This document shows positions 1-64,000 of a stretch of DNA of 64,000 nucleotides, one piece after another. A program made the position numbers and the translations under genes. Source of the stretch: Methylocystis sp. IM3 (GTDB lineage Bacteria > Pseudomonadota > Alphaproteobacteria > Rhizobiales > Beijerinckiaceae); contig NZ_JBBPBZ010000002.1 of the NCBI RefSeq assembly GCF_038070105.1, positions 1,748,001 to 1,812,000 of the forward strand, written 5' to 3'. Each line of letters starts with the position of its first letter. Within the stretch, counting starts at the first letter, position 1. The notes beneath the pieces were generated by a model, which was given only the letters and a program-made list of their open reading frames with translations, did not search any database and had not been told where the DNA came from.

Positions 1-581
1 GCCGCCAGTTCATCGACCGTCGCCGGCAGTGTGGTCCCGTAGGCGCAACTGGCGCTCGGCCGCGCATTTGCAAAGACGAGCGGGTTTTCGGCGTTCTCGA
101 ACCGGCGGGGCTGATTGCGGAGAAAATAGAGATCAGGCGGCGAGGGCGCATGTTTCGCCGCGTCATGCAAAAGACGCCACAAGCTTTCCTGATCGTGCTG
201 CGCATCGGGACTCAGCAACGGTAGATTGAAATTGGCTTCTCGTCCGCCCAGAAAAGCGGCGATCCGGAGGGGACCCTTGCCGATGATGCACAATGGCAGC
301 AACGCGCTCGGCGCTCCTTTGGCATCCTGCGCAGCAATGAGGAATGGCGTCACGTCCTCGGACGCCTCAATGGCGTCCGACCACATGGAAAGAAATTCGA
401 AGGACTGGTACGGACTGATTGCCGCCTCTCGCGACAGCGCCAGCCAATCTGTTCGCGCATCCTCGAAACGCGTGAAGACGCGCAAGTGAGAATAAGCAGC
501 AAGGCTCGACCCACATTGATCAAATTGATAACGGGCGTTTCCGAGTTGCGAAATCGTGGACTGCGGCTGTGAGATTTGCAT
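1..581 (-). CDS. GNAT-type acetyltransferase, BioF2/CelD-like, partial
   Basis: Reading the minus strand from the ATG at 581 gives 193 codons without a stop; the gene runs off the left edge, so the C-terminal half is missing. The segment resembles the first half of BioF2-like GNAT proteins (CelD/BcsL type), which acylate cell-surface or exopolysaccharide precursors: a YQSFEFLSMW motif near residue 58, a hydrophobic LLPLCII strand, and the typical FLGG-REANFNLPLL stretch near residue 110. It is divergent from a polysaccharide deacetylase gene about 60 bases away, which fits a surface-polysaccharide role. The family call is moderately firm; substrate is unknown. Confidence 0.65.
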   Translation of the reverse strand, partial: MQISQPQSTISQLGNARYQFDQCGSSLAAYSHLRVFTRFEDARTDWLALSREAAISPYQSFEFLSMWSDAIEASEDVTPFLIAAQDAKGAPSALLPLCIIGKGPLRIAAFLGGREANFNLPLLSPDAQHDQESLWRLLHDAAKHAPSPPDLYFLRNQPRRFENAENPLVFANARPSASCAYGTTLPATVDELA

Positions 582-644
582 AACGCATCATTATGAGATC
601 CATCCTAAAAAGCTCTTGCTTTCGTGGCGGCTCGACGGGGTCGG

Positions 645-1700
645 ATGTTGGTTTGGCGGGATCGTGCGATCGGCTTGGGTCTGCGGCTGCTTCACGCCAG
701 CAGGGCGCATAGGCTCGCGGCTCCGCTGACGCGCGGCGCCGGCGTCATTCTCATGTTTCACCGCGTGCGGCCGGCGAACGACGATGATTTCGCACCTAAC
801 GCGGGCCTGGAGATTACGCCGCAATTTCTCGATCTCCTGCTTCATCATCTGCGCGCTCGAGGCTATGAGATTTTGTCTCTCGACGCCGCTTTGGCGCTGC
901 TTGGCTCGGAGAGGCCGCGCGCCCGGCCTTTCGCCGTTCTCACCTTTGACGACGGTTATTGCGATCTTGTCGACCACGCGCTTCCAATCCTGGAGCGCCA
1001 TCGCGCGCCCTTCGTCGCCTATCTGACCGCCGGCTTTGCCGATGGCGCGGCGCGCCTGTGGTGGCTCGAACTGGAGGAGTCGATCCGCAGGCTCGCGCAG
1101 ATAGACATTGCCGTCGCGGGGCGCCGCATTGTGCGGCGCTGCGAAAGCGCTCGAGAGAAGCAGGCCGCATTTGCAGAGGTGTACCGGGCGATCCGCGGGG
1201 GCGGCGAGACCGCGCTGCTCACGGTCGTCGCGGCTCTTTCAGCGCGGGCGGGCGTCGATGCGGGCGCGATGGCCGCGCAGTCCTGCCTGGATTGGGGCGC
1301 CATCCGTTCGCTTGCGCGTTATGAACTGGCGACCATCGGCGCGCATTCGCTCACCCATCCGCGGCTCGCGAAACTCGACGCGACCGCCGCGCGCCGGGAG
1401 ATGGCCGAGAGCCGTGCGCGCATCATGGAGGAGACGGGCGTGGCCCCGCGCCATTTCTGCTATCCGGTGGGCGATCGGACGTCCGCGGGGCGGCGGGAAT
1501 TCGATCTTGCCGCCGAGCTGGGGTTCGAGAGCGCAGTGACGACCCGGCCGGGTTTGATCTTTCCCGACCATCGCCATCATGCGCACGCCCTGCCGCGCCT
1601 CTCTGTCAACGGCAAGTTCCAGAGCCTCTCGGCCCTCGACGTTCTGCTGAGCGGCGCGCCCTTCGCCTTGCTCAACCGAGGCCGGCGCGTGTCCGCCTGA
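645..1700 (+). CDS. Polysaccharide deacetylase family protein (CE4)
   Basis: NodB-homology (carbohydrate esterase 4) protein of about 351 residues, expected to remove N- or O-acetyl groups from surface polysaccharide or peptidoglycan. The metal-binding motif TFDDGY lies near residue 103 and the second motif HSLTH near residue 232, followed by FCYPVGDR; a FHRVRP motif near residue 38 is usual at the start of the domain. The ATG at 645 was chosen over a GTG at 624 because only the former has a G-rich stretch at suitable distance. No signal peptide is obvious, as is common for the polysaccharide-export subgroup. Divergent from an acetyltransferase, suggesting an acetylation/deacetylation pair. 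Confidence 0.8.
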   Translation: MLVWRDRAIGLGLRLLHASRAHRLAAPLTRGAGVILMFHRVRPANDDDFAPNAGLEITPQFLDLLLHHLRARGYEILSLDAALALLGSERPRARPFAVLTFDDGYCDLVDHALPILERHRAPFVAYLTAGFADGAARLWWLELEESIRRLAQIDIAVAGRRIVRRCESAREKQAAFAEVYRAIRGGGETALLTVVAALSARAGVDAGAMAAQSCLDWGAIRSLARYELATIGAHSLTHPRLAKLDATAARREMAESRARIMEETGVAPRHFCYPVGDRTSAGRREFDLAAELGFESAVTTRPGLIFPDHRHHAHALPRLSVNGKFQSLSALDVLLSGAPFALLNRGRRVSA

Positions 1701-1781
1701 GGCGGGGCAGGCGCGAGGCCCCTCGCAAAGCTCGGCCAGAGCGCGTATATTTGATCAAGATCAGAAGCGGGAGTCTTCTCC

Positions 1782-3023
1782 ATGAGCTTTATGGGCGTTC
1801 TCATCTGCGTGGCCATCGCGTTGTCGGCGGCGCTGGGCATTTATCTGCGCAAGCGACAGATCGACACCGTCGCGGCCAATCGCGCTACGGTTCCCGCCGA
1901 TTTCACTGACCAGGTTTCGCTTGAGGACCATCGTCGCGCCGCTGACTACACAGTCGCGCGCACCCGGTTCGGCATGGCCGAGACCGTCTATGACGCGGGC
2001 GTCTCGATCCTCTGGCTCGCGGCCTGGATGGCGCCCGTCTATCTCTTCGTCTCGCAATACTTCGAACCGGGCCTTACGCGCAGCGTCGCCTTCGTGCTGA
2101 TGGTGACGGCGCTCTCCCATCTGCTCGAAACCCCGTTCTCCCTCGCTAACGCCTTCTGGCTGGAGGAGCGTTTCGGCTTCAACCGGCTCACGCTCAAGAC
2201 CTACCTGCTGGACGAGGCAAAAAGCGCGCTGCTCGGCTTCTTGATCGCGACGCCGCTGCTATACGGCATGTTCTGGCTGCTCGGCGCCTTGCCGAACAGC
2301 TGGTGGCTTGTCGCCTATGCTGCGTTCATGGCCATCACCATCGCCATGACGGTGATCTATCCGACGCTGATCGCGCCTCTCTTCAACACATTCACGCCGA
2401 TGGAGGAGGGGTCCACCAAGTCGCGCATGGAGGCGTTGCTGCAAAAATGCGGCTTCGAGTCCAGGGGGCTTTACGTGATGGACGCCTCCAAGCGTTCGGC
2501 TCACGGCAACGCCTATTTTACGGGCTTCGGAAAGGCGAAGCGGATCGTCTTCTTCGACACGCTTCTCGAAAAGCACACGCTCGACGAGATCGAATCCATC
2601 CTCGCCCACGAACTCGGCCATTTCAAATTCGGCCATGTGCGACAGATGATCCTGCAGGCCGCGATCATCGCCTTCATCGGCTTCGCGGCGCTCTACTGGG
2701 CGTTTGGAAGTGAGACCTTCGCGGGCTGGTTCGGCCTGCCGCATGACCCCGGCGTGGTGCTGATCGCTCTGCTTTTCGCCAAGGAGCCGGTTTCGCACCT
2801 TCTGCACCCGCTGCTCGCCGCGCGCTCGCGCAAGAACGAGTTCGAGGCCGATGATTTTGCTCGCCGCATCGTCGGCAAGGAGCCGATGATTTCCGCCCTG
2901 ACGCGTCTCACGCGCGACAATCTGGCCACGCTCACGCCCGATCCACTCTATGCGAAGTTCTATTTTTCGCATCCGCCGGTCCCCATGCGCGTGGCCCAAC
3001 TGCGAGGGGCCGTCGAAGCTTGA
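1782..3023 (+). CDS. M48 family zinc metallopeptidase (Ste24/CAAX protease 1-like)
   Basis: Integral-membrane zinc endopeptidase of 413 residues, the normal length for Ste24-like enzymes. Several hydrophobic segments flank the catalytic motif HELGH at residues 276-280, and the third zinc ligand is Glu355 in EFEAD. Eukaryotic relatives trim prenylated proteins; bacterial members are thought to degrade membrane or misfolded envelope proteins. The N-terminal hydrophobic helix and the loop KRSAHGNAYFTGFGKAKRIV are family hallmarks. It stands alone between the deacetylase and a sensor kinase. The fold and catalysis are sure; the substrate is not known. Confidence 0.9.
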   Translation: MSFMGVLICVAIALSAALGIYLRKRQIDTVAANRATVPADFTDQVSLEDHRRAADYTVARTRFGMAETVYDAGVSILWLAAWMAPVYLFVSQYFEPGLTRSVAFVLMVTALSHLLETPFSLANAFWLEERFGFNRLTLKTYLLDEAKSALLGFLIATPLLYGMFWLLGALPNSWWLVAYAAFMAITIAMTVIYPTLIAPLFNTFTPMEEGSTKSRMEALLQKCGFESRGLYVMDASKRSAHGNAYFTGFGKAKRIVFFDTLLEKHTLDEIESILAHELGHFKFGHVRQMILQAAIIAFIGFAALYWAFGSETFAGWFGLPHDPGVVLIALLFAKEPVSHLLHPLLAARSRKNEFEADDFARRIVGKEPMISALTRLTRDNLATLTPDPLYAKFYFSHPPVPMRVAQLRGAVEA

Positions 3024-3066
3024 TCTGATCCTTGACGATTGACGCCGAGCGCCTATCGTCGCCCGG

Positions 3067-4446
3067 ATGCGAGACACTATCTGCGCCTCATCGGAGGCGC
3101 GCCGGGAGATGCGGTCAGAGAGGGCGACAAACGCTCTTATGGCGTTCATGGTGGCGCGGCAGCGGCCGGCCGTCGCTTACGCCGTGGCCATCGGGGCGGT
3201 GGCGCTCGCCGCATGGATCCGTCTGACGGCGAGCGACTGGTTCATCGAGGGGGTTCCTTTTCTCACCTTCTTTCCGGCGGTGCTCGTGGCGACCGTCGTG
3301 GGCGGGCTGGGGGCGGGACTTTTCGCAGCCGCCTGCTCGGTCGGCGTCGCCTGGTATTTTTTTCTGGAGCCATCGCTCGCCTGGAAGCTCAGCGCAAAGG
3401 CAGTGGTTTCTCTCCTGTCCTTCAGTTTCGTTTCCGGATTGATCGCAGGCGTCGTCTCGCTGCTGCAGAGCGCAATCGACAGAATCGCCCTGCAGGAGCA
3501 GGGGCAGCGTGCGCTCATCGAAGCGGCGCCCAACGGCATTATCGTGGTTGGGCCGCGCGGCGAGATAGTGGACGCCAATTCCAGCGCCGAGAAGCTATTT
3601 GGCTATGACCGCAAAGAGTTGATCGGCAGCAGCGTCGAAATGCTCGTGCCGAGAAGCGTCGCGCCCGTTCATGTCGGTCTTCGAAGCCGGTTCCAAGCCG
3701 CACCCGAGACGAGGCCGATGGGGGCGGGCCGCGATCTGGCGGGCCGACGCAAGGACGGCAGCGAGGTTCCTCTCGAAATCGGATTGAACCCCATGGAGTG
3801 GAACGGGCAGAAGGCCGTTCTCGCCATGATCACCGACATAACGGAAAGGAAGCAGCACGAGGAAAGCCAGGCGGTGCTCGCCCGCGAGCTGGAGCACCGC
3901 GTTGGCAATATGTTCGCGGTCATTCTGGCGATGATCCGCCGCACCTTGACGCGGGGCCGAAACGTCGCCGAGGCGGCGGATATATTGACGCAGCGCGTTC
4001 AGCTGCTGGCGGACGCCTATGCCGTTCTCTCCGAGTCGATGTTCAAGAACATCTCGCTCGACCGGCTGTTCGACATTGCGATCGGCGGGTTCAAAGACCA
4101 GGTGATGTCGACAGGCGTCAATGTCCGCGTCAACGCCAAGGTCGGGCAGGCTTTTTCCTTCATCGTGCACGAGCTTCTGACAAACGCCGTCAAGCATGGG
4201 GCGTTGTCGGTCCCGAGCGGACGGGTGTCAGTTCGCAAGGAGATCGAGACGATCGACGGCCGGCAAGTCCTCGTCTTCAACTGGCAGGAGGTGGGCGGCC
4301 CGCCGGCGACCGCCCCGGCGCGCAAGGGGTTTGGCAGTTTCATCCTGCTCGAGTCGCCGAGGCAATTCGGCGGCGAAGCGACTGTGGCCTATGAGCCGGG
4401 CGGCTTGCGCTACGAACTGCGCTTGCCGTTGGATTCGATCAGCTGA
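3067..4446 (+). CDS. HWE-family sensor histidine kinase with DUF4118 and PAS domains
   Basis: Orphan membrane-bound sensor kinase. Order of domains: four hydrophobic segments of a DUF4118-like sensor at about residues 25-130, a PAS domain at about 145-260 (GIIVVGPRGEIVDANSSAEKLFGYD), the phospho-acceptor region with His277 in ELEHRVGNMF, then the ATPase domain. HELLTNAVKHGALS and the NWQEVGGP motif are diagnostic of the HWE subgroup, common in Hyphomicrobiales and often linked to light, redox or general stress signalling. No response regulator is adjacent, so the partner is elsewhere. Further ATGs at 3112 and 3139 are possible starts because the first residues carry no clear feature. Confidence 0.88.
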   Translation: MRDTICASSEARREMRSERATNALMAFMVARQRPAVAYAVAIGAVALAAWIRLTASDWFIEGVPFLTFFPAVLVATVVGGLGAGLFAAACSVGVAWYFFLEPSLAWKLSAKAVVSLLSFSFVSGLIAGVVSLLQSAIDRIALQEQGQRALIEAAPNGIIVVGPRGEIVDANSSAEKLFGYDRKELIGSSVEMLVPRSVAPVHVGLRSRFQAAPETRPMGAGRDLAGRRKDGSEVPLEIGLNPMEWNGQKAVLAMITDITERKQHEESQAVLARELEHRVGNMFAVILAMIRRTLTRGRNVAEAADILTQRVQLLADAYAVLSESMFKNISLDRLFDIAIGGFKDQVMSTGVNVRVNAKVGQAFSFIVHELLTNAVKHGALSVPSGRVSVRKEIETIDGRQVLVFNWQEVGGPPATAPARKGFGSFILLESPRQFGGEATVAYEPGGLRYELRLPLDSIS

Positions 4447-4615
4447 AACCGTCGCATTGCCGGCAGCTTATGTCAGCGGCTACATTCAGAAAGCTTCGGC
4501 CGCCTGTTCAACCGGATCTGACCAAACTCATGCTCGCCAACAAACATATCCCGCTCGCCCTCTGGCGGGACTGCGTCGAAGTTTCGCCCATGGTTGGCGC
4601 TGTGGGCGGCGCCTC

Positions 4616-5977
4616 GTGAACGGCGGGCCTCCTTTCCAACTCTCCCCGCATGCGCGGGAGGGGGAGCCGATTACGGCCCTCGGGGCAAAGGAGCGTGCTG
4701 AGGCGGCGCGCTATCATTTCGATCTTCTCGTGCTTTCGGCGCTGGCGCTGGTCGTCGGCGCCGCCGCAGGCGTCGTCGGAGCGTTCTATCGGCTGTCGCT
4801 CGACGCAGCCGACAGGCTGCGGGACGTTCTTGTTGCGTGGGCGCAGGGCAGGGGGCTGTTTGGCCTGTCGTGCAGCATTGCGGTCTGCGCCCTTGCCGCC
4901 TGCGTCGCCGCCTGGATGGTGAAGCGATTCTCGCCCCATGCCTCGGGGAGCGGCATTCCCCACGTCGAAGCGGTTCTTCACGGCGAAGCGCCGCCGGCTC
5001 CCTTTGTTCTGTTGCCGGTGAAATTCTTCGGCGGCGTGCTCGCCATCGGGTCGGGGCTCGCCCTCGGCCGGGAAGGACCAAGCGTCCAGATCGGCGCCGT
5101 GATCGGCCAGTTCGTCGGAAAAATCTCTCGGCGAAACTGGCCCGATTGCCGCGCGCTGCTCGCGGCGGGCGCCGGGGCGGGGCTGGCGACGGCCTTCAAT
5201 GCGCCGATGGCGGGAGCGGTCTTTGTGCTCGAGGAGCTCGTTCAGAAATTCGAGCATCGCACGGCCATAGCCGCGCTCGGCGCCTCGTCGACCGCGATCG
5301 CCACGGCCCATTTCCTGCTCGGGGACTCGCCCGAATTCGCAACCTCGCTCAACTACCCCGCGCCAGCGATCGGCCCGCTTTTCTTCGTCTTCGGCGGGCT
5401 GATGGGCTTCCTGGGCGTCTTCTACAACCGCCTGCTCTTTGCGACGCTCGCCGTCTATGACAGCTTTTCGGGACCGTCGGTCGAAGTGCGCGCGGCGCTG
5501 ACTGGCGCGGCGGTCGGGGCGCTTGCCTGGTTCGCGCCGAGGCTCGTCGGCGGCGGCGACGGCATCACCCAGGCGGCGCTGTCGGGCTCGCAGGACATTT
5601 TCATCCTCCCATTCGTGCTGATGCTGCGGTTTGGGCTGGGATCGGCTTCCTATGCGACAGGAACGCCCGGCGGGCTCTTCGCGCCGATGCTTGCGCTCGG
5701 GGCGTTGGCGGGGCTCTTTTTCGGGGTGATCTGCGGCCTGCTGCTCCCGGGTCTCGATATCCAGCCGCAGGCTTTCGCCGTGGTCGGCATGACGGCGCTG
5801 TTCACCGCCGCCGTGCGTGCGCCGCTCACCGGCATGGTTCTGGTTACTGAAATGACGGGCAACGCCGTGCTGCTGTTGCCGATGCTGGCCGCCTGCTTCA
5901 CCGCGATGCTTGCGCCGACGCTCCTTAGCGAAGCGCCGATTTATGAGTCGCTGCGCGAACGGCTGCTGCGCCGGTGA
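4616..5977 (+). CDS. ClC-type chloride channel or H+/Cl- antiporter
   Basis: Polytopic membrane protein of about 453 residues from GTG 4616. The three anion-selectivity signatures are present: GSGIPHVE, GREGPSVQIG and, at the start of the last third, GTPGGLFAP. After GREGP comes the usual LATAFNAPMAGAVFVLEE helix; the glutamate of GREGP is the gating glutamate, and VLEE supplies the position used by proton-coupled exchangers. No CBS domains follow. The start is uncertain: the only usable in-frame start is GTG 4616, yet residues just after it translate a GC-rich palindrome (about 4640-4665), so the true protein may begin near the KERAEAARYHF segment with a non-standard start. Confidence 0.85.
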   Translation: MNGGPPFQLSPHAREGEPITALGAKERAEAARYHFDLLVLSALALVVGAAAGVVGAFYRLSLDAADRLRDVLVAWAQGRGLFGLSCSIAVCALAACVAAWMVKRFSPHASGSGIPHVEAVLHGEAPPAPFVLLPVKFFGGVLAIGSGLALGREGPSVQIGAVIGQFVGKISRRNWPDCRALLAAGAGAGLATAFNAPMAGAVFVLEELVQKFEHRTAIAALGASSTAIATAHFLLGDSPEFATSLNYPAPAIGPLFFVFGGLMGFLGVFYNRLLFATLAVYDSFSGPSVEVRAALTGAAVGALAWFAPRLVGGGDGITQAALSGSQDIFILPFVLMLRFGLGSASYATGTPGGLFAPMLALGALAGLFFGVICGLLLPGLDIQPQAFAVVGMTALFTAAVRAPLTGMVLVTEMTGNAVLLLPMLAACFTAMLAPTLLSEAPIYESLRERLLRR

Positions 5978-6097
5978 GTCGCGCGGGCCTCCAATCGGCT
6001 GAATATCGCATGAATAGCGATTTCAGGGCTGGTTCAGGCGGCGAGCGCCATCTTTTTCATCGTTGCTGGGGAGCAGGGACCAGACCTGTAGGAGCCG

Positions 6098-6301
6098 ATG
6101 ATGAAGAACGCCGCTCTTTTTGCTTTCGCCCTTCTGATCGCCGCCGCCGGCATGGCGCAACCGAGCTTCGCCGCGACCGGCGAAGAGCCGGCCGCCGCCG
6201 CCAGCGAACCGATGAAGACCAAGCCCGCCAAGCATAAGCATCACAAGCATGAGCGCCATTCCGCGCTGACTAAGGCGCACAAGGCGCACCGGCCGGCTTG
6301 A
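6098..6301 (+). CDS. Small exported Lys/His-rich protein
   Basis: A 67-residue protein with a convincing signal peptide (MMKNAALFAFALLIAAAG, cleavage likely after SFA near residue 25) and a mature part of about 40 residues dominated by Lys, His and Ala, including KHKHHKHERH. AGGAG lies a few bases before the start. The histidine cluster could bind divalent metal or act as a polycation in the periplasm; neither is shown. It is a lone gene, and similar small basic exported proteins are scattered in Hyphomicrobiales without known function. Confidence 0.65.
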   Translation: MMKNAALFAFALLIAAAGMAQPSFAATGEEPAAAASEPMKTKPAKHKHHKHERHSALTKAHKAHRPA

Positions 6302-6316
6302 GCATCCGCGACTCTT

Positions 6317-6352
6317 AAAAAATGGAAGGCGCCGGGGTGGTTCCGGCGCCTT
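6317..6352 (-). terminator. Rho-independent terminator between convergent genes
   Basis: A perfect 10-bp stem (AAGGCGCCGG with CCGGCGCCTT, loop of 7) lies between two convergent genes. On the minus strand it is followed by CCATTTTTT, so it should stop transcription from the DUF1236 gene; on the plus strand it is a hairpin without a strong U-tract. Confidence 0.75.
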
Positions 6353-6394
6353 CGCGGCGTTGTTGGGCGGCTCGACGCCGCGGGGACTTCGACG

Positions 6395-7942
6395 TCACCT
6401 GGGCTGCTCGATCATGTCGACGACGGTCCGCGTGTCGGGATCGACCAGCACCACCTGATCGTTGAGAACGAAGTAATCGAAACGCTCGGCGTCCGGCGCC
6501 TCGGCGGCGATGTTGCGCGGCACGGGCTCGATATCGACGGACTCGGGAACCCGGTCGCCGACGCGCACGCAGACCTGCCGCAGATTCGAGCGGGCTTCAC
6601 TGATGATTCCCCGATAAAGGGCGCGCTCCTGCCGGGTATCCAGGCGCACGCGCGGGGCGTATCCATAGGCCTCGCCGCGACGCTCGCGGGCGCCGCCGCC
6701 GCGGTAGCCCTCTTCGTCACGCCGCGCAGTCCCGTAAGCGCGCCCCTGACGCCGCTCGTAGCCGCCGGGGCCGCCGTAATAGCCGCCGCCTTCACGCTCC
6801 TCGTAACCGTAGGTCGCGGCGGGCGGTCCGCCCTCTCCGAGCACGGTCACCACCTCCCTCGTGCCGGGGTCGATAATGGCGACATCGTTGTCGACCATCA
6901 CATAATCATAGCCGCGGAACTGCGGAGCCATGGCCAGAACATCCGGGGGCAGTGGGTAGAACTGCACATTGGGCGGCACGACGGCGCCGATCTGAAGGTT
7001 GAAGTCGTTGCGGGTGAAGCTGCGCGCGCCGCGCTGCTCGAGGATCTGGCGCACCTGATTCTGCTGGCGTTCGCTCAGCTGAAGGCGCCCGCCCTGGCCC
7101 TCGCGCCCGGCGTATCCATAGGCCTCGCCCCGACCGCCGCGCTGCGTGGCTTCGGCGCCCCGCGCCGTCTCCGAGCCCCTCAGTGACCGCTCCGCGCCCC
7201 GCTGTTGCTGCTCGGCGACGCCAGGCGCGTTCTCGCCGCGCCGCTGGATCTGGCCGCGCTCGGCCTGCGCGCGCTGCGCCTGCTCACGCTCGGCTTGCGC
7301 GCGCTCAGCCTGCTGGCGCTCAGCCTGCTGGCGCTCGGCCTGTCCGCGTTCCGCCTGCCCACGTTCCGCTTGCCCGAATCGGCCGGTCCTTTCGCCCTCG
7401 GGCTGGGCGCCCCGGCGCTCATTTTCAGCCGCCGCGGCGCCAGTGCGTTCATTGGGGCCAGCCCCGGTTCGTTCGCTTGCTCTTTCGCCCGTCCGCTCTT
7501 GCCGGTCGCTGTTCTGTCCGCGCTGAGCGGCTGCCGCGCGGCTATCTTCGTCGCTGATTGCGCCCCGCCGCTCGTCGTTCTTTCCGGCGCCGTGCTTTTC
7601 ACCTTTCTTGGCGCTCCCGTGCTTCTCTCCGCCCTTTGCGGCCTCGCTCTTCTCCTCGGCCTTGGTCGCCTCGTGCTTCTGCTCGTCCTTTGCGGATGCC
7701 CCGTGGCGTTCGGATTTCTCCGCCGTTTGCTGCGCCCCATGTTCGCGCCTCTGTTCCTGCGCCCGCTCATCGCGGCGCTGTGACGTGGCGCCCTTCTCGT
7801 CGGGCTTCTGCATTCTTGCTGATTCGCCCTGCTTCGTCGCCTCGCCTCCTGCCGGCTGCCGCCCGGCCTGCTGCGCATAGCCCTGAGAGAGGCAGAGCGA
7901 CAGAGTCGCTACGGCCGCCGAGAGAAAAAGCCTCGTTCGCAT
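6395..7942 (-). CDS. Exported protein with QAERx repeats and two DUF1236 domains
   Basis: About 515 residues from the ATG at 7942, preceded by AAGGAG. It has a signal peptide (MRTRLFLSAAVATLSLCLS), a long low-complexity region rich in Glu, Arg, Gln, Ala and Gly (roughly residues 25-270) and two copies of the DUF1236 domain, one at about 290-375 (NDFNLQIGAVVPPNVQFYPLP, with VAIIDPGTREVV) and one at the C-terminus (VRVGDRVPESVDIEPVP, with VVLVDPDTRTVVDMI). DUF1236 is a small periplasmic domain of unknown function frequent in Hyphomicrobiales. The repeat section is predicted to be a charged coiled or disordered spacer. Two DUF1236 domains separated by a Gly/Tyr/Arg linker suggest internal duplication. 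Confidence 0.8.
   Translation of the reverse strand: MRTRLFLSAAVATLSLCLSQGYAQQAGRQPAGGEATKQGESARMQKPDEKGATSQRRDERAQEQRREHGAQQTAEKSERHGASAKDEQKHEATKAEEKSEAAKGGEKHGSAKKGEKHGAGKNDERRGAISDEDSRAAAAQRGQNSDRQERTGERASERTGAGPNERTGAAAAENERRGAQPEGERTGRFGQAERGQAERGQAERQQAERQQAERAQAEREQAQRAQAERGQIQRRGENAPGVAEQQQRGAERSLRGSETARGAEATQRGGRGEAYGYAGREGQGGRLQLSERQQNQVRQILEQRGARSFTRNDFNLQIGAVVPPNVQFYPLPPDVLAMAPQFRGYDYVMVDNDVAIIDPGTREVVTVLGEGGPPAATYGYEEREGGGYYGGPGGYERRQGRAYGTARRDEEGYRGGGARERRGEAYGYAPRVRLDTRQERALYRGIISEARSNLRQVCVRVGDRVPESVDIEPVPRNIAAEAPDAERFDYFVLNDQVVLVDPDTRTVVDMIEQPR
7256..7376 (-). repeat. 15-bp tandem repeat encoding QAERx pentapeptides
   Basis: Inside the DUF1236 gene about eight consecutive 15-base units encode QAERG, QAERQ, QAERA, QAERE and similar pentapeptides. 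Units differ by single substitutions, pointing to expansion by slippage or unequal recombination. Copy number probably varies between strains. Confidence 0.75.
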
Positions 7943-8189
7943 CACGGTCTCCTTGGCGGAAGCGCCGACGCGCCCGCCATGGGCCGCCATTGCGCTTGCT
8001 GGGGTCGGTCATGCCGTGGAACGCGTCGCGGGGCTGAATGTTCATGCGCTTTGGAAGGTGATCGGCGTCCATCAATCAGCTGAAAGCCTATCTTTTTCAG
8101 TGATATGCAAGGAGCCGGCCAGGGGCGTGGGGCAGGCCGGGGCGAGGGACCGGTCCGCAGGGTTCAGGTGGACAGCGGCGCGATAGGGC

Positions 8190-8218
8190 TTGACAAAAAC
8201 CGCCCCCTCCGGTGTGAT
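8190..8218 (+). promoter_or_regulatory. Sigma-70-like promoter for a 23-residue membrane peptide
   Basis: A consensus -35 TTGACA (8190-8195), 17-base spacer and -10-like TGTGAT (8213-8218) lie about 60 bases before the small gene at 8282. The rest of the 340-base stretch from 7943 to 8281 holds no gene I can support; it must also carry the promoter of the minus-strand DUF1236 gene. Confidence 0.5.
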
Positions 8219-8281
8219 GCTTCCCGCGTAAAGCTGCAAATAACGACGCCGTCAAATGGCGTTCCCCAGAGGGAGGTTCAA

Positions 8282-8353
8282 ATGGGTTGGCTGATTCCCG
8301 CTTGCATGTTGGCTATGGTCATCATCTCCGCTGTTACCCTGACGCGCCTCTAA
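8282..8353 (+). CDS. Putative 23-residue single-pass membrane protein
   Basis: ATG 8282 is preceded by GAGGGAGG at ideal distance and opens a 23-codon frame that is almost entirely a hydrophobic helix (GWLIPACMLAMVIISAVTL) ending in TRL. It sits in a self-contained unit: a good promoter about 60 bases upstream and a strong terminator 45 bases downstream. Such peptides often act as accessory subunits or regulators of larger membrane complexes, but I recognise no family. The alternative is a non-coding transcript with a chance reading frame. Confidence 0.5.
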   Translation: MGWLIPACMLAMVIISAVTLTRL

Positions 8354-8397
8354 TCGCGCAGGTAAGCGAATGACCGGCCCTGAGCGGTCCGGTTTTC

Positions 8398-8436
8398 AAG
8401 ACCGTCAGTGCTTACGCGCTGGCGGTCTTTCGCTTT
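8398..8436 (+). terminator. Rho-independent terminator
   Basis: An 11-bp stem (AAGACCGTCAG pairing with CTGGCGGTCTT, one G-T pair) closes a 10-base loop and is followed by TTTCGCTTTT. It ends the transcript of the 23-residue peptide. Confidence 0.75.
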
Positions 8437-8498
8437 TCAGGCGAGCTGAAGGGCATGGGCGAGCATGCTGCGCCCCGGCGTGATTCGATTGCAGACGC

Positions 8499-9314
8499 CT
8501 ATTCTTCCGTGAGAAAGCTCAGGCGCACCTGGCCAAGAACGCCGTAATCCGCTTCGACGGCATCGCCGGGTCCGATCTCCAGCGGGGTCATGCACGTCCC
8601 GGTGGTGATGATTTCCCCCTCCTTGAGGGTCAGGCCCAGCGACGACAGGCGGTTTGCGAGCCAGGTCAGCGCGACTCGCGGGTCTCCGAGCACCGCCGCC
8701 CCAACGCCGTCGCGCGTCCAGCAGTCGCCGCGCGCGGTAAGCACCTTTCCCGTCACCGCATGCCGGCTCAGATCGATGGCGCGCCAGACAGGGGGCGCTG
8801 CGGGACCGAGCACATATTGTCCGGCGCAGGCGTTGTCCGCGATGAGCTGGGCTTCGCCGGCTTTCTCGAAAACCGCGAATCGGGAGTCCGGCGCCTCCAG
8901 TCCGAGGTGCAGATCAGCGACGGCGGCCATCACTTCGTCCTGGCTGTAAGCCGTCTCCCGTGGCGGCAGGTCGCGCCCCATGAGAAATGCGAATTCCGGC
9001 TCGGCCACGCGCATGCGGTTGCCGAAAAGCGAAAGCGCCGCGCCGTCGGCAAAGACCTTTCCCGAGAGCAGCCGACCTGCGAGCGGTCCCGCAACCTGGA
9101 TATGGGCTTGCCCCACCGCGCTGGTCGCGGCAAGTTTCCAGCCGAGCACGCTGCGGCCCGATATTTCCGGCAACTGCGCCTGCGCAGCGTAGCCTTCCAG
9201 CGGAGTGGACGGCCGACACCCGGCCGGCAACTCGCGCAGCGTCTCTCCAGCCTGCCAATTCGCCCAGATGTGACGCGCAGCCTCTGCCGCCTTTTTCAAT
9301 TCATGAGTATCCAT
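8499..9314 (-). CDS. 2-keto-4-pentenoate hydratase-like protein (FAH superfamily)
   Basis: About 271 residues of the MhpD/fumarylacetoacetate-hydrolase fold. Visible family features are LGWKLAATSAVGQAH, the acidic metal-site segment EPEFAFLMG, DLHLGLEAPDSRF, and the C-terminal EIITTGTCMTPLEIGPGD. Classical members hydrate 2-hydroxypenta-2,4-dienoate in meta-cleavage of aromatics; others are decarboxylases or unknown hydratases. No aromatic-degradation genes are nearby, so the substrate is open. ATG 9314 was preferred; an in-frame ATG at 9362 would add 16 residues without a better ribosome-binding site. Confidence 0.8.
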   Translation of the reverse strand: MDTHELKKAAEAARHIWANWQAGETLRELPAGCRPSTPLEGYAAQAQLPEISGRSVLGWKLAATSAVGQAHIQVAGPLAGRLLSGKVFADGAALSLFGNRMRVAEPEFAFLMGRDLPPRETAYSQDEVMAAVADLHLGLEAPDSRFAVFEKAGEAQLIADNACAGQYVLGPAAPPVWRAIDLSRHAVTGKVLTARGDCWTRDGVGAAVLGDPRVALTWLANRLSSLGLTLKEGEIITTGTCMTPLEIGPGDAVEADYGVLGQVRLSFLTEE

Positions 9315-9466
9315 GGCCAGGAATGGGCCAGAGAATTCGACTTCGATCAAGCCCGCCGCCATTCGCGCGACCTTTGCAGTGAAGCATGCGCTTCCAGTCA
9401 GCGGCGGTTCATGTTCCCGAGCCCATAAAGAGGCGCGCGAAGAAGATTCGCGACTATCAGGAGACT

Positions 9467-9492
9467 GCCCGCCCGTCGTGGCGGGCTTTTTT
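9467..9492 (+). terminator. Plus-strand intrinsic terminator without an obvious gene
   Basis: GCCCGCC and GGCGGGC form a 7-bp GC stem with a 6-base loop, followed directly by six T. It points rightward, but the nearest gene to its left is on the minus strand, so it probably ends a short untranslated RNA or an antisense transcript starting inside 9315-9466. Confidence 0.65.
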
Positions 9493-9567
9493 GCGCGCGC
9501 CCGCGGTTGACCGCCTCGTCTTACCCGCGCCGCCGCGGCGGCTCGCAGTGCGCTCGTATGGGGAGAG

Positions 9568-9605
9568 AAAAGGCGGCCGGTTGAAGGGGACCTACACCGG
9601 CCGCC
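9568..9605 (-). terminator. Minus-strand hairpin with short U-tract
   Basis: GGCGGCCGGT and ACCGGCCGCC form a perfect 10-bp stem with a 14-base loop; on the minus strand TTTT follows. It could end a leftward transcript carrying the structured element at 9768-9843. Confidence 0.45.
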
Positions 9606-9767
9606 GCATGAAAGCCTTGTTGAAACGCCGGAAGGCTATCGTCCGCGCATTACGCCCCCGTGACACTCTCCAGGGCGCCGATCGTTTCGCTGCTCTTGGC
9701 GGAGGGCGGAGCGCGGGAGGTCGCCGCTGAGCGCAAATCCGGCGCGCGCCCGTCGCGCGTAGAACAA

Positions 9768-9843
9768 CCCATCCCGCTTGCAGGAGCGGGATGGGCTGCC
9801 ACACACGGCGGCGATGAAGCTGCCTGAGTCCGCCGTGTGGCAG
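9768..9843. ncRNA. Two abutting strong hairpins, possible structured RNA
   Basis: A perfect 11-bp stem (CCCATCCCGCT with AGCGGGATGGG, 6-base loop, 9768-9795) abuts a second stem (CTGCCACA-CACGGCGG with CCGCCGTGTGGCAG, 2-base bulge, 18-base loop, 9796-9843). The stretch 9493-9926 carries no credible gene. Strand is unknown; a leftward transcript would end at the hairpin 9568-9605. It matches no RNA family I can name, and a repetitive extragenic palindrome is an alternative. Confidence 0.35.
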
Positions 9844-9926
9844 GAAGCGTAATCCACTGCTGTTTCTATGAGTTTCTGGGTCGTTACCAGCCGCGTGGCC
9901 AAGCCTCGCGCTCAGAGGCGCAAGGC

Positions 9927-9957
9927 AAAAAAAATCGCGGCCGGAGAGACCGCGATT
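9927..9957 (-). terminator. Intrinsic terminator of the following minus-strand gene
   Basis: AATCGCGG and CCGCGATT form an 8-bp stem, followed on the minus strand by eight T. It ends the transcript of the exported repeat protein 26 bases upstream. Confidence 0.85.
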
Positions 9958-9982
9958 CTTTCAGCTCCAACCAGCGAAGTTC

Positions 9983-10306
9983 TCAGGGCGCGCTGAAGCT
10001 CAGCGGAATTTGAGCCTGAATGACGGTCGCCTTGTTGATCGCCTTGCCGCCCTCGGAGGTATTGCCGATGGTCTGGCTGACGTCCAGCTTCTGAGACAGG
10101 GACAGGGACGAACCCTGGTTGACCGGAACCTGCGCCTGAACAAACAGGCCCTTGTTGAGGGCAAAGCCGCCCTTCGAGGTGTCGCCGATCGACTGGGTCA
10201 GGCCGAACTGCTGGCCGAGCGAGGGGGTCGGCGTGCTGGAGCCGTCGGCAAGGGCGAAAACTGTCGAAAGGGCCAGAGCGGCCGGAACGAGCGCAATTTT
10301 CTTCAT
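9983..10306 (-). CDS. Exported protein with two 40-residue repeats
   Basis: A 107-residue protein: signal peptide (MKKIALVPAALALSTVFALA), then two homologous units. The first contains QSIGDTSKGGFALNKGLFVQ followed by AQVPV, the second QTIGNTSEGGKAINKATVIQ followed by AQIPL, with a QxxGLTQ / QKLDVSQ lead-in. The alternation of polar and hydrophobic residues suggests beta strands. GGAG precedes the start and a strong terminator follows, so it is a monocistronic, probably well-expressed envelope protein. I recognise no named family. Confidence 0.75.
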   Translation of the reverse strand: MKKIALVPAALALSTVFALADGSSTPTPSLGQQFGLTQSIGDTSKGGFALNKGLFVQAQVPVNQGSSLSLSQKLDVSQTIGNTSEGGKAINKATVIQAQIPLSFSAP

Positions 10307-10855
10307 CTAGCTATTCTCCGGGTGGTCAGCAGCTTCGGGGCCAACCTATCCCGGCGCGTGGATTATCATAGGCGCCCTTTCGGCTATTAAGGGGAAGCGC
10401 GTTGGCCAAAAGGACATGGTGGGTCCGTTACCCAAAAGGATAGCGGGAGGAACGGCCAACTCGTTGAAAAACGGGTGGCCGCTCCCACGCCAACCGGTCG
10501 AAGCTCCCGGACCGTCGCGCTGCGCAGGGAGTAGCTGCGCGTTAAGTCTCTACCAGACTGTTCTTGACCAGAAATTTCCCGAAGATTTCACCACCGGGAG
10601 ATTTCTGCGTCAGCCATTTCTTGACCGCTCGTCAAGGCTGATGGCTTCTGGACTCGTCCTGCGCCAGCGCCTCCGTCGAGTGCGCCGCCGCGCCGTGAGA
10701 ACGGGGCGGAGGGCTATCTTCCGCTAAGTGCGTCTGTTAGGCTAAAGCTTTGTGGGTTCGCGTGATTTGTCTTTATGTCCGCTGTTTGTGACTGCGGCGC
10801 CGCCGGATAATTCACGCGAACCGTAGCCGCGGCAAATGCTTCGGGAGAGGGAAAA
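10307..10855. other. Long intergenic region with a spaced inverted repeat
   Basis: About 550 bases between divergent genes with no supportable coding region. Its right end carries GGTTCGCGTGA (10755-10765) and its exact complement TCACGCGAACC (10812-10822), 46 bases apart and just upstream of the DUF2092 gene. They could be paired regulator sites with DNA looping or the base of a leader RNA stem. A smaller hairpin (TTGAC with GTCAA) lies near 10622-10636. Confidence 0.4.
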
Positions 10856-11644
10856 ATGAAGGCAATCTGGAAAGCTCTGATGGGCGCGGTCTGCGCTGCG
10901 GGTCTTTTGTCCGCAGCTCATGCCGAAACGCCATCCACGCCGCCGTCGACGGTTTCGCCTGCCGCCATTGCGCCTGCGGCTCTCGATATACTGAAGGGAA
11001 TGAGCGAGACGCTCGCCAAGGCGAATTCGCTGTCCGTCAAAATCCGACGCTCCTTCGACGAGCCTGCTTCGAACGGACAGCCGCTTTTTTACATGATCGA
11101 CTCCAATGTGAGCCTCCAGCGGCCAGACAAATTGAAGGTTGTGGTGCTCGGCGACGGGCCTCCTTCCGAATTTTATTACGATGGCAAGGAGTTTGCCGTT
11201 TATCTTCCGGCCGCCAACATGATCGCCGTGGAGACGGCGCCGCCACATCTCGAACAAATGCTCGAAGCGGCGTACGACAAGGCGGGCATCTATTTCCCCT
11301 TCGTCGACTTCATTGTCGCCGACCCCTATGCGGCCATAACGGAAAAGCTGACATCGGCCTTCGTCGTCGGCCGATCCAACGCCGTGGGCGGGACGGCGAC
11401 GGACGTCGTGGCGATCTCAAATCCGGACTTCCACGCGCAGCTCTGGATCGGCGCGAAAGACAAGCTGCCGCGGCTCGTGTGGATCACGCCGGTGAACGGC
11501 AAGGAAAAATCGCGCAGCATGATTGAATTCTCGAACTGGGAAATCAACCCGGCCCGTCTGAAACTCGCGCGCGCGCCCGGCGCGGCCAAGGCAGGTCGCA
11601 TCAAATTCGAAAAGCCCGGCGAAACCGCGCCCGCCAAACACTAA
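10856..11644 (+). CDS. DUF2092 family periplasmic protein
   Basis: 262 residues with a signal peptide (MKAIWKALMGAVCAAGLLSAAHA) and a mature domain of the DUF2092 family, related in fold to lipoprotein-carrier LolA/LolB: LDILKGMSETLAKANSLSVK, then DKLKVVVLGDGPPSEFYYDG and IEFSNWEINP. GGAGAGG precedes the start. The next gene, for a Gly-rich exported protein, follows after 22 bases with its own ribosome-binding site, so the two form an operon; this pairing suggests that the DUF2092 protein handles or delivers a hydrophobic envelope component. Function is not established. Confidence 0.8.
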   Translation: MKAIWKALMGAVCAAGLLSAAHAETPSTPPSTVSPAAIAPAALDILKGMSETLAKANSLSVKIRRSFDEPASNGQPLFYMIDSNVSLQRPDKLKVVVLGDGPPSEFYYDGKEFAVYLPAANMIAVETAPPHLEQMLEAAYDKAGIYFPFVDFIVADPYAAITEKLTSAFVVGRSNAVGGTATDVVAISNPDFHAQLWIGAKDKLPRLVWITPVNGKEKSRSMIEFSNWEINPARLKLARAPGAAKAGRIKFEKPGETAPAKH

Positions 11645-11666
11645 ACGTCACGCGAGGGAGATCACG

Positions 11667-12152
11667 ATGAACAGGATCATTTTTCGGGCGTTCGTCGCCG
11701 TAGCGATCGGACTTTCGATTTCACCCGCGCATGCATGGAGAGGCGGCTTCGGCGGCGGCGGTTTTGTCGCGCGGGGGCCCAACGGCGGCTTCGCGGCTGG
11801 CGGCTGGCATGGTGGCGGCGCGGCTGGCTGGGGTGGCACCTGGCACGGGGACGGCTATCACGCCGCCGGCGCCTGGGGCGGCTACGGCTACCATGGACCC
11901 GTCGTCGTCAATAGCTACTACGGCGCGGGTTGTTATGCTTGTGGCGCAGCGGCCGCCGGAGCCGTTGTCGGGGCGGCCGCAGTCACCGCCGCCGCGCGCA
12001 ACTATGCGATCGGCGCCACATTGGCGACGCTCCCCGGCGGCTGCGTCAATCGCATCGTGAATGGCGACGCCTTCTATGTCTGCGACGGGGCCTGGCTCGC
12101 TCCCCGCTATGGGAACAATGGGGTCTATTACGTCGTCGTCACCCCGATGTAA
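11667..12152 (+). CDS. Gly/His/Tyr-rich exported protein
   Basis: 161 residues: signal peptide (MNRIIFRAFVAVAIGLSISPAHA), a Gly-rich region with repeated GGWHGG, GTWHGDGYH and GYGYHGP motifs (about residues 25-75), an Ala-rich hydrophobic segment (AAAAGAVVGAAAVTAAA) and a C-terminal domain with three or four Cys (GCYACG, GGCVNR, FYVCDG). The last part, CVNRIVNGDAFYVCDGAWLAPRYG, resembles a domain seen at the ends of many small exported Hyphomicrobiales proteins. Second gene of the DUF2092 operon. Confidence 0.75.
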   Translation: MNRIIFRAFVAVAIGLSISPAHAWRGGFGGGGFVARGPNGGFAAGGWHGGGAAGWGGTWHGDGYHAAGAWGGYGYHGPVVVNSYYGAGCYACGAAAAGAVVGAAAVTAAARNYAIGATLATLPGGCVNRIVNGDAFYVCDGAWLAPRYGNNGVYYVVVTPM

Positions 12153-12285
12153 GCGGGCAAAAAAACTTCCGGGCCCGCGCTCGAACATGGTCGCGGGCCG
12201 TCAATTCACGCCGGGACTGCGATCCACGCAGGGCGCGCGAGGGCAGCCCGCTCAGGCCCTAGCCGCAAGAGCTTGATCAGAAACC

Positions 12286-12582
12286 CTAGCCGATCGTCAT
12301 CCACTCGGCGAGAAGGCCGATGTCGATGATGAAACCCGCCATCGCCAGCCCGGCCGCAAAGGGCAGGGATTCGCCCATCAGGCCGAGAGCGAGCGCCGGG
12401 ACGGTCAGCCAGAAGAAAACGAGGTCGAAGGGCAGGAGGCCGTTGCGGAAGATCGACAGCGTCACGATCCAGAACAGCGCCTGCGCCAGAGCGATTGCAA
12501 TAACGACCGCACGGACGAGGAGCGATGAGCCGGGGCTTCGACCTTCGCCAGCCCGATTCGGAAAACCGGCGCGATTTGGCAT
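12286..12582 (-). CDS. Small three-helix membrane protein in the cysE-cysK operon
   Basis: 98 residues with a short Arg/Pro-rich head and three hydrophobic stretches (about 22-46, 52-70 and 73-95). The ATG is preceded by GAGGA and lies 14 bases after cysK, so it is co-transcribed with cysE and cysK. No family recognised. Given its place it might serve sulfide, thiosulfate or cysteine transport or membrane anchoring of the pathway, but that is inference from position only. Confidence 0.6.
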   Translation of the reverse strand: MPNRAGFPNRAGEGRSPGSSLLVRAVVIAIALAQALFWIVTLSIFRNGLLPFDLVFFWLTVPALALGLMGESLPFAAGLAMAGFIIDIGLLAEWMTIG

Positions 12583-12596
12583 CAGCGTATCCTCGC

Positions 12597-13580
12597 CTAA
12601 AAGCCTTCGAACAGCGCGGTCGAGAGATAACGCTCGGCGAAAGAGGGGATGACCACGACGATGTTCTTGCCCTCGGCCTCTGGCCTCGCGCCGATTTCCA
12701 GAGCGGCGGCGAGGGCGGCGCCCGACGAGACGCCGATCGGCGCGCCTTCGAGCCGCGCGGCGAGGCGGGCCGTTTCAAAAGCCGTGTGATTGCCGATGGC
12801 GACGATTTCGTCGATCACGCTGCGATCGAGAACGGCCGGCACGAATCCGGCGCCGACGCCCTGAATCTTGTGCGGCCCTGGCGGGCGGCCGGAGAGAACG
12901 GCGGAGTCCTCAGGCTCCACGGCGACGACGCGCAGGCCGGGGCGGCGCGGCTTCAGCGCGTGACCCACGCCCGTGATCGTGCCGCCGGTGCCGACGCCCG
13001 CGACGAAATAATCGATGGCTCCCTTTGTATCGTTCCAGATTTCCTCCGCCGTGGTGAGGCGGTGACACTCGGGATTGGCGGCGTTCTCGAATTGTCGCGG
13101 AATGACGGCGTCGGGGTTTTTCGAGACCAGCTCGTCGGCTTTGGCGAGCGCGCCCTTCATGCCCTGCGAGGCGGGCGTCAACACGAGTTCGGCGCCGAGC
13201 AGCGCGAGCATCTTGCGCCGTTCGAGCGACATGGACTCCGGCATGACGAGGATGAGCTTGTAGCCGCGCGCGGCGGCGACGAAGGCGAGCGCAATGCCGG
13301 TGTTGCCCGAGGTCGGCTCGATCAGCACGCTGCGGCCGGGCGCAATGCGGCCATCCGCTTCGAGCCTGTCGATCATGGCGACGCCGATGCGGTCCTTGAC
13401 GCTGGAAAGCGGATTGAAGAATTCGAGTTTCGCCAGAATATGCGCCTTCACGCCTTTGGCTTGCGCGATGCGGTCGAGCCGCACGAGAGGCGTGTCGCCG
13501 GTTGTCTCTGTGATGGAACCGTAGATGCGTCCCCTTCCTGGCCGGGCCGCCGGCATGAAACGCGCGTCATGGATCGTCAT
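12597..13580 (-). CDS. cysK: Cysteine synthase (O-acetylserine sulfhydrylase)
   Basis: PLP enzyme (fold type II) that makes cysteine from O-acetylserine and sulfide in the cytoplasm. 327 residues, the usual length plus about 15 at the N-terminus. Lys62 in NPLSSVKDR holds [11 protein letters not shown] binds the substrate carboxylate, and [10 protein letters not shown] binds the PLP phosphate. It lies 50 bases downstream of cysE on the same strand, so O-acetylserine is made by the neighbour. The divergent operon encodes an encapsulated cysteine desulfurase, which would consume the product. Confidence 0.95.
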
Positions 13581-13630
13581 GGGACCGTCCTTTCGTGGAG
13601 TTGCTCAGGTCCGCCGTCTTTCGGATCGCC

Positions 13631-14575
13631 TCAAATCCCCGCGCCGTGGTCGAACGCTTCCACATGCGCTTTCGCCTGGGTGATGTTGCTGCCGGGCGGC
13701 ACGCTGTGGGTGAGCCACACATTGCCGCCGATGGTGGAGCCGCGCCCGATGGTGATGCGCCCGAGCACCGTGGCGCCGGCGTAGATCACCACGTCGTCCT
13801 CGATGATCGGATGGCGCGGCTTGCCCTTTTCGAGCGCGCCGTTTTCATCGACGTTGAATCGCTTCGCGCCGAGCGTCACCGCTTGATAGAGCCGCACGCC
13901 TTTGCCGATGATCGCGGTCTCGCCGATCACGACGCCGGTGCCGTGATCGATGAAGAAGCCGTCGTCGATCGTCGCGCCCGGATGGATGTCGATGCCGGTC
14001 TCCGCATGAGCGATCTCGGCCACGATGCGGGCGATCATCGGCGCCCCCAGACGGTAGAGCCGGTGCGCGAGCCGATGCCGGATCAGGGCAAGGACGCCGG
14101 GATAGCAGAAAATCACCTCGTCGACGCTCTTCGCGGCCGGATCGCCCAGATAGGCGGCGTTCACATCGGTATCGAGCTGCGCGCGGATGCGCGGCAAAGC
14201 TTCAATGAATTCTTCGGCGATTTCGGTCGCGCGCAGCGCCGCCGCCTCTTCCGACGCGTCGGCGAGAAACAGCCTCACTTCCCGGCGGATCTGCTCACGC
14301 AGCGCGAGAAAAAGTCGCTCGAGCTGGCGCGCCAGCTGATGGTCCGACGCATGAAACTGCTCGTCCGGCGGGCCGAAATGCCGCGGATAAAGAATTGCGG
14401 CGAGATCGCCGAGGAGTTTCGCGACGACGGCGCGGGAGGGCAGCTCGGGCGGGAAGACGCCATTCCCGTAGCGCCGCGCCTGGGAGGCTTTGCGCAGAGA
14501 ACCGAGATCTGACACGACGCTTTGAAATCGCAGACGTTCGGGCCCTGTGACCACCGTTTCGAGCATATTGGCCAT
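13631..14575 (-). CDS. cysE: Serine O-acetyltransferase (EpsC/CysE type)
   Basis: Acetylates serine with acetyl-CoA to give O-acetylserine. About 314 residues: a helical N-terminal part, then a left-handed beta-helix of hexapeptide repeats from about residue 200 (IDIHPGATIDDGFFIDHG, VVIGETAIIGKGVRLYQAVT, then DDVVIYAGATVLGRITIG). The DHGTG and HP motifs around the active site are intact. The long N-terminal domain matches the EpsC/SrpH-like branch that typically accompanies family 2A encapsulins, rather than enteric CysE. Start uncertain: TTG 14599, ATG 14575 or ATG 14566; the last two have better spacing to purine-rich sites. First gene of the cysE-cysK-membrane protein operon. Confidence 0.92.
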   Translation of the reverse strand: MANMLETVVTGPERLRFQSVVSDLGSLRKASQARRYGNGVFPPELPSRAVVAKLLGDLAAILYPRHFGPPDEQFHASDHQLARQLERLFLALREQIRREVRLFLADASEEAAALRATEIAEEFIEALPRIRAQLDTDVNAAYLGDPAAKSVDEVIFCYPGVLALIRHRLAHRLYRLGAPMIARIVAEIAHAETGIDIHPGATIDDGFFIDHGTGVVIGETAIIGKGVRLYQAVTLGAKRFNVDENGALEKGKPRHPIIEDDVVIYAGATVLGRITIGRGSTIGGNVWLTHSVPPGSNITQAKAHVEAFDHGAGI

Positions 14576-14613
14576 CTCTTCGAAATTCTCCCTGAACAAG
14601 GCCGACAGGCGTC

Positions 14614-14642
14614 TTTACTGCATAAGCTTGGTAGACTATAGG
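14614..14642 (+). promoter_or_regulatory. Putative promoter of the encapsulin operon
   Basis: TTTACT (14614-14619), 17 bases, TATAGG (14637-14642) in the short region between divergent cysE and the encapsulin gene. On the minus strand TATAGT overlaps the same bases as a candidate -10 for cysE, so the two promoters appear to interleave. Expected start site is near 14650. Confidence 0.45.
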
Positions 14643-14646
14643 GAAT

Positions 14647-14660
14647 AAATCAATTGATTT
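14647..14660. promoter_or_regulatory. Perfect 14-bp palindrome, candidate Rrf2 operator
   Basis: AAATCAATTGATTT reads the same on both strands and lies on the expected transcription start of the encapsulin operon and just upstream of the cysE promoter. The third gene of the operon encodes an Rrf2-family regulator, whose members bind AT-rich dyads, so autoregulation of both operons from one site is a reasonable inference. Confidence 0.45.
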
Positions 14661-14707
14661 TTCGTTCCGCGGAATTTTCCCGGCGCGGGCGATTTCAAGG
14701 AGAGCGC

Positions 14708-15655
14708 ATGACGACAGAACCTGAAGTTCGCAAAACGTTGAGCGAGGCGGCCGCGCGCCAGCTCGCCAACGCCACGAAAACGCGCCCGCAATGGTCGGGC
14801 ATCACGCCGAGGTGGCTCGTTTCCTTCCTGCCGTGGGTCCCGGTCGAAGCCGGCATCTATCGCTTGAACCGCGTCAAGGAATCATCCGCGCTCACGGACG
14901 CCGACGTGCAATGCAGTCCGGCGCGCGATCGCGACGCCGATCTGCCCGAGACCTTCGTCGACTATGAGGACGCGCCGCGCGAATATTCGATGAACGCGGT
15001 GACGACGGTGCTCGACGTGCAGACCCGCGTCTCCGATCTCTACAATCATCCTTACGATCAGATACAGGAGCAAGTGCGTCTTCTCACCGAGAAGGTGAAG
15101 GAGAAGCAGGAGGCCGAGCTCATCAACAATGCGGAGTATGGCTTTCTCGCCAATGCGCATTCCTCGATGAAGATCGCGACGCGCAAGGGCCCGCCGACGC
15201 CCGACGATCTCGACGAGCTGATTTCGCGCGTTTGGAAGGAGCCGGCCTTCTTCCTCGCGCATCCGCGCGCCATCGCGGCCTTCGGGCGCGAATGCACGCG
15301 CCGCGGGGTGCCGCCGCCGACCGTGACGCTATTTGGTTCGCCCTTCCTCACCTGGCGCGGCTTGCCGCTCGTGCCGAGCGACAAGCTCTACATCGACGAG
15401 AACGGCAAGACCAACATCCTGCTGTTGCGCACCGGCGAGAAGAAGCAGGGCGTGATCGGCCTGTTCCAGCCCGGCGTGCCGGGCGAGGTGGCGCCGAGCC
15501 TGTCGGTTCGCTTCATGGGCATCAACCGCAAGGCGATCGCGTCCTATCTGATCTCGCTCTACTGCTCGGCCGCCGTGTTGACGCATGACGCGCTCGGCGT
15601 GCTCGAGGACGTCGATGTGAGCAAATTCCACGACTATGACGACAAGCGCGTCTGA
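14708..15655 (+). CDS. Family 2A encapsulin shell protein
   Basis: 315-residue HK97-fold shell protein of the family 2A encapsulins (SrpI-like), which self-assemble into closed nanocompartments. AAGGAG precedes the ATG at 14708. Recognisable regions: the N-terminal arm SEAAARQLANATKTRPQWSG, ITPRWLVSFLPWVPVEAGIY, the long helix DLYNHPYDQIQEQVRLLTEK with EKQEAELINN, the DLDELISRVWKEPAFFLAHP segment and GLFQPGVPGEVAPSLSVRFM near the C-terminus. There is no inserted cyclic-nucleotide-binding domain, which separates it from family 2B. The next gene encodes the classic 2A cargo, a cysteine desulfurase, and the flanking genes are all sulfur metabolism. Known 2A shells are sulfur-starvation responsive in cyanobacteria; the same trigger here is inference. 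Confidence 0.93.
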   Translation: MTTEPEVRKTLSEAAARQLANATKTRPQWSGITPRWLVSFLPWVPVEAGIYRLNRVKESSALTDADVQCSPARDRDADLPETFVDYEDAPREYSMNAVTTVLDVQTRVSDLYNHPYDQIQEQVRLLTEKVKEKQEAELINNAEYGFLANAHSSMKIATRKGPPTPDDLDELISRVWKEPAFFLAHPRAIAAFGRECTRRGVPPPTVTLFGSPFLTWRGLPLVPSDKLYIDENGKTNILLLRTGEKKQGVIGLFQPGVPGEVAPSLSVRFMGINRKAIASYLISLYCSAAVLTHDALGVLEDVDVSKFHDYDDKRV

Positions 15656-15675
15656 CGCGCCGAGCCATGAACAAC

Positions 15676-15699
15676 GCCGGCGGCGTCTCCGCCGCCGGC
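15676..15699 (+). other. Intercistronic 10-bp hairpin between shell and cargo genes
   Basis: GCCGGCGGCG and CGCCGCCGGC pair perfectly around the tetraloop TCTC, followed by CCTTGTCAATTTTCG. It could partly terminate transcription or protect the 3' end of the shell message, lowering cargo relative to shell. Confidence 0.6.
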
Positions 15700-15728
15700 C
15701 CTTGTCAATTTTCGAGGAAGCCGAGCCC

Positions 15729-17963
15729 ATGTCGTCAGTCAAATCCGCCGCGCCCGTCTCCGCCGATCCGCCTTTCGAGGCGCTTCCGGCGCAGGACTTT
15801 AACGAACATGCGCGCCCGGCTTTCGATCCGGCCTTGATCGCGCGGCTCGCCAACGGGTTCTTTCAACAGCCGCCTGTCGCATTCTCATCCTCGCCGCTCC
15901 CCTTTGGTCCGCCGGCGCATACGCCGAGCCTGCCGGATGCGCCGGCGCCCTCGGTCGTCACCACCGCCGCGCCTCATACGCCGGCGCGCGCGCCTTTCGG
16001 GCCCCCGGACATTCCGCAAACGACGATCCCTTCCGTGGTCCCGACGCCGAATATTCCGGCTCCCGGCGCGCCGACGGGCCTCCAGTCGCCGACCCGCCCG
16101 CTCGGCCTCGATCAGATCCCTCAGCCCGGCGGCTCCCCTGCGGGCGGCGTCCCGGCGGAGGTGGATTACAGCCTGATCCCGCGTCTGCTTGCCGCCGACC
16201 CGCGAAGCGAACTGGCGCTCGCGCCGGCGAGGCGCTCCGCGCCGCCAACGGTCGGTCTGGGCGATATGGGCCTTCCCGGCGGCGGCGCGCCTGCGCCTGC
16301 GGATCATCTCTATTTTCTGCACGCGCGCAGCGCGCCCGAAGCCGCGCCGGCGCCCTATGCCGTTGCGCCGCTCGCTCCGGCCGTTCCGCCGCAGCCCGAA
16401 CTCGGCCGCCCCAATATTCCGGTCGCGGCGCCGAGCGCGCCCGCGCTTGCCGAGGCGAATGCGACGCCCGCGCCGGAGAGCTTCGTCATCCCGCAGCCCT
16501 CGCAGGCCGATCCGCATCGCCTCTCGGACGTCGCCTCGTTCGCGACGCCGCCCATCGACGGCGAGCAGGCGCCGGGCGGTTTCGACCGTTACCCCTCGCC
16601 CGACCAGAGTGGACCCGCCGCGCACGACGCCTTCTATTTTATCGACCACGGCGGCGGCCATGCGGCCCCGGTCCCGGCGCCCGCCGAGCCCGAGGGCTAT
16701 GCGCCGCAATTGTCCGCCGGCTCGGCCGAGACGCGGACGGTTTTCGACCCCTATCGCGTAAAGCGGGATTTCCCGATCCTGCAACAGCAGGTGCACGGCA
16801 AACCGCTCATCTGGCTCGACAACGCCGCGACGACGCAGAAGCCCCAGTCGGTGATCGACCGCCTGTCGCATTTCTACGAATATGAAAACTCCAACATTCA
16901 CCGCGCCGCTCATGCGCTCGCGGCGCGTTCGACGGACGCCTATGAAGCCGCCCGCGAGAAGGTCCGCCGCTTTCTGAAGGCGCCGAGCGTCAGGGATATC
17001 GTCTTCGTGCGCGGCGCGACGGAAGGGATCAATCTCGTCGCCCAGGCCTGGGGCCGGCGCCATGTGCGCGAGGGGGACGAGATCGTCGTGTCGCATCTCG
17101 AGCATCACGCCAATATCGTCCCCTGGCAGATGCTCTGCGCCGAGAGGGGCGCACGGCTGCGCGTCGCGCCGGTGGATGATCGCGGCCAGATCATTCTCGA
17201 AGACTACGAGAAGCTTCTCAATCCGCGCACGCGCATCGTCGCCGTCACGCAGGTCTCGAATGCGCTCGGCACGGTGACGCCCGTTCGGGAGATCACGTCC
17301 ATCGCGCATCGCCACGGCGCCTGCGTGCTGATCGACGGCGCGCAATCCGTCTCGCACATGCCCGTAGACGTGCAGTCGATCGACTGCGACTTCTTCGTCT
17401 TCTCCGGCCATAAGGTGTTCGGCCCGACCGGGATCGGCGCGGTCTATGGCAAGGGCGCCGTGCTCGAACACACCCCGCCATGGCAGGGCGGCGGCAATAT
17501 GATTGCCGACGTCACCTTCGAGAAGACGATCTATCAGGACGCCCCTGAGCGTTTCGAAGCCGGCACCGGCAATATTGCCGACGCCGTAGGGCTCGGCGCC
17601 GCCATCGATTATGTCGAGAGCATCGGCATGGAGGTCATCGCCCGCTACGAGCACGACCTCCTCGTTTACGCGACCGAGAAGATGCGGCTCGTGCCGGGGC
17701 TGACCTTCATCGGCACGGCGGCTGAAAAGGCGTCCGTTCTTTCCTTCGTGCTCGACGGCCACAGCCCGCTCGAAGTCGGCAAGGCGCTGGATCGCGAGGG
17801 CATCGCCGTGCGCGCCGGGCACCATTGCGCGCAGCCGATCCTGCGCCGCTTCGGGCTGGAGGCGACGGTGCGGCCCGCACTCGCCTTCTACAACACCTGC
17901 GCCGACGTCGATACGCTGGTCGCGGCGCTTCTCAAATTGCAGGCGGGCAGGGGACGGCTCTAA
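15729..17963 (+). CDS. Encapsulin-cargo cysteine desulfurase with long disordered N-terminus
   Basis: 744 residues from ATG 15729, which has GAGGAA upstream. The C-terminal 405 residues are a SufS-type (class II) PLP cysteine desulfurase that converts cysteine to alanine and an enzyme persulfide: WLDNAATTQKP, HLEHHANIVPWQ, PLP lysine Lys562 in SGHKVFGPTG and catalytic Cys700 in AGHHCAQP. The first 335 residues are Pro/Ala-rich and presumably disordered, with islands such as DYSLIPRLLA, HLYFLHAR and DAFYFIDHG that look like cargo-loading contacts for the shell. An ATG at 15636 inside the shell gene would add only an Arg-run translated from the intercistronic hairpin, so it was rejected. Well-studied 2A cargo proteins have an extension of roughly 225 residues; this one is markedly longer. 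Confidence 0.92.
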   Translation: MSSVKSAAPVSADPPFEALPAQDFNEHARPAFDPALIARLANGFFQQPPVAFSSSPLPFGPPAHTPSLPDAPAPSVVTTAAPHTPARAPFGPPDIPQTTIPSVVPTPNIPAPGAPTGLQSPTRPLGLDQIPQPGGSPAGGVPAEVDYSLIPRLLAADPRSELALAPARRSAPPTVGLGDMGLPGGGAPAPADHLYFLHARSAPEAAPAPYAVAPLAPAVPPQPELGRPNIPVAAPSAPALAEANATPAPESFVIPQPSQADPHRLSDVASFATPPIDGEQAPGGFDRYPSPDQSGPAAHDAFYFIDHGGGHAAPVPAPAEPEGYAPQLSAGSAETRTVFDPYRVKRDFPILQQQVHGKPLIWLDNAATTQKPQSVIDRLSHFYEYENSNIHRAAHALAARSTDAYEAAREKVRRFLKAPSVRDIVFVRGATEGINLVAQAWGRRHVREGDEIVVSHLEHHANIVPWQMLCAERGARLRVAPVDDRGQIILEDYEKLLNPRTRIVAVTQVSNALGTVTPVREITSIAHRHGACVLIDGAQSVSHMPVDVQSIDCDFFVFSGHKVFGPTGIGAVYGKGAVLEHTPPWQGGGNMIADVTFEKTIYQDAPERFEAGTGNIADAVGLGAAIDYVESIGMEVIARYEHDLLVYATEKMRLVPGLTFIGTAAEKASVLSFVLDGHSPLEVGKALDREGIAVRAGHHCAQPILRRFGLEATVRPALAFYNTCADVDTLVAALLKLQAGRGRL

Positions 17964-17971
17964 GGGACGCC

Positions 17972-18433
17972 ATGCTGACCAGGAAAGGGAAATACGCCCT
18001 CAAGGCGATGGCGCATCTCGCCGGCGCGGCCGGGGGCCAGCCCGTCCGCGTCGTAGAGATCGCTGAAACTCAAAAGATTCCGAAGAAGTTTCTCGATGGC
18101 ATCCTCTGCGAATTGCGCAACGCCGGTTTCGTGCATTCGAAGATGGGAAAGGGCGGCGGTTATTGTCTGGCGCGGCCGGCGAGCGAGATCATGATCGGCG
18201 ACATCGTGCGCGCCATCGACGGCCCGCTCGCGCCCATGCCCTGCGCGAGCAAGACGCGTTACCGACGCTGCGACGATTGTCTCGATGAAGATACCTGCGC
18301 CGTGCGCCGCCTGATGCAGAAGGCGCAGCAGGCGCTCTCCGGCGTCCTCGATCATTGCTCGCTGGAGAGAATGCGAGACATAGCCGAGCTCCGCGCCGAG
18401 ACGGACGCCGCTCTGCAACATCTGGCGCATTGA
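17972..18433 (+). CDS. Rrf2 family transcriptional regulator, Cys-rich
   Basis: 153 residues starting with the winged-helix typical of Rrf2 proteins (MLTRKGKYALKAMAHLA; helix-turn-helix around residues 27-60). The sensor part carries Cys91, Cys100, Cys103 and Cys109, resembling the cluster-binding cysteines of IscR, plus Cys129, so an iron-sulfur cluster or thiol state may be the signal. It starts 8 bases after the cargo gene with AAGGGA, so it is part of the encapsulin operon and likely controls it through the palindrome at 14647-14660. The SUF operon in this window has no Rrf2 gene of its own, so cross-regulation is possible. Confidence 0.88.
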   Translation: MLTRKGKYALKAMAHLAGAAGGQPVRVVEIAETQKIPKKFLDGILCELRNAGFVHSKMGKGGGYCLARPASEIMIGDIVRAIDGPLAPMPCASKTRYRRCDDCLDEDTCAVRRLMQKAQQALSGVLDHCSLERMRDIAELRAETDAALQHLAH

Positions 18434-18508
18434 CGCGCCGCGCCTGCCGCGACCCTGTCGCGACAAGCGCAGAAGGAGACGGGGGCGACGATGTCGGCCC
18501 CATCAACG

Positions 18509-19675
18509 TCATATCTTCAGCCGAAACGAGAAACCGGCCTGCCAGTTCTTGGCGATCTGCGGGCCGTTGAGATTTTGATAGACGGGAAGGCCCGCCTCGA
18601 AGGCGACCGACGCGGCGTCGACGCCGATCAACTTGCCGCTGACGACGCCGCCGCCGAAAAGTTCGACGCGCTGTCCGCCATAGAAGGCCGGGTTGGTTGG
18701 CACGGCGCGCCCAAGGATTTGCGGATCGAAACCGGAAATCTGTCCCTGCGTCACGCCGCTGGCGCGGAAGGTGGCTGTCACGCCGGGGATCAGCGTATAA
18801 CCTCCCCAGCCGTTGAACTCATGCAGGTCGCCGAAGCGCCAGTTTTCGGGATTCCTCGCAAGCGGCAAGCGTGCGCGGTAGGAGAGACCCCACGACCATT
18901 GGCCGATGTTTCCCGCATAGACGACGCCGGGCATGATGTCGAATGTGCCGCTTCCAGGCTGCATGCCGTAGAACGCCCGAATGTTCGGGACCGTCCCGTC
19001 CGCCTGCAGCAGATCGAAGCGCGCCGTATTGAAGCTGAACGGATAGGCGAAGCCGAGATTGACCTGAATCCGGTGCACCGGGTCTTGGTAAATTCTGTAG
19101 ATCGCCGAGGTCGTGAAATCCGAAAGACCGAATGTTCCCGGGTAGCTTCGGCCCAGCGGCGTGGCGCCGGATTGTCCCTTGAAGGTGAGCGCCTCGAGCC
19201 GCTTTTCGACGATCGAGGCGGTGACGACGACGGAAAGGTCCTCCGAAAGGCCATAGGAGATCAGGCCCGTCTGCGCCGAGACCGCGATGTTTTGCGGCAC
19301 GAGCCTCAGCTTTTTCGTCGGATCGACCCACCAGGGAATGGTCGAGACGATGAATTCCGAACTGACGCCCTGCGTGCCGATCCGCTGCCCGGAGAGATTC
19401 GCCCAGACGGGCGCGATCGCGAGCACGAATTTGCCTTTGGCCGGCATGTCGGCGCCAAAGACGCCCATGGGCGCCGGCGGGCGCTGCGGAGGCGGGGCAG
19501 GCTGCTGCGGAGCCTCCGACGGCGCGACTTTCGGCGTCGCCGCGATGGCGGTCGCGCGCTTGCCCGCCGCCCAGACCGACGATGACGCGATCCCGAACGG
19601 GATGGCGCAGCTCGCGAGCAACAGCATTCTCATCAGCCGGCCACGCCTGGCCGTCTCTCCTGCATGCAGATTCAT
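18509..19675 (-). CDS. Outer-membrane beta-barrel protein, transporter-like
   Basis: About 388 residues: signal peptide (MRMLLLASCAIPFGIASSSVWA), a Pro-rich linker, then a repetitive beta-strand pattern to the end, as in the MetA-type/phenol-pathway transporter family (KFVLAIAPVWANLSGQRIG, GLISYGLSEDLSVVVTAS, DFTTSAIYRIYQ, ending WQAGFSFRLKI). Such proteins form outer-membrane channels for small hydrophobic substrates; members are common in methylotrophs. It is convergent with the encapsulin operon. Starts at 19675 or 19633 are both possible; the longer frame upstream lacks sense. Confidence 0.65.
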   Translation of the reverse strand: MNLHAGETARRGRLMRMLLLASCAIPFGIASSSVWAAGKRATAIAATPKVAPSEAPQQPAPPPQRPPAPMGVFGADMPAKGKFVLAIAPVWANLSGQRIGTQGVSSEFIVSTIPWWVDPTKKLRLVPQNIAVSAQTGLISYGLSEDLSVVVTASIVEKRLEALTFKGQSGATPLGRSYPGTFGLSDFTTSAIYRIYQDPVHRIQVNLGFAYPFSFNTARFDLLQADGTVPNIRAFYGMQPGSGTFDIMPGVVYAGNIGQWSWGLSYRARLPLARNPENWRFGDLHEFNGWGGYTLIPGVTATFRASGVTQGQISGFDPQILGRAVPTNPAFYGGQRVELFGGGVVSGKLIGVDAASVAFEAGLPVYQNLNGPQIAKNWQAGFSFRLKI

Positions 19676-19991
19676 CTTCAAGGACCTCGGATCGTCCGAT
19701 GGGAAGGCGCCAGGAATTCCGCCGCGTTCGTTTGAGGACGAAGCGCCGGAAACCGACGCTGCATTCTTGTTATACTCGATAAGTTTTATCAACTAGACGA
19801 GCGCGGTCGCGAAAATCACTGGAAAAGCCAGCTCAACAAACGTTTGCGTGCATGCGACGCTCCTGACTATACCGATTAGTATAATAATAATCACACTTCG
19901 CCGCGCGAGAGGCTCATGCAGTGGCGAGGATGCAACACAGGCGCGCCGAGCCGATCGGCCGACCGCCAAGAAGAGACGAGCCGTCTCGTCG
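19676..19991. other. AT-rich intergenic region
   Basis: About 315 bases without a gene. It is more AT-rich than its surroundings and holds TATAC/GTATA (19868-19883) and, near 19760-19795, TATAAC-like and TTGATA-like boxes on the minus strand suitable for the outer-membrane protein gene. Nothing more definite is visible. Confidence 0.35.
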
Positions 19992-20663
19992 TCACATGCC
20001 CGCACGCGGTGTATGAGCTAGTAGCAGTTCGGCGATTTTGCGCGCTTCGAGCGCGGGGGTCGGGGCCTTCTTGATGGCGGCCTTCACGATGGCGCCGTCG
20101 ATCAGCAAATCGAATTGCTGCGTGAGCAGTTCGACGTCGTCTAGGCCCGCGGCGTGGATGAGCGCGCGCAATTGCTCGAGCACGTGGCTCTTGTGGCTGC
20201 GGATGATTTCAGCAAGCTTCTGGTCCGTGTTGCGGCTCTCCATCGCCGCATTCATCAGCGCGCAGCCCAGATAATCCTCGCGGCGGAACCATTCGTCCAT
20301 AATGTCGAACCAGGCGAGCAATTTTTCACGGGGCGTTCCGGGGGTCTCGGCGAGACGCGAAAAGAACCAGGCGCGCCAGACGCCCGCCTCATGCGTGAGC
20401 GCCGCATGAATCAACCCATCCTTGGAGCCATAGCGATTGTAGAGCGTCATGCGCGCCACGCCCGACTCTTCGACGATTTCGTCGACGCTCGTCGCGGCGA
20501 CGCCTTTACGGCAACATAGGCCAATCGCCGCCTCCAGCAGACGCGCATTGGCCTTCGGGCCGGTTTGCGTCGCTTCCTTCTTGCGGGCGCGTCCCAGGCG
20601 GTTCGCCGCCGTTGGCGACAGCCGGTTGTTCCGCGTTTTCGTAGCCGATGGACGCTTTTCCAT
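19992..20663 (-). CDS. TetR/AcrR family transcriptional regulator
   Basis: 223 residues. After a basic head of about 35 residues comes the TetR helix-turn-helix (LLEAAIGLCCRKGVAATSVD, then GVARMTLYNRYGSKDGLIHA), followed by an all-helical ligand domain. It is divergent from the ABC-transporter operon at 20814 and most likely represses it, with ligand unknown. A partly symmetrical TAGACCATTCGTTCTG lies just 8 bases upstream of its start. Two adjacent cysteines (CC) sit in the first helix of the DNA-binding domain. Confidence 0.88.
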   Translation of the reverse strand: MEKRPSATKTRNNRLSPTAANRLGRARKKEATQTGPKANARLLEAAIGLCCRKGVAATSVDEIVEESGVARMTLYNRYGSKDGLIHAALTHEAGVWRAWFFSRLAETPGTPREKLLAWFDIMDEWFRREDYLGCALMNAAMESRNTDQKLAEIIRSHKSHVLEQLRALIHAAGLDDVELLTQQFDLLIDGAIVKAAIKKAPTPALEARKIAELLLAHTPRAGM

Positions 20664-20670
20664 TTTTTTC

Positions 20671-20686
20671 TAGACCATTCGTTCTG
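20671..20686. promoter_or_regulatory. Candidate TetR-family operator
   Basis: TAGACCATTCGTTCTG resembles the imperfect TAGAnC-nnnn-GTTCTA dyads bound by many TetR repressors. It lies between the tetR-like gene and the divergent uptake operon. Confidence 0.4.
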
Positions 20687-20741
20687 ACAGCATGCGCCTG
20701 GCGCGATCGTTGGCGATCAAATTCAAGGCATTGCAACACGA

Positions 20742-20771
20742 ATGACGGGAGAAATCCAGCCACTTGATAAT
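20742..20771 (+). promoter_or_regulatory. Putative promoter of the sulfur-type ABC operon
   Basis: ATGACG (20742-20747), 18 bases, GATAAT (20766-20771), followed by an AT-rich initially transcribed region, 43 bases before the GTG start of the ATPase gene. Confidence 0.4.
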
Positions 20772-20813
20772 ATCTATTATTTTTGTAGTCTGTTTGCCGA
20801 AAGGAGCCGCCCC

Positions 20814-21575
20814 GTGCCGATCTCTCTTCCGCTGATTCAATTGCGCCGCGTCGCGCATCGCCATGCCCGCCACGCCACGCCGGTTCTCGCCGACGTGAAC
20901 CTGTGCGTCCAACCCGGAGAATGCGTCGCTGTCATCGGCCGCAGCGGCTGCGGAAAGTCGACGCTTTTGCAGATCATGGCTGGGCTTCTCCAGCCGACAC
21001 GAGGCGACATTCGCTTCGCCGACCGGTTCGACGACTGCAAACCGATCCGTCGCACGCTGATGTTCCAGCGCCCCTTGCTCTTCCCCTGGCTCGACGCCGC
21101 CGGCAACGTCGCTTTGGCGCTGCATTTCGATGGCCGCAAGCAGGAGGCGCGGGACCGCGCCGAGGCGCTGCTCGCGCAGGTCGGCCTTGCCGGACGCGGG
21201 CGCGCCCATGTGCGCGAACTCTCTGGCGGGCAGCAACAGCGCGTGGCGCTCGCGCGCTCCCTCGCCGTGGATCCCGATGTTCTCCTTCTCGACGAGCCCT
21301 TTTCCGCGCTCGATCCCGTGACCCGCGGCGATCTTCGTCGCGAGCTGCGCAACATGCGGCGGAAATTTGAATTCGCCCTGATGGTCGTCACTCACGATGT
21401 CGACGACGCGCTCGATCTCGCCACGCGCGTCGTCGTGATGGCCGCCGATCCGGGCCGCGTCGTCGCCGAGTTCGAGATCCCGCGCGAGATCGACGGCGAG
21501 GGCCGCGCACGGTTGCGCGCGCGTCTTCTCGACGCTCTCGAACCCGAACTCTATCCCTTCGCTTTGGGCGCCTGA
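20814..21575 (+). CDS. ABC transporter ATP-binding protein (SsuB/TauB-like)
   Basis: 253 residues from GTG 20814, chosen because AAAGGAG lies 8 bases before it; the frame is open further upstream but without a ribosome-binding site. Walker A GRSGCGKST near residue 42, signature LSGGQQQR near 137, Walker B DVLLLDEP near 155 and the switch histidine in VTHDVDDAL. The family energises uptake of nitrate, sulfonates, taurine or related compounds. First gene of a five-gene operon with substrate-binding protein, permease, OsmC and an acyl-CoA-dehydrogenase-like enzyme. Sulfonate or other organosulfur is the likeliest substrate from the last gene. Confidence 0.9.
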   Translation: MPISLPLIQLRRVAHRHARHATPVLADVNLCVQPGECVAVIGRSGCGKSTLLQIMAGLLQPTRGDIRFADRFDDCKPIRRTLMFQRPLLFPWLDAAGNVALALHFDGRKQEARDRAEALLAQVGLAGRGRAHVRELSGGQQQRVALARSLAVDPDVLLLDEPFSALDPVTRGDLRRELRNMRRKFEFALMVVTHDVDDALDLATRVVVMAADPGRVVAEFEIPREIDGEGRARLRARLLDALEPELYPFALGA

Positions 21576-21591
21576 CGAAAGCAAAAGAACC

Positions 21592-22821
21592 ATGTGCAAG
21601 GATTGCGACCATTACGATCTCCATTATGCTCCGGGCGCGGGCGTGTCGCGCCGTCACGTTCTCGACCGGCTCGCCATGGGCGGCCTCGCGGCGCTGCTTG
21701 CGGGCACGTCTGGCGCGGCGCGCGCCTTCGAGAGCGACGACGAGACTCTGCGCATCGGCTATCTCCCGATCACCGACGCGACGCCGCTGCTCCTTGCCCA
21801 CGCCAAGGGGTATTTCGAGGAGGAGGGGCTCAAGGTCGCCAAGCCCGAGCTCATTCGCGGCTGGGCGCCGCTGATCGAGGGCTTCACGGCCGGGCGCTTC
21901 AATGTCGTCCATCTGCTGAAGCCGACGGCGCTCTGGCTGCGCTACGGCAGCCATGTGCCGGTGAAGGTTGTCGCCTGGGCGCACACCAACGGCTCGGCGC
22001 TCGTCGTGCAGGGCGACGGCGGCGTGAAAGACTTTTCCGATCTCGCCGGCAAGCAGCTCGCCGTGCCGTTCTGGTATTCGATGCACAATATCGTGCTGCA
22101 ATACGCACTGCGCAAAAGCGGGCTCACGCCGGTCGTCAAGCCGCAGGGGGCGACGCTCGGGCCCAGGGAAGTCAATCTGCAGATTCTTCAGCCGCCGGAT
22201 ATGCCGCCGGCGCTCGCAGCAAAGAAGATCGACGGCTACATCGTCGCCGAGCCTTTCGACGCGCTTGGCGAATTGAACGCCGGTGCGCGGGTGCTGCGCT
22301 TTACCGGAGACATTTGGAAAAATCATCCTTGTTGCGTCGTCTCCATGTTGCAGCCGTTGATCGAGAAGCGGCCGGAATGGGCGCAGAAAGTCGTCAACGC
22401 GATTGTGCGCGCGGAAATCTACGCCTCGCAGAACAAGGAAGAAGTCGCAAAGCTTCTCTCGCGCGACGGCGCCGGCTATCTGCCCGCGCCCGCCAAAGTG
22501 GTGACGCGCGCCGTGACGGCCTACGCGCAGGATCCTGCCTACGAGGACGTCATTCGCCATGCCGATTGGGGCAATGGCCGCATTGATTTCGACCCGTGGC
22601 CCTATCCCTCGGCGACGCGCCTGATCGTGCAGCAGCTCAAGGACACGAAGATCGAAGGCGACCGCGTCTTTCTCGACGCGCTCGATCCCGATTTCGTGGC
22701 GAAGGATCTCGTCGATTACGCGCTCGTCAAAAAGGCGCTTGCGCGCTACCCCGATTGGCGGCGGGATCGGAGCGCCGCGAAGGGCGATCCTTTCAGCCGG
22801 CAGGAGCTCCTGGCGCTATGA
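21592..22821 (+). CDS. ABC transporter substrate-binding protein, Tat-exported
   Basis: 409 residues of the NrtA/CmpA/SsuA-like periplasmic binding protein family. The N-terminus has MCKDCDHYDLHY, then a twin-arginine motif SRRHVL followed by a hydrophobic stretch, so export through Tat is predicted. The mature part begins near ESDDETLRIGYLPITDATPL and contains IVAEPFDALGELNAG and the late WGNGRIDFDPWPYP. The CxxC in the unusually long n-region is odd for a signal peptide. Its stop codon overlaps the permease start (ATGA). Confidence 0.87.
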   Translation: MCKDCDHYDLHYAPGAGVSRRHVLDRLAMGGLAALLAGTSGAARAFESDDETLRIGYLPITDATPLLLAHAKGYFEEEGLKVAKPELIRGWAPLIEGFTAGRFNVVHLLKPTALWLRYGSHVPVKVVAWAHTNGSALVVQGDGGVKDFSDLAGKQLAVPFWYSMHNIVLQYALRKSGLTPVVKPQGATLGPREVNLQILQPPDMPPALAAKKIDGYIVAEPFDALGELNAGARVLRFTGDIWKNHPCCVVSMLQPLIEKRPEWAQKVVNAIVRAEIYASQNKEEVAKLLSRDGAGYLPAPAKVVTRAVTAYAQDPAYEDVIRHADWGNGRIDFDPWPYPSATRLIVQQLKDTKIEGDRVFLDALDPDFVAKDLVDYALVKKALARYPDWRRDRSAAKGDPFSRQELLAL

Positions 22822-23669
22822 CCAGCGTGGCCATGACCTCTCCCGTCGGCCGACGCGCCGCGCGCCGCCTGAGGGCGCTTCGAGAGAGCCTGCGGTCGGC
22901 CGGCCGGCGCCTGGCGGGCGGCCTCGTCGATGTGAGCGGCCTCGCCATTCTCCTGGGCCTCTGGGCGTTCGGCGGCTGGCTGATCGCCCGCAATCCAGGG
23001 ACCGCCGCATTCGCGGGCTTCGCGCCGGCGCCCGCCTTGCGCCGGCTCTTCGAGATGCTCCTCGACGGCTCGGCGCTGGCCGCCGCAAGCCCCAGTCTCG
23101 GGCGCATCGCCGGCGGTCTCGCCATCGCCCTTGCGGCGGGCGCGCCGATTGGCGTTCTCGTCGGACGAAGCGCGCTGTTCCGCAAGGCGACGCGGCTGCC
23201 TTTCCAGCTCCTGCGCATGGTGAGCCCGCTCGCCTGGATGCCGATCGCGATCCTTGCCTTTCCCACATGGAACGCGGCCATCGTCTTTCTCATCTTCGCG
23301 GCCTCGATCTGGCCGATCGTTTTCTCGACCGCGCATGGCGTGCGAAAACTCGATCCCGACTGGTTTCGGCTCGCGCACAATCTCGGCGCGGGGCGTTTTC
23401 AGATTCTCGCCGCCGTCGTCGTTCCGGCGGTTGCGCAGGATGTTTTGACGGGGCTCCGCCTCGCGCTCGGCGTCGCCTGGATCGTTCTGGTCCCGGCCGA
23501 ATATCTCGGAGTCACCAGCGGGCTCGGCTACGCGATCAACGACGCGCGCGACACGCTCGATTACGACCGCCTCGCTGCGATCGTGGTTCTCATCGGCCTC
23601 ATCGGCTTTTTCCTCGACGCGCTCATCGTGACGGCGATCGCGCGCGTCTCGTGGACGCATCACGACTGA
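22818..23669 (+). CDS. ABC transporter permease (SsuC/TauC-like)
   Basis: 283 residues, about six membrane segments, BPD_transp_1 fold. The coupling loop is in the usual place: NLGAGRFQILAAVVVPAVAQ followed by DVLTGLRLALGVAW and VPAEYLGVTSGLGY. The start overlaps the stop of the substrate-binding protein gene by four bases, indicating translational coupling. Works with the preceding two gene products as a nitrate/sulfonate/taurine-type importer. Confidence 0.9.
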   Translation: MTSVAMTSPVGRRAARRLRALRESLRSAGRRLAGGLVDVSGLAILLGLWAFGGWLIARNPGTAAFAGFAPAPALRRLFEMLLDGSALAAASPSLGRIAGGLAIALAAGAPIGVLVGRSALFRKATRLPFQLLRMVSPLAWMPIAILAFPTWNAAIVFLIFAASIWPIVFSTAHGVRKLDPDWFRLAHNLGAGRFQILAAVVVPAVAQDVLTGLRLALGVAWIVLVPAEYLGVTSGLGYAINDARDTLDYDRLAAIVVLIGLIGFFLDALIVTAIARVSWTHHD

Positions 23670-23690
23670 CTCCAAAAGGATATGGTTGAC

Positions 23691-24242
23691 ATGAGCAATG
23701 ACGCCCCGGTTCTCACCTCCTGCCTCGCGCCGATCAGCAAGGACGGGCTCGACGCCCTCATCGCCGCCGGCAAGGCCGATCCAGCGGCCATCAAGACGGT
23801 CCGATGCCGCACGGTCGCCGAAGGCCGGTTCCGCCACCTCAATTTCATCCGCAATCTGCCGCCGCATATCGTCGACGAACCGCCGGGTTTGCTCGGCGAC
23901 GACACGGCCCCCAATCCCTCCGAGGCTCTGCTCGCCGCGCTCGGCTCCTGTCTGGCGGTCGGCATTCACGCCAACGCCGTCGCGCAGGGAATCGCCGTTC
24001 GTTCGCTCGTGCTCGATCTCGAAGCCGACATCAACATCACCTCGGTCTGGGGAACGGGCGACACCTCGCCCAAACCCGTCGGCTTCGAGGCGATCCGCGT
24101 GCGCGTGACGCTTGACGCCGACGCCCCGAAGGAGACGCTCGACGCGCTGATCGCCCATGCGCAGAAATGGTCGCCCGTCGCCAACACGATCGCAAAACCT
24201 GTGGCGCTCACGGTGACAGGCGCGGAAAAGGGCGACGCATGA
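23691..24242 (+). CDS. OsmC family protein
   Basis: About 183 residues. OsmC/Ohr proteins are small thiol peroxidases or thiol-dependent redox proteins. Two cysteines are present, in TVRCRT near residue 39 and in LGSCLAVGIHANAVA near residue 85, the latter being the conserved second OsmC motif. PNPSEALLAALGSC is characteristic. ATG 23691 has AAAGGA at better spacing than ATG 23682. Its stop overlaps the next start (ATGA). OsmC genes recur in organosulfur-scavenging operons, perhaps to protect flavin monooxygenases or handle persulfide products. Confidence 0.85.
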   Translation: MSNDAPVLTSCLAPISKDGLDALIAAGKADPAAIKTVRCRTVAEGRFRHLNFIRNLPPHIVDEPPGLLGDDTAPNPSEALLAALGSCLAVGIHANAVAQGIAVRSLVLDLEADINITSVWGTGDTSPKPVGFEAIRVRVTLDADAPKETLDALIAHAQKWSPVANTIAKPVALTVTGAEKGDA

Positions 24243-25390
24243 CTCTCGCGGGAACGACAGCGCCCGTCGCGCGCGCGCCCCAAAAGCCGGACATGCTCGC
24301 GCGGGTGCGCGCCGTCGTCGAGCGCGAGGTGAGGCCTCTCGCCGCGCGCATCGACGCCGACGGCCTTTACCCGTCCTCCGCGTTGACGCAACTCGGCGCC
24401 GCCGGCGCCTTCGCGCAGCATCACGAGGGCTTCGGGGAAGCGGCGGGCGTCGACCTCGGCCTCGCCATTTCTGCGATCAGCGCGGTTGCGGAGGCGTGCC
24501 TGTCCACGGCCTTCTGCGCCTGGTGCCAGGACGCCTTCGGCTGGTATCTTCAAAACTCGGAGAACCCCGGGCTTCGCGCGCGCCTGCAGGCCGCCGCCGC
24601 CGCGGGCGCCGCTCTCGGCGGCACGGGTCTGTCCAATCCGATGAAGACGCTTTCGGGCATCGAACCGATGCGGCTGCGCGGCGAAAGGGTCGCTGGCGGC
24701 TATCTCGTCGAGGGGGCGCTGCCCTGGGTGTCCAATCTGCAGGAGGGCCATTTCTTCGCCTTCTGCTTCGACGGGCCAAAGGGAGAGCGGGTCGCGGCTG
24801 TCGCGCGCCTTGGCGCGGATGGCGTCGAAAGCCGCAAGGGCGCGCAGTTCATCGCGCTCGAGGGGACGGCGACCTGCGCCGTGGGCTTCCGTAAAGCCTT
24901 CGTTGCAGATGAGAACCTGCTGTCCGACGCGCTCCCGCGTTTCGCGAGGCGCATCAAGCCCGGCTTCCTGCTGCTTCAGACGGGCATGGTGGCCGGCCTC
25001 GTGCGCGATTGCGCTGAACTCATGCGCGAACTCCCGGCGCGCATCCGAGAGATCAACGCTCATCTCCCCACGGGACCCGATGCGCTCGATGCATCGCTCG
25101 ACGCGCTCGAAGGGGAGATCATGTCGCTGGCGGCGACGCCCTTCGAAGACGATCAGGATTATTTGCGCCGCGTTCTCGAGGTGCGGCTCCGGGGATCGAC
25201 TCTTGCACTCGACGCGACACAGGCGCTCATGCTCCATGCGGGCGCGCGGTCTTATCTGCGCAACTCGCTCTACAGCCGGAGACTGAGGGAGTCTTACTTC
25301 ATCGCCATCGTGACGCCCGCGACCAAACATCTGCGCAAGGACCTCGCGGCGCTGGCCGCGCCGGGCGCGCGCTCTTGTGGGGCGCGCTGA
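24239..25390 (+). CDS. Acyl-CoA dehydrogenase-like oxidoreductase (possible sulfur monooxygenase)
   Basis: 383 residues with the acyl-CoA dehydrogenase fold: an N-terminal helical domain (MLARVRAVVEREVRPLAARI), a central beta domain (GAALGGTGLSNPMKTLSG; VEGALPWVSN) and a C-terminal helical domain (LALDATQALMLHAGARSYLR). The usual catalytic glutamate region is not evident, which favours the flavin-dependent monooxygenase branch (DszC/SfnB-like) that attacks organosulfur compounds with reduced FMN. Last gene of the TetR-linked uptake operon. No flavin reductase gene is nearby, so reduced flavin would come from elsewhere. Confidence 0.75.
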   Translation: MTLAGTTAPVARAPQKPDMLARVRAVVEREVRPLAARIDADGLYPSSALTQLGAAGAFAQHHEGFGEAAGVDLGLAISAISAVAEACLSTAFCAWCQDAFGWYLQNSENPGLRARLQAAAAAGAALGGTGLSNPMKTLSGIEPMRLRGERVAGGYLVEGALPWVSNLQEGHFFAFCFDGPKGERVAAVARLGADGVESRKGAQFIALEGTATCAVGFRKAFVADENLLSDALPRFARRIKPGFLLLQTGMVAGLVRDCAELMRELPARIREINAHLPTGPDALDASLDALEGEIMSLAATPFEDDQDYLRRVLEVRLRGSTLALDATQALMLHAGARSYLRNSLYSRRLRESYFIAIVTPATKHLRKDLAALAAPGARSCGAR

Positions 25391-25963
25391 AAACATGCGC
25401 GGGCAGGGAGCGTGCGGCTGTGTGTGGCAGGTGGCGGTGGCCGCGGCCGGCGCCTGCGTCCCAGGAGAAGAGCGCCAGGAGCAAGGGTTTTTGCTCGACG
25501 GAATTGACCAGATGAGACGCAAGAAACGTCTCAGATGGCCCGTCCTCACGGAGGCTGTTCGGCTCGGTCGCGGAATGCCTACCGCATCGCTCGCCCTACA
25601 GCGCGCAGACTGTCTCTTGCTGGCCTAGAATCCACACACTAAGCGTCTGGCATGATTCCCGGGCCGAGGGCATAAATCTGAAAATCAGCGGCGCGCCGGC
25701 GCGTTTCGCTGAAGCGCTACCGCATGATTCACGCTGGCGGGATCGCCGAGGGCGGCACGCTTGCGCAGTCTGACGACGGAGCGCCAGCCGCGCTCTGCGA
25801 CAATTAGAGGTCGCTGTAGACCGAGGGCTTCTCAGGGCAGGGTCTGACCTGCCATGGGCTCCGTCACACTCCAAGGACGAGCCTACGAGAGGCGTCGCGG
25901 ACGATCGCCGACATAATCGGCCAGCGGTCGGCGGCCATCACGCGTCAATAATTTTGGTTTTTA
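25391..25963. other. Intergenic stretch without a recognisable gene
   Basis: About 570 bases. Short reading frames on both strands lack sensible sequence or ribosome-binding sites. A 7-bp hairpin (TGAGACG with CGTCTCA, 25513-25533) is too far from a U-tract to be a clear terminator. The part 25650-25900 has coding-like GC skew but stops in each frame and could be an old gene remnant. Confidence 0.3.
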
Positions 25964-26039
25964 TGGCTCCCCGAGTAGGACTCGAACCTACGACCTAGCG
26001 ATTAACAGTCGCGTGCTCTACCAGCTGAGCTATCGGGGA
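25964..26039 (-). tRNA. tRNA-Asn (anticodon GTT)
   Basis: Minus-strand cloverleaf of 76 bases with encoded CCA: acceptor TCCCCGA pairing with TCGGGGA, D-arm GCTCAGCTGGTAGAGC, anticodon loop CTGTTAATC giving GTT, and T-arm with GGTTCGAGTCC. The sequence matches the alphaproteobacterial Asn tRNA pattern. Confidence 0.95.
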
Positions 26040-26117
26040 ACGTCGTTGGTGAGGGGGGTATTACAAGGCGAGCGGTGATTTGCCAAGCCCCTTTGATGGG
26101 GCCTGTTGAAAACTTTG

Positions 26118-27017
26118 CTAGGCAGCCGGCGCCGGGGTGAACTGCTCCAGCGCGCGGGCGATGTCCTGCCGGCTGGGAAGGCCCGCCTCATTGCCCAAAT
26201 GCTGCACCTTGTGGGCCGAGGCGGCGCGGGCGAATTCGAAATGGTCGCGCCAGGAGGCGTCCGGGCGCTCGAGATAGGAGGCGCAATAGGCGCCGTGGAA
26301 AACGTCGCCGGCGCCGGAGGTGTCGACCACCTTTTCCGGCGGCACGCGCAGCGCCGGCAGATGTTGCGGGGCGCCGGCGCCCTCGTACCAGAAGGTTCCC
26401 TTCTCGCCGACCGTCACCGCGCCCACGCGGCAGCCCTTCGATTTCAGCCAGGCTAGCATTTCCAGCTCGTCGAAGGACATTTGGCTGCAAAGCTGCTTGG
26501 AGACCACGGCGACGTCGACGAAGCTCATCAGCTCCTCGATTCGCGGGCGCAGGGCGCCGCCGTCGAGGGAGACGAGCACGCCCGTCTCGCGCGCGGCCCG
26601 GGCGTAGTGAATCGCCGCGTCGGCCATGTGGCCGTCGAGATGCAGCACACGGGCCTGGGCGATGTCGAGCCGGATGAACGGCTGGAGATAGGCGTCGTCG
26701 CGCGCCCGCAGGATGGCGCGCTTTCCGTCATTGGGCAGCACGAAGGAGAGCGAGGAGCGGGCGACCTTGCGCGGATGGAGGCAAACATTATACGCGTCCG
26801 CCATCTCGGCGAACATATGGCCGAGCCAGTCGCGGGCCTGAGTCGTCAGCATATGTACGTCATGGCCGAGCTTGGCGCAGGCGAATCCCGCCGTCACGGC
26901 GTTGCCGCCGAAACTCACCGCATAGTCGCGCGCCACCGCCTTCTCGTCGCCGGCAGGCATCTCGTCCGCGAGCATGGTCACGTCGATATAGGCGTGCCCG
27001 ATGAACAGAGCGTCCAA
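26118..27017 (-). CDS. PfkB family carbohydrate kinase
   Basis: 299 residues of the ribokinase/PfkB superfamily, which phosphorylate sugars or nucleosides with ATP. The N-terminal signature SFGGNAVTAGFACAKLG and the C-terminal DTSGAGDVFHGAYC (catalytic Asp in GAGD) are intact. The segment HPRKVARSSLSFVLPNDGKR lines the substrate pocket. Alphaproteobacterial relatives are annotated as sugar kinase; the substrate cannot be told from sequence. It precedes an A-type Fe-S carrier gene on the same strand order but is separated from tRNA-Asn by about 80 bases. Confidence 0.87.
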   Translation of the reverse strand: MDALFIGHAYIDVTMLADEMPAGDEKAVARDYAVSFGGNAVTAGFACAKLGHDVHMLTTQARDWLGHMFAEMADAYNVCLHPRKVARSSLSFVLPNDGKRAILRARDDAYLQPFIRLDIAQARVLHLDGHMADAAIHYARAARETGVLVSLDGGALRPRIEELMSFVDVAVVSKQLCSQMSFDELEMLAWLKSKGCRVGAVTVGEKGTFWYEGAGAPQHLPALRVPPEKVVDTSGAGDVFHGAYCASYLERPDASWRDHFEFARAASAHKVQHLGNEAGLPSRQDIARALEQFTPAPAA

Positions 27018-27044
27018 TGGCGCCTCCCAGTGCCGTCCAAATTC

Positions 27045-27386
27045 CTAAAGCGAAAAACTCGTGCCACATCCGCATGACGAAACCGCGTTGGGGTTGTCGA
27101 TGCGGAAGGACTGGCCCATCAGATCGTCCACGAAGTCGATTTGTGCCCCAGTCAGGAAGCCGAGCGAGGCCGGGTCGATGGCGACGCGGGCGCCCTCCCG
27201 CTCGACGATTGCATCGTCGGGCGCGGGGGCGGGGTCGATCGCGAACTGATATTGAAAGCCCGAGCAGCCGCCGCCCTCGACGGAGACGCGAAAGACCGCG
27301 CCGGGCGTTTCTCCCGAGAGAAGCGCGACGATTCGCTTCGCCGCCTGTTCCGTCAGTCCCACTTCGCCTGCGACCGTCTCCGTCAT
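27045..27386 (-). CDS. erpA: A-type iron-sulfur carrier, ErpA/IscA-like
   Basis: 113 residues of the HesB/IscA family, carrying Fe-S clusters from the assembly scaffold to apo-enzymes. The three conserved ligands are Cys41 (GGGCSGFQY), Cys105 and Cys107 (SSCGCGTSF). The insertion DPAPAPDDAIVEREG and lack of a SUF neighbour favour the ErpA subgroup over SufA; a separate SufA-like gene lies at 54908. The start at 27386 gives the usual length. It is divergent from the dNTPase gene. Confidence 0.85.
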   Translation of the reverse strand: MTETVAGEVGLTEQAAKRIVALLSGETPGAVFRVSVEGGGCSGFQYQFAIDPAPAPDDAIVEREGARVAIDPASLGFLTGAQIDFVDDLMGQSFRIDNPNAVSSCGCGTSFSL

Positions 27387-27497
27387 GCCATGTCCTCGCG
27401 ATAATATTGCCGGGTTTCTTGCAACCACCCGAATTTGCGGGCTATGCGCTGCAACATAGGTCCGCCCTTGCGGCCTTTCAACGACTGGAGCCCGACC

Positions 27498-28709
27498 GTG
27501 GCCCTTCGCCCGCCTCTCGCGCCCTACGCCTCCGACGCCACCCGGTCGCGCGGACGGCTCTACCCCGTATCGCCCTCGCCGACGCGAAGCGAGTTCCAGC
27601 GCGACCGCGACAGAATCATCCATTCAACCGCCTTCCGCCGCCTTGCGCACAAGACGCAGGTCTTCGTTCCCCTCGACGGCGATCATTTCCGCACGCGGCT
27701 CACCCACACGATCGAGGTGGGCCAGATCGCCCGCGCCCTTGCACGCGCGCTCGCCACCGACGAAGACCTCGCCGAGACGGTGGCGCTCGCCCATGATCTC
27801 GGCCACACTCCCTTCGGTCATGCCGGCGAGGAGGCGCTTCAGGTCTGCATGAGGCCCTATGGGGGTTTCGACCACAATGCGCAGGCCCTGCGCGTCGTGA
27901 CCCTGCTGGAGCGCCGATACGCGGACTACGACGGGCTCAATCTGACCTGGGAGGCGCTCGAGGGCATCGTCAAGCACAATGGCCCGCTCGAGGAGCCCAT
28001 GTGTCTTTCGCTCGCGGGCGTCAGCAGCGCGGGCATCTACCGCCCTCTCGCGCCCTATGTGACGGAGTTCGACGCGATCTTTCCGCTGGAGCTTTCGACC
28101 CTGGCGGGCGTCGAGGCGCAGGCGGCGGCGCTGGCGGACGACATCGCCTACATCGGCCACGACATCGACGACGGGTTGAGGGCGGGGCTTTTCACGCTGG
28201 AAGCCATCGAGGCGGAATCGCCATTGGTCGCCAGCCTTCTGGCCGAGATCGCCGCCTGGCGGCCCGGCCTCGAGCGCGGCCGCCTGATTCACGAGCTGGT
28301 GCGCCGGGTCATTACCCGCTTCGTGGAGGACGCCATCACGGCGTCGCGCGAAAGGCTCGAACGTCTCGGGCCCAAGAGCGTCGAGGACGTGCGCGGAGCC
28401 ATGCGGGCGGTGGTGGCGCTCTCGGTGGAGATGACCATCGAACAACACGAGCTCAAGCGTTTCCTCTTCGAGAACATGTACCGGCACGAGCGGATCATGG
28501 GGGTGTGGGAGCAGGCCCGCGACGCCATTTCGCGGCTGTTTCCGGCCTTCCTCGAAACGCCGGCGCTCATGCCGGACGAGTGGGCGGCCCTCGCCGCCGG
28601 GCGCAAGGGCGCGGAGCGGGCGGATGTCGTGGCCGATTACATCGCCTGTATGACCGACCGCTATGCGCTCCTGGAGGTGGAGCGCCTCTTCGGACAGCGC
28701 GGCGGTTAG
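27498..28709 (+). CDS. dgt: dGTP triphosphohydrolase-like protein
   Basis: HD-domain phosphohydrolase of about 403 residues that cleaves dNTPs to nucleoside and triphosphate. FRRLAHKTQVFVPLDGDHFR, RTRLTHTIEVGQIARALARA and the metal site LAHDLGHTPFGHAGE (near residues 95-110) are typical, as is FDHNAQALRVVTLLE. GTG 27498 was chosen since GGAG lies nine bases upstream; an upstream in-frame start would add residues of no family likeness. argS follows after 75 bases on the same strand, an order usual in alphaproteobacteria. Confidence 0.92.
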   Translation: MALRPPLAPYASDATRSRGRLYPVSPSPTRSEFQRDRDRIIHSTAFRRLAHKTQVFVPLDGDHFRTRLTHTIEVGQIARALARALATDEDLAETVALAHDLGHTPFGHAGEEALQVCMRPYGGFDHNAQALRVVTLLERRYADYDGLNLTWEALEGIVKHNGPLEEPMCLSLAGVSSAGIYRPLAPYVTEFDAIFPLELSTLAGVEAQAAALADDIAYIGHDIDDGLRAGLFTLEAIEAESPLVASLLAEIAAWRPGLERGRLIHELVRRVITRFVEDAITASRERLERLGPKSVEDVRGAMRAVVALSVEMTIEQHELKRFLFENMYRHERIMGVWEQARDAISRLFPAFLETPALMPDEWAALAAGRKGAERADVVADYIACMTDRYALLEVERLFGQRGG

Positions 28710-28784
28710 CGCGAAGAGGGTGCGCGCCCGCGCGCCCTCTGCTAAACCCCCCGCCAATCCCATCACGACCGCGTCCGGATCTTC

Positions 28785-30566
28785 ATGAACATTTTCGACA
28801 TCTACCACGCCCGCATCGCCTCGATCCTCGAGGGCATGACCGCCGACGGCCGTCTCCCGCCGCTCGATACGACCCGTTTCGTGGTCGAGCCGCCCAAGGA
28901 CCCGACGCATGGCGATCTTGCGAGCAACGCCGCGATGGTCTTCGCCAAGGAGGCCAAGGCCCATTTCGCGAGCCCGCGCGCGCTGGCGACGGAGATTTGT
29001 TTCGCGCTGGCGGAGTCCGAGGGCGTCGCGGCCGCCGAGGTCGCCGGGCCGGGGTTCATCAACATCCGGCTCAATCCGGAGATCTTCGCTCAGGTGCTGC
29101 GCGCCGCGCTGAACGACCCCGGGAATTTCGGCCGCGTGGAAAAGGGCAGGGCGGGCGCGCTGCAGGGCAAGGTGAACGTCGAATATGTGTCCGCCAACCC
29201 CACCGGGCCCATGCATGTCGGCCATGGCCGCGGCGCGGTGTTCGGCGACGCTCTCGCTAGTCTCCTCGCCTTCTCGGGCTGCGAGGTGACGCGCGAATAT
29301 TACATCAACGACGCCGGCGCGCAGGTGGACGTGCTCGCTCGCTCGGCCTTTCTGCGTTACCGCGAGGCGCTTGGCGAGGCCATCACGATCCCCGAGGGGC
29401 TCTATCCCGGCGATTATCTCAAGCCCGTCGGCGCGGCGCTCGCTGAAAAGCACGGGCGCGCGCTTCTGGACAGGCCGGAGCGCGAATGGCTTCCCCTCGT
29501 GCGGGCGGAGGCCATCGACTCCATGATGGCCATGATCCGCGACGATCTCGCCGCGCTCAATATTCGGCATGAGGTCTTTTTCTCGGAGCGGACGCTGCAC
29601 GACCGCTCGCATGGCCCCTCCAAGATCGACGCCTCGATCGAGTGGCTGCGGGAGCGGGGGCTTGTCTATGAGGGGCGCCTGCCGCCGCCCAAGGGCCAGC
29701 TCCCGGACGATTGGGAGGACCGCGAGCAGACGCTGTTCAAATCCACCGACTTCGGCGATGACGTGGATCGCGCGCTCAAGAAGTCGGACGGCTCGCCCAC
29801 CTATTTCGCCGCCGACATCGCCTATCACAAGGACAAGATCGACCGCGGCTTCGATACGCTCGTCGATATCTGGGGGGCGGACCATGGCGGCTATGTGAAG
29901 CGCATGGGCGCCGCCGTCGCCGCGCTCTCCGACCGCAGGGTGGCGCTCGACGTGAAGCTCTGCCAGCTCGTGAAGCTGATGCGCGCCGGCGAGCCGGTGA
30001 AAATGTCGAAGCGCGCCGGCGATTTCGTGACGTTGCGCGAGGTCGTCGACGAGGTCGGCGTCGATGCGGTCCGCTTCATGATGCTCTACCGCAAGAATGA
30101 CGCGCCGCTCGATTTCGACCTGGCCAAAGTCATCGAACAGTCGAAGGACAATGCGGTCTTTTACGTGCAATACGCCCACGCCCGCGCCAAATCAGCGCTC
30201 AGGCAGGCGCTCGCCGCCTTCCCGGACCTCGACATCTCGCGCGAGGCGCTCACCGCGGCGCGGCTCGATCTGCTCGACGACGAGGGCGAGATGCAGCTCG
30301 CCCGCATGATTGCGCAATATCCGCGCATGATCGAGGCGGCGGCGGCGGCGCATGAGCCGCATCGCGTGGCCTTTTATCTGCATGAATTATCGAGCGTCTT
30401 CCACGCGCATTGGAACAGGGGCAAAGATCAGCCACAATTACGCTTTGTTAATGCAACCGAGAGAGATTTGACGAGCGCCCGGGTTGCTCTGGTTTTAACC
30501 TTAAGCATCGTCCTGGGGTCGGGCCTGAGGCTTCTCGGCGTGAGCGCCCCCGACGAAATGCGTTGA
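28785..30566 (+). CDS. argS: Arginyl-tRNA synthetase
   Basis: 593 residues; charges tRNA-Arg in the cytoplasm. Class I signatures: HVGHGRG near residue 144 (HIGH motif) preceded by [12 protein letters not shown], and KMSKRAGDF near residue 406. The N-terminal Add-1 domain and the C-terminal anticodon-binding helices ([15 protein letters not shown]) are complete. Located in the common dgt-argS-SPOR-nagZ order of alphaproteobacteria. Confidence 0.97.
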
Positions 30567-30646
30567 CGCGTGACCTCCTCTTCTCGGTCAGAAGCGCGGC
30601 CCGCTCGCAACCAGCTCCATCCGGGAAGACGATCGAGGTGTAAATC

Positions 30647-32035
30647 ATGCGTGAATCGCCCGCCAGAGGCCCCGCCATCGACCTGACCGAGTTCGAGCGG
30701 CGCATGCGGAGTCGGCAATCGCCGGCTCCGGCGGCGCCCAAGCCGGACCCGCTGAGCGAGCTCGCGCGGCTGATGCAGAGCGAGAACAAGGCGGACCCTC
30801 TCGGCAGGATTTTGCCCGATCCACGCGCGCCCCGGCAGGCTCCTCCGCCGCCTCCGCCGCCGGTCCGGCCCGTTGCGCCGCCTCCGCCGCCGCTCCGGCC
30901 CGCCGCCGCTCCGCCGCCGGCGGCGCCCCAGCCGGCGCCCCAATGGGACGCGCATCTGCGCGGCTCCTACGACGCCCCGCCGCAGGTCGCGCCGGAGCCC
31001 CGTTATTACGAAGACGAGCATCACGCGCATGTCCGCCATGCCGGCCATCAGGAGCCGTCCTATCCCGAGCATGGCTACGCCGAGCCCGGCTATGCGCAGG
31101 AGCATCACGGCCATGGCTATCACGGCGGCGCAGAGGGCGACTGGGCCGATGACTCGGAATATCTCGATTACGGCGACGAGGAAGCTGAAACGGCGCCGGG
31201 GGGCGGCATCCGCCGCTTTCTGAAACCCTGGCACGCGGCCGCCGCCATTGGCGTCGTCGCGGTCATCAGCGTCGCCTGGGGCTTCATGCACCGCAATGGC
31301 GTCGGCGGTTCGAAGGAGATTGCCGTCATCAACGCGCCGGAAGGACCGGTAAAGGTAAAGCCAACGGTTGAGACGGATGAGGATGCGCCCAGCAAACAGG
31401 GCGCCGCCGTGCTCGACCGCAAGGAGCCCACTCCGGTCAAGCAGGTCGTGACGCGTCAGGAGCAGGCTGTCGATCCGACGGTTCAACCCAAGGTCGTGAC
31501 GCTCGGCGACGGGCCGGTGGATGCGCCCCATGAGCCGGCGTTGGGCGCCCAGCCCCGCAAGGTCAAGACGGTGACGGTGCGCACGGATGGGAGCCGCGTC
31601 GAGGACGCCGCCGTTCCGCCCGCCGCGGTCGAGAGCGTCGACGCGCCGGCTGTCGACCCCGCGCAGGCCAAGGGGGCGACCCCCAAGCTGCAAACCAAAC
31701 CTGCCACCACCGCGCAGGCGGCCAAGCCAAAGCCGACGCCCAAGGTCGCCGCTGTCGAGCCGCCCGCCGCCGAGGAGGACGCCGGGGCGCCGGCGGCCAG
31801 CGCGAGCGGGACTTACGCCGTGCAGTTTGGCGCCGCCGGCAGCGAGGACGAGGCGCGCACGCTCCTCAAGACCGTGTCCCAGAAATATGGCGTGAGAGCC
31901 ACCTTCAAGCCGGCCAAGGTCGGGGACAAGATGGTCTATCGCGTCCGCGCCGCGGGGCTGAGCAAGGACTCGGCCAATGCTGTCTGCAACAAGGTCAAGG
32001 CCAGCGGCGGCAACTGCTTCGTGGCGGGGAACTAG
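30647..32035 (+). CDS. SPOR domain-containing cell-division/envelope protein
   Basis: 462 residues: a Pro/Ala-rich cytoplasmic part of about 190 residues with His-rich stretches (HHAHVRHAGHQ; HGHGYHGG), one transmembrane helix (WHAAAAIGVVAVISVAWGF, about 203-221), a periplasmic Pro/Ala/Lys-rich spacer, and a C-terminal SPOR domain (TYAVQFGAAGSEDEARTLLK onward) that binds denuded glycan at the division site. Typical neighbour of argS and nagZ in alphaproteobacteria, linking it to peptidoglycan remodelling. nagZ follows after 6 bases, so the two are co-transcribed. Confidence 0.88.
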   Translation: MRESPARGPAIDLTEFERRMRSRQSPAPAAPKPDPLSELARLMQSENKADPLGRILPDPRAPRQAPPPPPPPVRPVAPPPPPLRPAAAPPPAAPQPAPQWDAHLRGSYDAPPQVAPEPRYYEDEHHAHVRHAGHQEPSYPEHGYAEPGYAQEHHGHGYHGGAEGDWADDSEYLDYGDEEAETAPGGGIRRFLKPWHAAAAIGVVAVISVAWGFMHRNGVGGSKEIAVINAPEGPVKVKPTVETDEDAPSKQGAAVLDRKEPTPVKQVVTRQEQAVDPTVQPKVVTLGDGPVDAPHEPALGAQPRKVKTVTVRTDGSRVEDAAVPPAAVESVDAPAVDPAQAKGATPKLQTKPATTAQAAKPKPTPKVAAVEPPAAEEDAGAPAASASGTYAVQFGAAGSEDEARTLLKTVSQKYGVRATFKPAKVGDKMVYRVRAAGLSKDSANAVCNKVKASGGNCFVAGN

Positions 32036-32041
32036 GCGTCG

Positions 32042-33046
32042 ATGCGCGCTTTCATCTGCGGCTTGAAGGGCTGCACTCTGGACGCGGGCGAGCGCGCGTT
32101 CCTGCGTGACGCTGCGCCCTGGGGCGTGATCCTGTTCCGCCGCAATGTCGAAAGCCGGGAGCAGGTCCAGCGACTGACCAGCGAGTTGCGCGCCGCGCTC
32201 GGCCGTCATGCGCCCGTGCTGGTCGATCAGGAAGGCGGGCGCGTGCAGCGGCTCAACACGCCGCAGTGGCGCGCCTGGCCGAGCGCGGCGAGTTTCGAGC
32301 GGGCGGGCGCCAATGCGGCCCAGGCGGAACGTCTTGCCTGGCTCGGCGCCCGGCTGATGGCCCACGATCTTCGCGAAGTCGGAATCGACGTCGATTGCCT
32401 GCCTGTGCTCGACGTGCCGGCCGAGGGCTCGCATGCGATCATCAGCGACCGCGCCTACAGCCGCAGCCCCGCGCGCGCCGCCAGGCTCGGACGCGCGGCG
32501 GCGCAGGGGCTCATGGCGGGCGGCGTCGCGCCGGTCATGAAACACATTCCTGGCCATGGCCGCGCCAGGGCCGACAGCCATCTTGAGCTTCCCGTCGTCG
32601 AGGCGAGGCGAGCCGAGCTCGAGGCCGTGGATTTTCAGCCCTTCAAAGCCAACGCCGGTTTGCCAATGGCGATGAGCGCCCATGTCGTCTACACGGCGAT
32701 CGACCCGGCGGCGCCGGGCACGCAGTCCGTGGCCGTCGTAAGTGAGATCATCCGCGGCCTGATCGGCTTCGATGGCCTGCTGATGACCGACGATCTTTCC
32801 ATGAAGGCGCTCGCGGGCGGTTTTCGCGAGCGGGCCGAGCGCGCCATCGCAGCAGGCTGCGACATGGTCCTGCATTGCAATGGCGACCTCGCCGAAGCAG
32901 CGCCGGTGGCCGAAGGCGCGCCTGTGCTGTCCGGCAAGGCGCTGGCGCGGGCCGAGCGGGCGCTGGAATGCACCCGCGCGATGGAGGCGTTCGATGTCGC
33001 CGCCGCCCTTTCCGAATTCGACGCGGCGATGGGCACGGTCGCCTGA
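32042..33046 (+). CDS. nagZ: Beta-N-acetylhexosaminidase (GH3)
   Basis: 334 residues; cytoplasmic glycosidase of peptidoglycan recycling that removes N-acetylglucosamine from anhydro-muropeptides. Motifs: LVDQEGGRVQRL near residue 62, KHIPGHGRARADSHLELP near 168 with the mobile-loop Asp-His pair, and the nucleophile in LLMTDDLSMKAL near 250. It is in the argS-SPOR-nagZ cluster, consistent with a cell-wall role. Confidence 0.93.
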   Translation: MRAFICGLKGCTLDAGERAFLRDAAPWGVILFRRNVESREQVQRLTSELRAALGRHAPVLVDQEGGRVQRLNTPQWRAWPSAASFERAGANAAQAERLAWLGARLMAHDLREVGIDVDCLPVLDVPAEGSHAIISDRAYSRSPARAARLGRAAAQGLMAGGVAPVMKHIPGHGRARADSHLELPVVEARRAELEAVDFQPFKANAGLPMAMSAHVVYTAIDPAAPGTQSVAVVSEIIRGLIGFDGLLMTDDLSMKALAGGFRERAERAIAAGCDMVLHCNGDLAEAAPVAEGAPVLSGKALARAERALECTRAMEAFDVAAALSEFDAAMGTVA

Positions 33047-33067
33047 AGGCGCCGGCAAAACGGGGAG

Positions 33068-33409
33068 TCAGGGAACCGGGGAAAGGGGGCGCATGCGACG
33101 CCTCAGCCTTTGAGCCAGATACGCCGGATTGACGCCGGGGTGGGGCCTCGAGCGATGGGAGCGGCCTTCGCTGCGCTTCGCGCCGAAAGGAATTTGCTCG
33201 GGCCCGCCTCGAGGGTCTTCGAGGCGGGGGACGAGACCCTCCAGCAGGCGGCTTCGCGCCAAGGCCAGGAAGCACAAGTCGTAACCGACCGGTCCATGAA
33301 AAGCCCGCCAGACGACCTCACGATAAGCCTGATTTATCTGCTCGCCGACGAGCGGCCCTTCCTGCGGCAGATCCAGCGCTTCGCGGTAACCGGCTTCGTC
33401 GGCTGACAT
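33068..33409 (-). CDS. Hypothetical small protein, faintly J-domain-like
   Basis: 113-residue frame on the minus strand opposite nagZ's end. The first 60 residues (EALDLPQEGPLVGEQINQAY, then REVVWRAFHGPVGYDLCFLA and RSRLLEG) follow the spacing of a J-domain, but the HPD tripeptide is replaced by FHG, so it could not stimulate DnaK. The C-terminal half is Arg/Pro-rich and not protein-like. ATG 33409 has no strong ribosome-binding site. It may be real, a decayed gene or chance. The remaining 120 bases up to 33526 hold nothing else I can support. Confidence 0.35.
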   Translation of the reverse strand: MSADEAGYREALDLPQEGPLVGEQINQAYREVVWRAFHGPVGYDLCFLALARSRLLEGLVPRLEDPRGGPEQIPFGAKRSEGRSHRSRPHPGVNPAYLAQRLRRRMRPLSPVP

Positions 33410-33526
33410 CTTGCACGCTCACTCCATCCAGCGCGAGCAAGGTCAGGGAAAATCGTCTGCGTGGCAACAGGCTCGACCAATCATGGAAAACGGGCGTTAA
33501 CTCTTTCGGAGCCGGGTGCGGTTGGA

Positions 33527-34642
33527 TTATTCTCGCGCATCCGCCGCCTCCGCGACCGCTTGTGCGCTCTCGTCTTCGCGAGGGGCGAGCTGCGCGCCGA
33601 TCCGGCGCACGACAGCCGGCGCCTCCGCGAAGGTGTTATGGCCCGTGAAGTCTGTATTCAGCTTCGAAAGGTCATGAACGGAAACTCCCAGCGCATCCAG
33701 AACCTGCCTGTCCTTCGGATCGCTTGGATTCATTGCGCCGAGCCTTGGCCGGTTGCCCGCGATGCGCGAGGAAAGCGAGAGCGCGCGATCGGTGCTGGAG
33801 ACGAAAATCGACACGTGCTCTGGGCCGACGCGCGACAACTGTTGCGCGAAGACGCCGAGATCAATGTCCGGCGCCGCCAGCATGACTTCGCCGAGCCTGC
33901 CATCCAGGTCGGGATGGCCGGAGATGGCGAGCGTTCGTAAGCTTTCCATCGCCAGCCACGCGCCCATCGAATGAGCGAGGATGTGAACACGGCCGATGCT
34001 GGGAACGCGCGACAGGTCGAGGGCCAGCTTTTCGAGTGCGTCCCTCGCCACTGTGGCGCTTTCCTTGTCCGCCTCATAGGCGAACAGGCCGCTGCGGGAT
34101 ACCGAATCCCACGTGAACAGCGCGACGACGCCGGCAAAACCCGCATCGACGGCGATTTGCGCGACGCGGAAGCGCGCTTCGTCGAGGCTGATGTCGTAGC
34201 CGTGCACATAGAGGAGGATATCCCGAGTGGCGCCACCGCGGCTCGACGCCTGCTCGGCTATTTCTTCAGCGAAGTCGGCTTCTTCGAGGTTGCGGCGAGA
34301 AGAGATGGTGAAATCGCGGCTCGCCCTGGCGGCGCCGAAGGCGGCGCGCTCGATGACGCCGGGCCGATGGTTCGGCGGCACGCTGACGGAAGCCAGTGAA
34401 AAATGCGCTCGTCCGCGGCTCTCCGGGTTTGTGTCGTCGCGCCGCATGGATGTGACGAAGACCGGGACGCGCAGCGGCGCCTGCCTGGCGGCGCCGGCGA
34501 GAGCGAGAAAGCTCGAGGGGTCGCTGTTCTCCGTCTCCCATGTATCCGAGGCGCATCCCGCGAATAGCGCGCACAACCCGCACGCCAGCGCCGTGCGGGC
34601 GATTCTTGCGGGAGCATGGCTCTCCTTTGAGCGCACTGTCAT
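33527..34642 (-). CDS. Alpha/beta hydrolase lipoprotein (DUF900)
   Basis: About 371 residues from ATG 34642. A lipoprotein signal ends in LCALFAGC, so it is probably anchored to a membrane facing the periplasm. The hydrolase core shows LLYVHGYDISLDEARFRVAQ (oxyanion region), HILAHSMGAWLAMESL with nucleophile Ser in the HSMG elbow, and DLGVFAQQL and HNTFAEAP containing the acid and histidine. DUF900 proteins are esterases of unknown substrate. The long frame upstream of 34642 lacks a signal peptide and overlaps the divergent pilus gene. Confidence 0.8.
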   Translation of the reverse strand: MTVRSKESHAPARIARTALACGLCALFAGCASDTWETENSDPSSFLALAGAARQAPLRVPVFVTSMRRDDTNPESRGRAHFSLASVSVPPNHRPGVIERAAFGAARASRDFTISSRRNLEEADFAEEIAEQASSRGGATRDILLYVHGYDISLDEARFRVAQIAVDAGFAGVVALFTWDSVSRSGLFAYEADKESATVARDALEKLALDLSRVPSIGRVHILAHSMGAWLAMESLRTLAISGHPDLDGRLGEVMLAAPDIDLGVFAQQLSRVGPEHVSIFVSSTDRALSLSSRIAGNRPRLGAMNPSDPKDRQVLDALGVSVHDLSKLNTDFTGHNTFAEAPAVVRRIGAQLAPREDESAQAVAEAADARE

Positions 34643-34853
34643 CGGTCCCATGGGGCGAGGCGCTTGCCGCCTGCATCCGCCATGCTGAAAACAAATGGTT
34701 AAAGGTCGTCCCGCACGCCGTATTGCGCTCCGGCGCATGGATAACGAAGAATTAAACGCAGGTCTGTTCGGGGCTCGGCCATTGCTGTAGCTTGGCTTTA
34801 TGGTCAAGACAACGTTAGCTGCTCCCGTGTCGGCCGGGCCGCCCTCAGCGTCC

Positions 34854-35813
34854 ATGAAATTCCGACAGACAACGCTCCTTGCAGCCTTGCCGCTGTTGGC
34901 CGTCTGTCTTCTTCCGGAGACGGCGCGCGCCGGCGGCTCCTGTTATCTTTCTCCCAAGCCCGTCACGCTTTCTTTTGGCAGGCTCGGCGTCTCGGATTTG
35001 CAGGGTGCGACGACGACCGGCCGCTTTACCGAGACCTGCCTGCAAGGCTTGCAAACCGATTTCGTCGGCGTTTGCGTGAAAATGGGGACGGGCGGTTCAG
35101 GCGCCGAGTTCAGCAGGACGATGAAGGACGGCCGGGGCAATTCAATCGCCTATGGTCTGTACCACGATCCGCAGGCGACGATCCCATGGCTCGGGGATTC
35201 CGAAACCATCTCTCTGTCGGCGCCTTACGACAAAATGAACGGCGCGAGCCTCCAGGGGACGGTCTATGCGAAAATCCTCTCCGCGACCGCCAGCCTGCCG
35301 GCGGGGGAGTACAGGGACGACATCGCCGGCGCGACTTCCGTCGCCGGCGAAACGGGATATGACGGCGTCTCCAATGTTTGCCTGAGCGGCGGGACGCCGG
35401 GCGACGCGCTCCTGCTGAGTGTGGGCGTGACGCTTCAGGCTTCCTGCATGATCAGTGCGACGGATATGATTTTCCCGGCCGCCTCCCCCACAGCTTCCGT
35501 GCGAGCCACCTCTGCGCTCACCGTCGCCTGCACGAAAGACACGCCCTATGAGGTCGGCCTGTCGTCAGGGGCGGGCGTGAGCGCGACATGGACGGCGCGG
35601 AAACTGACCGGGCCGGGCGGCGCCAGGATAGATTACGGCCTCTTCAGAGACGCCGCCCATGCGCTGCCCTGGGGCGACGACGCCGGGCTCAGACTATCGG
35701 GAGTGGGCGTCGGGAGGCCGCAGACGCTGACTGTTTATGGTTTCGCGCCGCCCCAGCCGATCGGGCCGCCCGGCCTCTATTCGGACACGATCAATGTCAC
35801 GCTCACCTACTGA
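34854..35813 (+). CDS. Two-domain spore-coat-U (SCPU) pilus protein, CsuE-like
   Basis: About 319 residues: signal peptide (MKFRQTTLLAALPLLAVCLL) and two SCPU/Csu pilin domains in tandem. The first spans about 28-195 and is more divergent; the second begins near SVGVTLQASCMISATDMIFP and ends SDTINVTLTY, the typical donor-strand C-terminus. Paired cysteines in each domain fit disulfides. In archaic chaperone-usher systems the two-domain member is the tip adhesin (CsuE), so that role is likely. The Met at 34800 would put 18 residues ahead of the signal peptide and is less likely. First gene of the pilus operon. Confidence 0.82.
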   Translation: MKFRQTTLLAALPLLAVCLLPETARAGGSCYLSPKPVTLSFGRLGVSDLQGATTTGRFTETCLQGLQTDFVGVCVKMGTGGSGAEFSRTMKDGRGNSIAYGLYHDPQATIPWLGDSETISLSAPYDKMNGASLQGTVYAKILSATASLPAGEYRDDIAGATSVAGETGYDGVSNVCLSGGTPGDALLLSVGVTLQASCMISATDMIFPAASPTASVRATSALTVACTKDTPYEVGLSSGAGVSATWTARKLTGPGGARIDYGLFRDAAHALPWGDDAGLRLSGVGVGRPQTLTVYGFAPPQPIGPPGLYSDTINVTLTY

Positions 35814-35953
35814 TCGGCGCCGCTGATCGCGGCGCGGTTGCGGCGCCCTGAGGCTCCACGTCAAGCCCCGCGCAAGGCAAGTTGTGTAAACTCACAGATA
35901 CAACTTTTCTCCTAGTTAACAACATTTTAAAACTTGAGCTTGACTTTATGGCT

Positions 35954-35972
35954 GGACGCTACGCGAGCGTCC
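35954..35972 (+). other. Leader hairpin before the main pilin gene
   Basis: GGACGCT and AGCGTCC pair around ACGCG, 8 bases before the AGGAG site of the single-domain SCPU gene, in an AT-rich 100-base gap (35881-35950) that is unusual for this window. It may stabilise the message of the most abundant subunit, and a promoter in the gap is possible. Confidence 0.5.
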
Positions 35973-35989
35973 GGAACAGGAGTCGAGCA

Positions 35990-36493
35990 ATGAGTAGATT
36001 TTTACGTTTGGTCCTGGCGGCGGGAATCGCCGCGGGGAGCGTCGACGTCGCCAGGGCGGCCACGGCCACCGCGACGATGCGCGTTTCGATGACGATTCAG
36101 GCGCAGTGCTCCATCACCACGCCGAGCCCCGCTCTGGCCTTTCCGGCCTCTGGCGTTCTCACCACCAATATGGATGCGACGACGACGCTCGGCGTTCAGT
36201 GCACGGCCGGAACGCCCTACACGATCGGCATCGACGCGGGCCTCGGAGGCGGGAGCGTCGCCCAGCGCAAGATGAGGAGCGGCTCTGGCGCCGGTGCGGC
36301 GACGATCGATTACGGGCTCTTCCGCGACGCTGCTCGCAGCCAGGTGTGGGGCAATATGCCCGGCACGGACACCGCCGCCGGCACGGGAACCGGCGCCGCC
36401 CAGTCCCTGATGATCTATGGCCGTGTGGCCGCGCAGAACACGCCGGCGGCTGGCCTCTACACCGACGACGTGACGATCACGCTCACCTACTGA
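35990..36493 (+). CDS. Single-domain SCPU pilin, CsuA/B-like
   Basis: 167 residues: signal peptide (MSRFLRLVLAAGIAAGSVDVARA), one SCPU domain with two cysteines (AQCSITT; GVQCTAG), IDYGLFRDAARSQVWGN and C-terminal YTDDVTITLTY. GGAG lies before ATG 35990. In archaic pili the single-domain subunit builds the shaft, polymerising by donor-strand exchange after export. It follows the two-domain member and precedes the chaperone and usher genes. Confidence 0.87.
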   Translation: MSRFLRLVLAAGIAAGSVDVARAATATATMRVSMTIQAQCSITTPSPALAFPASGVLTTNMDATTTLGVQCTAGTPYTIGIDAGLGGGSVAQRKMRSGSGAGAATIDYGLFRDAARSQVWGNMPGTDTAAGTGTGAAQSLMIYGRVAAQNTPAAGLYTDDVTITLTY

Positions 36494-36572
36494 CGCGCGC
36501 GGGAGCGCGGGCCGCCTGCGCCCGCTTTCCCTTCCACGGCCTGTGCCGCTCCCTTTCTTCCGGATCGAGGAA

Positions 36573-37289
36573 ATGAAATACGCCACTGGCGCTCTTTCGA
36601 GCCTTCTCCTTGTTTTCGCCGCGGCGCCCGCCCTTGCGGCCGCCCTTCAGGTCGCGCCCGTGACGCTCGAAATCCCGCCGCCGGGGGCGACGAGCGTGGT
36701 CACTCTCAAAAATGGAAGCGATCGCCCGCTCACGGCGCAACTGCGTGTGGTCCGGTGGCGTCAGGTCGAGGGCCAGGACGATTATGAGACGACCGAAGCC
36801 GTCGTCGCCAGCCCGCCCGTCGTCGAGCTTTCGGGCAATCAGAACTATACGGTGCGGATCGTGCGCGCCGATCAGTCTCCGGTCGCCGAGGAGGAAAGCT
36901 ACCGCCTGATCGTCGACGAGCTGCCGACCGCTGGAGCGCCGGGCGCGCGGGCTGTCAACCTCCTGCTGCGCTATTCGATCCCGGTCTTCTTTTACGCCCC
37001 CGACGCGGAGTCGCCCAAGCTCGCGTGGCGCTTTCGCAAGAAGGACGGCCGCATTGTCGTGACGCTGCGCAATGATGGCGGGCGCCATGTGCGCATTTCC
37101 GCTCTCAAGCTGAAAGACCGCTCCGGCGCCGTCGCTTCCTTCGGCGGCGGCCTCGTCGGCTATGTGCTCCCACATTCAGAGGTCCAGTGGACATCGCAGC
37201 TCGCGAAGGGATTTGCCGGCGATACGGCTGCCTTGAGCGCCATGAGCGACCAGGGACCCATCGATGCCGAGGCGACGGCGGAACGCTGA
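36573..37289 (+). CDS. Periplasmic pilus chaperone (PapD/CsuC-like)
   Basis: 238 residues, signal peptide (MKYATGALSSLLLVFAAAPALA) and two Ig-like domains. Seen are LQVAPVTLEIPPPGATSVVT with the edge strand, the subunit-anchoring basic residues in YRLIVDELP, and LLLRYSIPVFFYAP. It caps SCPU subunits in the periplasm and delivers them to the usher. GAGGAA precedes the start. The end overlaps the usher start by 26 bases. Confidence 0.87.
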   Translation: MKYATGALSSLLLVFAAAPALAAALQVAPVTLEIPPPGATSVVTLKNGSDRPLTAQLRVVRWRQVEGQDDYETTEAVVASPPVVELSGNQNYTVRIVRADQSPVAEEESYRLIVDELPTAGAPGARAVNLLLRYSIPVFFYAPDAESPKLAWRFRKKDGRIVVTLRNDGGRHVRISALKLKDRSGAVASFGGGLVGYVLPHSEVQWTSQLAKGFAGDTAALSAMSDQGPIDAEATAER

Positions 37290-39747
37290 CGCGCGCATCC
37301 GCGCCATTGCGTGCATGCGCATCATGGCGGGCGTCGCGGCGCTCGCCCCTCATGCCCTTGCCGCTTCGGAGGCTAACGACTCCGCGCGGTCGCGGGCGCT
37401 ACAGCTCGAGGTCTTCGCAAATGGCCGACCGCGCAATCTCGTCGCAAAGTTCAGCCAGCGTGTCGATGGCCGTCTCATTTCGGCGGCGTCCGAACTCGCG
37501 GAGATCGGCGTGCGGGCGCCCGGCGCAGCCGCGCCGGAAGACGAGGTCGCGCTCGACGATATCGACGGCCTCTCCTACGATTACGACGAGGTCCATCAGC
37601 AAATCCGCCTGACGCTTGCTGAGCGGGCGATGGCCGAGCGCGTCTACAAGGCGGGCGTGGAAAGCGACAAACCGCAGGAGGCGCCGCTCGAATCCTCTTT
37701 CGGCGGCCTGCTCAATTATCACCTGCGCACTTCGGTGATGCGGGATCCTCGTGGGGGATTCGACTACCAGGGCGCCTCTGCGACCTTCGACGCACGCGCA
37801 TTCTCCGATTACGGCGCCCTGAAATCAGGCGGAATCGTCGGTTCGACGGTCGCCAACCGCTTCACCCAGGTGCGCCTCGACACCAATTGGACCTACGCGG
37901 ACGACAAGCGCCTGTTGACGTACGTCGTCGGCGACGCGGTCGCGTCCGGTCCGGCGTGGGCGCGGTCGATCCGCCTCGGAGGCGTGCAGATCCAGCGCAA
38001 CTTTGGCCTGCGGCCCGATCTCGTCACGGCGGCGCTTCCCTCGGTCAGCGGCTCGGCGGCCGTGCCATCGACGGTCGATGTTTATGTGAACAACAACCTG
38101 ACCCTTTCGTAGCCCGTCGACGAGGGGCCGTATCGCATCGACGCCATTCCTGTCGCGGGCGACGGCACGACGCGTGTCGTGACGCGTGACGCGACGGGCC
38201 GGGTGATCGAGACCTCGACGCCCTTCATGGTCAACAGCAAGATATTGAGCCAGGGGATTTTCGATTGGTCCTTCGAGGCTGGCCTGCCGCGCCAGTATTA
38301 CGCAATCCTGTCCGATCGATATGCGCGCACCGCTGTCGCTTCCGGCTCGATGCGCGGCGGGCTGACGGACTGGCTCACCCTGCAGGCGCATGGCGAAACC
38401 TCGTCTTCCCGCTTCGGCGGCGCCAGCGCGGGCGCGAGCTTCCGCCTTCTCGATCGCGCCGTGGCGACCTTGGCGGGCGGCGGGAGCTACTGGCGCGGCG
38501 AGATTGGCGGACTCTTCTACGCGAGTCTGGAGACCCGCCTCTTTGGCGTTTCCGTCTCCGCCTCCTCGCAGCGCACGATTGGAATTTTCAACGATCTCGC
38601 CTCGGTGACGGCGCCGACCTCCAGCTTCTACAATCAGCCGCTCGCGTCGCCGACCGGCAATTTCTATGGCTATCCCTGGAGTCCGGGCGCATCGGCCGCT
38701 TTTTTCCGATCCTACTACGACAGCCTGCGGCCGTCGCGCGCGCTCGATCGCATCTCGCTCGGCTTCGCCGCGCCCTTCGACGAAAAAACCGCGCTCAACC
38801 TGACGCTCGCCAATATCGCGGGGGGCGGGGGCGTCAATAATTCGCGCATGCTGACCTTGGGCGCCACGCGCGCCTTCTTCGGAGACGTCACCGCCTATAT
38901 CGCCGTCACCTACGATTTCCTCAGAGCCGACCAGCGCGGCGTCTTCGCCGGCCTTTCCATCCCACTGGGCGGGGAGACCACAATGTCGGCGTCTTTCTCG
39001 CCGCGGAACAAGGCGACGGCCGTGATGGCGGACGCCGGGCGCATGGTCGGCCAGGAGCCGGGCTCCTGGGGCTGGCGCGTTCGCAGCGCCGGTCTGACGA
39101 GCCAGACCGCCTATCGCGAAGCCTCAATGGGCTATCGCCATGAATATGGCCGCATCGACCTGGGGGCGTCGCAGATGAACCGGCGCTTCGGGGGCTATGC
39201 GCAGGCGGAAGGCTCGGTCGCGGGGGTCTGGGGCGGCGGCGTGGGTCTCGGCAATCCGGTCAGCGACGCCTTCGCACTGGTGAACGCCGGGGCGCCGGGG
39301 GTCGAAGTGCTCATGGAAAACCGCCCGATCGGGCGCACGAATATGTTCGGCGCGCTCGTGGTCCCTAATCTGCGCGCCTATGAGACGAACCGCCTCGCGC
39401 TCAATGTCGAGACGTTGCCGCTCGACCGTTCAGTCGCGCAGTCCGAGCGCATCGTGAGGCCGGCGCGCAATGCGGGCGTGGCCGTGGATTTCGCGGGCAA
39501 GCGGCGCCAGGCCGGGGTCACGGTCATACTCAAGGACGCGAGCGGCGCATTTCTCCCGCCCGGCTCGCGGGCTGTCGTCAATGGATCAGGCGAACCCGCC
39601 GTCGTTGGCTACGATGGCCGTCTCTGGCTGACGGAGCCGCAAGCGCAGAATGAAATCGTCGTGTCGCTCGGCATGAACGAATGCCGGACGTCTTTCTCTT
39701 ACGCGCCGGAGAGCCCCCGCACGATCGGTCCCGTCGTCTGCGAATGA
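37264..39747 (+). pseudogene. Outer-membrane pilus usher (FimD/CsuD-like) with an in-frame amber codon
   Basis: One frame of 828 codons encoding an archaic usher, interrupted only by TAG at 38110-38112 (codon 283). Before it: N-terminal domain and plug region to VDVYVNNNLTLS; after it, in the same frame: PVDEGPYRIDAIPVAGDGTT, beta-barrel strands and a C-terminal domain ending IGPVVCE. Ushers normally read LSQPV or similar here, so CAG to TAG is the simplest cause. Downstream codons show no other damage, suggesting a recent mutation, a sequencing error or amber readthrough. Without the second half no outer-membrane pore can form, so pili would not be assembled. Confidence 0.85.
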
Positions 39748-39781
39748 GCGGCGGCGCGGTCGCTCAATGTCCTTGATGCAA

Positions 39782-39806
39782 GCCGGCCCCTGCGCACGGG
39801 GCCGGC
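39782..39806 (+). terminator. GC-rich hairpin after the pilus operon
   Basis: GCCGGCCCC and GGGGCCGGC form a 9-bp stem with a 7-base loop between two convergent genes; no U-tract follows, so termination may be partial or bidirectional. Confidence 0.5.
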
Positions 39807-39820
39807 GGCGTGACGTCGGC

Positions 39821-40048
39821 CTATCGTCTCTTCGCCCGGTAACCGAATTGAGCCTGACAGGCAGGGCTGATCCACCGGATGTTTTGCCGGAGGCAAGCCT
39901 CGATGGCTGTCGGATCGGGAATGTCATAGGGGCACCATTTGTAGGCGTCGGCCTCGCAAGCGTCCCGCTGTTCCGACGTTCCCTGAGCATAAGCGCCCGA
40001 CGCCAGCAGAAGAGACCCCAACATCGTACATCCGATCAGCCATTTCAT
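39821..40048 (-). CDS. Small exported Cys-containing protein
   Basis: 75 residues with a signal peptide (MKWLIGCTMLGSLLLASGAYA) and a mature part with four cysteines in RDACEADAYKWCPYDIPD, AIEACLRQN and SPACQAQF, probably two disulfides. AAGGAGAG is placed ideally before the ATG. Related short CxxxxxxxWCPYDxP proteins are widespread in Hyphomicrobiales periplasms without known function. Followed on the left by the hairpin at 39782-39806, shared with the usher gene. Confidence 0.72.
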   Translation of the reverse strand: MKWLIGCTMLGSLLLASGAYAQGTSEQRDACEADAYKWCPYDIPDPTAIEACLRQNIRWISPACQAQFGYRAKRR

Positions 40049-40249
40049 CGCCGAAACTCTCCTTCTGGATCGGCCGGGCAGGCCATCCGTGCGTTACCAG
40101 ACGCCCGCCCCGAGCATTGGACAGGGGCTTCCTCTGGCGTCGTCGCAACCTTAGCATGAGAGTTTTTGCCGAGACTAGGCCGGGCAGGGAGGAGAGGCAG
40201 GCAGGGCGCCGCGCATTACCGCGCGCGGACATTGGCCGGTTTGGCCTTC

Positions 40250-40537
40250 CTACTGAGGCGACGGCGATCCTCTGGCGATCAGCGAGAGGATGCGGTCTGT
40301 CTCCTCGTTCAGGGACTTGCAGACCGAGGCCACGAAACGACTCCGACTCCGGCCTGGCGCGAGGGCCAGATTTTCCGCCGTGATGTCGACCGCCATATCG
40401 AGAAATTCCGACTCGCGGTAGCAAGCCTCGTCCACCTGGTCGAAAGGAACGGTTGCGCTCAATAGCGCCATACGGCGCGCTGCTCTCTGACCGAGCCGTG
40501 ACGCAACGAGGGCGCGATGCTGTTTGACGCTAGCCAA
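40250..40537 (-). CDS. Hypothetical protein
   Basis: About 95 residues from TTG 40537, mainly helical and charged (FDQVDEACYRESEFLDMAVD; SVCKSLNEETDRILSLIARG), with the high third-position GC of real genes in this window. Start uncertain; an upstream start at 40588 is also in frame. No family recognised. The stretch 40538-40861 to its right is comparatively AT-rich and contains no other gene; it probably holds promoters. Confidence 0.45.
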   Translation of the reverse strand: MASVKQHRALVASRLGQRAARRMALLSATVPFDQVDEACYRESEFLDMAVDITAENLALAPGRSRSRFVASVCKSLNEETDRILSLIARGSPSPQ

Positions 40538-40861
40538 TATGCAATCCTCGCGTCTGGCCGCCCTTCCGCAACTTGGGCGCGCTTCCAAATACGTACAAAT
40601 ACCTAGTAGGAGTTTTGCGCTCAGACAAGCTAAGCATTTGTTTGGAAGGATTACTTTTTTCAGACCGCCGCCGCCCCGGCGCTCTTGGGGCCATCGGGCT
40701 CAGCACGCGCGCGTCGTCGCAGACTCGACGGTCGGCTCTGATCGTCACGGCAAAAGAGACAGATGGCTGCTTTTTAGAATCGACTGCGGCGATGGAGCTT
40801 TTTACGCGTCTAGCGGTCGGAGACCCGAGACATTGATACCCGCCAAGTAGGTAAGTCTACT

Positions 40862-40937
40862 TGGTGGAGCTGGGGGGATTCGAACCCCCGACCTCTGCAG
40901 TGCGATTGCAGCGCTCTCCCATCTGAGCTACAGCCCC
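40862..40937 (-). tRNA. tRNA-Ala (anticodon CGC)
   Basis: 76-base minus-strand cloverleaf with encoded CCA: acceptor GGGGCTG with CAGCTCC, D-arm GCTCAGATGGGAGAGC, anticodon stem CTGCA/TGCAG with loop ATCGCAC giving CGC, and T-loop GGTTCGAATCC. It reads GCG alanine codons, which are very common here. Confidence 0.93.
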
Positions 40938-41095
40938 GAGCCGTGGGCGGGTGAGTATACGGCGCGTCTTTCCGTGTCAATCGCCCTTCTTCGTTTTGCG
41001 CGCTTTTTCCTCCACGGCTGCGGCGCCGCGGGAGGTTGCCGGGCGGGGGCAGGGAGGCTAGACAGGCCGCGCACCTTCATTCGCGGGACGTTATC

Positions 41096-41377
41096 ATGTC
41101 TTACGCAGTCCTCAGTCTCCTGCTCACCATCCTCGACCTTTACTGGTGGGTGGTGATCATCTCGGTCATCCTTTCCTGGCTCGTCGCCTTCGACGTGCTC
41201 AATACGCGCTCCCAGGCGGCCCAGACCATCTGGCGCGCGGTCGACGCACTGACTGAGCCGCTCCTGCGTCCGATCCGCTCGGTTCTGCCGGCCATCGGCG
41301 GTCTGGATTTGTCGCCGCTGATCCTGCTTCTCGGCATCCAGTTCCTGCAAAATCTCCTGACCCACAGCGTGGGCTGA
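41096..41377 (+). CDS. YggT family membrane protein
   Basis: 93 residues with two hydrophobic hairpins (LLLTILDLYWWVVIISVILSW and LSPLILLLGIQFLQNLL) and the family motif TEPLLRPIRSVLPAIGGLDLSP between them. YggT proteins are implicated in osmotic or division-related membrane functions; the mechanism is unknown. The stop is followed after one base by the DUF167 gene, an arrangement conserved widely in proteobacteria. Confidence 0.92.
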   Translation: MSYAVLSLLLTILDLYWWVVIISVILSWLVAFDVLNTRSQAAQTIWRAVDALTEPLLRPIRSVLPAIGGLDLSPLILLLGIQFLQNLLTHSVG

Positions 41378-41378
41378 T

Positions 41379-41708
41379 TTGGCCGAGCCCGAGGCGCCCT
41401 GGATCGCCGAGCGCGACGGAGTCACGCTCTGGCTGCGCCTGACGCCGAAGGGCGGGCGCGATTCGATCGACGGAATCGAGACGCTCGCCGACGGCAAGAC
41501 CGTGCTGAAGGCGCGCGTGCGCGCCGCGCCGGAGGATGGTCGCGCAAATGCGGCGCTGATCGAGCTGATCGCCAGGGCGCTCTCGGCGCCAAAGAAGGCC
41601 GTGTCCATCCGCTCGGGCGAAACGAGCCGCGTGAAAAAGCTTTTCGTCGCGGGAGATCCCGCGCCCTATCTCGACGCGCTGGCCCGGCTGGCGCCAACAA
41701 AAGGTTGA
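41379..41708 (+). CDS. DUF167 (YggU) family protein
   Basis: 109 residues from TTG 41379, immediately after the YggT stop. The family core is visible: LWLRLTPKGGRDSIDGIE, LKARVRAAPEDGRANAALIE and IRSGETSRVKKLFVAG. Small cytoplasmic alpha/beta protein of unknown function, coupled to yggT in many genomes. Confidence 0.9.
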   Translation: MAEPEAPWIAERDGVTLWLRLTPKGGRDSIDGIETLADGKTVLKARVRAAPEDGRANAALIELIARALSAPKKAVSIRSGETSRVKKLFVAGDPAPYLDALARLAPTKG

Positions 41709-41720
41709 AGAGCGAAAGAG

Positions 41721-42779
41721 ATGAGCAAGTCGAAAATCAACGTCGGCAATTTCTTCGAGGATTTCTCGATCGGTCAGATCCTGCGCCACGCCGCGCCGCG
41801 CACCGTCACTGTCGGCGAGGTCGCGCTCTACACGGCGCTCTATCTGCCCCGTTTCGCGGTGCAGTCCTCCAAGGCTTTCGCCGAAGCCATCGGCTACAAG
41901 GACGCGCCGATCGACGACATGCTCGTCTTTCATCTGGTGCTCGGCAAGACGGTGCCGGACGTCTCGCTCAATGCGCTCGCGAACCTCGGCTATGCGGATT
42001 TCAGGTTCCTCGCCCCGGTCTATCCGGGCGACACGCTCGACGCCGTTTCCGAAGTCATCGGCCTGAAGGAAAATTCCAACAAGGAGACCGGCGTCGTCTA
42101 TGTGCGTACGACCGGCAAGAATCAGCGCGGCGAAACCGTGCTCTCCTATGCGCGCTGGGTGATGGTGAAGAAGCGCGACAAGGATGCGCCCGTCGGCCCC
42201 ACGGTCGTGCCCGACCTGCCGAAGGCGGTCGATCCGTCGCAACTCGGCAAGGCGGTGCCGCCGATCAAGGTTGCAGCCTATGACAAGGCGCTCGCCGGCT
42301 CTCCCTTTTTCTGGGGCGATTACGACAAGGGCGAGAAGATCGACCATATCGACGGCATGACCGTCGAAGAGGCCGAGCACATGCTGGCGACGCGCCTCTA
42401 CCAGAACAATTCGAAAGTGCACTTCAACCAGTATTACGAATCGCAGGGGCGCTTCGGGAAGCGGATCATCTACGGCGGCCATGTGATTTCGATGGCGCGC
42501 GCGCTGTCCTTCAACGGTTTGGAGAATGTGTTCCACATCTCGGCGGTGAACGGCGGCAAGCACGTCAATCCGCTGTTCTCGGGCGGAACGATCTTCGCCT
42601 GGAGCGAAGTGCTGGACAAGGCGGAGATTCCGGGCCGCAGCGACATTGGCGCGCTGCGCATGCGCCTCGTCGCGACGAAGGACAAGCCCTGTGCCGACTT
42701 CCCGCTCAACGGCGCCGACGGCAAGCCCGATCCCGCCGTGCTGCTCGATCTCGATTACTGGGCGGTGCTGCCGAGGTAA
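41721..42779 (+). CDS. Two-hotdog MaoC dehydratase, mesaconyl-CoA hydratase-like
   Basis: 352 residues with two MaoC/hotdog halves; only the second carries the catalytic Asp/His motif (GRFGKRIIYGGHVISMARAL). Key stretches: NFFEDFSIGQILRHAAPRTV, LPRFAVQSSKAFAEAIGYKD, and VNPLFSGGTIFAWSEVLDKA. Length and pattern match mesaconyl-CoA hydratase (beta-methylmalyl-CoA dehydratase, mch/meaC) of the ethylmalonyl-CoA pathway, used by serine-cycle methylotrophs to regenerate glyoxylate. Other EMC genes are not in this window, so the assignment rests on similarity alone. Confidence 0.75.
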   Translation: MSKSKINVGNFFEDFSIGQILRHAAPRTVTVGEVALYTALYLPRFAVQSSKAFAEAIGYKDAPIDDMLVFHLVLGKTVPDVSLNALANLGYADFRFLAPVYPGDTLDAVSEVIGLKENSNKETGVVYVRTTGKNQRGETVLSYARWVMVKKRDKDAPVGPTVVPDLPKAVDPSQLGKAVPPIKVAAYDKALAGSPFFWGDYDKGEKIDHIDGMTVEEAEHMLATRLYQNNSKVHFNQYYESQGRFGKRIIYGGHVISMARALSFNGLENVFHISAVNGGKHVNPLFSGGTIFAWSEVLDKAEIPGRSDIGALRMRLVATKDKPCADFPLNGADGKPDPAVLLDLDYWAVLPR

Positions 42780-42830
42780 GCGCCGCTCCCGTCGCGCCAG
42801 GAACAACACCGCAGCCCGACTGTTGTTAGG

Positions 42831-42854
42831 GCGCGCACGCAATTGGGTGCGCGC
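42831..42854 (+). terminator. GC-rich hairpin downstream of the MaoC gene
   Basis: GCGCGCAC and GTGCGCGC form an 8-bp stem with an 8-base loop, preceded by a second inverted repeat AACAACA/TGTTGTT (42802-42827). A weak U-tract makes intrinsic termination uncertain. Confidence 0.45.
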
Positions 42855-42933
42855 TTAGTCAAAAGGCGCGGTTTCATCGAACGGGCGCATGACCTCATGC
42901 GCCCGGACTCCGCGCTGTGACGGGAGAACAGAC

Positions 42934-43488
42934 ATGATCAAGGCGATTGTGTTCGCGGCTGCGCTGGCCACGGCGGGAGCTGGCGTCGTCTATGCGCAGC
43001 AGAGCGGAACCACCGGCGGAACGCCGGGCTCGACCATGGGGACCGGCGCCGAGCGCGGAACCACCGGCACGATGGGCATGGAGCGGGGGACCACTGGCGG
43101 GACGGGCAAGGCGGGCTCGCAGACGATGGGCGCCCGCGAAGGCGCGATGGGTAAGACCGCCCAGATGATGACGACCTTGCCGCAGCATGTGACGGCCGTT
43201 TCCAATTGGTACGATCAGAACGTTTACGACCCGAATGAGAACAAGATCGGGGAAGTGAAGGACATGCTGCTCGATCGCGAGGGCAAGGTTCAGGCCGTGA
43301 TCATTTCTGTGGGCGGCTTCCTCGGCATGGGCGAGAAGGATGTGGCGGTTCCATTCGACGCCGTCGGGGCGACCCAGCGCGACAACAAGTGGTGGCTGAG
43401 CATGAACGCGAGCAAGGATGAGCTGCGCACGGCGCCCGGCTTCCGTTACGACCGTTCGAAGAATGCCTGGACGGTGGCTGTCCGCTGA
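42934..43488 (+). CDS. Exported PRC-barrel domain protein
   Basis: 184 residues: signal peptide (MIKAIVFAAALATAGAGVVYA), a Gly/Thr/Met-rich linker (GTTGGTPGSTMGTGAERG and similar), and a PRC-barrel domain (NVYDPNENKIGEVKDMLLDR; VQAVIISVGGFLGMGEKDVA). GGGAG lies 8 bases before ATG 42934. PRC-barrels bind RNA or membranes in other proteins; exported versions of this layout in Hyphomicrobiales are of unknown function and often stress-induced. Confidence 0.82.
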   Translation: MIKAIVFAAALATAGAGVVYAQQSGTTGGTPGSTMGTGAERGTTGTMGMERGTTGGTGKAGSQTMGAREGAMGKTAQMMTTLPQHVTAVSNWYDQNVYDPNENKIGEVKDMLLDREGKVQAVIISVGGFLGMGEKDVAVPFDAVGATQRDNKWWLSMNASKDELRTAPGFRYDRSKNAWTVAVR

Positions 43489-43525
43489 AGAAATATGACG
43501 CGCTGAAAACCTGGCTCGAGATGAG

Positions 43526-43550
43526 CCCCGCCGCAGGATGTGGCGGGGTT
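43526..43550 (+). terminator. Hairpin after the PRC-barrel gene
   Basis: CCCCGCC and GGCGGGG form a 7-bp stem with a 9-base loop followed by TTCGTG. It lies between convergent genes and may serve both. Confidence 0.45.
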
Positions 43551-43618
43551 CGTGTTACTTCTTCGTCGAATTTCCGAACCCGCTCGATCCTGCTTTTTTG
43601 AGATCAGGCAGCTTTCCA

Positions 43619-43912
43619 TCAGCCGCATTTGCAGCGGAAGGCGTCCGTCATGTCGTTCATCTTGCAGCGGCAGCGCCACGCATCGGATGACAGGAGAAAA
43701 AGTTCGGTCAGGACTTCGACGGGTCCGGGAACCTCGCGCTCTCCGTCCTCCCACTTCCGAACCGTCCTCCCGCTCGAGACACGCACGAGCCGCGCAAACT
43801 CATCGAGGGTGAGCCCGAGGGCAAGCCGCGATCGTCGGAGTTCTTCGCCGGTCATGTCGCCACCGAAAAATGAGAGAGGCGCGAAATCCCGCGCCTCGTC
43901 TTTGTCCATCAT
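43619..43912 (-). CDS. XRE-type HTH protein with C-terminal CxC pairs
   Basis: 97 residues from ATG 43912. Helix-turn-helix at about residues 21-63 (GEELRRSRLALGLTLDEFAR; SSGRTVRKWEDGEREVPGPV), then a short helix and the tail WRCRCKMNDM-TDAFRCKCG with Cys81, Cys83, Cys94 and Cys96, an apparent tetrathiolate metal site. The start codon overlaps the stop of the upstream Cys/His-rich gene (TGATG), so the two are translationally coupled. A perfect inverted repeat at 44146-44162 ahead of the pair is a likely autoregulatory operator. Function as a metal- or redox-responsive repressor is inference. Confidence 0.72.
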   Translation of the reverse strand: MMDKDEARDFAPLSFFGGDMTGEELRRSRLALGLTLDEFARLVRVSSGRTVRKWEDGEREVPGPVEVLTELFLLSSDAWRCRCKMNDMTDAFRCKCG

Positions 43913-44100
43913 CAGCCGCAGCAGCAGCCCTTCTTTCTCGCGGGCTCGGTTGCCTGAACCTGCTTGGCGCGCTCCTCCTGGACGCGCGCCCAGAGGGCAT
44001 GAAGCTGCCGCTCGAGCTCCGCCAAGGTCGGAGCCGCGGCCTTGCCGCCCCCGCAACAGCCGCCATGGCCATGTCCGGTGTGAGTGTTCTCGGTGCTCAT
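43912..44100 (-). CDS. Small Cys/His-rich protein, possible metal chelator
   Basis: 62 residues. N-terminal HTGHGHGGCCGGGK (His8? His10, His12; Cys15, Cys16), a central charged amphipathic helix of about 25 residues (TLAELERQLHALWARVQEER), and C-terminal KKGCCCG (Cys59-61). AGGAGA lies before the ATG. A helix bracketed by Cys-rich ends suggests a metal-binding hairpin or thiol buffer. No family recognised. Coupled to the following HTH gene. Confidence 0.68.
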   Translation of the reverse strand: MSTENTHTGHGHGGCCGGGKAAAPTLAELERQLHALWARVQEERAKQVQATEPARKKGCCCG

Positions 44101-44145
44101 CTATTTCTCCTAAAAATCAGGCTTAGCGCCTTATTTCTCAGAGAT

Positions 44146-44162
44146 TGTGCCCATTGGGCACA
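44146..44162. promoter_or_regulatory. Perfect 8-1-8 inverted repeat, candidate operator
   Basis: TGTGCCCA-T-TGGGCACA lies 46 bases before the Cys-rich gene. On the minus strand a TTGAAA box borders it at spacing that would put the repeat between -35 and -10, where a repressor would block polymerase. The coupled HTH protein is the obvious ligand. Confidence 0.5.
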
Positions 44163-44219
44163 TTTTCAAGATCTGTGGCGTCATTTTTCAGTTGGGCTGC
44201 TGGCTGCCTATAGCAAAAC

Positions 44220-45725
44220 TCACATCCGAGCCGGCAGTTTGTCCTCGTCGGCGAGGTTCGAGAAGCGCGTGACCTCCGCCTCGAAGGCGAGGGGGACTGT
44301 CCCAGTGGGGCCGTGGCGTTGCTTGCCGATGATGGCCTCGGCGCGGCCATGGGCGCGCTCCATCTCGGCCATCCAGTTGATATGCTCCTCGGTGCCTTCG
44401 CGCGGCTCCTTGTTCTTGAGGTAGTATTCCTCGCGGTAGACGAAGAGCACCACGTCGGCGTCCTGCTCGATAGAGCCCGATTCGCGGAGGTCGGAGAGCT
44501 GCGGGCGCTTGTCGTCGCGCGATTCGACCTGACGCGAGAGCTGCGAAAGCGCGATCACCGGAACGTTCAGCTCCTTCGCCAGCGCCTTCAGGCCGGTGGT
44601 GATTTCGGTGAGCTCCTGCACGCGATTGTCGCCGCGCGACCGCGAGCCGGCGAGAAGCTGCAAATAGTCGACGACCAGGAGATCGAGACCCTTCTGCCGC
44701 TTCAGCCGCCGGGCCCGCGCGACGAGCTGCGCGATGGAGATGCCGCCGCTCTGGTCGATGTAGAAGGGAATGCTCTGCATCTCGCGCGAGGCCGCGACGA
44801 TGCGCTCGAAATCGTCCTGGTTGAGATCGCCGCGTCGAATCTTGTAGCTCGGCACGCCGGATTGTTCCGCGATCACGCGCGTCGCCAATTGCTCGGCGGA
44901 CATTTCGAGCGAGAAGAAACCGACGATGCCGCCATTGATGGTCTTGTGGGAACCATCGGGCTCCACGTCGAACTGGTATGCCTTCGCGATGTTGAAGGCC
45001 ATGTTGGTGGCGAGCGCCGTCTTGCCCATGCCGGGACGGCCGGCGACGATGATGAGGTCGGACTTTTGCAGGCCGCCCATCTTCTCGTCGAGATCAATCA
45101 GACCCGTTGCAATGCCGGAGAGATGGCCGTCGCGCATATAGGCGCTGGACGCCATGTCGATGGCGATGGCGAGCGCGTCGGAAAAACGCTGAAAGCCGCC
45201 TTCATAGCGGCCCGTCTCGGCGATCGAATAGAGCTTGCGCTCAGCCTCCTCGATCTGCGCGCGCGGGCTCGCGTCGACGGGCGAATCGAAAGCCGTGTTG
45301 ACGATGTCTTCGCCGATGACAATGAGGTCGCGGCGCAGGGCGAGGTCGTGGATGATTCGGCCATAGTCCTCGGCGTTGATGATCGTCGTCGCCTCGGCGG
45401 CGAGACGGGCGAGATAGGCCTGGATCGTCACGCCGGCCGGCAGTTCGATGTCGGCGAGAAAGGTTTTCAGCGTGACGACGGTGGCGAGCTTGCCGGCGCG
45501 GATGAGCTGCGCGGTCGTCTCAAAGATGCGGCGATGCAGCTCCTCCGAGAAATGCTCGGGGCGCAGGAAGTCGGAGACGCGATCGAAGGCGTCGTTGTTG
45601 ACGAGAATGGCGCCGAGCAGCGCCTGTTCGGCCTCGATATTATGCGGAGGCGAGCGATAGGCTGGCGCATCGGGCTGCGCGACCTGATAGAGGCGCGCGC
45701 CCGCCAAGTGTTCGACTGGAGGCAT
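44220..45725 (-). CDS. dnaB: Replicative DNA helicase
   Basis: 501 residues; hexameric ATPase that unwinds DNA at the fork. The N-terminal primase-binding domain (PPHNIEAEQALLGAILVNND) and the RecA-like C-terminal domain are complete, with Walker A AGRPGMGKTAL near residue 227, LLVVDYLQLL (Walker B), and SQLSRQVESRDDKRPQLSDL. No intein is present, although dnaB is a frequent intein site. In many alphaproteobacteria rplI precedes dnaB; here it does not. Confidence 0.96.
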   Translation of the reverse strand: MPPVEHLAGARLYQVAQPDAPAYRSPPHNIEAEQALLGAILVNNDAFDRVSDFLRPEHFSEELHRRIFETTAQLIRAGKLATVVTLKTFLADIELPAGVTIQAYLARLAAEATTIINAEDYGRIIHDLALRRDLIVIGEDIVNTAFDSPVDASPRAQIEEAERKLYSIAETGRYEGGFQRFSDALAIAIDMASSAYMRDGHLSGIATGLIDLDEKMGGLQKSDLIIVAGRPGMGKTALATNMAFNIAKAYQFDVEPDGSHKTINGGIVGFFSLEMSAEQLATRVIAEQSGVPSYKIRRGDLNQDDFERIVAASREMQSIPFYIDQSGGISIAQLVARARRLKRQKGLDLLVVDYLQLLAGSRSRGDNRVQELTEITTGLKALAKELNVPVIALSQLSRQVESRDDKRPQLSDLRESGSIEQDADVVLFVYREEYYLKNKEPREGTEEHINWMAEMERAHGRAEAIIGKQRHGPTGTVPLAFEAEVTRFSNLADEDKLPARM

Positions 45726-46028
45726 TGGGTCTCAACTGTGAATGAAACGCCGGGGCTTTCTGACGCGACGCGGAAGCCGTCCGGACGGCACGAGACATTC
45801 GCACGCCGCCGCTCCCCGCGCCAGCCACGGCTCTTAACGACAGGTTTCTTCGGCCGGGGTTGCGAGTCATATCCACAACCACGGCCAGGATTTCGCCAAG
45901 CGGCGACAAAAGAGCTTGCCTGCGACGCGAATCACCTTCGCATCGTACGCTCGCGCCGCGATGGCGCCAATGGCTGTCGTTTTATGGGGGGCATGCGCCG
46001 CCGCCCGCGCGGCGCATGATCCACCTGA
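45726..46028. other. Intergenic region with a 10-bp hairpin
   Basis: About 300 bases between two minus-strand genes. CATGCGCCGC (45992-46001) and GCGGCGCATG (46009-46018) form a perfect stem with a 7-base loop just past the end of the hydrolase gene and may act as its terminator, though only CCCCCATAAAA follows. The dnaB promoter must lie in the remainder; no clear consensus boxes are visible. Confidence 0.45.
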
Positions 46029-46703
46029 TCAATCCCCGCGCGCGGGGATCAGGATGCGCGGCGGATTGCCGAGGCGCCTGTCGAGATAGGCGTCGACATG
46101 CGCGATCAGCGGCTCGACCTTGTTCTCGAAGAAATGATTGGCGCCCTCGACCACGGCGTGTTCGATGACGATGCCCTTCTGCGTCTTGAGCTTCTCGATC
46201 AGCCCGGTGACTTCCTTGAGCGGGGCGACGCGGTCCTGATCCCCGTGGATGAAGAGGCCAGACGAGGGGCAGGGGGCGAGGAAGGAGAAATCGAACCGGT
46301 TGGCCGGCGGCGCGACCGAGACGAAGCCCTCGATCTCGGGCCGGCGCATGAGCAGCTGCATGCCGATCCAGGAGCCGAAGGATACGCCCGCGATCCAGCA
46401 GGCGCGCGCCTCGGGGTTCACCGCCTGCGCCCAGTCGAGCGCGGCGGCGGCGTCCGACAATTCGCCCGAGCCATGGTCGAAAGCGCCCTGAGAGCGGCCG
46501 ACGCCGCGAAAGTTGAAGCGCAGCACCGAAAAGCCACGCTCCGCAAAAGCGTAGTACAGGTGATAGACGATCTGATTGTTCATCGTCCCGCCGAACTGCG
46601 GGTGCGGATGCAGGATGATGGCGATCGGCGCGCCGCGCGTGGCGGACTGATGGAAGCGGCCTTCGAGCCTCCCGGCCGGTCCGGTGAAGATGACTTCGGG
46701 CAT
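46029..46703 (-). CDS. Alpha/beta hydrolase, dienelactone-hydrolase-like
   Basis: 224 residues. The fold is complete: HPHPQFGGTMNNQIVYHLYY, FNFRGVGRSQGAFDHGSGEL, nucleophile elbow GVSFGSWIGMQLL (Ser), LFIHGDQDRVAP (Asp) and EGANHFFENKV (His). This HPHPxxGG family (often named YsgA/2-like or 'alpha/beta hydrolase, DUF-like') is widely conserved in alphaproteobacteria; the substrate is unknown. ATG 46703 has AGGGA upstream; the longer frame is not supported. Confidence 0.85.
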   Translation of the reverse strand: MPEVIFTGPAGRLEGRFHQSATRGAPIAIILHPHPQFGGTMNNQIVYHLYYAFAERGFSVLRFNFRGVGRSQGAFDHGSGELSDAAAALDWAQAVNPEARACWIAGVSFGSWIGMQLLMRRPEIEGFVSVAPPANRFDFSFLAPCPSSGLFIHGDQDRVAPLKEVTGLIEKLKTQKGIVIEHAVVEGANHFFENKVEPLIAHVDAYLDRRLGNPPRILIPARGD

Positions 46704-46853
46704 TGGAAATCCCTGTGGAAACGGGCTGGGCGGCTTCTTACCACGCTTGACCGAGTAAAATGCAAGGGAATTCGATGGCGCCGGTGACGCGATCCGGGTC
46801 GAAGCCCGGCCGCGCATCTCCCGAAGTCGGGCCGCTGCGCCTACATCTTTCTT

Positions 46854-47930
46854 ATGTCCGTCATCGCCTCACGCGCTCGCGCGCCCATCCTTCTGGCTCT
46901 CGCTGCGGCTCTTCTCTGGCTCGCGGCGACAAGCTTTCCGGCGGCCTTCGACGGCGTCCGTCTCGCCGCCGCCAGGGACGATCCTGTCGCGCTCGCCGAC
47001 GCCGGGCTCGACCAGACGCTGACGCCGGCGCGATTCTCGGCCGGGCTGGAGTCGGCGCTTGTGGCTGGCGACGCCGACCTTGCCGAGAGCTTTCTCGCGC
47101 TCGGCCGAACGCGCGGGCTGGCGCCGACGCCTGAGCAGCAGGGACGGCTCGAGGCGCTCCGGGCGAAGGCCGGAGAGGCGGCGGTCGAGGAATTTGCGGA
47201 GGGCTTCCTCCATGGCGCAAGGGAAGGCGGCGCGGCCTTCGCCGGGGCGCTCGCCGGCGACCTTACCGGCTATGGGGACGTTCGCGATCTGTGGAACGAA
47301 GCAGAGAAGGGCCGTCGTGGCGAGAAGACAGATGAAGTCGTCATCGGGCTGGCGGCGGCCGGGCTTGCGCTCTCCGCCGCCACCTGGTCCAGCGTCGGCG
47401 CCTTGCTGCCCGCGCGCTCTGGCCTCACGCTTGTCAAAAGCGCCCGGAAAGCCGGGCGCCTCTCCACGCCGCTCGCCAAAACCCTGAGCGCCGCCGCCGC
47501 GGCGGCGGTGGATCGGGACGCGTTGTCCGCCGGCGTTTCGGCGGCGGCCCGGCTCGACCTCGCCGCCGCCCGCGCGGCGGTGATCAAGGCCGTGCGGCCC
47601 GGCGCGCTGACGGGATTCCGTGCGCTCGGCGAGGATGCGGCGGCGATCTACCGCCGGGCGGGCGCGCGGGGCGTGCGGGACGTTCTGGCGGTCGCCGAAG
47701 ACGGCGCGGAGGTTCGCAAGGCCGCGCGCCTTGCGGCGGCGAGAGGCGGCGCGACGCGGGCGATTCTGGCGACCCTCGGGCGGGGGGCGCTGGTTTTTCT
47801 GGGTCTCACGACGGCAGCGGTCGAGGCGGTCTTCGCCTGTCTCGGCGCGCTCCTCGGACTCGCCATGCTGGCCCAGCGTTTTGGGTTCTGGTTGGGGGCA
47901 GGCCTCCCACTCGGGCGCCGGAAAGAGTAA
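46854..47930 (+). CDS. Hypothetical membrane protein heading the SUF operon
   Basis: 358 residues, very Ala/Arg-rich. A hydrophobic N-terminus (APILLALAAALLWLAATSFP) is followed by a region with a short repeat-like helix content (ADAGLDQTLTPARFSAGLES), a central hydrophobic segment (VVIGLAAAGLALSAATWSSV) and C-terminal membrane helices (LGRGALVFLGLTTAAVEAVF; CLGALLGLAMLAQRFGFWLG). No family recognised with confidence. It ends 9 bases before the IscS-like gene, so it is the first gene of the SUF operon, although its link to Fe-S assembly is unknown. Confidence 0.7.
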   Translation: MSVIASRARAPILLALAAALLWLAATSFPAAFDGVRLAAARDDPVALADAGLDQTLTPARFSAGLESALVAGDADLAESFLALGRTRGLAPTPEQQGRLEALRAKAGEAAVEEFAEGFLHGAREGGAAFAGALAGDLTGYGDVRDLWNEAEKGRRGEKTDEVVIGLAAAGLALSAATWSSVGALLPARSGLTLVKSARKAGRLSTPLAKTLSAAAAAAVDRDALSAGVSAAARLDLAAARAAVIKAVRPGALTGFRALGEDAAAIYRRAGARGVRDVLAVAEDGAEVRKAARLAAARGGATRAILATLGRGALVFLGLTTAAVEAVFACLGALLGLAMLAQRFGFWLGAGLPLGRRKE

Positions 47931-47939
47931 ATCTGTCCC

Positions 47940-49100
47940 ATGTCAAGGAATCGCATCTACCTCGACCATAACGCTACCTCGCCGCTGCGCCCCGAGGCGC
48001 GCGCGGCGATGCTCGCGGCGCTGGAGGGGCCGGGCAACGCCTCCGCCGTCCATGCTGAAGGGCGGGCGGCCAAGGCGGCGCTGGAGCAGGCGCGGGCGGC
48101 GATCGCCAGGGGGCTGGGGACAGCGGCCCGAAACGTGACCTTCACGAGCGGCGCCACCGAGGCGGCGACTCTCGTCCTCACGCCCATGTTGCATCGCGAG
48201 AAAGAAGAGGCTCCGATCGACGTTCTCCTGCTCGGCGCGGGGGAGCATCCGGCCGTGCTTCAGGGCGGCCGCTTTCCGGCCGGGGCCGTCGAGCGCGTGG
48301 CGCTGACGCCGGACGGGGCGCTCTCTCTGCCCGCCCTCGACGCGGCGCTCGCCCGCCATGCCGGGCGGCGGCTCATGCTCGCGCTACAGGCCGTAAACAA
48401 CGAGACGGGCGTGATTCAGCCGGTCCGTGAGGCGGCGGCGCGGGTCCACGCCGTGGGCGGCCTCGTCGTCTGCGACGCCACGCAGGCGATCGGCCGAATC
48501 GAAACGACATTCGAGACGACCGAATCGGATTTCCTGTTCTTCTCCTCGCACAAGCTCGGCGGTCCCATGGGGGCGGGGGCGCTTGCCGCGGCGCAAGATA
48601 ATCTCCACATAACGGAAACACTATTGCGCGGCGGCGGACAAGAGTTCGGTCGCCGCGCCGGCACCGAGAATGTCGCCGCAATCGCCGGATTCGCCGCTGC
48701 TTTCGAGGCCGCGTCGAAGGGGCGGGAGGCGGAGGCCGCGAGGCTCGGCCTGCTGCGCGACCGGCTGGAAAGGCGGATTGCGCAGATTGCTCCCGACGCC
48801 CGCTTCTTCGGGCGGGGAGCGGCGCGCGTCGCTTGCGTCTCGGCTTTCGCCCTTCCCGGCATGCCGGCGCATACCTTGTTGATGGCGCTGGATCTTTCTG
48901 GCGTCGCCGTTTCGAGCGGCTCCGCCTGCTCGTCGGGCAAGGTGCGCGAGTCCCATGTGCTGGCGGCGATGGGGGCGCAAGAAAAAGAGGCGTTGCGCGT
49001 CAGTCTGGGTTGGTCTACGCGCGAAGTCGATGTAGAACAGTTTGGAATGGTTCTATCGGAGGTCGTGGACCGTATCAGGTTGCGACGTTCCGTCGCCTAA
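47940..49100 (+). CDS. Cysteine desulfurase, IscS/NifS-like (class I)
   Basis: 386 residues. PLP enzyme converting cysteine to alanine with a persulfide on the enzyme. IYLDHNATSPLRPEA, FTSGATEAATL, PLP lysine Lys205 in SSHKLGGPMGAG, and the mobile-loop cysteine Cys330 in SSGSACSSGKVRESHVLAAM mark the class I branch. It heads the suf genes and supplies sulfur together with, or alternatively to, SufS further down. Alphaproteobacterial SUF operons commonly carry both types. Start ATG 47940 has GAAAGAG upstream. Confidence 0.9.
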   Translation: MSRNRIYLDHNATSPLRPEARAAMLAALEGPGNASAVHAEGRAAKAALEQARAAIARGLGTAARNVTFTSGATEAATLVLTPMLHREKEEAPIDVLLLGAGEHPAVLQGGRFPAGAVERVALTPDGALSLPALDAALARHAGRRLMLALQAVNNETGVIQPVREAAARVHAVGGLVVCDATQAIGRIETTFETTESDFLFFSSHKLGGPMGAGALAAAQDNLHITETLLRGGGQEFGRRAGTENVAAIAGFAAAFEAASKGREAEAARLGLLRDRLERRIAQIAPDARFFGRGAARVACVSAFALPGMPAHTLLMALDLSGVAVSSGSACSSGKVRESHVLAAMGAQEKEALRVSLGWSTREVDVEQFGMVLSEVVDRIRLRRSVA

Positions 49101-49158
49101 TCGGCGGGACCGGATCGGCCGGCGGGCCTTGAACCCGTCGTGACGAGGAGAAGAGACG

Positions 49159-50628
49159 ATGGCGGCTCGTCAGGAGACCGTTGCGCGCGTCGAGGAAATC
49201 GACGTCGACGCCTATAAGTATGGCTTTACGACCGATATCGAGTCGGAGAAGGCGCCCAAGGGGCTGAGCGAAGACATTGTTCGCTTCATCTCCGCCAAGA
49301 AGAACGAACCCGAGTGGCTGACCGAATGGCGGCTGGAGGCCTATCGCCGCTGGCTGACCATGCGTGAGCCGAATTGGGCGCGGGTCAATTATCCTGCGAT
49401 CGACTATCAGGACCTTTATTACTACTCCGCGCCGAAATCGACGCCGGGTCCGAAGTCGCTGGACGAGGTCGATCCAGAGCTTCTGCGCACCTATGAGAAG
49501 CTCGGCATCCCGCTGCGCGAGCAGGAGATTCTCGCGGGCGTCGAGACGCGCAAGGTGGCGGTCGACGCCGTGTTCGATTCGGTCTCCGTCGCGACGACCT
49601 TCAAGGAGGAACTGGCGAAGGCAGGGGTGATCTTCTGCCCGATCTCCGAGGCCGTGCAGACGCATCCCGAACTCGTGCGTAAATATCTCGGCTCGGTCGT
49701 GCCGGTGACCGACAATTTCTACGCCACGCTGAACAGCGCCGTCTTCTCCGACGGCTCCTTCGTCTATGTGCCCAAGGGCGTGCGCTGCCCGATGGAGCTT
49801 TCGACCTATTTCCGCATCAACGAGCAGAAGACGGGGCAATTCGAGCGCACGCTGATCATCGCCGACGAAGGCTCTTATGTCAGCTATCTCGAAGGCTGCA
49901 CGGCGCCAAAGCGCGACGAGAATCAGCTCCACGCCGCGGTGGTCGAACTCGTCGCGCTCGACGACGCCGAGATCAAATATTCAACGGTGCAGAACTGGTA
50001 TCCCGGCGACAGCGAGGGCAAAGGCGGCATTTACAATTTCGTCACCAAGCGCGGCGATTGCCGGGGCCGCAATTCGCATATTTCCTGGACGCAGGTGGAG
50101 ACGGGATCGGCGATCACCTGGAAATATCCGTCCTGCATTTTGCGCGGCGATGGTTCGCAAGGCGAATTCTATTCGATTGCGGTGTCGAACGGCCATCAGC
50201 AGGTCGACAGCGGGACGAAGATGATTCATCTGGGCCGCAACACCAGAAGCCGCATCGTGTCCAAGGGCATTTCGGCAGGCAAGTCGCAAAACACCTATCG
50301 CGGACAGGTCTCGGCGCATCGCAAGGCGGATGGCGCGCGCAACTTCACGCAATGCGACAGTCTGCTGATCGGCCACGAATGCGGAGCGCATACGGTACCC
50401 TATATCGAATCGAAGAACCCGAGCGCGCAGTTCGAGCACGAGGCGACGACCTCGAGGATCTCCGAGGACCAGCTGTTCTACGCCATGCAACGCGGGCTCT
50501 CGGCCGAAGAGGCGACGGCGCTGATCGTCAACGGATTCGTGCGCGATGTCTTGCAGCAATTGCCGATGGAGTTCGCGGTCGAGGCGCAAAAGCTGATCTC
50601 GATCTCGCTCGAGGGGAGCGTGGGGTAA
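49159..50628 (+). CDS. sufB: Fe-S cluster scaffold subunit SufB
   Basis: 489 residues; forms the SufBC2D scaffold on which clusters are built. The signature region [20 protein letters not shown] near the C-terminus, [20 protein letters not shown], and [20 protein letters not shown] are present, including the Cys that accepts persulfide in the C-terminal [17 protein letters not shown] segment. GAGGAGAAGAG lies before the ATG. Preceded by the IscS-like gene and separated from sufC by a pair of palindromes. Confidence 0.96.
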
Positions 50629-50640
50629 GCGCCCCGCGAC

Positions 50641-50742
50641 ATGGCCGGGCTTTTCCCGGCCATCCACGCGTGTCGAACACTGCGGCTCTCGCCCGCAATT
50701 ATGGAACAGGAAAGACGTGGATGGCCGGCGCAAGGCCGGCCA
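50641..50742. repeat. Paired REP-like palindromes between sufB and sufC
   Basis: Two palindromes face each other: ATGGCCGGG/CCCGGCCAT (50641-50663) and TGGCCGGC/GCCGGCCA (50722-50742). Their flanks are also complementary (CCGGCCATCCACG at 50656-50668 with CGTGGATGGCCGG at 50716-50728, 13 of 13), so a long stem is possible. The layout is that of BIME-type repeats and interrupts an operon. Confidence 0.65.
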
Positions 50743-50771
50743 CGACGACCAAAGGCCGGAAGAGTTTTACG

Positions 50772-51524
50772 ATGCTCGAAATCAAAAACCTCCACGTTTC
50801 GGTCGGCGACCGAAAGATTCTCAAGGGTCTTTCCCTCACCGTAAAGGACGGCGAGGTCGCCGCCATCATGGGGCCGAACGGCACCGGTAAGTCGACGCTC
50901 TCCTATGTGATCGCCGGCCGCGAGGGCTATGATGTCACGGACGGCGAGGTTCTGCTCAATGGCGAGAACATTCTCGGCCTCGAGCCCAACGAGCGCGCCG
51001 CGCGGGGGCTGTTTCTCGCCTTTCAATATCCGGTCGAAATCCCCGGCGTCGCCACCATGACCTTCCTCAAGGCCGCGATGAACGCCCAGCGACGTGCGCG
51101 TGGGGACGCGGAGTTGCAGACGCCCGACTTCATGAAGCGCGTGCGCGACGCCGCGGGCAAGCTCGGCGTGTCTCAGGAGATGTTGCGCCGGCCGCTCAAC
51201 TCCGGCTTCTCCGGCGGCGAGAAGAAGCGCATGGAAGTGTTGCAGATGGCGCTGCTGGAGCCGACCGTCGGCATTCTCGACGAGACCGACTCCGGCCTCG
51301 ACATCGATGCTCTGCGGGTCGTGTCGGAGGGCGTCAATGCGCTGCGGTCGCCGCGACGCTCCTTCCTGGTCATCACCCATTATCAGCGGCTGCTCGACTA
51401 CATCAAACCTGACACGGTGCATGTGATGGCGAAGGGCGTGATTCAACGCTCGGGCGGGCCGGAACTGGCGCTGGAGCTCGAAGAGCGCGGATACCAGGAA
51501 TATCTGTCGGACGAGGCGGCGTAG
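50772..51524 (+). CDS. sufC: Fe-S assembly ATPase SufC
   Basis: 250 residues; ABC-type ATPase driving the SufBCD scaffold. Walker A GPNGTGKST near residue 34, FLAFQYPVEIPGV in the Q-loop, signature NSGFSGGEKKRMEVLQMA near 143, Walker B GILDETDSGLDIDAL and ITHYQRLLDYIKPD with the switch His. The start at ATG 50772 gives the standard length. Stop is five bases before sufD. Confidence 0.96.
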   Translation: MLEIKNLHVSVGDRKILKGLSLTVKDGEVAAIMGPNGTGKSTLSYVIAGREGYDVTDGEVLLNGENILGLEPNERAARGLFLAFQYPVEIPGVATMTFLKAAMNAQRRARGDAELQTPDFMKRVRDAAGKLGVSQEMLRRPLNSGFSGGEKKRMEVLQMALLEPTVGILDETDSGLDIDALRVVSEGVNALRSPRRSFLVITHYQRLLDYIKPDTVHVMAKGVIQRSGGPELALELEERGYQEYLSDEAA

Positions 51525-51528
51525 GCGG

Positions 51529-52815
51529 ATGATCAAGCTTGCGACAGACGCCGACGCCGCCTTCGCCTCGTTCTTCGAGGAGATGAAGGGCAAGGGCGCG
51601 GCCGCTCTTCGGGAAGCCGCATGGGAAAGCTTTTCCCGCATGGGCTTGCCCAATCGACGCGTCGAGGCCTGGCACTATACCGACCTCAAGGCGGCGCTCG
51701 CCAACCCCGCGCCCATTGCGGCGGGCGTCGCGGTTGCGCGCGCCTTCGCGCGGGCGCATGACGCCGTCCGTCTCGTCACGCTCGACGGCGTCTTCCGTCC
51801 CGATCTCTCCGATCTCGACGCGCTTCCGGAAGGCGTAAAAGCCCAGGCGCTTGCCGAGGCGCTGGCGCAGGGCGAGCCCGGTCTCATGGCGCTCGTCGCG
51901 AGCGCCGACGTACAGGCGGACGACGCCATGCTCGCGCTCAACGCCGCGCTGATGCAGGACGGCGTCATCCTGCGCATTCCCGCCGGCATGGCGCTGGAGC
52001 GGCCGATCGAACTGTCGAGCCTCGTCTCGGGCGAGGCGCCGCAGTCGAGCTTCTCCCGCTCGCTCGTCATCCTCGGCGAGGGCGCCAAAGCGACGATCGT
52101 CGAGAGCGTCGGCGCGCTTGGCGCCGCGCCCGCGCAAGACAATCAGGCGCTGATCCTGCGCCTCGCGCGGGGCGCCGCCCTCCATCTCGTCAGCCATGTG
52201 ACGGGGCAGGGCGACGCGCTGGTTCGGGTGATGAGCCTCGTCGCCCATCTCGACGCGGGCGCCGAGCTCGATTCCCACGCGCTGCTCGAAGGCGCGGGCC
52301 TGCTACGTCGGCAGATATTCGCGCGGCTCGACGGCGAGAACGCGAAGATCGCCCTCAATGGCGCGACGCTGGCGCGCGGGCGCCAGCATGTCGATACGAC
52401 CCTCGTCGTCGACCACGCGCGCCCGCACGGCGAGAGCCGGGAGCGTTTCCGCAGCATTCTCGACGACCAGGCGACCGGCGTGTTTCAGGGCAAGATCGTC
52501 GTACGGCCACACGCGCAGAAGACGGATGGCGCCATGCAGTCCAAGGCGCTGCTCCTTTCCGACGGCGCCACGATGAACAACAAGCCAGAGCTGGAGATTT
52601 TCGCGGACGACGTGCAATGCGGCCATGGCGCGACCTGCGGCCGGCTCGATCATGACCAGCTCTTCTATCTCATGTCGCGCGGCGTGCCGCGTCGCGAGGC
52701 GGAGTCCCTGCTGATCGAAGGCTTCGCCAATGAAGCTTTCGCCACGCTCGGGAACGAGGCGCTTCGCACGTTCCTCTCGGAGCGCGTCGCCCACTGGCTG
52801 GCCCGGAGATCGTGA
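51529..52815 (+). CDS. sufD: Fe-S assembly protein SufD
   Basis: 428 residues, paralogue of SufB and its partner in the scaffold. The C-terminal beta-helix signature KPELEIFADDVQCGHGATCG and DHDQLFYLMSRGVPRREAES are clear; the N-terminal WESFSRMGLPNRRVEAWHYT is typical of SufD. The ATG follows sufC by five bases, and its TGA overlaps the sufS ATG, so coupling is tight. Confidence 0.95.
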   Translation: MIKLATDADAAFASFFEEMKGKGAAALREAAWESFSRMGLPNRRVEAWHYTDLKAALANPAPIAAGVAVARAFARAHDAVRLVTLDGVFRPDLSDLDALPEGVKAQALAEALAQGEPGLMALVASADVQADDAMLALNAALMQDGVILRIPAGMALERPIELSSLVSGEAPQSSFSRSLVILGEGAKATIVESVGALGAAPAQDNQALILRLARGAALHLVSHVTGQGDALVRVMSLVAHLDAGAELDSHALLEGAGLLRRQIFARLDGENAKIALNGATLARGRQHVDTTLVVDHARPHGESRERFRSILDDQATGVFQGKIVVRPHAQKTDGAMQSKALLLSDGATMNNKPELEIFADDVQCGHGATCGRLDHDQLFYLMSRGVPRREAESLLIEGFANEAFATLGNEALRTFLSERVAHWLARRS

Positions 52816-54056
52816 TGAACGACAGTGCTCCCTTCACGGCCTATGACGTCGAGGCCATCCGGAAAGATTTCCCGATCCTTGCCGAGCGGCCTTACGGCAA
52901 GCCTCTCGCCTATCTCGACAACGCGGCCTCGGCGCAGAAGCCGCGCGCGGTGATCGAGCGGCTGACGCATTTCTACGAACACGAATATGCCAACGTCCAT
53001 CGCGGCCTTCACTATCTCGCCAATGCGGCGACCGAAGGCTACGAGGGCGCGCGCGAGACCGTGCGGCGCTTCCTCAACGCCGAGTCGACGGAAGAGATCA
53101 TATTCACGCGCGGCGCCACGGAGGCGCTCAATCTCGTCGCGTCGTCCTATGGATTGGCGCATATCGGCGAGGGCGATGAAATCATCCTCTCGCTGATGGA
53201 GCATCACTCCAATATCGTCCCCTGGCACTTCCTGCGCGAGCGCAAGGGCGCGGTGCTGAAATGGATCGAGCCTGACGACGACGGAAACATCGACCTCGAC
53301 GCCTTTGCGCGGATGTTCACCCCGCGCACGAAGATCGTCGCGGTGACGCACATGTCCAATGTGCTGGCGACGCCGACGCCCATCGCCGAGATGGCGCGCA
53401 TCGCCCATGCTCATGGCGTGCCGATCAGCGTGGACGGTTCGCAGGGCGCGGTACATCTCAACGTGGACGTGCGGGCGCTCGACGTGGATTTCTACGTCCT
53501 CACCGGGCACAAGCTCTACGGCCCGACAGGGATCGGCGCGCTTTACGGCAAGCGTAAATGGCTCGAGACTCTGCCGCCCTACGCGGGCGGCGGCGAGATG
53601 ATCGAGACCGTGACGCGCGAGACCGTGACCTATAACGCGCCCCCACATCGCTTCGAGGCCGGTACGCCGCCGATCGCGCAAGCCGTCGGGCTGGCGGCGG
53701 CGCTCGACTATGTGGAGACGATCGGCAAGGGCGCCATCCGCGCTCACGAGGCGCAGCTTACCGCTTATGCGCAGAGCCGCCTTCGCGAGATCGAGGGGCT
53801 GCGCATCTTCGGGAACGCTCCCGACAAGGGGCCGATCGTGGCCTTTGAAATGGCGTCGGCCCATGCGCATGACATCGCCACCATCATCGACCGCTCCGGC
53901 GTGGCGGTGCGCGCGGGCACGCATTGCGCTATGCCGTTGCTCACCCATTTCGGCGTCACCTCGACATGTCGCGCCTCCTTCGCGCTCTACAACACGCGTG
54001 AGGAGATCGACCGGCTTGCAGACGCTTTGCTGAAAGCGCAAAAACTTTTCGCGTGA
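52815..54056 (+). CDS. sufS: Cysteine desulfurase SufS (class II)
   Basis: 413 residues; supplies persulfide sulfur to the scaffold, often with SufE or SufU. PLP lysine Lys233 in TGHKLYGPTG, catalytic Cys371 in AGTHCAMPLL. Very similar in pattern to the encapsulin cargo catalytic domain at 16740-17960 (shared YLDNAA, HxNIVPW, SGHK/TGHK and GxHCA motifs), but without the long N-terminus, so the two are paralogues with different location. The start overlaps the sufD stop. Confidence 0.95.
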   Translation: MNDSAPFTAYDVEAIRKDFPILAERPYGKPLAYLDNAASAQKPRAVIERLTHFYEHEYANVHRGLHYLANAATEGYEGARETVRRFLNAESTEEIIFTRGATEALNLVASSYGLAHIGEGDEIILSLMEHHSNIVPWHFLRERKGAVLKWIEPDDDGNIDLDAFARMFTPRTKIVAVTHMSNVLATPTPIAEMARIAHAHGVPISVDGSQGAVHLNVDVRALDVDFYVLTGHKLYGPTGIGALYGKRKWLETLPPYAGGGEMIETVTRETVTYNAPPHRFEAGTPPIAQAVGLAAALDYVETIGKGAIRAHEAQLTAYAQSRLREIEGLRIFGNAPDKGPIVAFEMASAHAHDIATIIDRSGVAVRAGTHCAMPLLTHFGVTSTCRASFALYNTREEIDRLADALLKAQKLFA

Positions 54057-54072
54057 GGAGGTTCTCTTGCTG

Positions 54073-54450
54073 ATGAGCGAAGCTCTCAACACCAGCGGGA
54101 CACAAGGCGCGGCGGAGACCAGCGAGACCGCCGAGGCCATGGAAAACGAGCGCCTGACGAATGACGTCGTCAAGGCGCTCAAGACCGTGTACGACCCCGA
54201 AATCCCCGCCGACATCTATGAGCTCGGGCTCATCTACCGGATCGACATTTCCGACGAGGGAGTCGTCGAAATCGACATGACCCTGACCGCGCCGGGCTGT
54301 CCCGTCGCGGGCGAAATGCCCATATGGGTGAAGAACGCGGTCAGCGCAGTGCCCGGCGTCAGCGATGTGAAGGTCAATATGGTCTTCAGCCCGCCATGGG
54401 ATCAAAGCCGCATGTCGGACGAGGCGCGCGTCGCGCTCGACATGTGGTGA
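54073..54450 (+). CDS. sufT: SUF-associated DUF59/MIP18 protein (SufT)
   Basis: About 125 residues. An N-terminal flexible stretch precedes the MIP18/DUF59 domain: VVKALKTVYDPEIPADIYEL, GLIYRIDISDEG and TLTAPGCPVAGEMPIWVKN with the conserved Cys, then SPPWDQSRMSDEAR. These proteins help deliver clusters to target enzymes. ATG 54073 was preferred over TTG 54067 because GAGGAGG is at better spacing. Seventeen bases after sufS. Confidence 0.9.
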   Translation: MSEALNTSGTQGAAETSETAEAMENERLTNDVVKALKTVYDPEIPADIYELGLIYRIDISDEGVVEIDMTLTAPGCPVAGEMPIWVKNAVSAVPGVSDVKVNMVFSPPWDQSRMSDEARVALDMW

Positions 54451-54462
54451 GAGGAGGGCGCC

Positions 54463-54888
54463 ATGCAGCGCGTTCCGCAGGCAAGGCCGAAGGTGCTGGA
54501 AACTTCGCTTTATGTGGAGGATTTGGCTAGGGCGGGCCGCTTCTACGGCGATGCGCTCGGCCTCGCGCCCATGGCGCAGGACAGCCGCATGTGGGCCCTG
54601 GATTGCGGGCCGGCGAGCGTGTTGCTCCTCTTCAGGCGCGGCGGCGCGCTGGAGGCCGTCGAGCTCCCCGGCGGACGCATTCCGCCGCATGATGGATCGG
54701 GTCCGGCGCATCTCGCCTTCTCGGTCGCGGCCGAGGATCTGCCGGCCTGGGAGGCGCGGCTCGCGGAATGCGGCGTCGACATAGAGGCGCGCATGACATG
54801 GCGGCGCGGAGGCGAGAGCCTCTATTTCCGCGACCCCGACGGCCATCTCGTCGAATTGGCGACGCCGGGGCTCTGGGCGAATTATTGA
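54463..54888 (+). CDS. VOC/glyoxalase family protein
   Basis: 141 residues, one VOC domain: LETSLYVEDLARAGRFYGDA at the start and FRDPDGHLVELATPGLW at the end, the latter with the metal-ligand Glu. It lies 13 bases after sufT and 20 before the sufA-like gene, inside the SUF operon, where VOC genes recur in Rhizobiales. Role in Fe-S assembly unknown; a dioxygenase or detoxification role is possible. Confidence 0.85.
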   Translation: MQRVPQARPKVLETSLYVEDLARAGRFYGDALGLAPMAQDSRMWALDCGPASVLLLFRRGGALEAVELPGGRIPPHDGSGPAHLAFSVAAEDLPAWEARLAECGVDIEARMTWRRGGESLYFRDPDGHLVELATPGLWANY

Positions 54889-54907
54889 GGCAAGGAAAGA
54901 AGCTCAA

Positions 54908-55279
54908 ATGGCGCTACCCAAGCTGGATGTCATGACCATCAGCCCCGCCGCGGCCGAGCGCGTGCGGGGTCTTTTGGCGAAAGCCGCCGCCGGCAGAGGC
55001 CTGCGGGTCTCCGTGGAGAAGGGCGGCTGCGCCGGCATGTCCTACAAGATGGAGATCGGCGAGCCGCAAAGGGGCGACGAGGTCATCGACTTCGACGGCG
55101 GCCGGGTGATCGTCGACGCCAAGGCGGTTCTGTATCTGCTGGGCTCGCGCATGGACGTGAAGACGACGGCCTTTTCCTCGACCTTCGTTTTCGAAAATCC
55201 GAACCAGACATCGGCCTGCGGCTGCGGGGAAAGCGTCGAACTGAAAGCGGCCGATCCTGCGGCGATGGGCGTCGCGTAG
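54908..55279 (+). CDS. sufA: A-type Fe-S carrier, SufA-like
   Basis: 123 residues; HesB/IscA-fold carrier that receives clusters from SufBCD. Three ligand cysteines: Cys41 (KGGCAGMSY), Cys104 and Cys106 (SACGCGES). Position at the end of the suf operon supports SufA over ErpA, whose likely gene lies at 27045. A hairpin with U-tract follows the stop. Confidence 0.88.
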   Translation: MALPKLDVMTISPAAAERVRGLLAKAAAGRGLRVSVEKGGCAGMSYKMEIGEPQRGDEVIDFDGGRVIVDAKAVLYLLGSRMDVKTTAFSSTFVFENPNQTSACGCGESVELKAADPAAMGVA

Positions 55280-55287
55280 CCCGTAAG

Positions 55288-55317
55288 CGCGGCGTTAACT
55301 CTGACGCCGCGTTGTTT
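55288..55317 (+). terminator. Terminator of the SUF operon
   Basis: CGCGGCGT and ACGCCGCG form an 8-bp stem with an 8-base loop, followed by TTGTTT, nine bases after the sufA-like stop. Confidence 0.75.
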
Positions 55318-55396
55318 ACCCTCAGGGCATCTGAATAGCATTTTCTTCAATATCGAACGGCAAAGCTTCCGGCAGGGTTCATGTGCGGAGCCGCCG

Positions 55397-57364
55397 ATGC
55401 CGTTTCCCAAGTCGCCTTCCTTCGCGTCGAGCATTGCGCTCTTCGCCGCTCTCGCCGCCTCTGCCGCGCCAGGTCACGCCCGCGAGGCTCGGGCGAGAAG
55501 CGAGACGATCCTGGAGGACTCGGCGCCAGCCGACGCCGGCGGGTCAGACAACGTCATCTATGTGATGCCGCCGATGAAGCCCCTGACCGGAGCCGCCGCG
55601 CCATCCAAAAAGCCGGGCCTGGCGAACAAGGGCGCCCAGCCCTCGGAATCTCCAGCACCGAAGCCAGCGGAGCAGAAGCCGGCTTCGTCTGAAGCCGCTA
55701 CGGGGGCGGCGCCGTCGAAGGGTGGCGGCGCGACCACAGTCGAGGGGGAAGCGCAGGCCAATTCGTCCGCGCCTGCCGACCTGCCCACCATCGCGATCGA
55801 CGCCCCCGTGGCGACCGAGCAATGGCGTGCGCCCGCGCGCGCCTTCGACAGGGATCCAATCGGACTCCAGTCTGGCCCGGCGCCCTCGCTCCTTCCTCTG
55901 CTCGACCCCGCTGCGCCGGCGCAGGAGACGGCGGCGGCCGAGTCAGCCGCCACGCCGGAGACGCGTATTTCCGCGCTTCTTGCCGAAGGTCTTGTCGGCC
56001 CGGTCGAGGTGCGGCTCGCCGATCGCGCGTCGATGTGGCTGCCGGCCGGGCGGGTTTTCATCCCGCTCGAAGCCGCCCGGGCGCTCGCGGGCGAAGTTGG
56101 CCTCCAATGGCGCGAGGGGACGCAGGGCTTTGTCGCGCCAGCCGGGGCCGCGCCAGACTGGCTGATCCCCGTCGAGCTTCTCGATGACGGCCATATCGAC
56201 GCCGAAGACGCCAGGTCCCTGGACCCCGATAAGCTGCTTTCCCGCTTCAGGGGCAGTCTGCCCATCGTGAACGCGCGCCGGGCGGGCGCAGGACAGCCTC
56301 CGGTGGCGCTCGAGGGCTGGTTTGCCCCGCCCGCCCTCGACGCCGCCGGAAGACGCCTCTCAGCCTGCGTCATGGTCGCGACCGTGGATACGAGCGCGCC
56401 AGATCGCTTCTTGAATTGCGAGGCCTGGATCGTCGGACGCGAGGGCGCCATCAGGATCGGATTGGTCGGGGCCGTGGAGAAGGCGGATCAGCTCAAAAAC
56501 GAGATCGGGGCGCTGGCTGGCAAGATCGTGTTCGATCACGGCAAGACCTATGAGGATTTCGACCCGGCGGCCGACAAGGTCGCGCCATATCGCGCGGCCG
56601 ATCTGGTCGTGCGTGACGTCAGCGCGAAGCCAATCGCCGCACGAGCGTCGTCGGCGCGCGAGGCCGCCGGGGAGTCGCTCATCGACCGTCTGTCGGGGCT
56701 GGCCTATCCGGCGTTTTTTGGCCTGGCGGCCGTCTTCGCCTATCTCAGGCTAAAGCCGCGCGGCGCCAACGACGGGCCGTCCGGACCCGGTCCAAAGCGC
56801 GAGTCCAACGAAACTGTGAGGCCTTCGTTTTTCGCGCGCCTGGCGCCCACTCTCCAGGCGCGTCTGGGGCGCGGGGCGCGAACGCAGCCCGCCGCCCGCC
56901 CGTCCGGATCGACTCAGGATCAGCCGGCGCTCGCGACTCTCGCCGCGAAATTCTCACGGCTACGGCCGTTCGCGCCGGCCGGGAACGCGCAGAAGGATGC
57001 TCTTGCGCCTCCCGCCAATGACGCGGAGGAACCTGTGTCGGCGCTTCGGAAATTCGCCGCCCGGATGCGTGGCGCTCAAGAACCGCCGCCTCCCGCCGTC
57101 GACCCTGCGCGGGTCTTGCGTCGGCGCCGCACGGGCGGAGCCGCCCCGGCATTCGCCGAAGACCTCGACGCCAGCCCTCAGTTCTTCACTGAAGCCGACG
57201 CCTTGCAGACCGGCGCTCCCGAATCGGAAATGCGTTTGTCTCTCTCCGGCAGGGAGGATGTCGCGCCCGCGCTCGACCGCGACGATTTTGCGCTGATCGA
57301 GCCCGGAGACGCGGCCGCCTCCGCCGCGATCAATGCGGCGCGCGCGCGGCGGACGGATGGCTGA
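55397..57364 (+). CDS. DUF2167 domain-containing membrane protein
   Basis: 655 residues: signal peptide (MPFPKSPSFASSIALFAALAA), a long Pro/Ala/Glu-rich disordered region to about 190, a DUF2167 domain at about 190-420 (VEVRLADRASMWLPAGRVFI; PIVNARRAGAGQPPVALEGW; KTYEDFDPAADKVAPYRAAD), a transmembrane helix (YPAFFGLAAVFAYLRLK, about 437-453) and a cytoplasmic tail of about 200 residues rich in Arg and Pro. DUF2167 proteins are periplasmic/membrane proteins of unknown function, linked in some species to stress. The tail is unusually long. It stands between the SUF operon and gyrA. Confidence 0.8.
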   Translation: MPFPKSPSFASSIALFAALAASAAPGHAREARARSETILEDSAPADAGGSDNVIYVMPPMKPLTGAAAPSKKPGLANKGAQPSESPAPKPAEQKPASSEAATGAAPSKGGGATTVEGEAQANSSAPADLPTIAIDAPVATEQWRAPARAFDRDPIGLQSGPAPSLLPLLDPAAPAQETAAAESAATPETRISALLAEGLVGPVEVRLADRASMWLPAGRVFIPLEAARALAGEVGLQWREGTQGFVAPAGAAPDWLIPVELLDDGHIDAEDARSLDPDKLLSRFRGSLPIVNARRAGAGQPPVALEGWFAPPALDAAGRRLSACVMVATVDTSAPDRFLNCEAWIVGREGAIRIGLVGAVEKADQLKNEIGALAGKIVFDHGKTYEDFDPAADKVAPYRAADLVVRDVSAKPIAARASSAREAAGESLIDRLSGLAYPAFFGLAAVFAYLRLKPRGANDGPSGPGPKRESNETVRPSFFARLAPTLQARLGRGARTQPAARPSGSTQDQPALATLAAKFSRLRPFAPAGNAQKDALAPPANDAEEPVSALRKFAARMRGAQEPPPPAVDPARVLRRRRTGGAAPAFAEDLDASPQFFTEADALQTGAPESEMRLSLSGREDVAPALDRDDFALIEPGDAAASAAINAARARRTDG

Positions 57365-57428
57365 TCTCGGATCAGTCCCGACGCGGCGCCCCGGCCGCGC
57401 TCAAAAAGCCGGCCGATTTTCAACGTGG

Positions 57429-57465
57429 CGCCTGCCAGTCAAGGCCCCGCTGGCAGGCGGTTTTT
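57429..57465 (+). terminator. Terminator before gyrA
   Basis: CGCCTGCCAG and CTGGCAGGCG form a perfect 10-bp stem with an 11-base loop, followed by GTTTTT. It ends the DUF2167 transcript 110 bases before gyrA. Confidence 0.85.
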
Positions 57466-57573
57466 GATAACTCATTGCTTTGATTTGTTGTTCTTTCTTC
57501 GTCCAAACTGGCGCCGCCCGGAAGAATCGCCTATAGGATCAAAAGGCTGAAATTCACCCGGATTGGCGCGCCC

Positions 57574-60309
57574 TTGGCCGACGACGACACGAAAAAAGAC
57601 GGTTCCGACAAACCCGGCTCAGACATCAGGCCCGTTTCGATCGCCGATGAGATGAAGCGCAGCTATCTCGATTACGCGATGAGCGTGATCGTGAGCCGCG
57701 CGCTGCCGGACGTGCGCGACGGCCTGAAGCCCGTGCATCGGCGCATCCTGTTTTCGATGCATGAAAACGGCATCACGCCGGACAAGCCCTATGTGAAGTC
57801 CGCGCGCGTCGTCGGCGACGTCATGGGTAAATATCACCCCCACGGCGACGCGGCGATCTATGACGCGCTGGTGCGCATGGCGCAGCCTTTCTCGATGCGG
57901 CTCATGCTCATCGACGGACAGGGCAACTTCGGCTCAGTGGACAACGACCCGCCGGCGGCGATGCGTTACACCGAGTCGCGGCTCGCCAAGCCTGCGCTTG
58001 CGCTGCTCGAGGACATCGACGAAGGCACGGTCGACTTCCAGCCGAACTATGACGGCAAGGAACATGAGCCGACCGTCCTGCCGGCGCGCTTTCCCAATCT
58101 CCTCGTCAATGGCGCGGGCGGCATCGCCGTCGGCATGGCGACGAACATTCCGCCGCACAATCTCGGCGAAGTGATCGACGCCGCGATCGCACTGATCGAC
58201 AGACCGGAGATGACGGTCGCGGAGCTGATGGAGATCGTGCCGGGGCCGGACTTTCCGACCGCGGCGACGATTCTCGGCCGCGGCGGCATCCGAAACGCCT
58301 ATGCGACAGGTCGCGGTTCCATCATCATGCGCGCCAAGGCGGAGATCGAGACGCTGCGCAAGGAGCGCGAGGCGATCATCTTCACCGAGATTCCCTATCA
58401 GGTGAACAAGGCGGCGCTGATCGAGCGCATCGCGGAGCTCGTCAAGGAAAAGAAGATCGAGGGCATCTCCGATCTGCGCGACGAGTCCGACCGCGACGGC
58501 ATGCGCATCGTCGTGGAGCTGAAGCGCGAGGCGGTGGCCGACGTCGTGCTCAATCAGCTCTGGCGCCACACTGCCCTGCAATCGAGCTTCGCGGTCAACA
58601 TGATTGCGCTCAACGGCGGTCGCCCCGAGCTGCTGACGCTCTCTGACGTTCTGCGCGCCTTCATCGACTTCCGTGAAACGGTCGTCACACGGCGCACCAA
58701 GTTCCGGCTCGCCAAGGCGCGCGACAATGCGCATCTCCAGGTCGGCCTCGCCATTGCGGTGGCCAATATTGACGAGGTGATCCGCCTCATCCGCAATTCG
58801 CCCGACGCGGCGGCGGCGCGCGAGGCCCTGATGGCGCGCGACTGGCCGGCGAAGGACATGGCGCCTCTGGTTGAGCTGATCGCCGACCCGCGCCACAAAT
58901 TGAGCCACGACGGGACGATCCGCCTCTCGGAAGCGCAGGCGCGCGCGATTCTCGATCTGCGCCTCCAGCGCCTCACCGCGCTCGGCCGCGAGGAGATCGC
59001 CGAGGCGCTGAACAAGCTTGCCGCGGAAATCGCGGAATATCTCGAAATCCTCGGCTCGCGCGAAAAGCTCTTCGGCATCGTCAAGGACGAGATGCTGGCG
59101 GTGAAGGAGGCCTACGCCACGCCGCGTCGCACGCAGATCATCGAAGCGGATGGCGAGGTCGAGGACGAAGACCTCATCGCTCGCGAGGACATGGTCGTGA
59201 CCGTCTCGCACGCCGGCTACATCAAGCGCGTGCCGCTTTCGACCTATCGGGCGCAGCGGCGCGGCGGCAAGGGCCGCTCGGGGATGCAGACGAAGGAGGA
59301 GGATTTCGTTCACCGCCTCTTCGTCGCCAATACGCATACGCCGGTGCTGTTCTTTTCTTCGCTCGGCAAGGCTTATAAGGAAAAGGTCTGGCGCCTGCCG
59401 CTGGCGGCGCCGCAGGCGCGCGGCAAGGCGCTCGTCAACATGCTGCCGCTGGAGCAGAACGAGCGCATCACGACGATCATGCCGCTGCCCGAGGATGAAT
59501 CGAGCTGGTCAAAGCTCGACGTGATCTTCGCGACGACGGGCGGCACGGTGCGGCGCAACAAGCTCTCCGATTTCTGCGAGGTGCGCCGCAACGGCCTCAT
59601 CGCCATGAAGCTCGACGCGGGCGAGGCGATCGTCGATGTCGCGACGGCGACGGAGCGCGACGACATTCTGCTGACGACGCGCGACGGCCAGTGTATCCGC
59701 TTCGCGGTCCCGGAAGTGCGCGTCTTTCAGGGGCGCACCTCGATGGGCGTGCGCGGCGTATCGCTCGGCGCCGGCGACAAGGTGATCTCGCTTTCGATCC
59801 TGAAGCACTTCGAGGCGGCCTCGGAGGAGCGGTCGGCCTATCTGAAGAAGGCGAGCGCCCTGCGCCGCCGCATGGGCGAAGACGTGGCGCCCGAGACGGG
59901 CGCGGAGGTCGAGGAGGGCGGCGCGTCGGTCGAGCTTTCCGACGAGCGTTTCGCCGCCATGCAGGCGGCCGAGCAGATCATTCTGACCGTCTCCGAGAAC
60001 GGCTACGGCAAGCGCACGTCTTCCTATGAGTACCGCATCACCGGACGCGGCGGCAAAGGCATCGTCGCCATGGCGGTGAACGCCCGCAACGGCAAGCTGG
60101 CGGCGTCGTTCCCGGTGGAGCAGGGCGACGAAATCATGCTCGTCACGGATGGCGGCCAGCTCATTCGCTGCCCGGTCGAGGGAATTCGGATCGCCGGCCG
60201 CGGGACTCAAGGAGTCATCGTCTTCAACACGGCCGAGGACGAGCGCGTCGTCTCGGTGGAGCATATCGGCGACGTGGGCGAGGGCGGCGAGGAGGACAGC
60301 GCGGCCTGA
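57574..60309 (+). CDS. gyrA: DNA gyrase subunit A
   Basis: 911 residues from TTG 57574. Makes the double-strand break during supercoiling. [20 protein letters not shown] opens the breakage-rejoining domain, the catalytic tyrosine is in MRYTESRL, and the C-terminal wrapping blades include a GyrA-box region ([12 protein letters not shown]). The residue at the position of E. coli Ser83 is Ala93 ([11 protein letters not shown]), with Asp97 matching Asp87. Several insertions, such as the [10 protein letters not shown] loop, match alphaproteobacterial GyrA. Complete and apparently functional. Confidence 0.96.
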
Positions 60310-60345
60310 GATTCTCGCGCTTAAGCCCCGGCGTCGCGCGATCCG

Positions 60346-61578
60346 TTAGTCCTTCTCCCGTATGGCGTCCTCCACCAACTGTCGCAAGACAGCCGGATCG
60401 CGGGGGAAGCCGGTTCTAATCCATCTCGACTGAAGCGACTTCAGCGCCGCGCCGAGTTGGCGGCCGGGGGAGACGCCGCGCGCGAGCAGGTCGGCGCCCT
60501 TGATCGGGAAGACGGGGGCGGGGGTCTCATCGAGATAGCGGGCCGCCGCCAGCCATTCGTCATCATCTGGCGCGGCGGCGCTTTCAGCGAAGGCGAGGGC
60601 CAGCGCGTCGGCGGCGGCGCGCGATCCGCAAAGGAACAGCATTTCGCGCAGATGCGAGACCGGCGGCGGTCCGTCGCGCCCATGCAGGGGCGTGAGCGCG
60701 CGGGCGGCGGCGAGAAGCCGCGCATGTTCGTCATTCGACAGGCGCAGCCGATCGCGCAGGCGGTCGGCGTCCTCGGCGACGAGGACGGAGAAGGCGGCGA
60801 GGCGCAGCACAGCGTCGCCCTTCTTGCCCTGAGCGGCCTCGAAGGCCGCGAGGCGCTCGAGCCGCGCGGGATAACCCATGCCGAGCAGCACTTCGATGAT
60901 CCCGGCCTGCGACATGACCCGCATGATTTCGCCCGCGCGCCGCGCCGGCAGGAGCTTTATAAGCTCGGCGCGGATGCGCTCGCGGGAGAGGCGCGAGAGA
61001 TTTTCCCGCGCGACGATGGCCTCATGCAGCCCCTCGCGGTCGAAACCGGCTTCGCCATGCGAGGCGTTGAAGCGAAAGAAGCGCAGGACGCGAAGATAAT
61101 CCTCGCGGATGCGCGTCGCGGCGTCGCCGATGAAGCGGATGCGCCGGTCGGCGATGTCCTTCAGCCCGCCCGTGTAATCGTGCAGGCGGCCGTCCGGCGA
61201 GAGCGAGAGGGCGTTCACGGTGAAGTCACGGCGCCGCGCGTCCTGCTCAAAATCGCCGCCGAAGCGCACGACCGCGTAGCGGCCGTCGGTCTCGACATCC
61301 TCGCGCAGCGTCGTCACCTCGAAGGGCGCGCCGGCGACGACGATCGTCACCGTGCCATGTTCGATCCCTGTCGGGACGCCCTTGAGCCCCGCCGTCCGCG
61401 CGGCGGCGAGCACCTCCTGCGGCAAGGCGGTGGTCGCGAGGTCGATCTCATGCGGCGGCAGGCCAAAGAGCGCGTCGCGCACGGCCCCGCCGACGATGCG
61501 GGTCTCGGCCCCGGTGCGCGCCAGCGCCGCGAAGAGCGTCGCGAGGCGCGGGTCGTCGAGAAGGCGCTCGGCGTTCAT
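60346..61578 (-). CDS. CCA-adding enzyme / poly(A) polymerase-type nucleotidyltransferase
   Basis: 410 residues of the class II nucleotidyltransferase family. RIVGGAVRDALFGLPPHEID carries the G-G-D-x-D-type active site (metal Asp residues), followed by ATTALPQEVL, RRRDFTVNALSLSPDGRLHD and FIGDAATRIREDYLRVLRFF. It repairs or completes 3'-CCA ends of tRNA. The start overlaps the stop of the DUF6111 gene (ATGA), coupling the two, a frequent alphaproteobacterial pair. Confidence 0.9.
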   Translation of the reverse strand: MNAERLLDDPRLATLFAALARTGAETRIVGGAVRDALFGLPPHEIDLATTALPQEVLAAARTAGLKGVPTGIEHGTVTIVVAGAPFEVTTLREDVETDGRYAVVRFGGDFEQDARRRDFTVNALSLSPDGRLHDYTGGLKDIADRRIRFIGDAATRIREDYLRVLRFFRFNASHGEAGFDREGLHEAIVARENLSRLSRERIRAELIKLLPARRAGEIMRVMSQAGIIEVLLGMGYPARLERLAAFEAAQGKKGDAVLRLAAFSVLVAEDADRLRDRLRLSNDEHARLLAAARALTPLHGRDGPPPVSHLREMLFLCGSRAAADALALAFAESAAAPDDDEWLAAARYLDETPAPVFPIKGADLLARGVSPGRQLGAALKSLQSRWIRTGFPRDPAVLRQLVEDAIREKD

Positions 61579-61832
61579 CGGAACGCGCCCGGCACGAGTC
61601 GGCCGTTTTCGACATGCGCCGGAACATAGGCGCCCTGTTCCCGCGACGTGAAGCCGGCCGCCACGACCCCGGCGATGGCGAGCAGCAGCCCGGCGATGAC
61701 CAGCGCCGAAACGATGCGTCCGTGCCAGAGCTCGGCGACGAAGGGCCAGCGCCGCTGGAGGAGCTGGAACGCCACATAAACGAGGAACGGCGTGAGAAAA
61801 AGGAGAGTGGTTTCGAGAAATGCGCGCCACAT
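61575..61832 (-). CDS. DUF6111 family small membrane protein
   Basis: 85 residues with two hydrophobic helices (LETTLLFLTPFLVYVAFQLL and VSALVIAGLLLAIAGVVAAG) and a conserved tail GAYVPAHVENGRLVPGAF. The family is small, alphaproteobacterial and of unknown function, nearly always next to the CCA-type enzyme, with which its stop overlaps here. Confidence 0.85.
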   Translation of the reverse strand: MWRAFLETTLLFLTPFLVYVAFQLLQRRWPFVAELWHGRIVSALVIAGLLLAIAGVVAAGFTSREQGAYVPAHVENGRLVPGAFR

Positions 61833-62109
61833 GGGCGAGGGGGCCTTTCAGGCGAATTATGGTCGATCGACTTATACATTCTTTTTGCGCGCCCCGCTCG
61901 CGGGACGGAAGCAATTGATTTTCTTTCGATAGAGCGTTAAACGCGCTCAAGTTGCCGCGCGTTTGACGCCGATGCCGCCGAGCGTCCAAAATCGCGCCCT
62001 GGGGATGGTTTCCCTTTCACGAGATGGCGCGTGGCCCGGGTGGATGCAATCGCGGGCGCCGATCCCCATCTCCTCCCTGCAACCGTGGCAGATGGACTGT
62101 TCCGCGCTC

Positions 62110-63108
<999 letters not shown>

Positions 63109-63229
63109 TGGGCCTCTCGGGATTTCACGTCGAATCTTCGGGCGGCCATCTCTCCCCCTCGCAGGGCCACCCTCCCCGCAAAAGGGAGGAATTTGGCCGC
63201 CGTGACGGCTTTTGCCGGGAAGGGGAAGC

Positions 63230-64000
63230 ATGATCCGCCCGGTCGAAACCCGCGCCTATGATCCCGCGCGCCGCGCGCCGGTCGAGGGCTCGGTCGCCGC
63301 CGATCTCGCGGCGAGCCTGCCGCGCATCGTCAACCGGGCGCATGAGATTGCGGCCAGCGTCGCTTATGGCGTGCATGGCCGCAAGCGCGCCGGTTTGGGC
63401 GAGACCTTCTGGCAATATCGGCCTTTTACCAGTGGCGAGGCCGCGCATCGCATCGACTGGCGGCGTTCTGCGCGGGGCGACCAGCTCTATGTTCGCGAGC
63501 GTGAGTGGGAGGCCGCGCACGACTATTTCCTCTGGATGGATTGCTCGCCCTCCATGGCTTTCGCCTCGTCGCTGGCGCAGGACGACAAGCTCGCCCGCGG
63601 CGTCACGCTCGGCCTCGCGCTTTCCGACGTGCTGGTGCGCGGCGGCGAGCGCGTCGCCGCTTTGGGGCTCACGGCGCCAATTTCGGCCCGCGACGTCATC
63701 GACCGGCTGGCCCGCGCGCTCTACGAGCACGCCGAAACGACGGCGCGTGACGATATTCCGCCCGACGCGCCGCTGCGTCCGAGGGCGCGCGTCGTCCTGA
63801 TCTCCGATTTTCTCTGCGATCTCGAGGCGCTTTCCGCGCGGCTCCACCGCTTCGCCGATGCGGGCGCCACGGGCGCGCTGCTCATGGTGATCGACCCTTG
63901 TGAGGAAAGCTTTCCCTTCACGGGCGAGACCATGTTTCTCGACACGGACGGCGGTCCCGCCTTTCGCGCGGGCGACGCCGGCAGCCTGCGCAAGGCCTAC
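63230..64000 (+). CDS. DUF58 domain protein, partial (MoxR partner)
   Basis: 257 codons from ATG 63230 to the right edge, still open, with AGGGG upstream. The middle contains the DUF58 core: FWQYRPFTSGEAAHRIDWRR, then EWEAAHDYFLWMDCSPSM, a von Willebrand-A-like beginning (DxSxS as DCSPS). DUF58 proteins pair with MoxR and are thought to be the regulatory or substrate-binding half. The gap after moxR (63109-63229) contains GGCGGCCA/TGGCCGCC repeats typical of extragenic palindromes. Confidence 0.9.
   Translation, partial: MIRPVETRAYDPARRAPVEGSVAADLAASLPRIVNRAHEIAASVAYGVHGRKRAGLGETFWQYRPFTSGEAAHRIDWRRSARGDQLYVREREWEAAHDYFLWMDCSPSMAFASSLAQDDKLARGVTLGLALSDVLVRGGERVAALGLTAPISARDVIDRLARALYEHAETTARDDIPPDAPLRPRARVVLISDFLCDLEALSARLHRFADAGATGALLMVIDPCEESFPFTGETMFLDTDGGPAFRAGDAGSLRKAY

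Follow-up and report, generated by a model that had tools for sequence, protein, structure and literature searches.

A family 2A encapsulin with a cysteine desulfurase cargo in Methylocystis and its possible place in a predicted sulfur-limitation regulon

Background

What a protein shell enclosing a cysteine desulfurase might do for a methanotroph, and with which other genes it might be controlled, are questions raised by a locus of Methylocystis sp. IM3. We analysed this locus within a window of 64,000 nucleotides (contig NZ_JBBPBZ010000002.1), numbered below from its first letter. Sulfur storage by a family 2A encapsulin has already been proposed (Nichols et al. 2021, PMC8049743, in the portions considered here). 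Likewise, the association with serine acetyltransferase (SAT), the induction by sulfate starvation and the storage model are all published for this family. The genes srpG and srpH, next to srpI, presumably encode a cysteine synthase and a SAT, and the linkage of SAT and CysK is therefore itself old. Elemental-sulfur storage is reportedly the subject of a paper by Benisch et al. 2024.

The best parallel to the window locus in these sources is the SrpI/CyD system of Synechococcus elongatus PCC 7942, which, in the portions of PMC8049743 considered here, shares with it the shell family, the desulfurase cargo, the N-terminal motifs of the cargo and a link to sulfur starvation, but differs in gene order and in lacking the Rrf2 gene, the predicted operator and the neighbouring ABC-OsmC operon. 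In the Giessen survey of family 2A desulfurase operons (PMC8346489) SAT stands out as strongly enriched among the accessory genes, and the window locus has one too; the part considered here, its main text, contains neither the word Rrf2 nor the word IscR, and no description of regulon membership of these operons was found in it. Our literature search, confined for the most part to sources other than subscription journals, found no encapsulin in Methylocystis and no Rrf2 regulon for sulfate and cysteine in Alphaproteobacteria; an encapsulin together with Rrf2 was encountered only in a review of iron detoxification, and Rrf2 in connection with a sulfur assimilation regulon came up in several papers. 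An earlier description of the features reported here is therefore possible.

Results and Discussion

The shell, its cargo and the cysteine synthesis genes

A preliminary description of this DNA had placed six genes between 12286 and 18433, all of which lie where, and on the strands on which, it put them:

12286..12582, minus strand: small predicted membrane protein of 98 aa with three hydrophobic stretches by hydropathy; accessory
12597..13580, minus strand: cysK, cysteine synthase A (TIGR01139, 420 against a cut-off of 351)
13631..14566, minus strand: EpsC-type SAT with the C-terminus GAGI (NF041874)
14708..15655, plus strand: family 2A encapsulin shell protein of 315 aa (NF041162, PF19307 and SrpI 6x8m matches)
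15729..17963, plus strand: cysteine desulfurase cargo of 744 aa with a long N-terminal region (NF041166, motifs, active site)
17972..18433, plus strand: Rrf2-family regulator with C-x8-C-x2-C-x5-C, ending in LAH (TIGR00738, 118 against 73)

The matches of shell and cargo to their respective models lie far past chance level. The shell scores 515.4 bits on the NCBIfam family 2A model NF041162 (cut-off 380, E 3.5e-155) and 444 bits against the SrpI structure 6x8m, with PF19307 (358 bits) as its sole Pfam match. Its score on the 2B model exceeds the cut-off as well (441 against 400), but the match covers only positions 206-449 of 450, which is mostly the part common to both, and a Pfam search of the 315 aa found no cNMP domain, the mark of 2B, at its N-terminus. 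The desulfurase scores 868.9 bits on the NCBIfam cargo model NF041166 (cut-off 800, E 3.2e-261) and carries the active-site motifs SGHKVFGP and RAGHHC. Both published targeting motifs, LARLANEFFS-like and YYFLDG-like, have counterparts in its N-terminus, namely IARLANGFF and two YFL-type motifs, LYFLHAR and FYFIDHG; comparison with relatives places its start at 15729, the first ATG of the reading frame being at 15636. Judged by sequence, the shell is thus a family 2A encapsulin and the desulfurase its matching cargo, as had been described.

The cysE of the preliminary description proved to be a serine O-acetyltransferase, but not the canonical type: it passes the NCBIfam EpsC model NF041874 (164.3 against 150) and falls short of TIGR01172, the canonical CysE model (165.4 against 210.65). 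It ends in the isoleucine expected of a cysteine synthase complex, and a GxGI tail is found in 16 of the 16 SATs of the genus. The identities of this enzyme and of cysK bear out the suggested link of the compartment locus to cysteine synthesis. In a phylogenetic tree the window cysK branches inside the housekeeping CysK of the genus, as a copy from an Rrf2-TauE-CysK locus. The window enzyme reads PRQF in place of PQQF; the Gln preceding the Phe, taken to be the relevant peptide-binding residue, is kept, and a loss of this residue is not claimed.

The regulator and its possible partners

The gene following the desulfurase on the shell strand is of the Rrf2 family, as had been recognized. In Bacillus subtilis the Rrf2-family regulator CymR is tied to cysteine metabolism, and its C-terminal Ile reportedly binds CysK (as cited in the portions of PMC12895370 and PMC4961446 considered here). 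A CymR-like terminal Ile is present in 9 of the 11 fetched encapsulin-linked Rrf2 proteins, against 1 of 21 housekeeping ones, but is missing from the window's own protein, which ends in LAH. Unlike CymR, the window protein has a four-cysteine motif, and the CymR model NF047409 gives it only 80.6 against a cut-off of 195.

This motif is found in 35 of 35 aligned Rrf2 sequences, and it favours an alternative in which the desulfurase would be a sulfur donor, the shell channelling persulfide to a chosen acceptor (a rhodanese or Fe-S assembly) while the four-cysteine Rrf2 would sense Fe-S status like IscR. At loci of this kind elsewhere, rhodaneses are over-represented and channelling has been proposed (PMC8346489, in the part considered), and the IscR model TIGR02010 scores slightly higher on the window Rrf2 than the CymR model (83.1 bits). 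Nevertheless, that score misses the IscR cut-off of 207.55, the window already holds a separate sufS gene, and the targets of the dyad described below are, in the genus, mainly genes of sulfate and sulfur transport (15 of 24 sites). We consider such a donor role unlikely.

A predicted operator shared with sulfate uptake genes

The diverging operons do share a control region, though the SAT/shell gap measures 141 bp (14567-14707) and not the 130 bases first given. A sigma-70 scan of 14540-14720 found no promoter. The gap contains a version of a dyad, TAGTCTAT-N7-ATAGACTA, that in the genus stands in front of sulfate transporters and of units at encapsulin loci. Its single perfect copy in the genome is found some 25 bp ahead of an operon for a sulfate transporter, in which a sulfate-binding gene is accompanied by CysT and CysA genes. 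Scanned with a matrix derived from non-encapsulin sites in other species, the window gave three clear matches, one each in the SAT/shell gap, the promoter of an outer-membrane-like gene and that of an ABC-OsmC operon:

14616..14638, no strand assigned: predicted operator in the SAT/shell gap, TACTGCAT-N7-GTAGACTA, 12.7 bits, third of 63,978 window positions
19773..19795, no strand assigned: predicted operator, some 100 bp before the outer-membrane-like gene, 15.9 bits
20770..20792, no strand assigned: predicted operator immediately before the ABC operon, 16.8 bits, the top of the window

The core of the dyad was spotted by eye and then tested on further loci. In the 344,660 bases of 20 encapsulin loci, TAGTCTA occurs 19 times: 11 copies precede the shell gene by no more than 300 bp, 5 are upstream of rrf2 and 3 elsewhere. 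In 18 of 20 encapsulin loci from the genus Methylocystis and Methylosinus the top matrix match lies upstream of shell, SAT, cysK, rrf2, ABC or outer-membrane-like genes; permuted dyads reached a mean of 4.5 and a maximum of 11, and none of 300 reached 18. This test is not fully independent, because the dyad was first derived from encapsulin and rrf2 promoters. Furthermore, 5 of 300 permuted dyads also put their top three matches in the window zones, which were drawn after the matches were known. Several observations count against the operator model: the low score of the SAT/shell site, the rarity of the dyad at 3 mismatches relative to a reversed control (135 against 221 in 39 genomes), and 5 genus loci in which the gap site is near SAT and more than 280 bp from the shell gene. 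Beyond these two genera there was no enrichment at family 2A loci: the dyad was rejected as a general family 2A marker, with 11 of 35 other alphaproteobacterial loci (control mean 11.1) and 5 of 36 remaining loci (control mean 4.9). Free motif discovery on Rrf2-paralog and TauE promoters was dropped, the operator there being mixed with promoter conservation among close relatives.

The dyad might be real and yet bound by a regulator outside the Rrf2 family, the linked Rrf2 controlling something else. The core is indeed kept at genus loci without a linked rrf2 (L141, L142, L145, L146 and L147), but 35 of the 39 genomes of the genus, counted by hand from the match list, encode a close paralog of Rrf2 (at least 71% identity) that could serve them, and the core or dyad lies upstream of rrf2 itself in 5 loci. 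On these sequence patterns we think this improbable, and prefer an Rrf2 protein as the ligand.

Neighbouring genes

The genes behind the two further sites are these:

18509..19675, minus strand: outer-membrane-like protein, by our own reading and without a family match; conserved in the sister locus L123
19992..20663, minus strand: TetR-family regulator (PF00440)
20814..25390, plus strand: operon of an ABC ATPase, a NitT/TauT-like binding protein, a permease, an OsmC-like protein and an acyl-CoA-dehydrogenase-fold protein

The operon probably starts with GTG at 20814. In the sister-species locus L123 the outer-membrane-like gene and the ABC-OsmC operon stand directly upstream of the shell gene on a single strand. 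The preliminary description had passed over both, whose promoters bear the operator of the shell gap. They are candidate sulfur suppliers to the compartment, the operon including the flavoprotein. The structure model of the acyl-CoA-dehydrogenase-fold protein (mean pLDDT 92.6) has acyl-CoA dehydrogenases as its top matches with almost equal scores, and these near ties rule out a substrate call. 3-Sulfinopropionyl-CoA desulfinases are among the matches, which is uninformative alone.

It is very improbable that the small membrane protein feeds or exports sulfide at a sulfur store, as first suggested: its gene is 14 bp from cysK on a common strand and its family is real (19 database proteins, 18 of them relatives of the window's own), but it has no Pfam or NCBIfam domain match, nothing points to sulfide, and just 3 of the 18 encapsulin loci fetched from the genus gave a match to it, as did 1 of the 80 named loci. 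Lacking a known domain and present at so few genus loci, it is therefore not a core part.

Proposed mechanism

The operator common to the compartment and sulfate-uptake genes suggests that the locus may belong to a response to sulfur shortage. We infer that an Rrf2 protein binds the dyad and that sulfur is held in the shell; storage or buffering is plausible. We give an even chance to the full proposal, in which a family 2A encapsulin with desulfurase cargo would be built into a predicted sulfur-limitation regulon and would buffer sulfur. The Rrf2 regulator, linked or housekeeping paralog, would repress through the dyad; under cysteine shortage O-acetylserine from SAT would lift repression, by way of CysK in species with an Ile-tailed Rrf2. 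Uptake of sulfate and perhaps organosulfur, SAT-CysK and the encapsulin would then be induced jointly. The caged desulfurase would convert surplus cysteine made by SAT-CysK to alanine and persulfide or elemental sulfur, kept in the shell. It is odd, and counts against the model, that a store would be built during starvation; the compartment might instead buffer the burst of cysteine that would follow the return of sulfur while uptake is fully induced, rather than serve as a bulk store built in plenty.

More tentatively, the Ile tails of Rrf2 and SAT from one locus may compete for a single CysK active site, O-acetylserine freeing both, in a switch that would set a sulfur-holding organelle. In Methylocystis and Methylosinus such a CymR-CysK-like device would have evolved next to the encapsulin and would be served by a cysK duplicated from the housekeeping locus, and the window species would have lost the regulator tail again; we regard this as possible but doubtful.

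Conclusions

The dyad and the predicted tie of an encapsulin locus to sulfate uptake are new here. With a candidate operator and a candidate regulator, the role of family 2A encapsulins becomes testable in methanotrophs.

Composition and conservation of the locus

The window spans bases 1748001–1812000 of contig C2 in a genome of 4.9 Mb. By Pfam and NCBIfam, the genes of the locus encode a family 2A shell, the matching desulfurase cargo, an Rrf2 protein, an EpsC-type serine acetyltransferase (SAT) and CysK. The shell aligns with the solved structure of SrpI, the family 2A encapsulin of Synechococcus elongatus (PDB: 6x8m), at 444 bits, and also with relatives. The desulfurase, whose start is placed at 15729 by comparison with relatives, retains SGHKVFGP and RAGHHC and carries IARLANGFF and two YFL-type motifs, resembling two motifs that PMC8049743 reports for most SrpI-linked desulfurases. 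The genome has one shell gene, three further SATs above the canonical cysE cut-off, and two further CysKs, of which one passes the cysKM cut-off and the other falls short of it. The window also holds, 31 kb from the encapsulin locus:

49159–54056, + strand: SUF operon, as read sufB, sufC, sufD and a sufS-like gene

The operon reads as housekeeping; a fragment of its sufS matched TIGR01979, and sufS and the encapsulin cargo are two separate genes. Because the genome has these further SATs, CysKs and the SUF operon, the locus is a specialised extra set rather than the sole cysteine or Fe-S machinery.

Among the best 80 of 558 confirmed relatives, which we compared as named loci and many of which are cut by contig ends, a desulfurase (at least 250 bits) was found in 75, an EpsC-like SAT (at least 200 bits) in 52, CysK (at least 250 bits) in 21 and Rrf2 (at least 100 bits) in 3, namely two Methylosinus loci and L043, which is 99% identical to the window across its own whole length. 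The 52 of these loci with full flanks gave 52, 36, 15 and 3, respectively. Within Methylocystis, 19 of 39 genomes possess a shell gene. Our genus sample comprises 18 fetched loci, being all shell loci but that of the window's own genome, whose species is represented by L133; they include a linked Rrf2 in 9, SAT in 16 and CysK (at least 500 bits) in 6, and Rrf2 is present at all 6 of the last. In genus g4 of the same family (L017, L018, L020–L023, L028), shell frames of ~470–520 aa stand beside desulfurase and SAT-like genes; judged on size alone, these shells would fit family 2B. At L118 7824–9306, from a Propionivibrio MAG, the desulfurase is split over two overlapping frames, possibly through a frameshift or assembly error.

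Origin of the linked CysK and features of Rrf2

In a tree of 49 CysK rows, the seven high-scoring encapsulin-linked CysKs, including that of the window, form one clade (99/100) nested within the housekeeping CysKs of the genus (27-row clade, 96/92). CysKs of other family 2A loci group in a separate branch (17 of 19), which also takes the genus rows L134 and L148; the two Hyphomicrobium rows among the 19 are placed elsewhere. This topology indicates that the linked cysK was copied in from the housekeeping CysK of the genus. An Rrf2 paralog adjoins the housekeeping CysK in 20 of 21 loci examined, and a TauE-like gene (PF01925) accompanies it in 18 of the 21.

The motif C-x8-C-x2-C-x5-C occurs in all 35 Rrf2 rows, encapsulin-linked and housekeeping alike. 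A terminal isoleucine is found in 9 of 11 fetched encapsulin-linked Rrf2s versus 1 of 21 housekeeping rows (Fisher 5e-5 for 9/12 vs 1/21, with relatedness ignored). The window Rrf2 ends in LAH, as in L133, and that of L134 also lacks the isoleucine. Extra divergent Rrf2 copies, ~6–7 kb from the shell gene at the genus loci L136 (3231–4250) and L140 (2577–3086), lack it too and were excluded from both counts. Among the best 120 of 4,169 database Rrf2 homologs, counted irrespective of encapsulin linkage, 82 end in isoleucine, mostly as YDI or YEI, and the four-cysteine motif is present in 119. CysE docks on CysK through its terminal isoleucine, and the Bacillus subtilis Rrf2-family regulator CymR is reported with such a motif (PMC12895370). 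The SAT tail GxGI is present in 16 of 16 cases in the genus and 25 of 45 elsewhere.

A predicted operator

The core TAGTCTA was first noticed in the promoters of L043–L051. We counted 19 copies across 20 encapsulin loci (18 from the genus and 2 from Methylosinus; 344,660 bases). Of these, 11 lie no more than 300 bp ahead of the shell gene, 5 precede rrf2 and 3 are elsewhere. Five of the 11 are 281–299 bp from the shell and near SAT, and at those loci a direct effect on the shell is an inference. Aligned sites give the dyad TAGTCTAT-N7-ATAGACTA. With up to 3 mismatches it occurs at three places in the window's genome, as does a reversed control. The sole perfect copy stands ~25 bp in front of a sulfate operon, which begins with a sulfate-binding gene and continues with CysT, a putative second permease and CysA. 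Of the two copies with 3 mismatches, one lies ~90 bp ahead of a large porin-like gene located downstream of this operon, and the other ~0.5 kb ahead of a further Rrf2 gene. In 39 genomes taken together, the control outnumbers the dyad (221 vs 135); the dyad is the more frequent of the two in 7 genomes and the less frequent in 29, and the evidence therefore lies in placement, not count. A sulfate operon paired with a dyad-preceded porin-like gene is seen at the following locus, and similar pairs occur in relatives:

L183 9793–12414: porin-like protein of 873 aa (Alginate_exp and OMP beta-barrel), downstream of the sulfate operon and behind its own dyad

We surveyed targets in 20 regions hand-picked from the cut-off list, some in expectation of sulfate genes. 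Their 24 dyad sites precede sulfate-binding genes (7), Sulf_transp genes (3), porin-like genes (4), cysK (1) and lysine-aminomutase-like genes (2), and 7 are without a clear sulfur target. Families were verified for 6 of 7 binding genes, 2 of 3 Sulf_transp genes, the cysK and 1 of 2 aminomutases, the remainder being assigned by sequence likeness. The lysine-2,3-aminomutase-like radical SAM genes, at L228 (site 2626) and L230 (site 2413) in two species of the genus, have no obvious sulfur role.

A matrix was built from 20 sites, five of them without annotation, none of which belongs to an encapsulin locus or to the window's species. In 18 of 20 encapsulin loci its best match fell in the 350 bp preceding a shell, SAT, cysK, rrf2, ABC or outer-membrane-like (OMP) gene, zones that make up 5.2% of the sequence, versus a mean of 4.5 and a maximum of 11 for 300 column-permuted dyads; this test is not fully independent, because the dyad was originally read from encapsulin and rrf2 promoters. 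The two exceptions are L143, which is a contig of 4.5 kb, and L133, where the best match is in the TetR/ABC promoter but beyond the drawn zone. The top three matches in the window all lie within promoters of the encapsulin neighbourhood:

20770: predicted operator, 16.8 bits
19773: predicted operator, 15.9 bits
14616: predicted operator, 12.7 bits

The fourth-best of 63,978 positions scores 7.0 bits. This placement was equalled by 5 of 300 permuted dyads, the zones having been drawn after the matches were seen. Loci from beyond the genus and Methylosinus show no enrichment over controls (11 of 35 other alphaproteobacterial and 5 of 36 other loci). Judged from sequence, the predicted operator is well supported in Methylocystis and Methylosinus, and moderately so in the window.

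The neighbouring ABC operon

20.8–25.4 kb, + strand: ABC ATPase, NitT/TauT-like binding protein, permease, OsmC-like protein and acyl-CoA-dehydrogenase-fold protein

At L123, in the sister species, these five genes directly precede shell, desulfurase, SAT and a gene weakly similar (54 bits) to the membrane gene, all on one strand; the shell has a predicted site 36 bp upstream (28.4 bits), and the ABC gene has one at 47 bp (18.2 bits). The operon is seen in the fetched stretch of 2 of 18 genus loci, L123 and L133, and related ABC, binding-protein and permease genes occur 2–5 kb past the desulfurase in a Paramagnetospirillum (L071). From context, we would guess at an organosulfur substrate.

Functional implications

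In S. elongatus, sulfate starvation induces the system and cargo is loaded, and storage is one model proposed (PMC8049743). A store made during starvation looks odd. A buffer for returning sulfur would be the better fit: it would catch the cysteine surge once sulfur again reaches a cell whose uptake is fully induced. The system is of a known kind, and its predicted regulatory setting is new.
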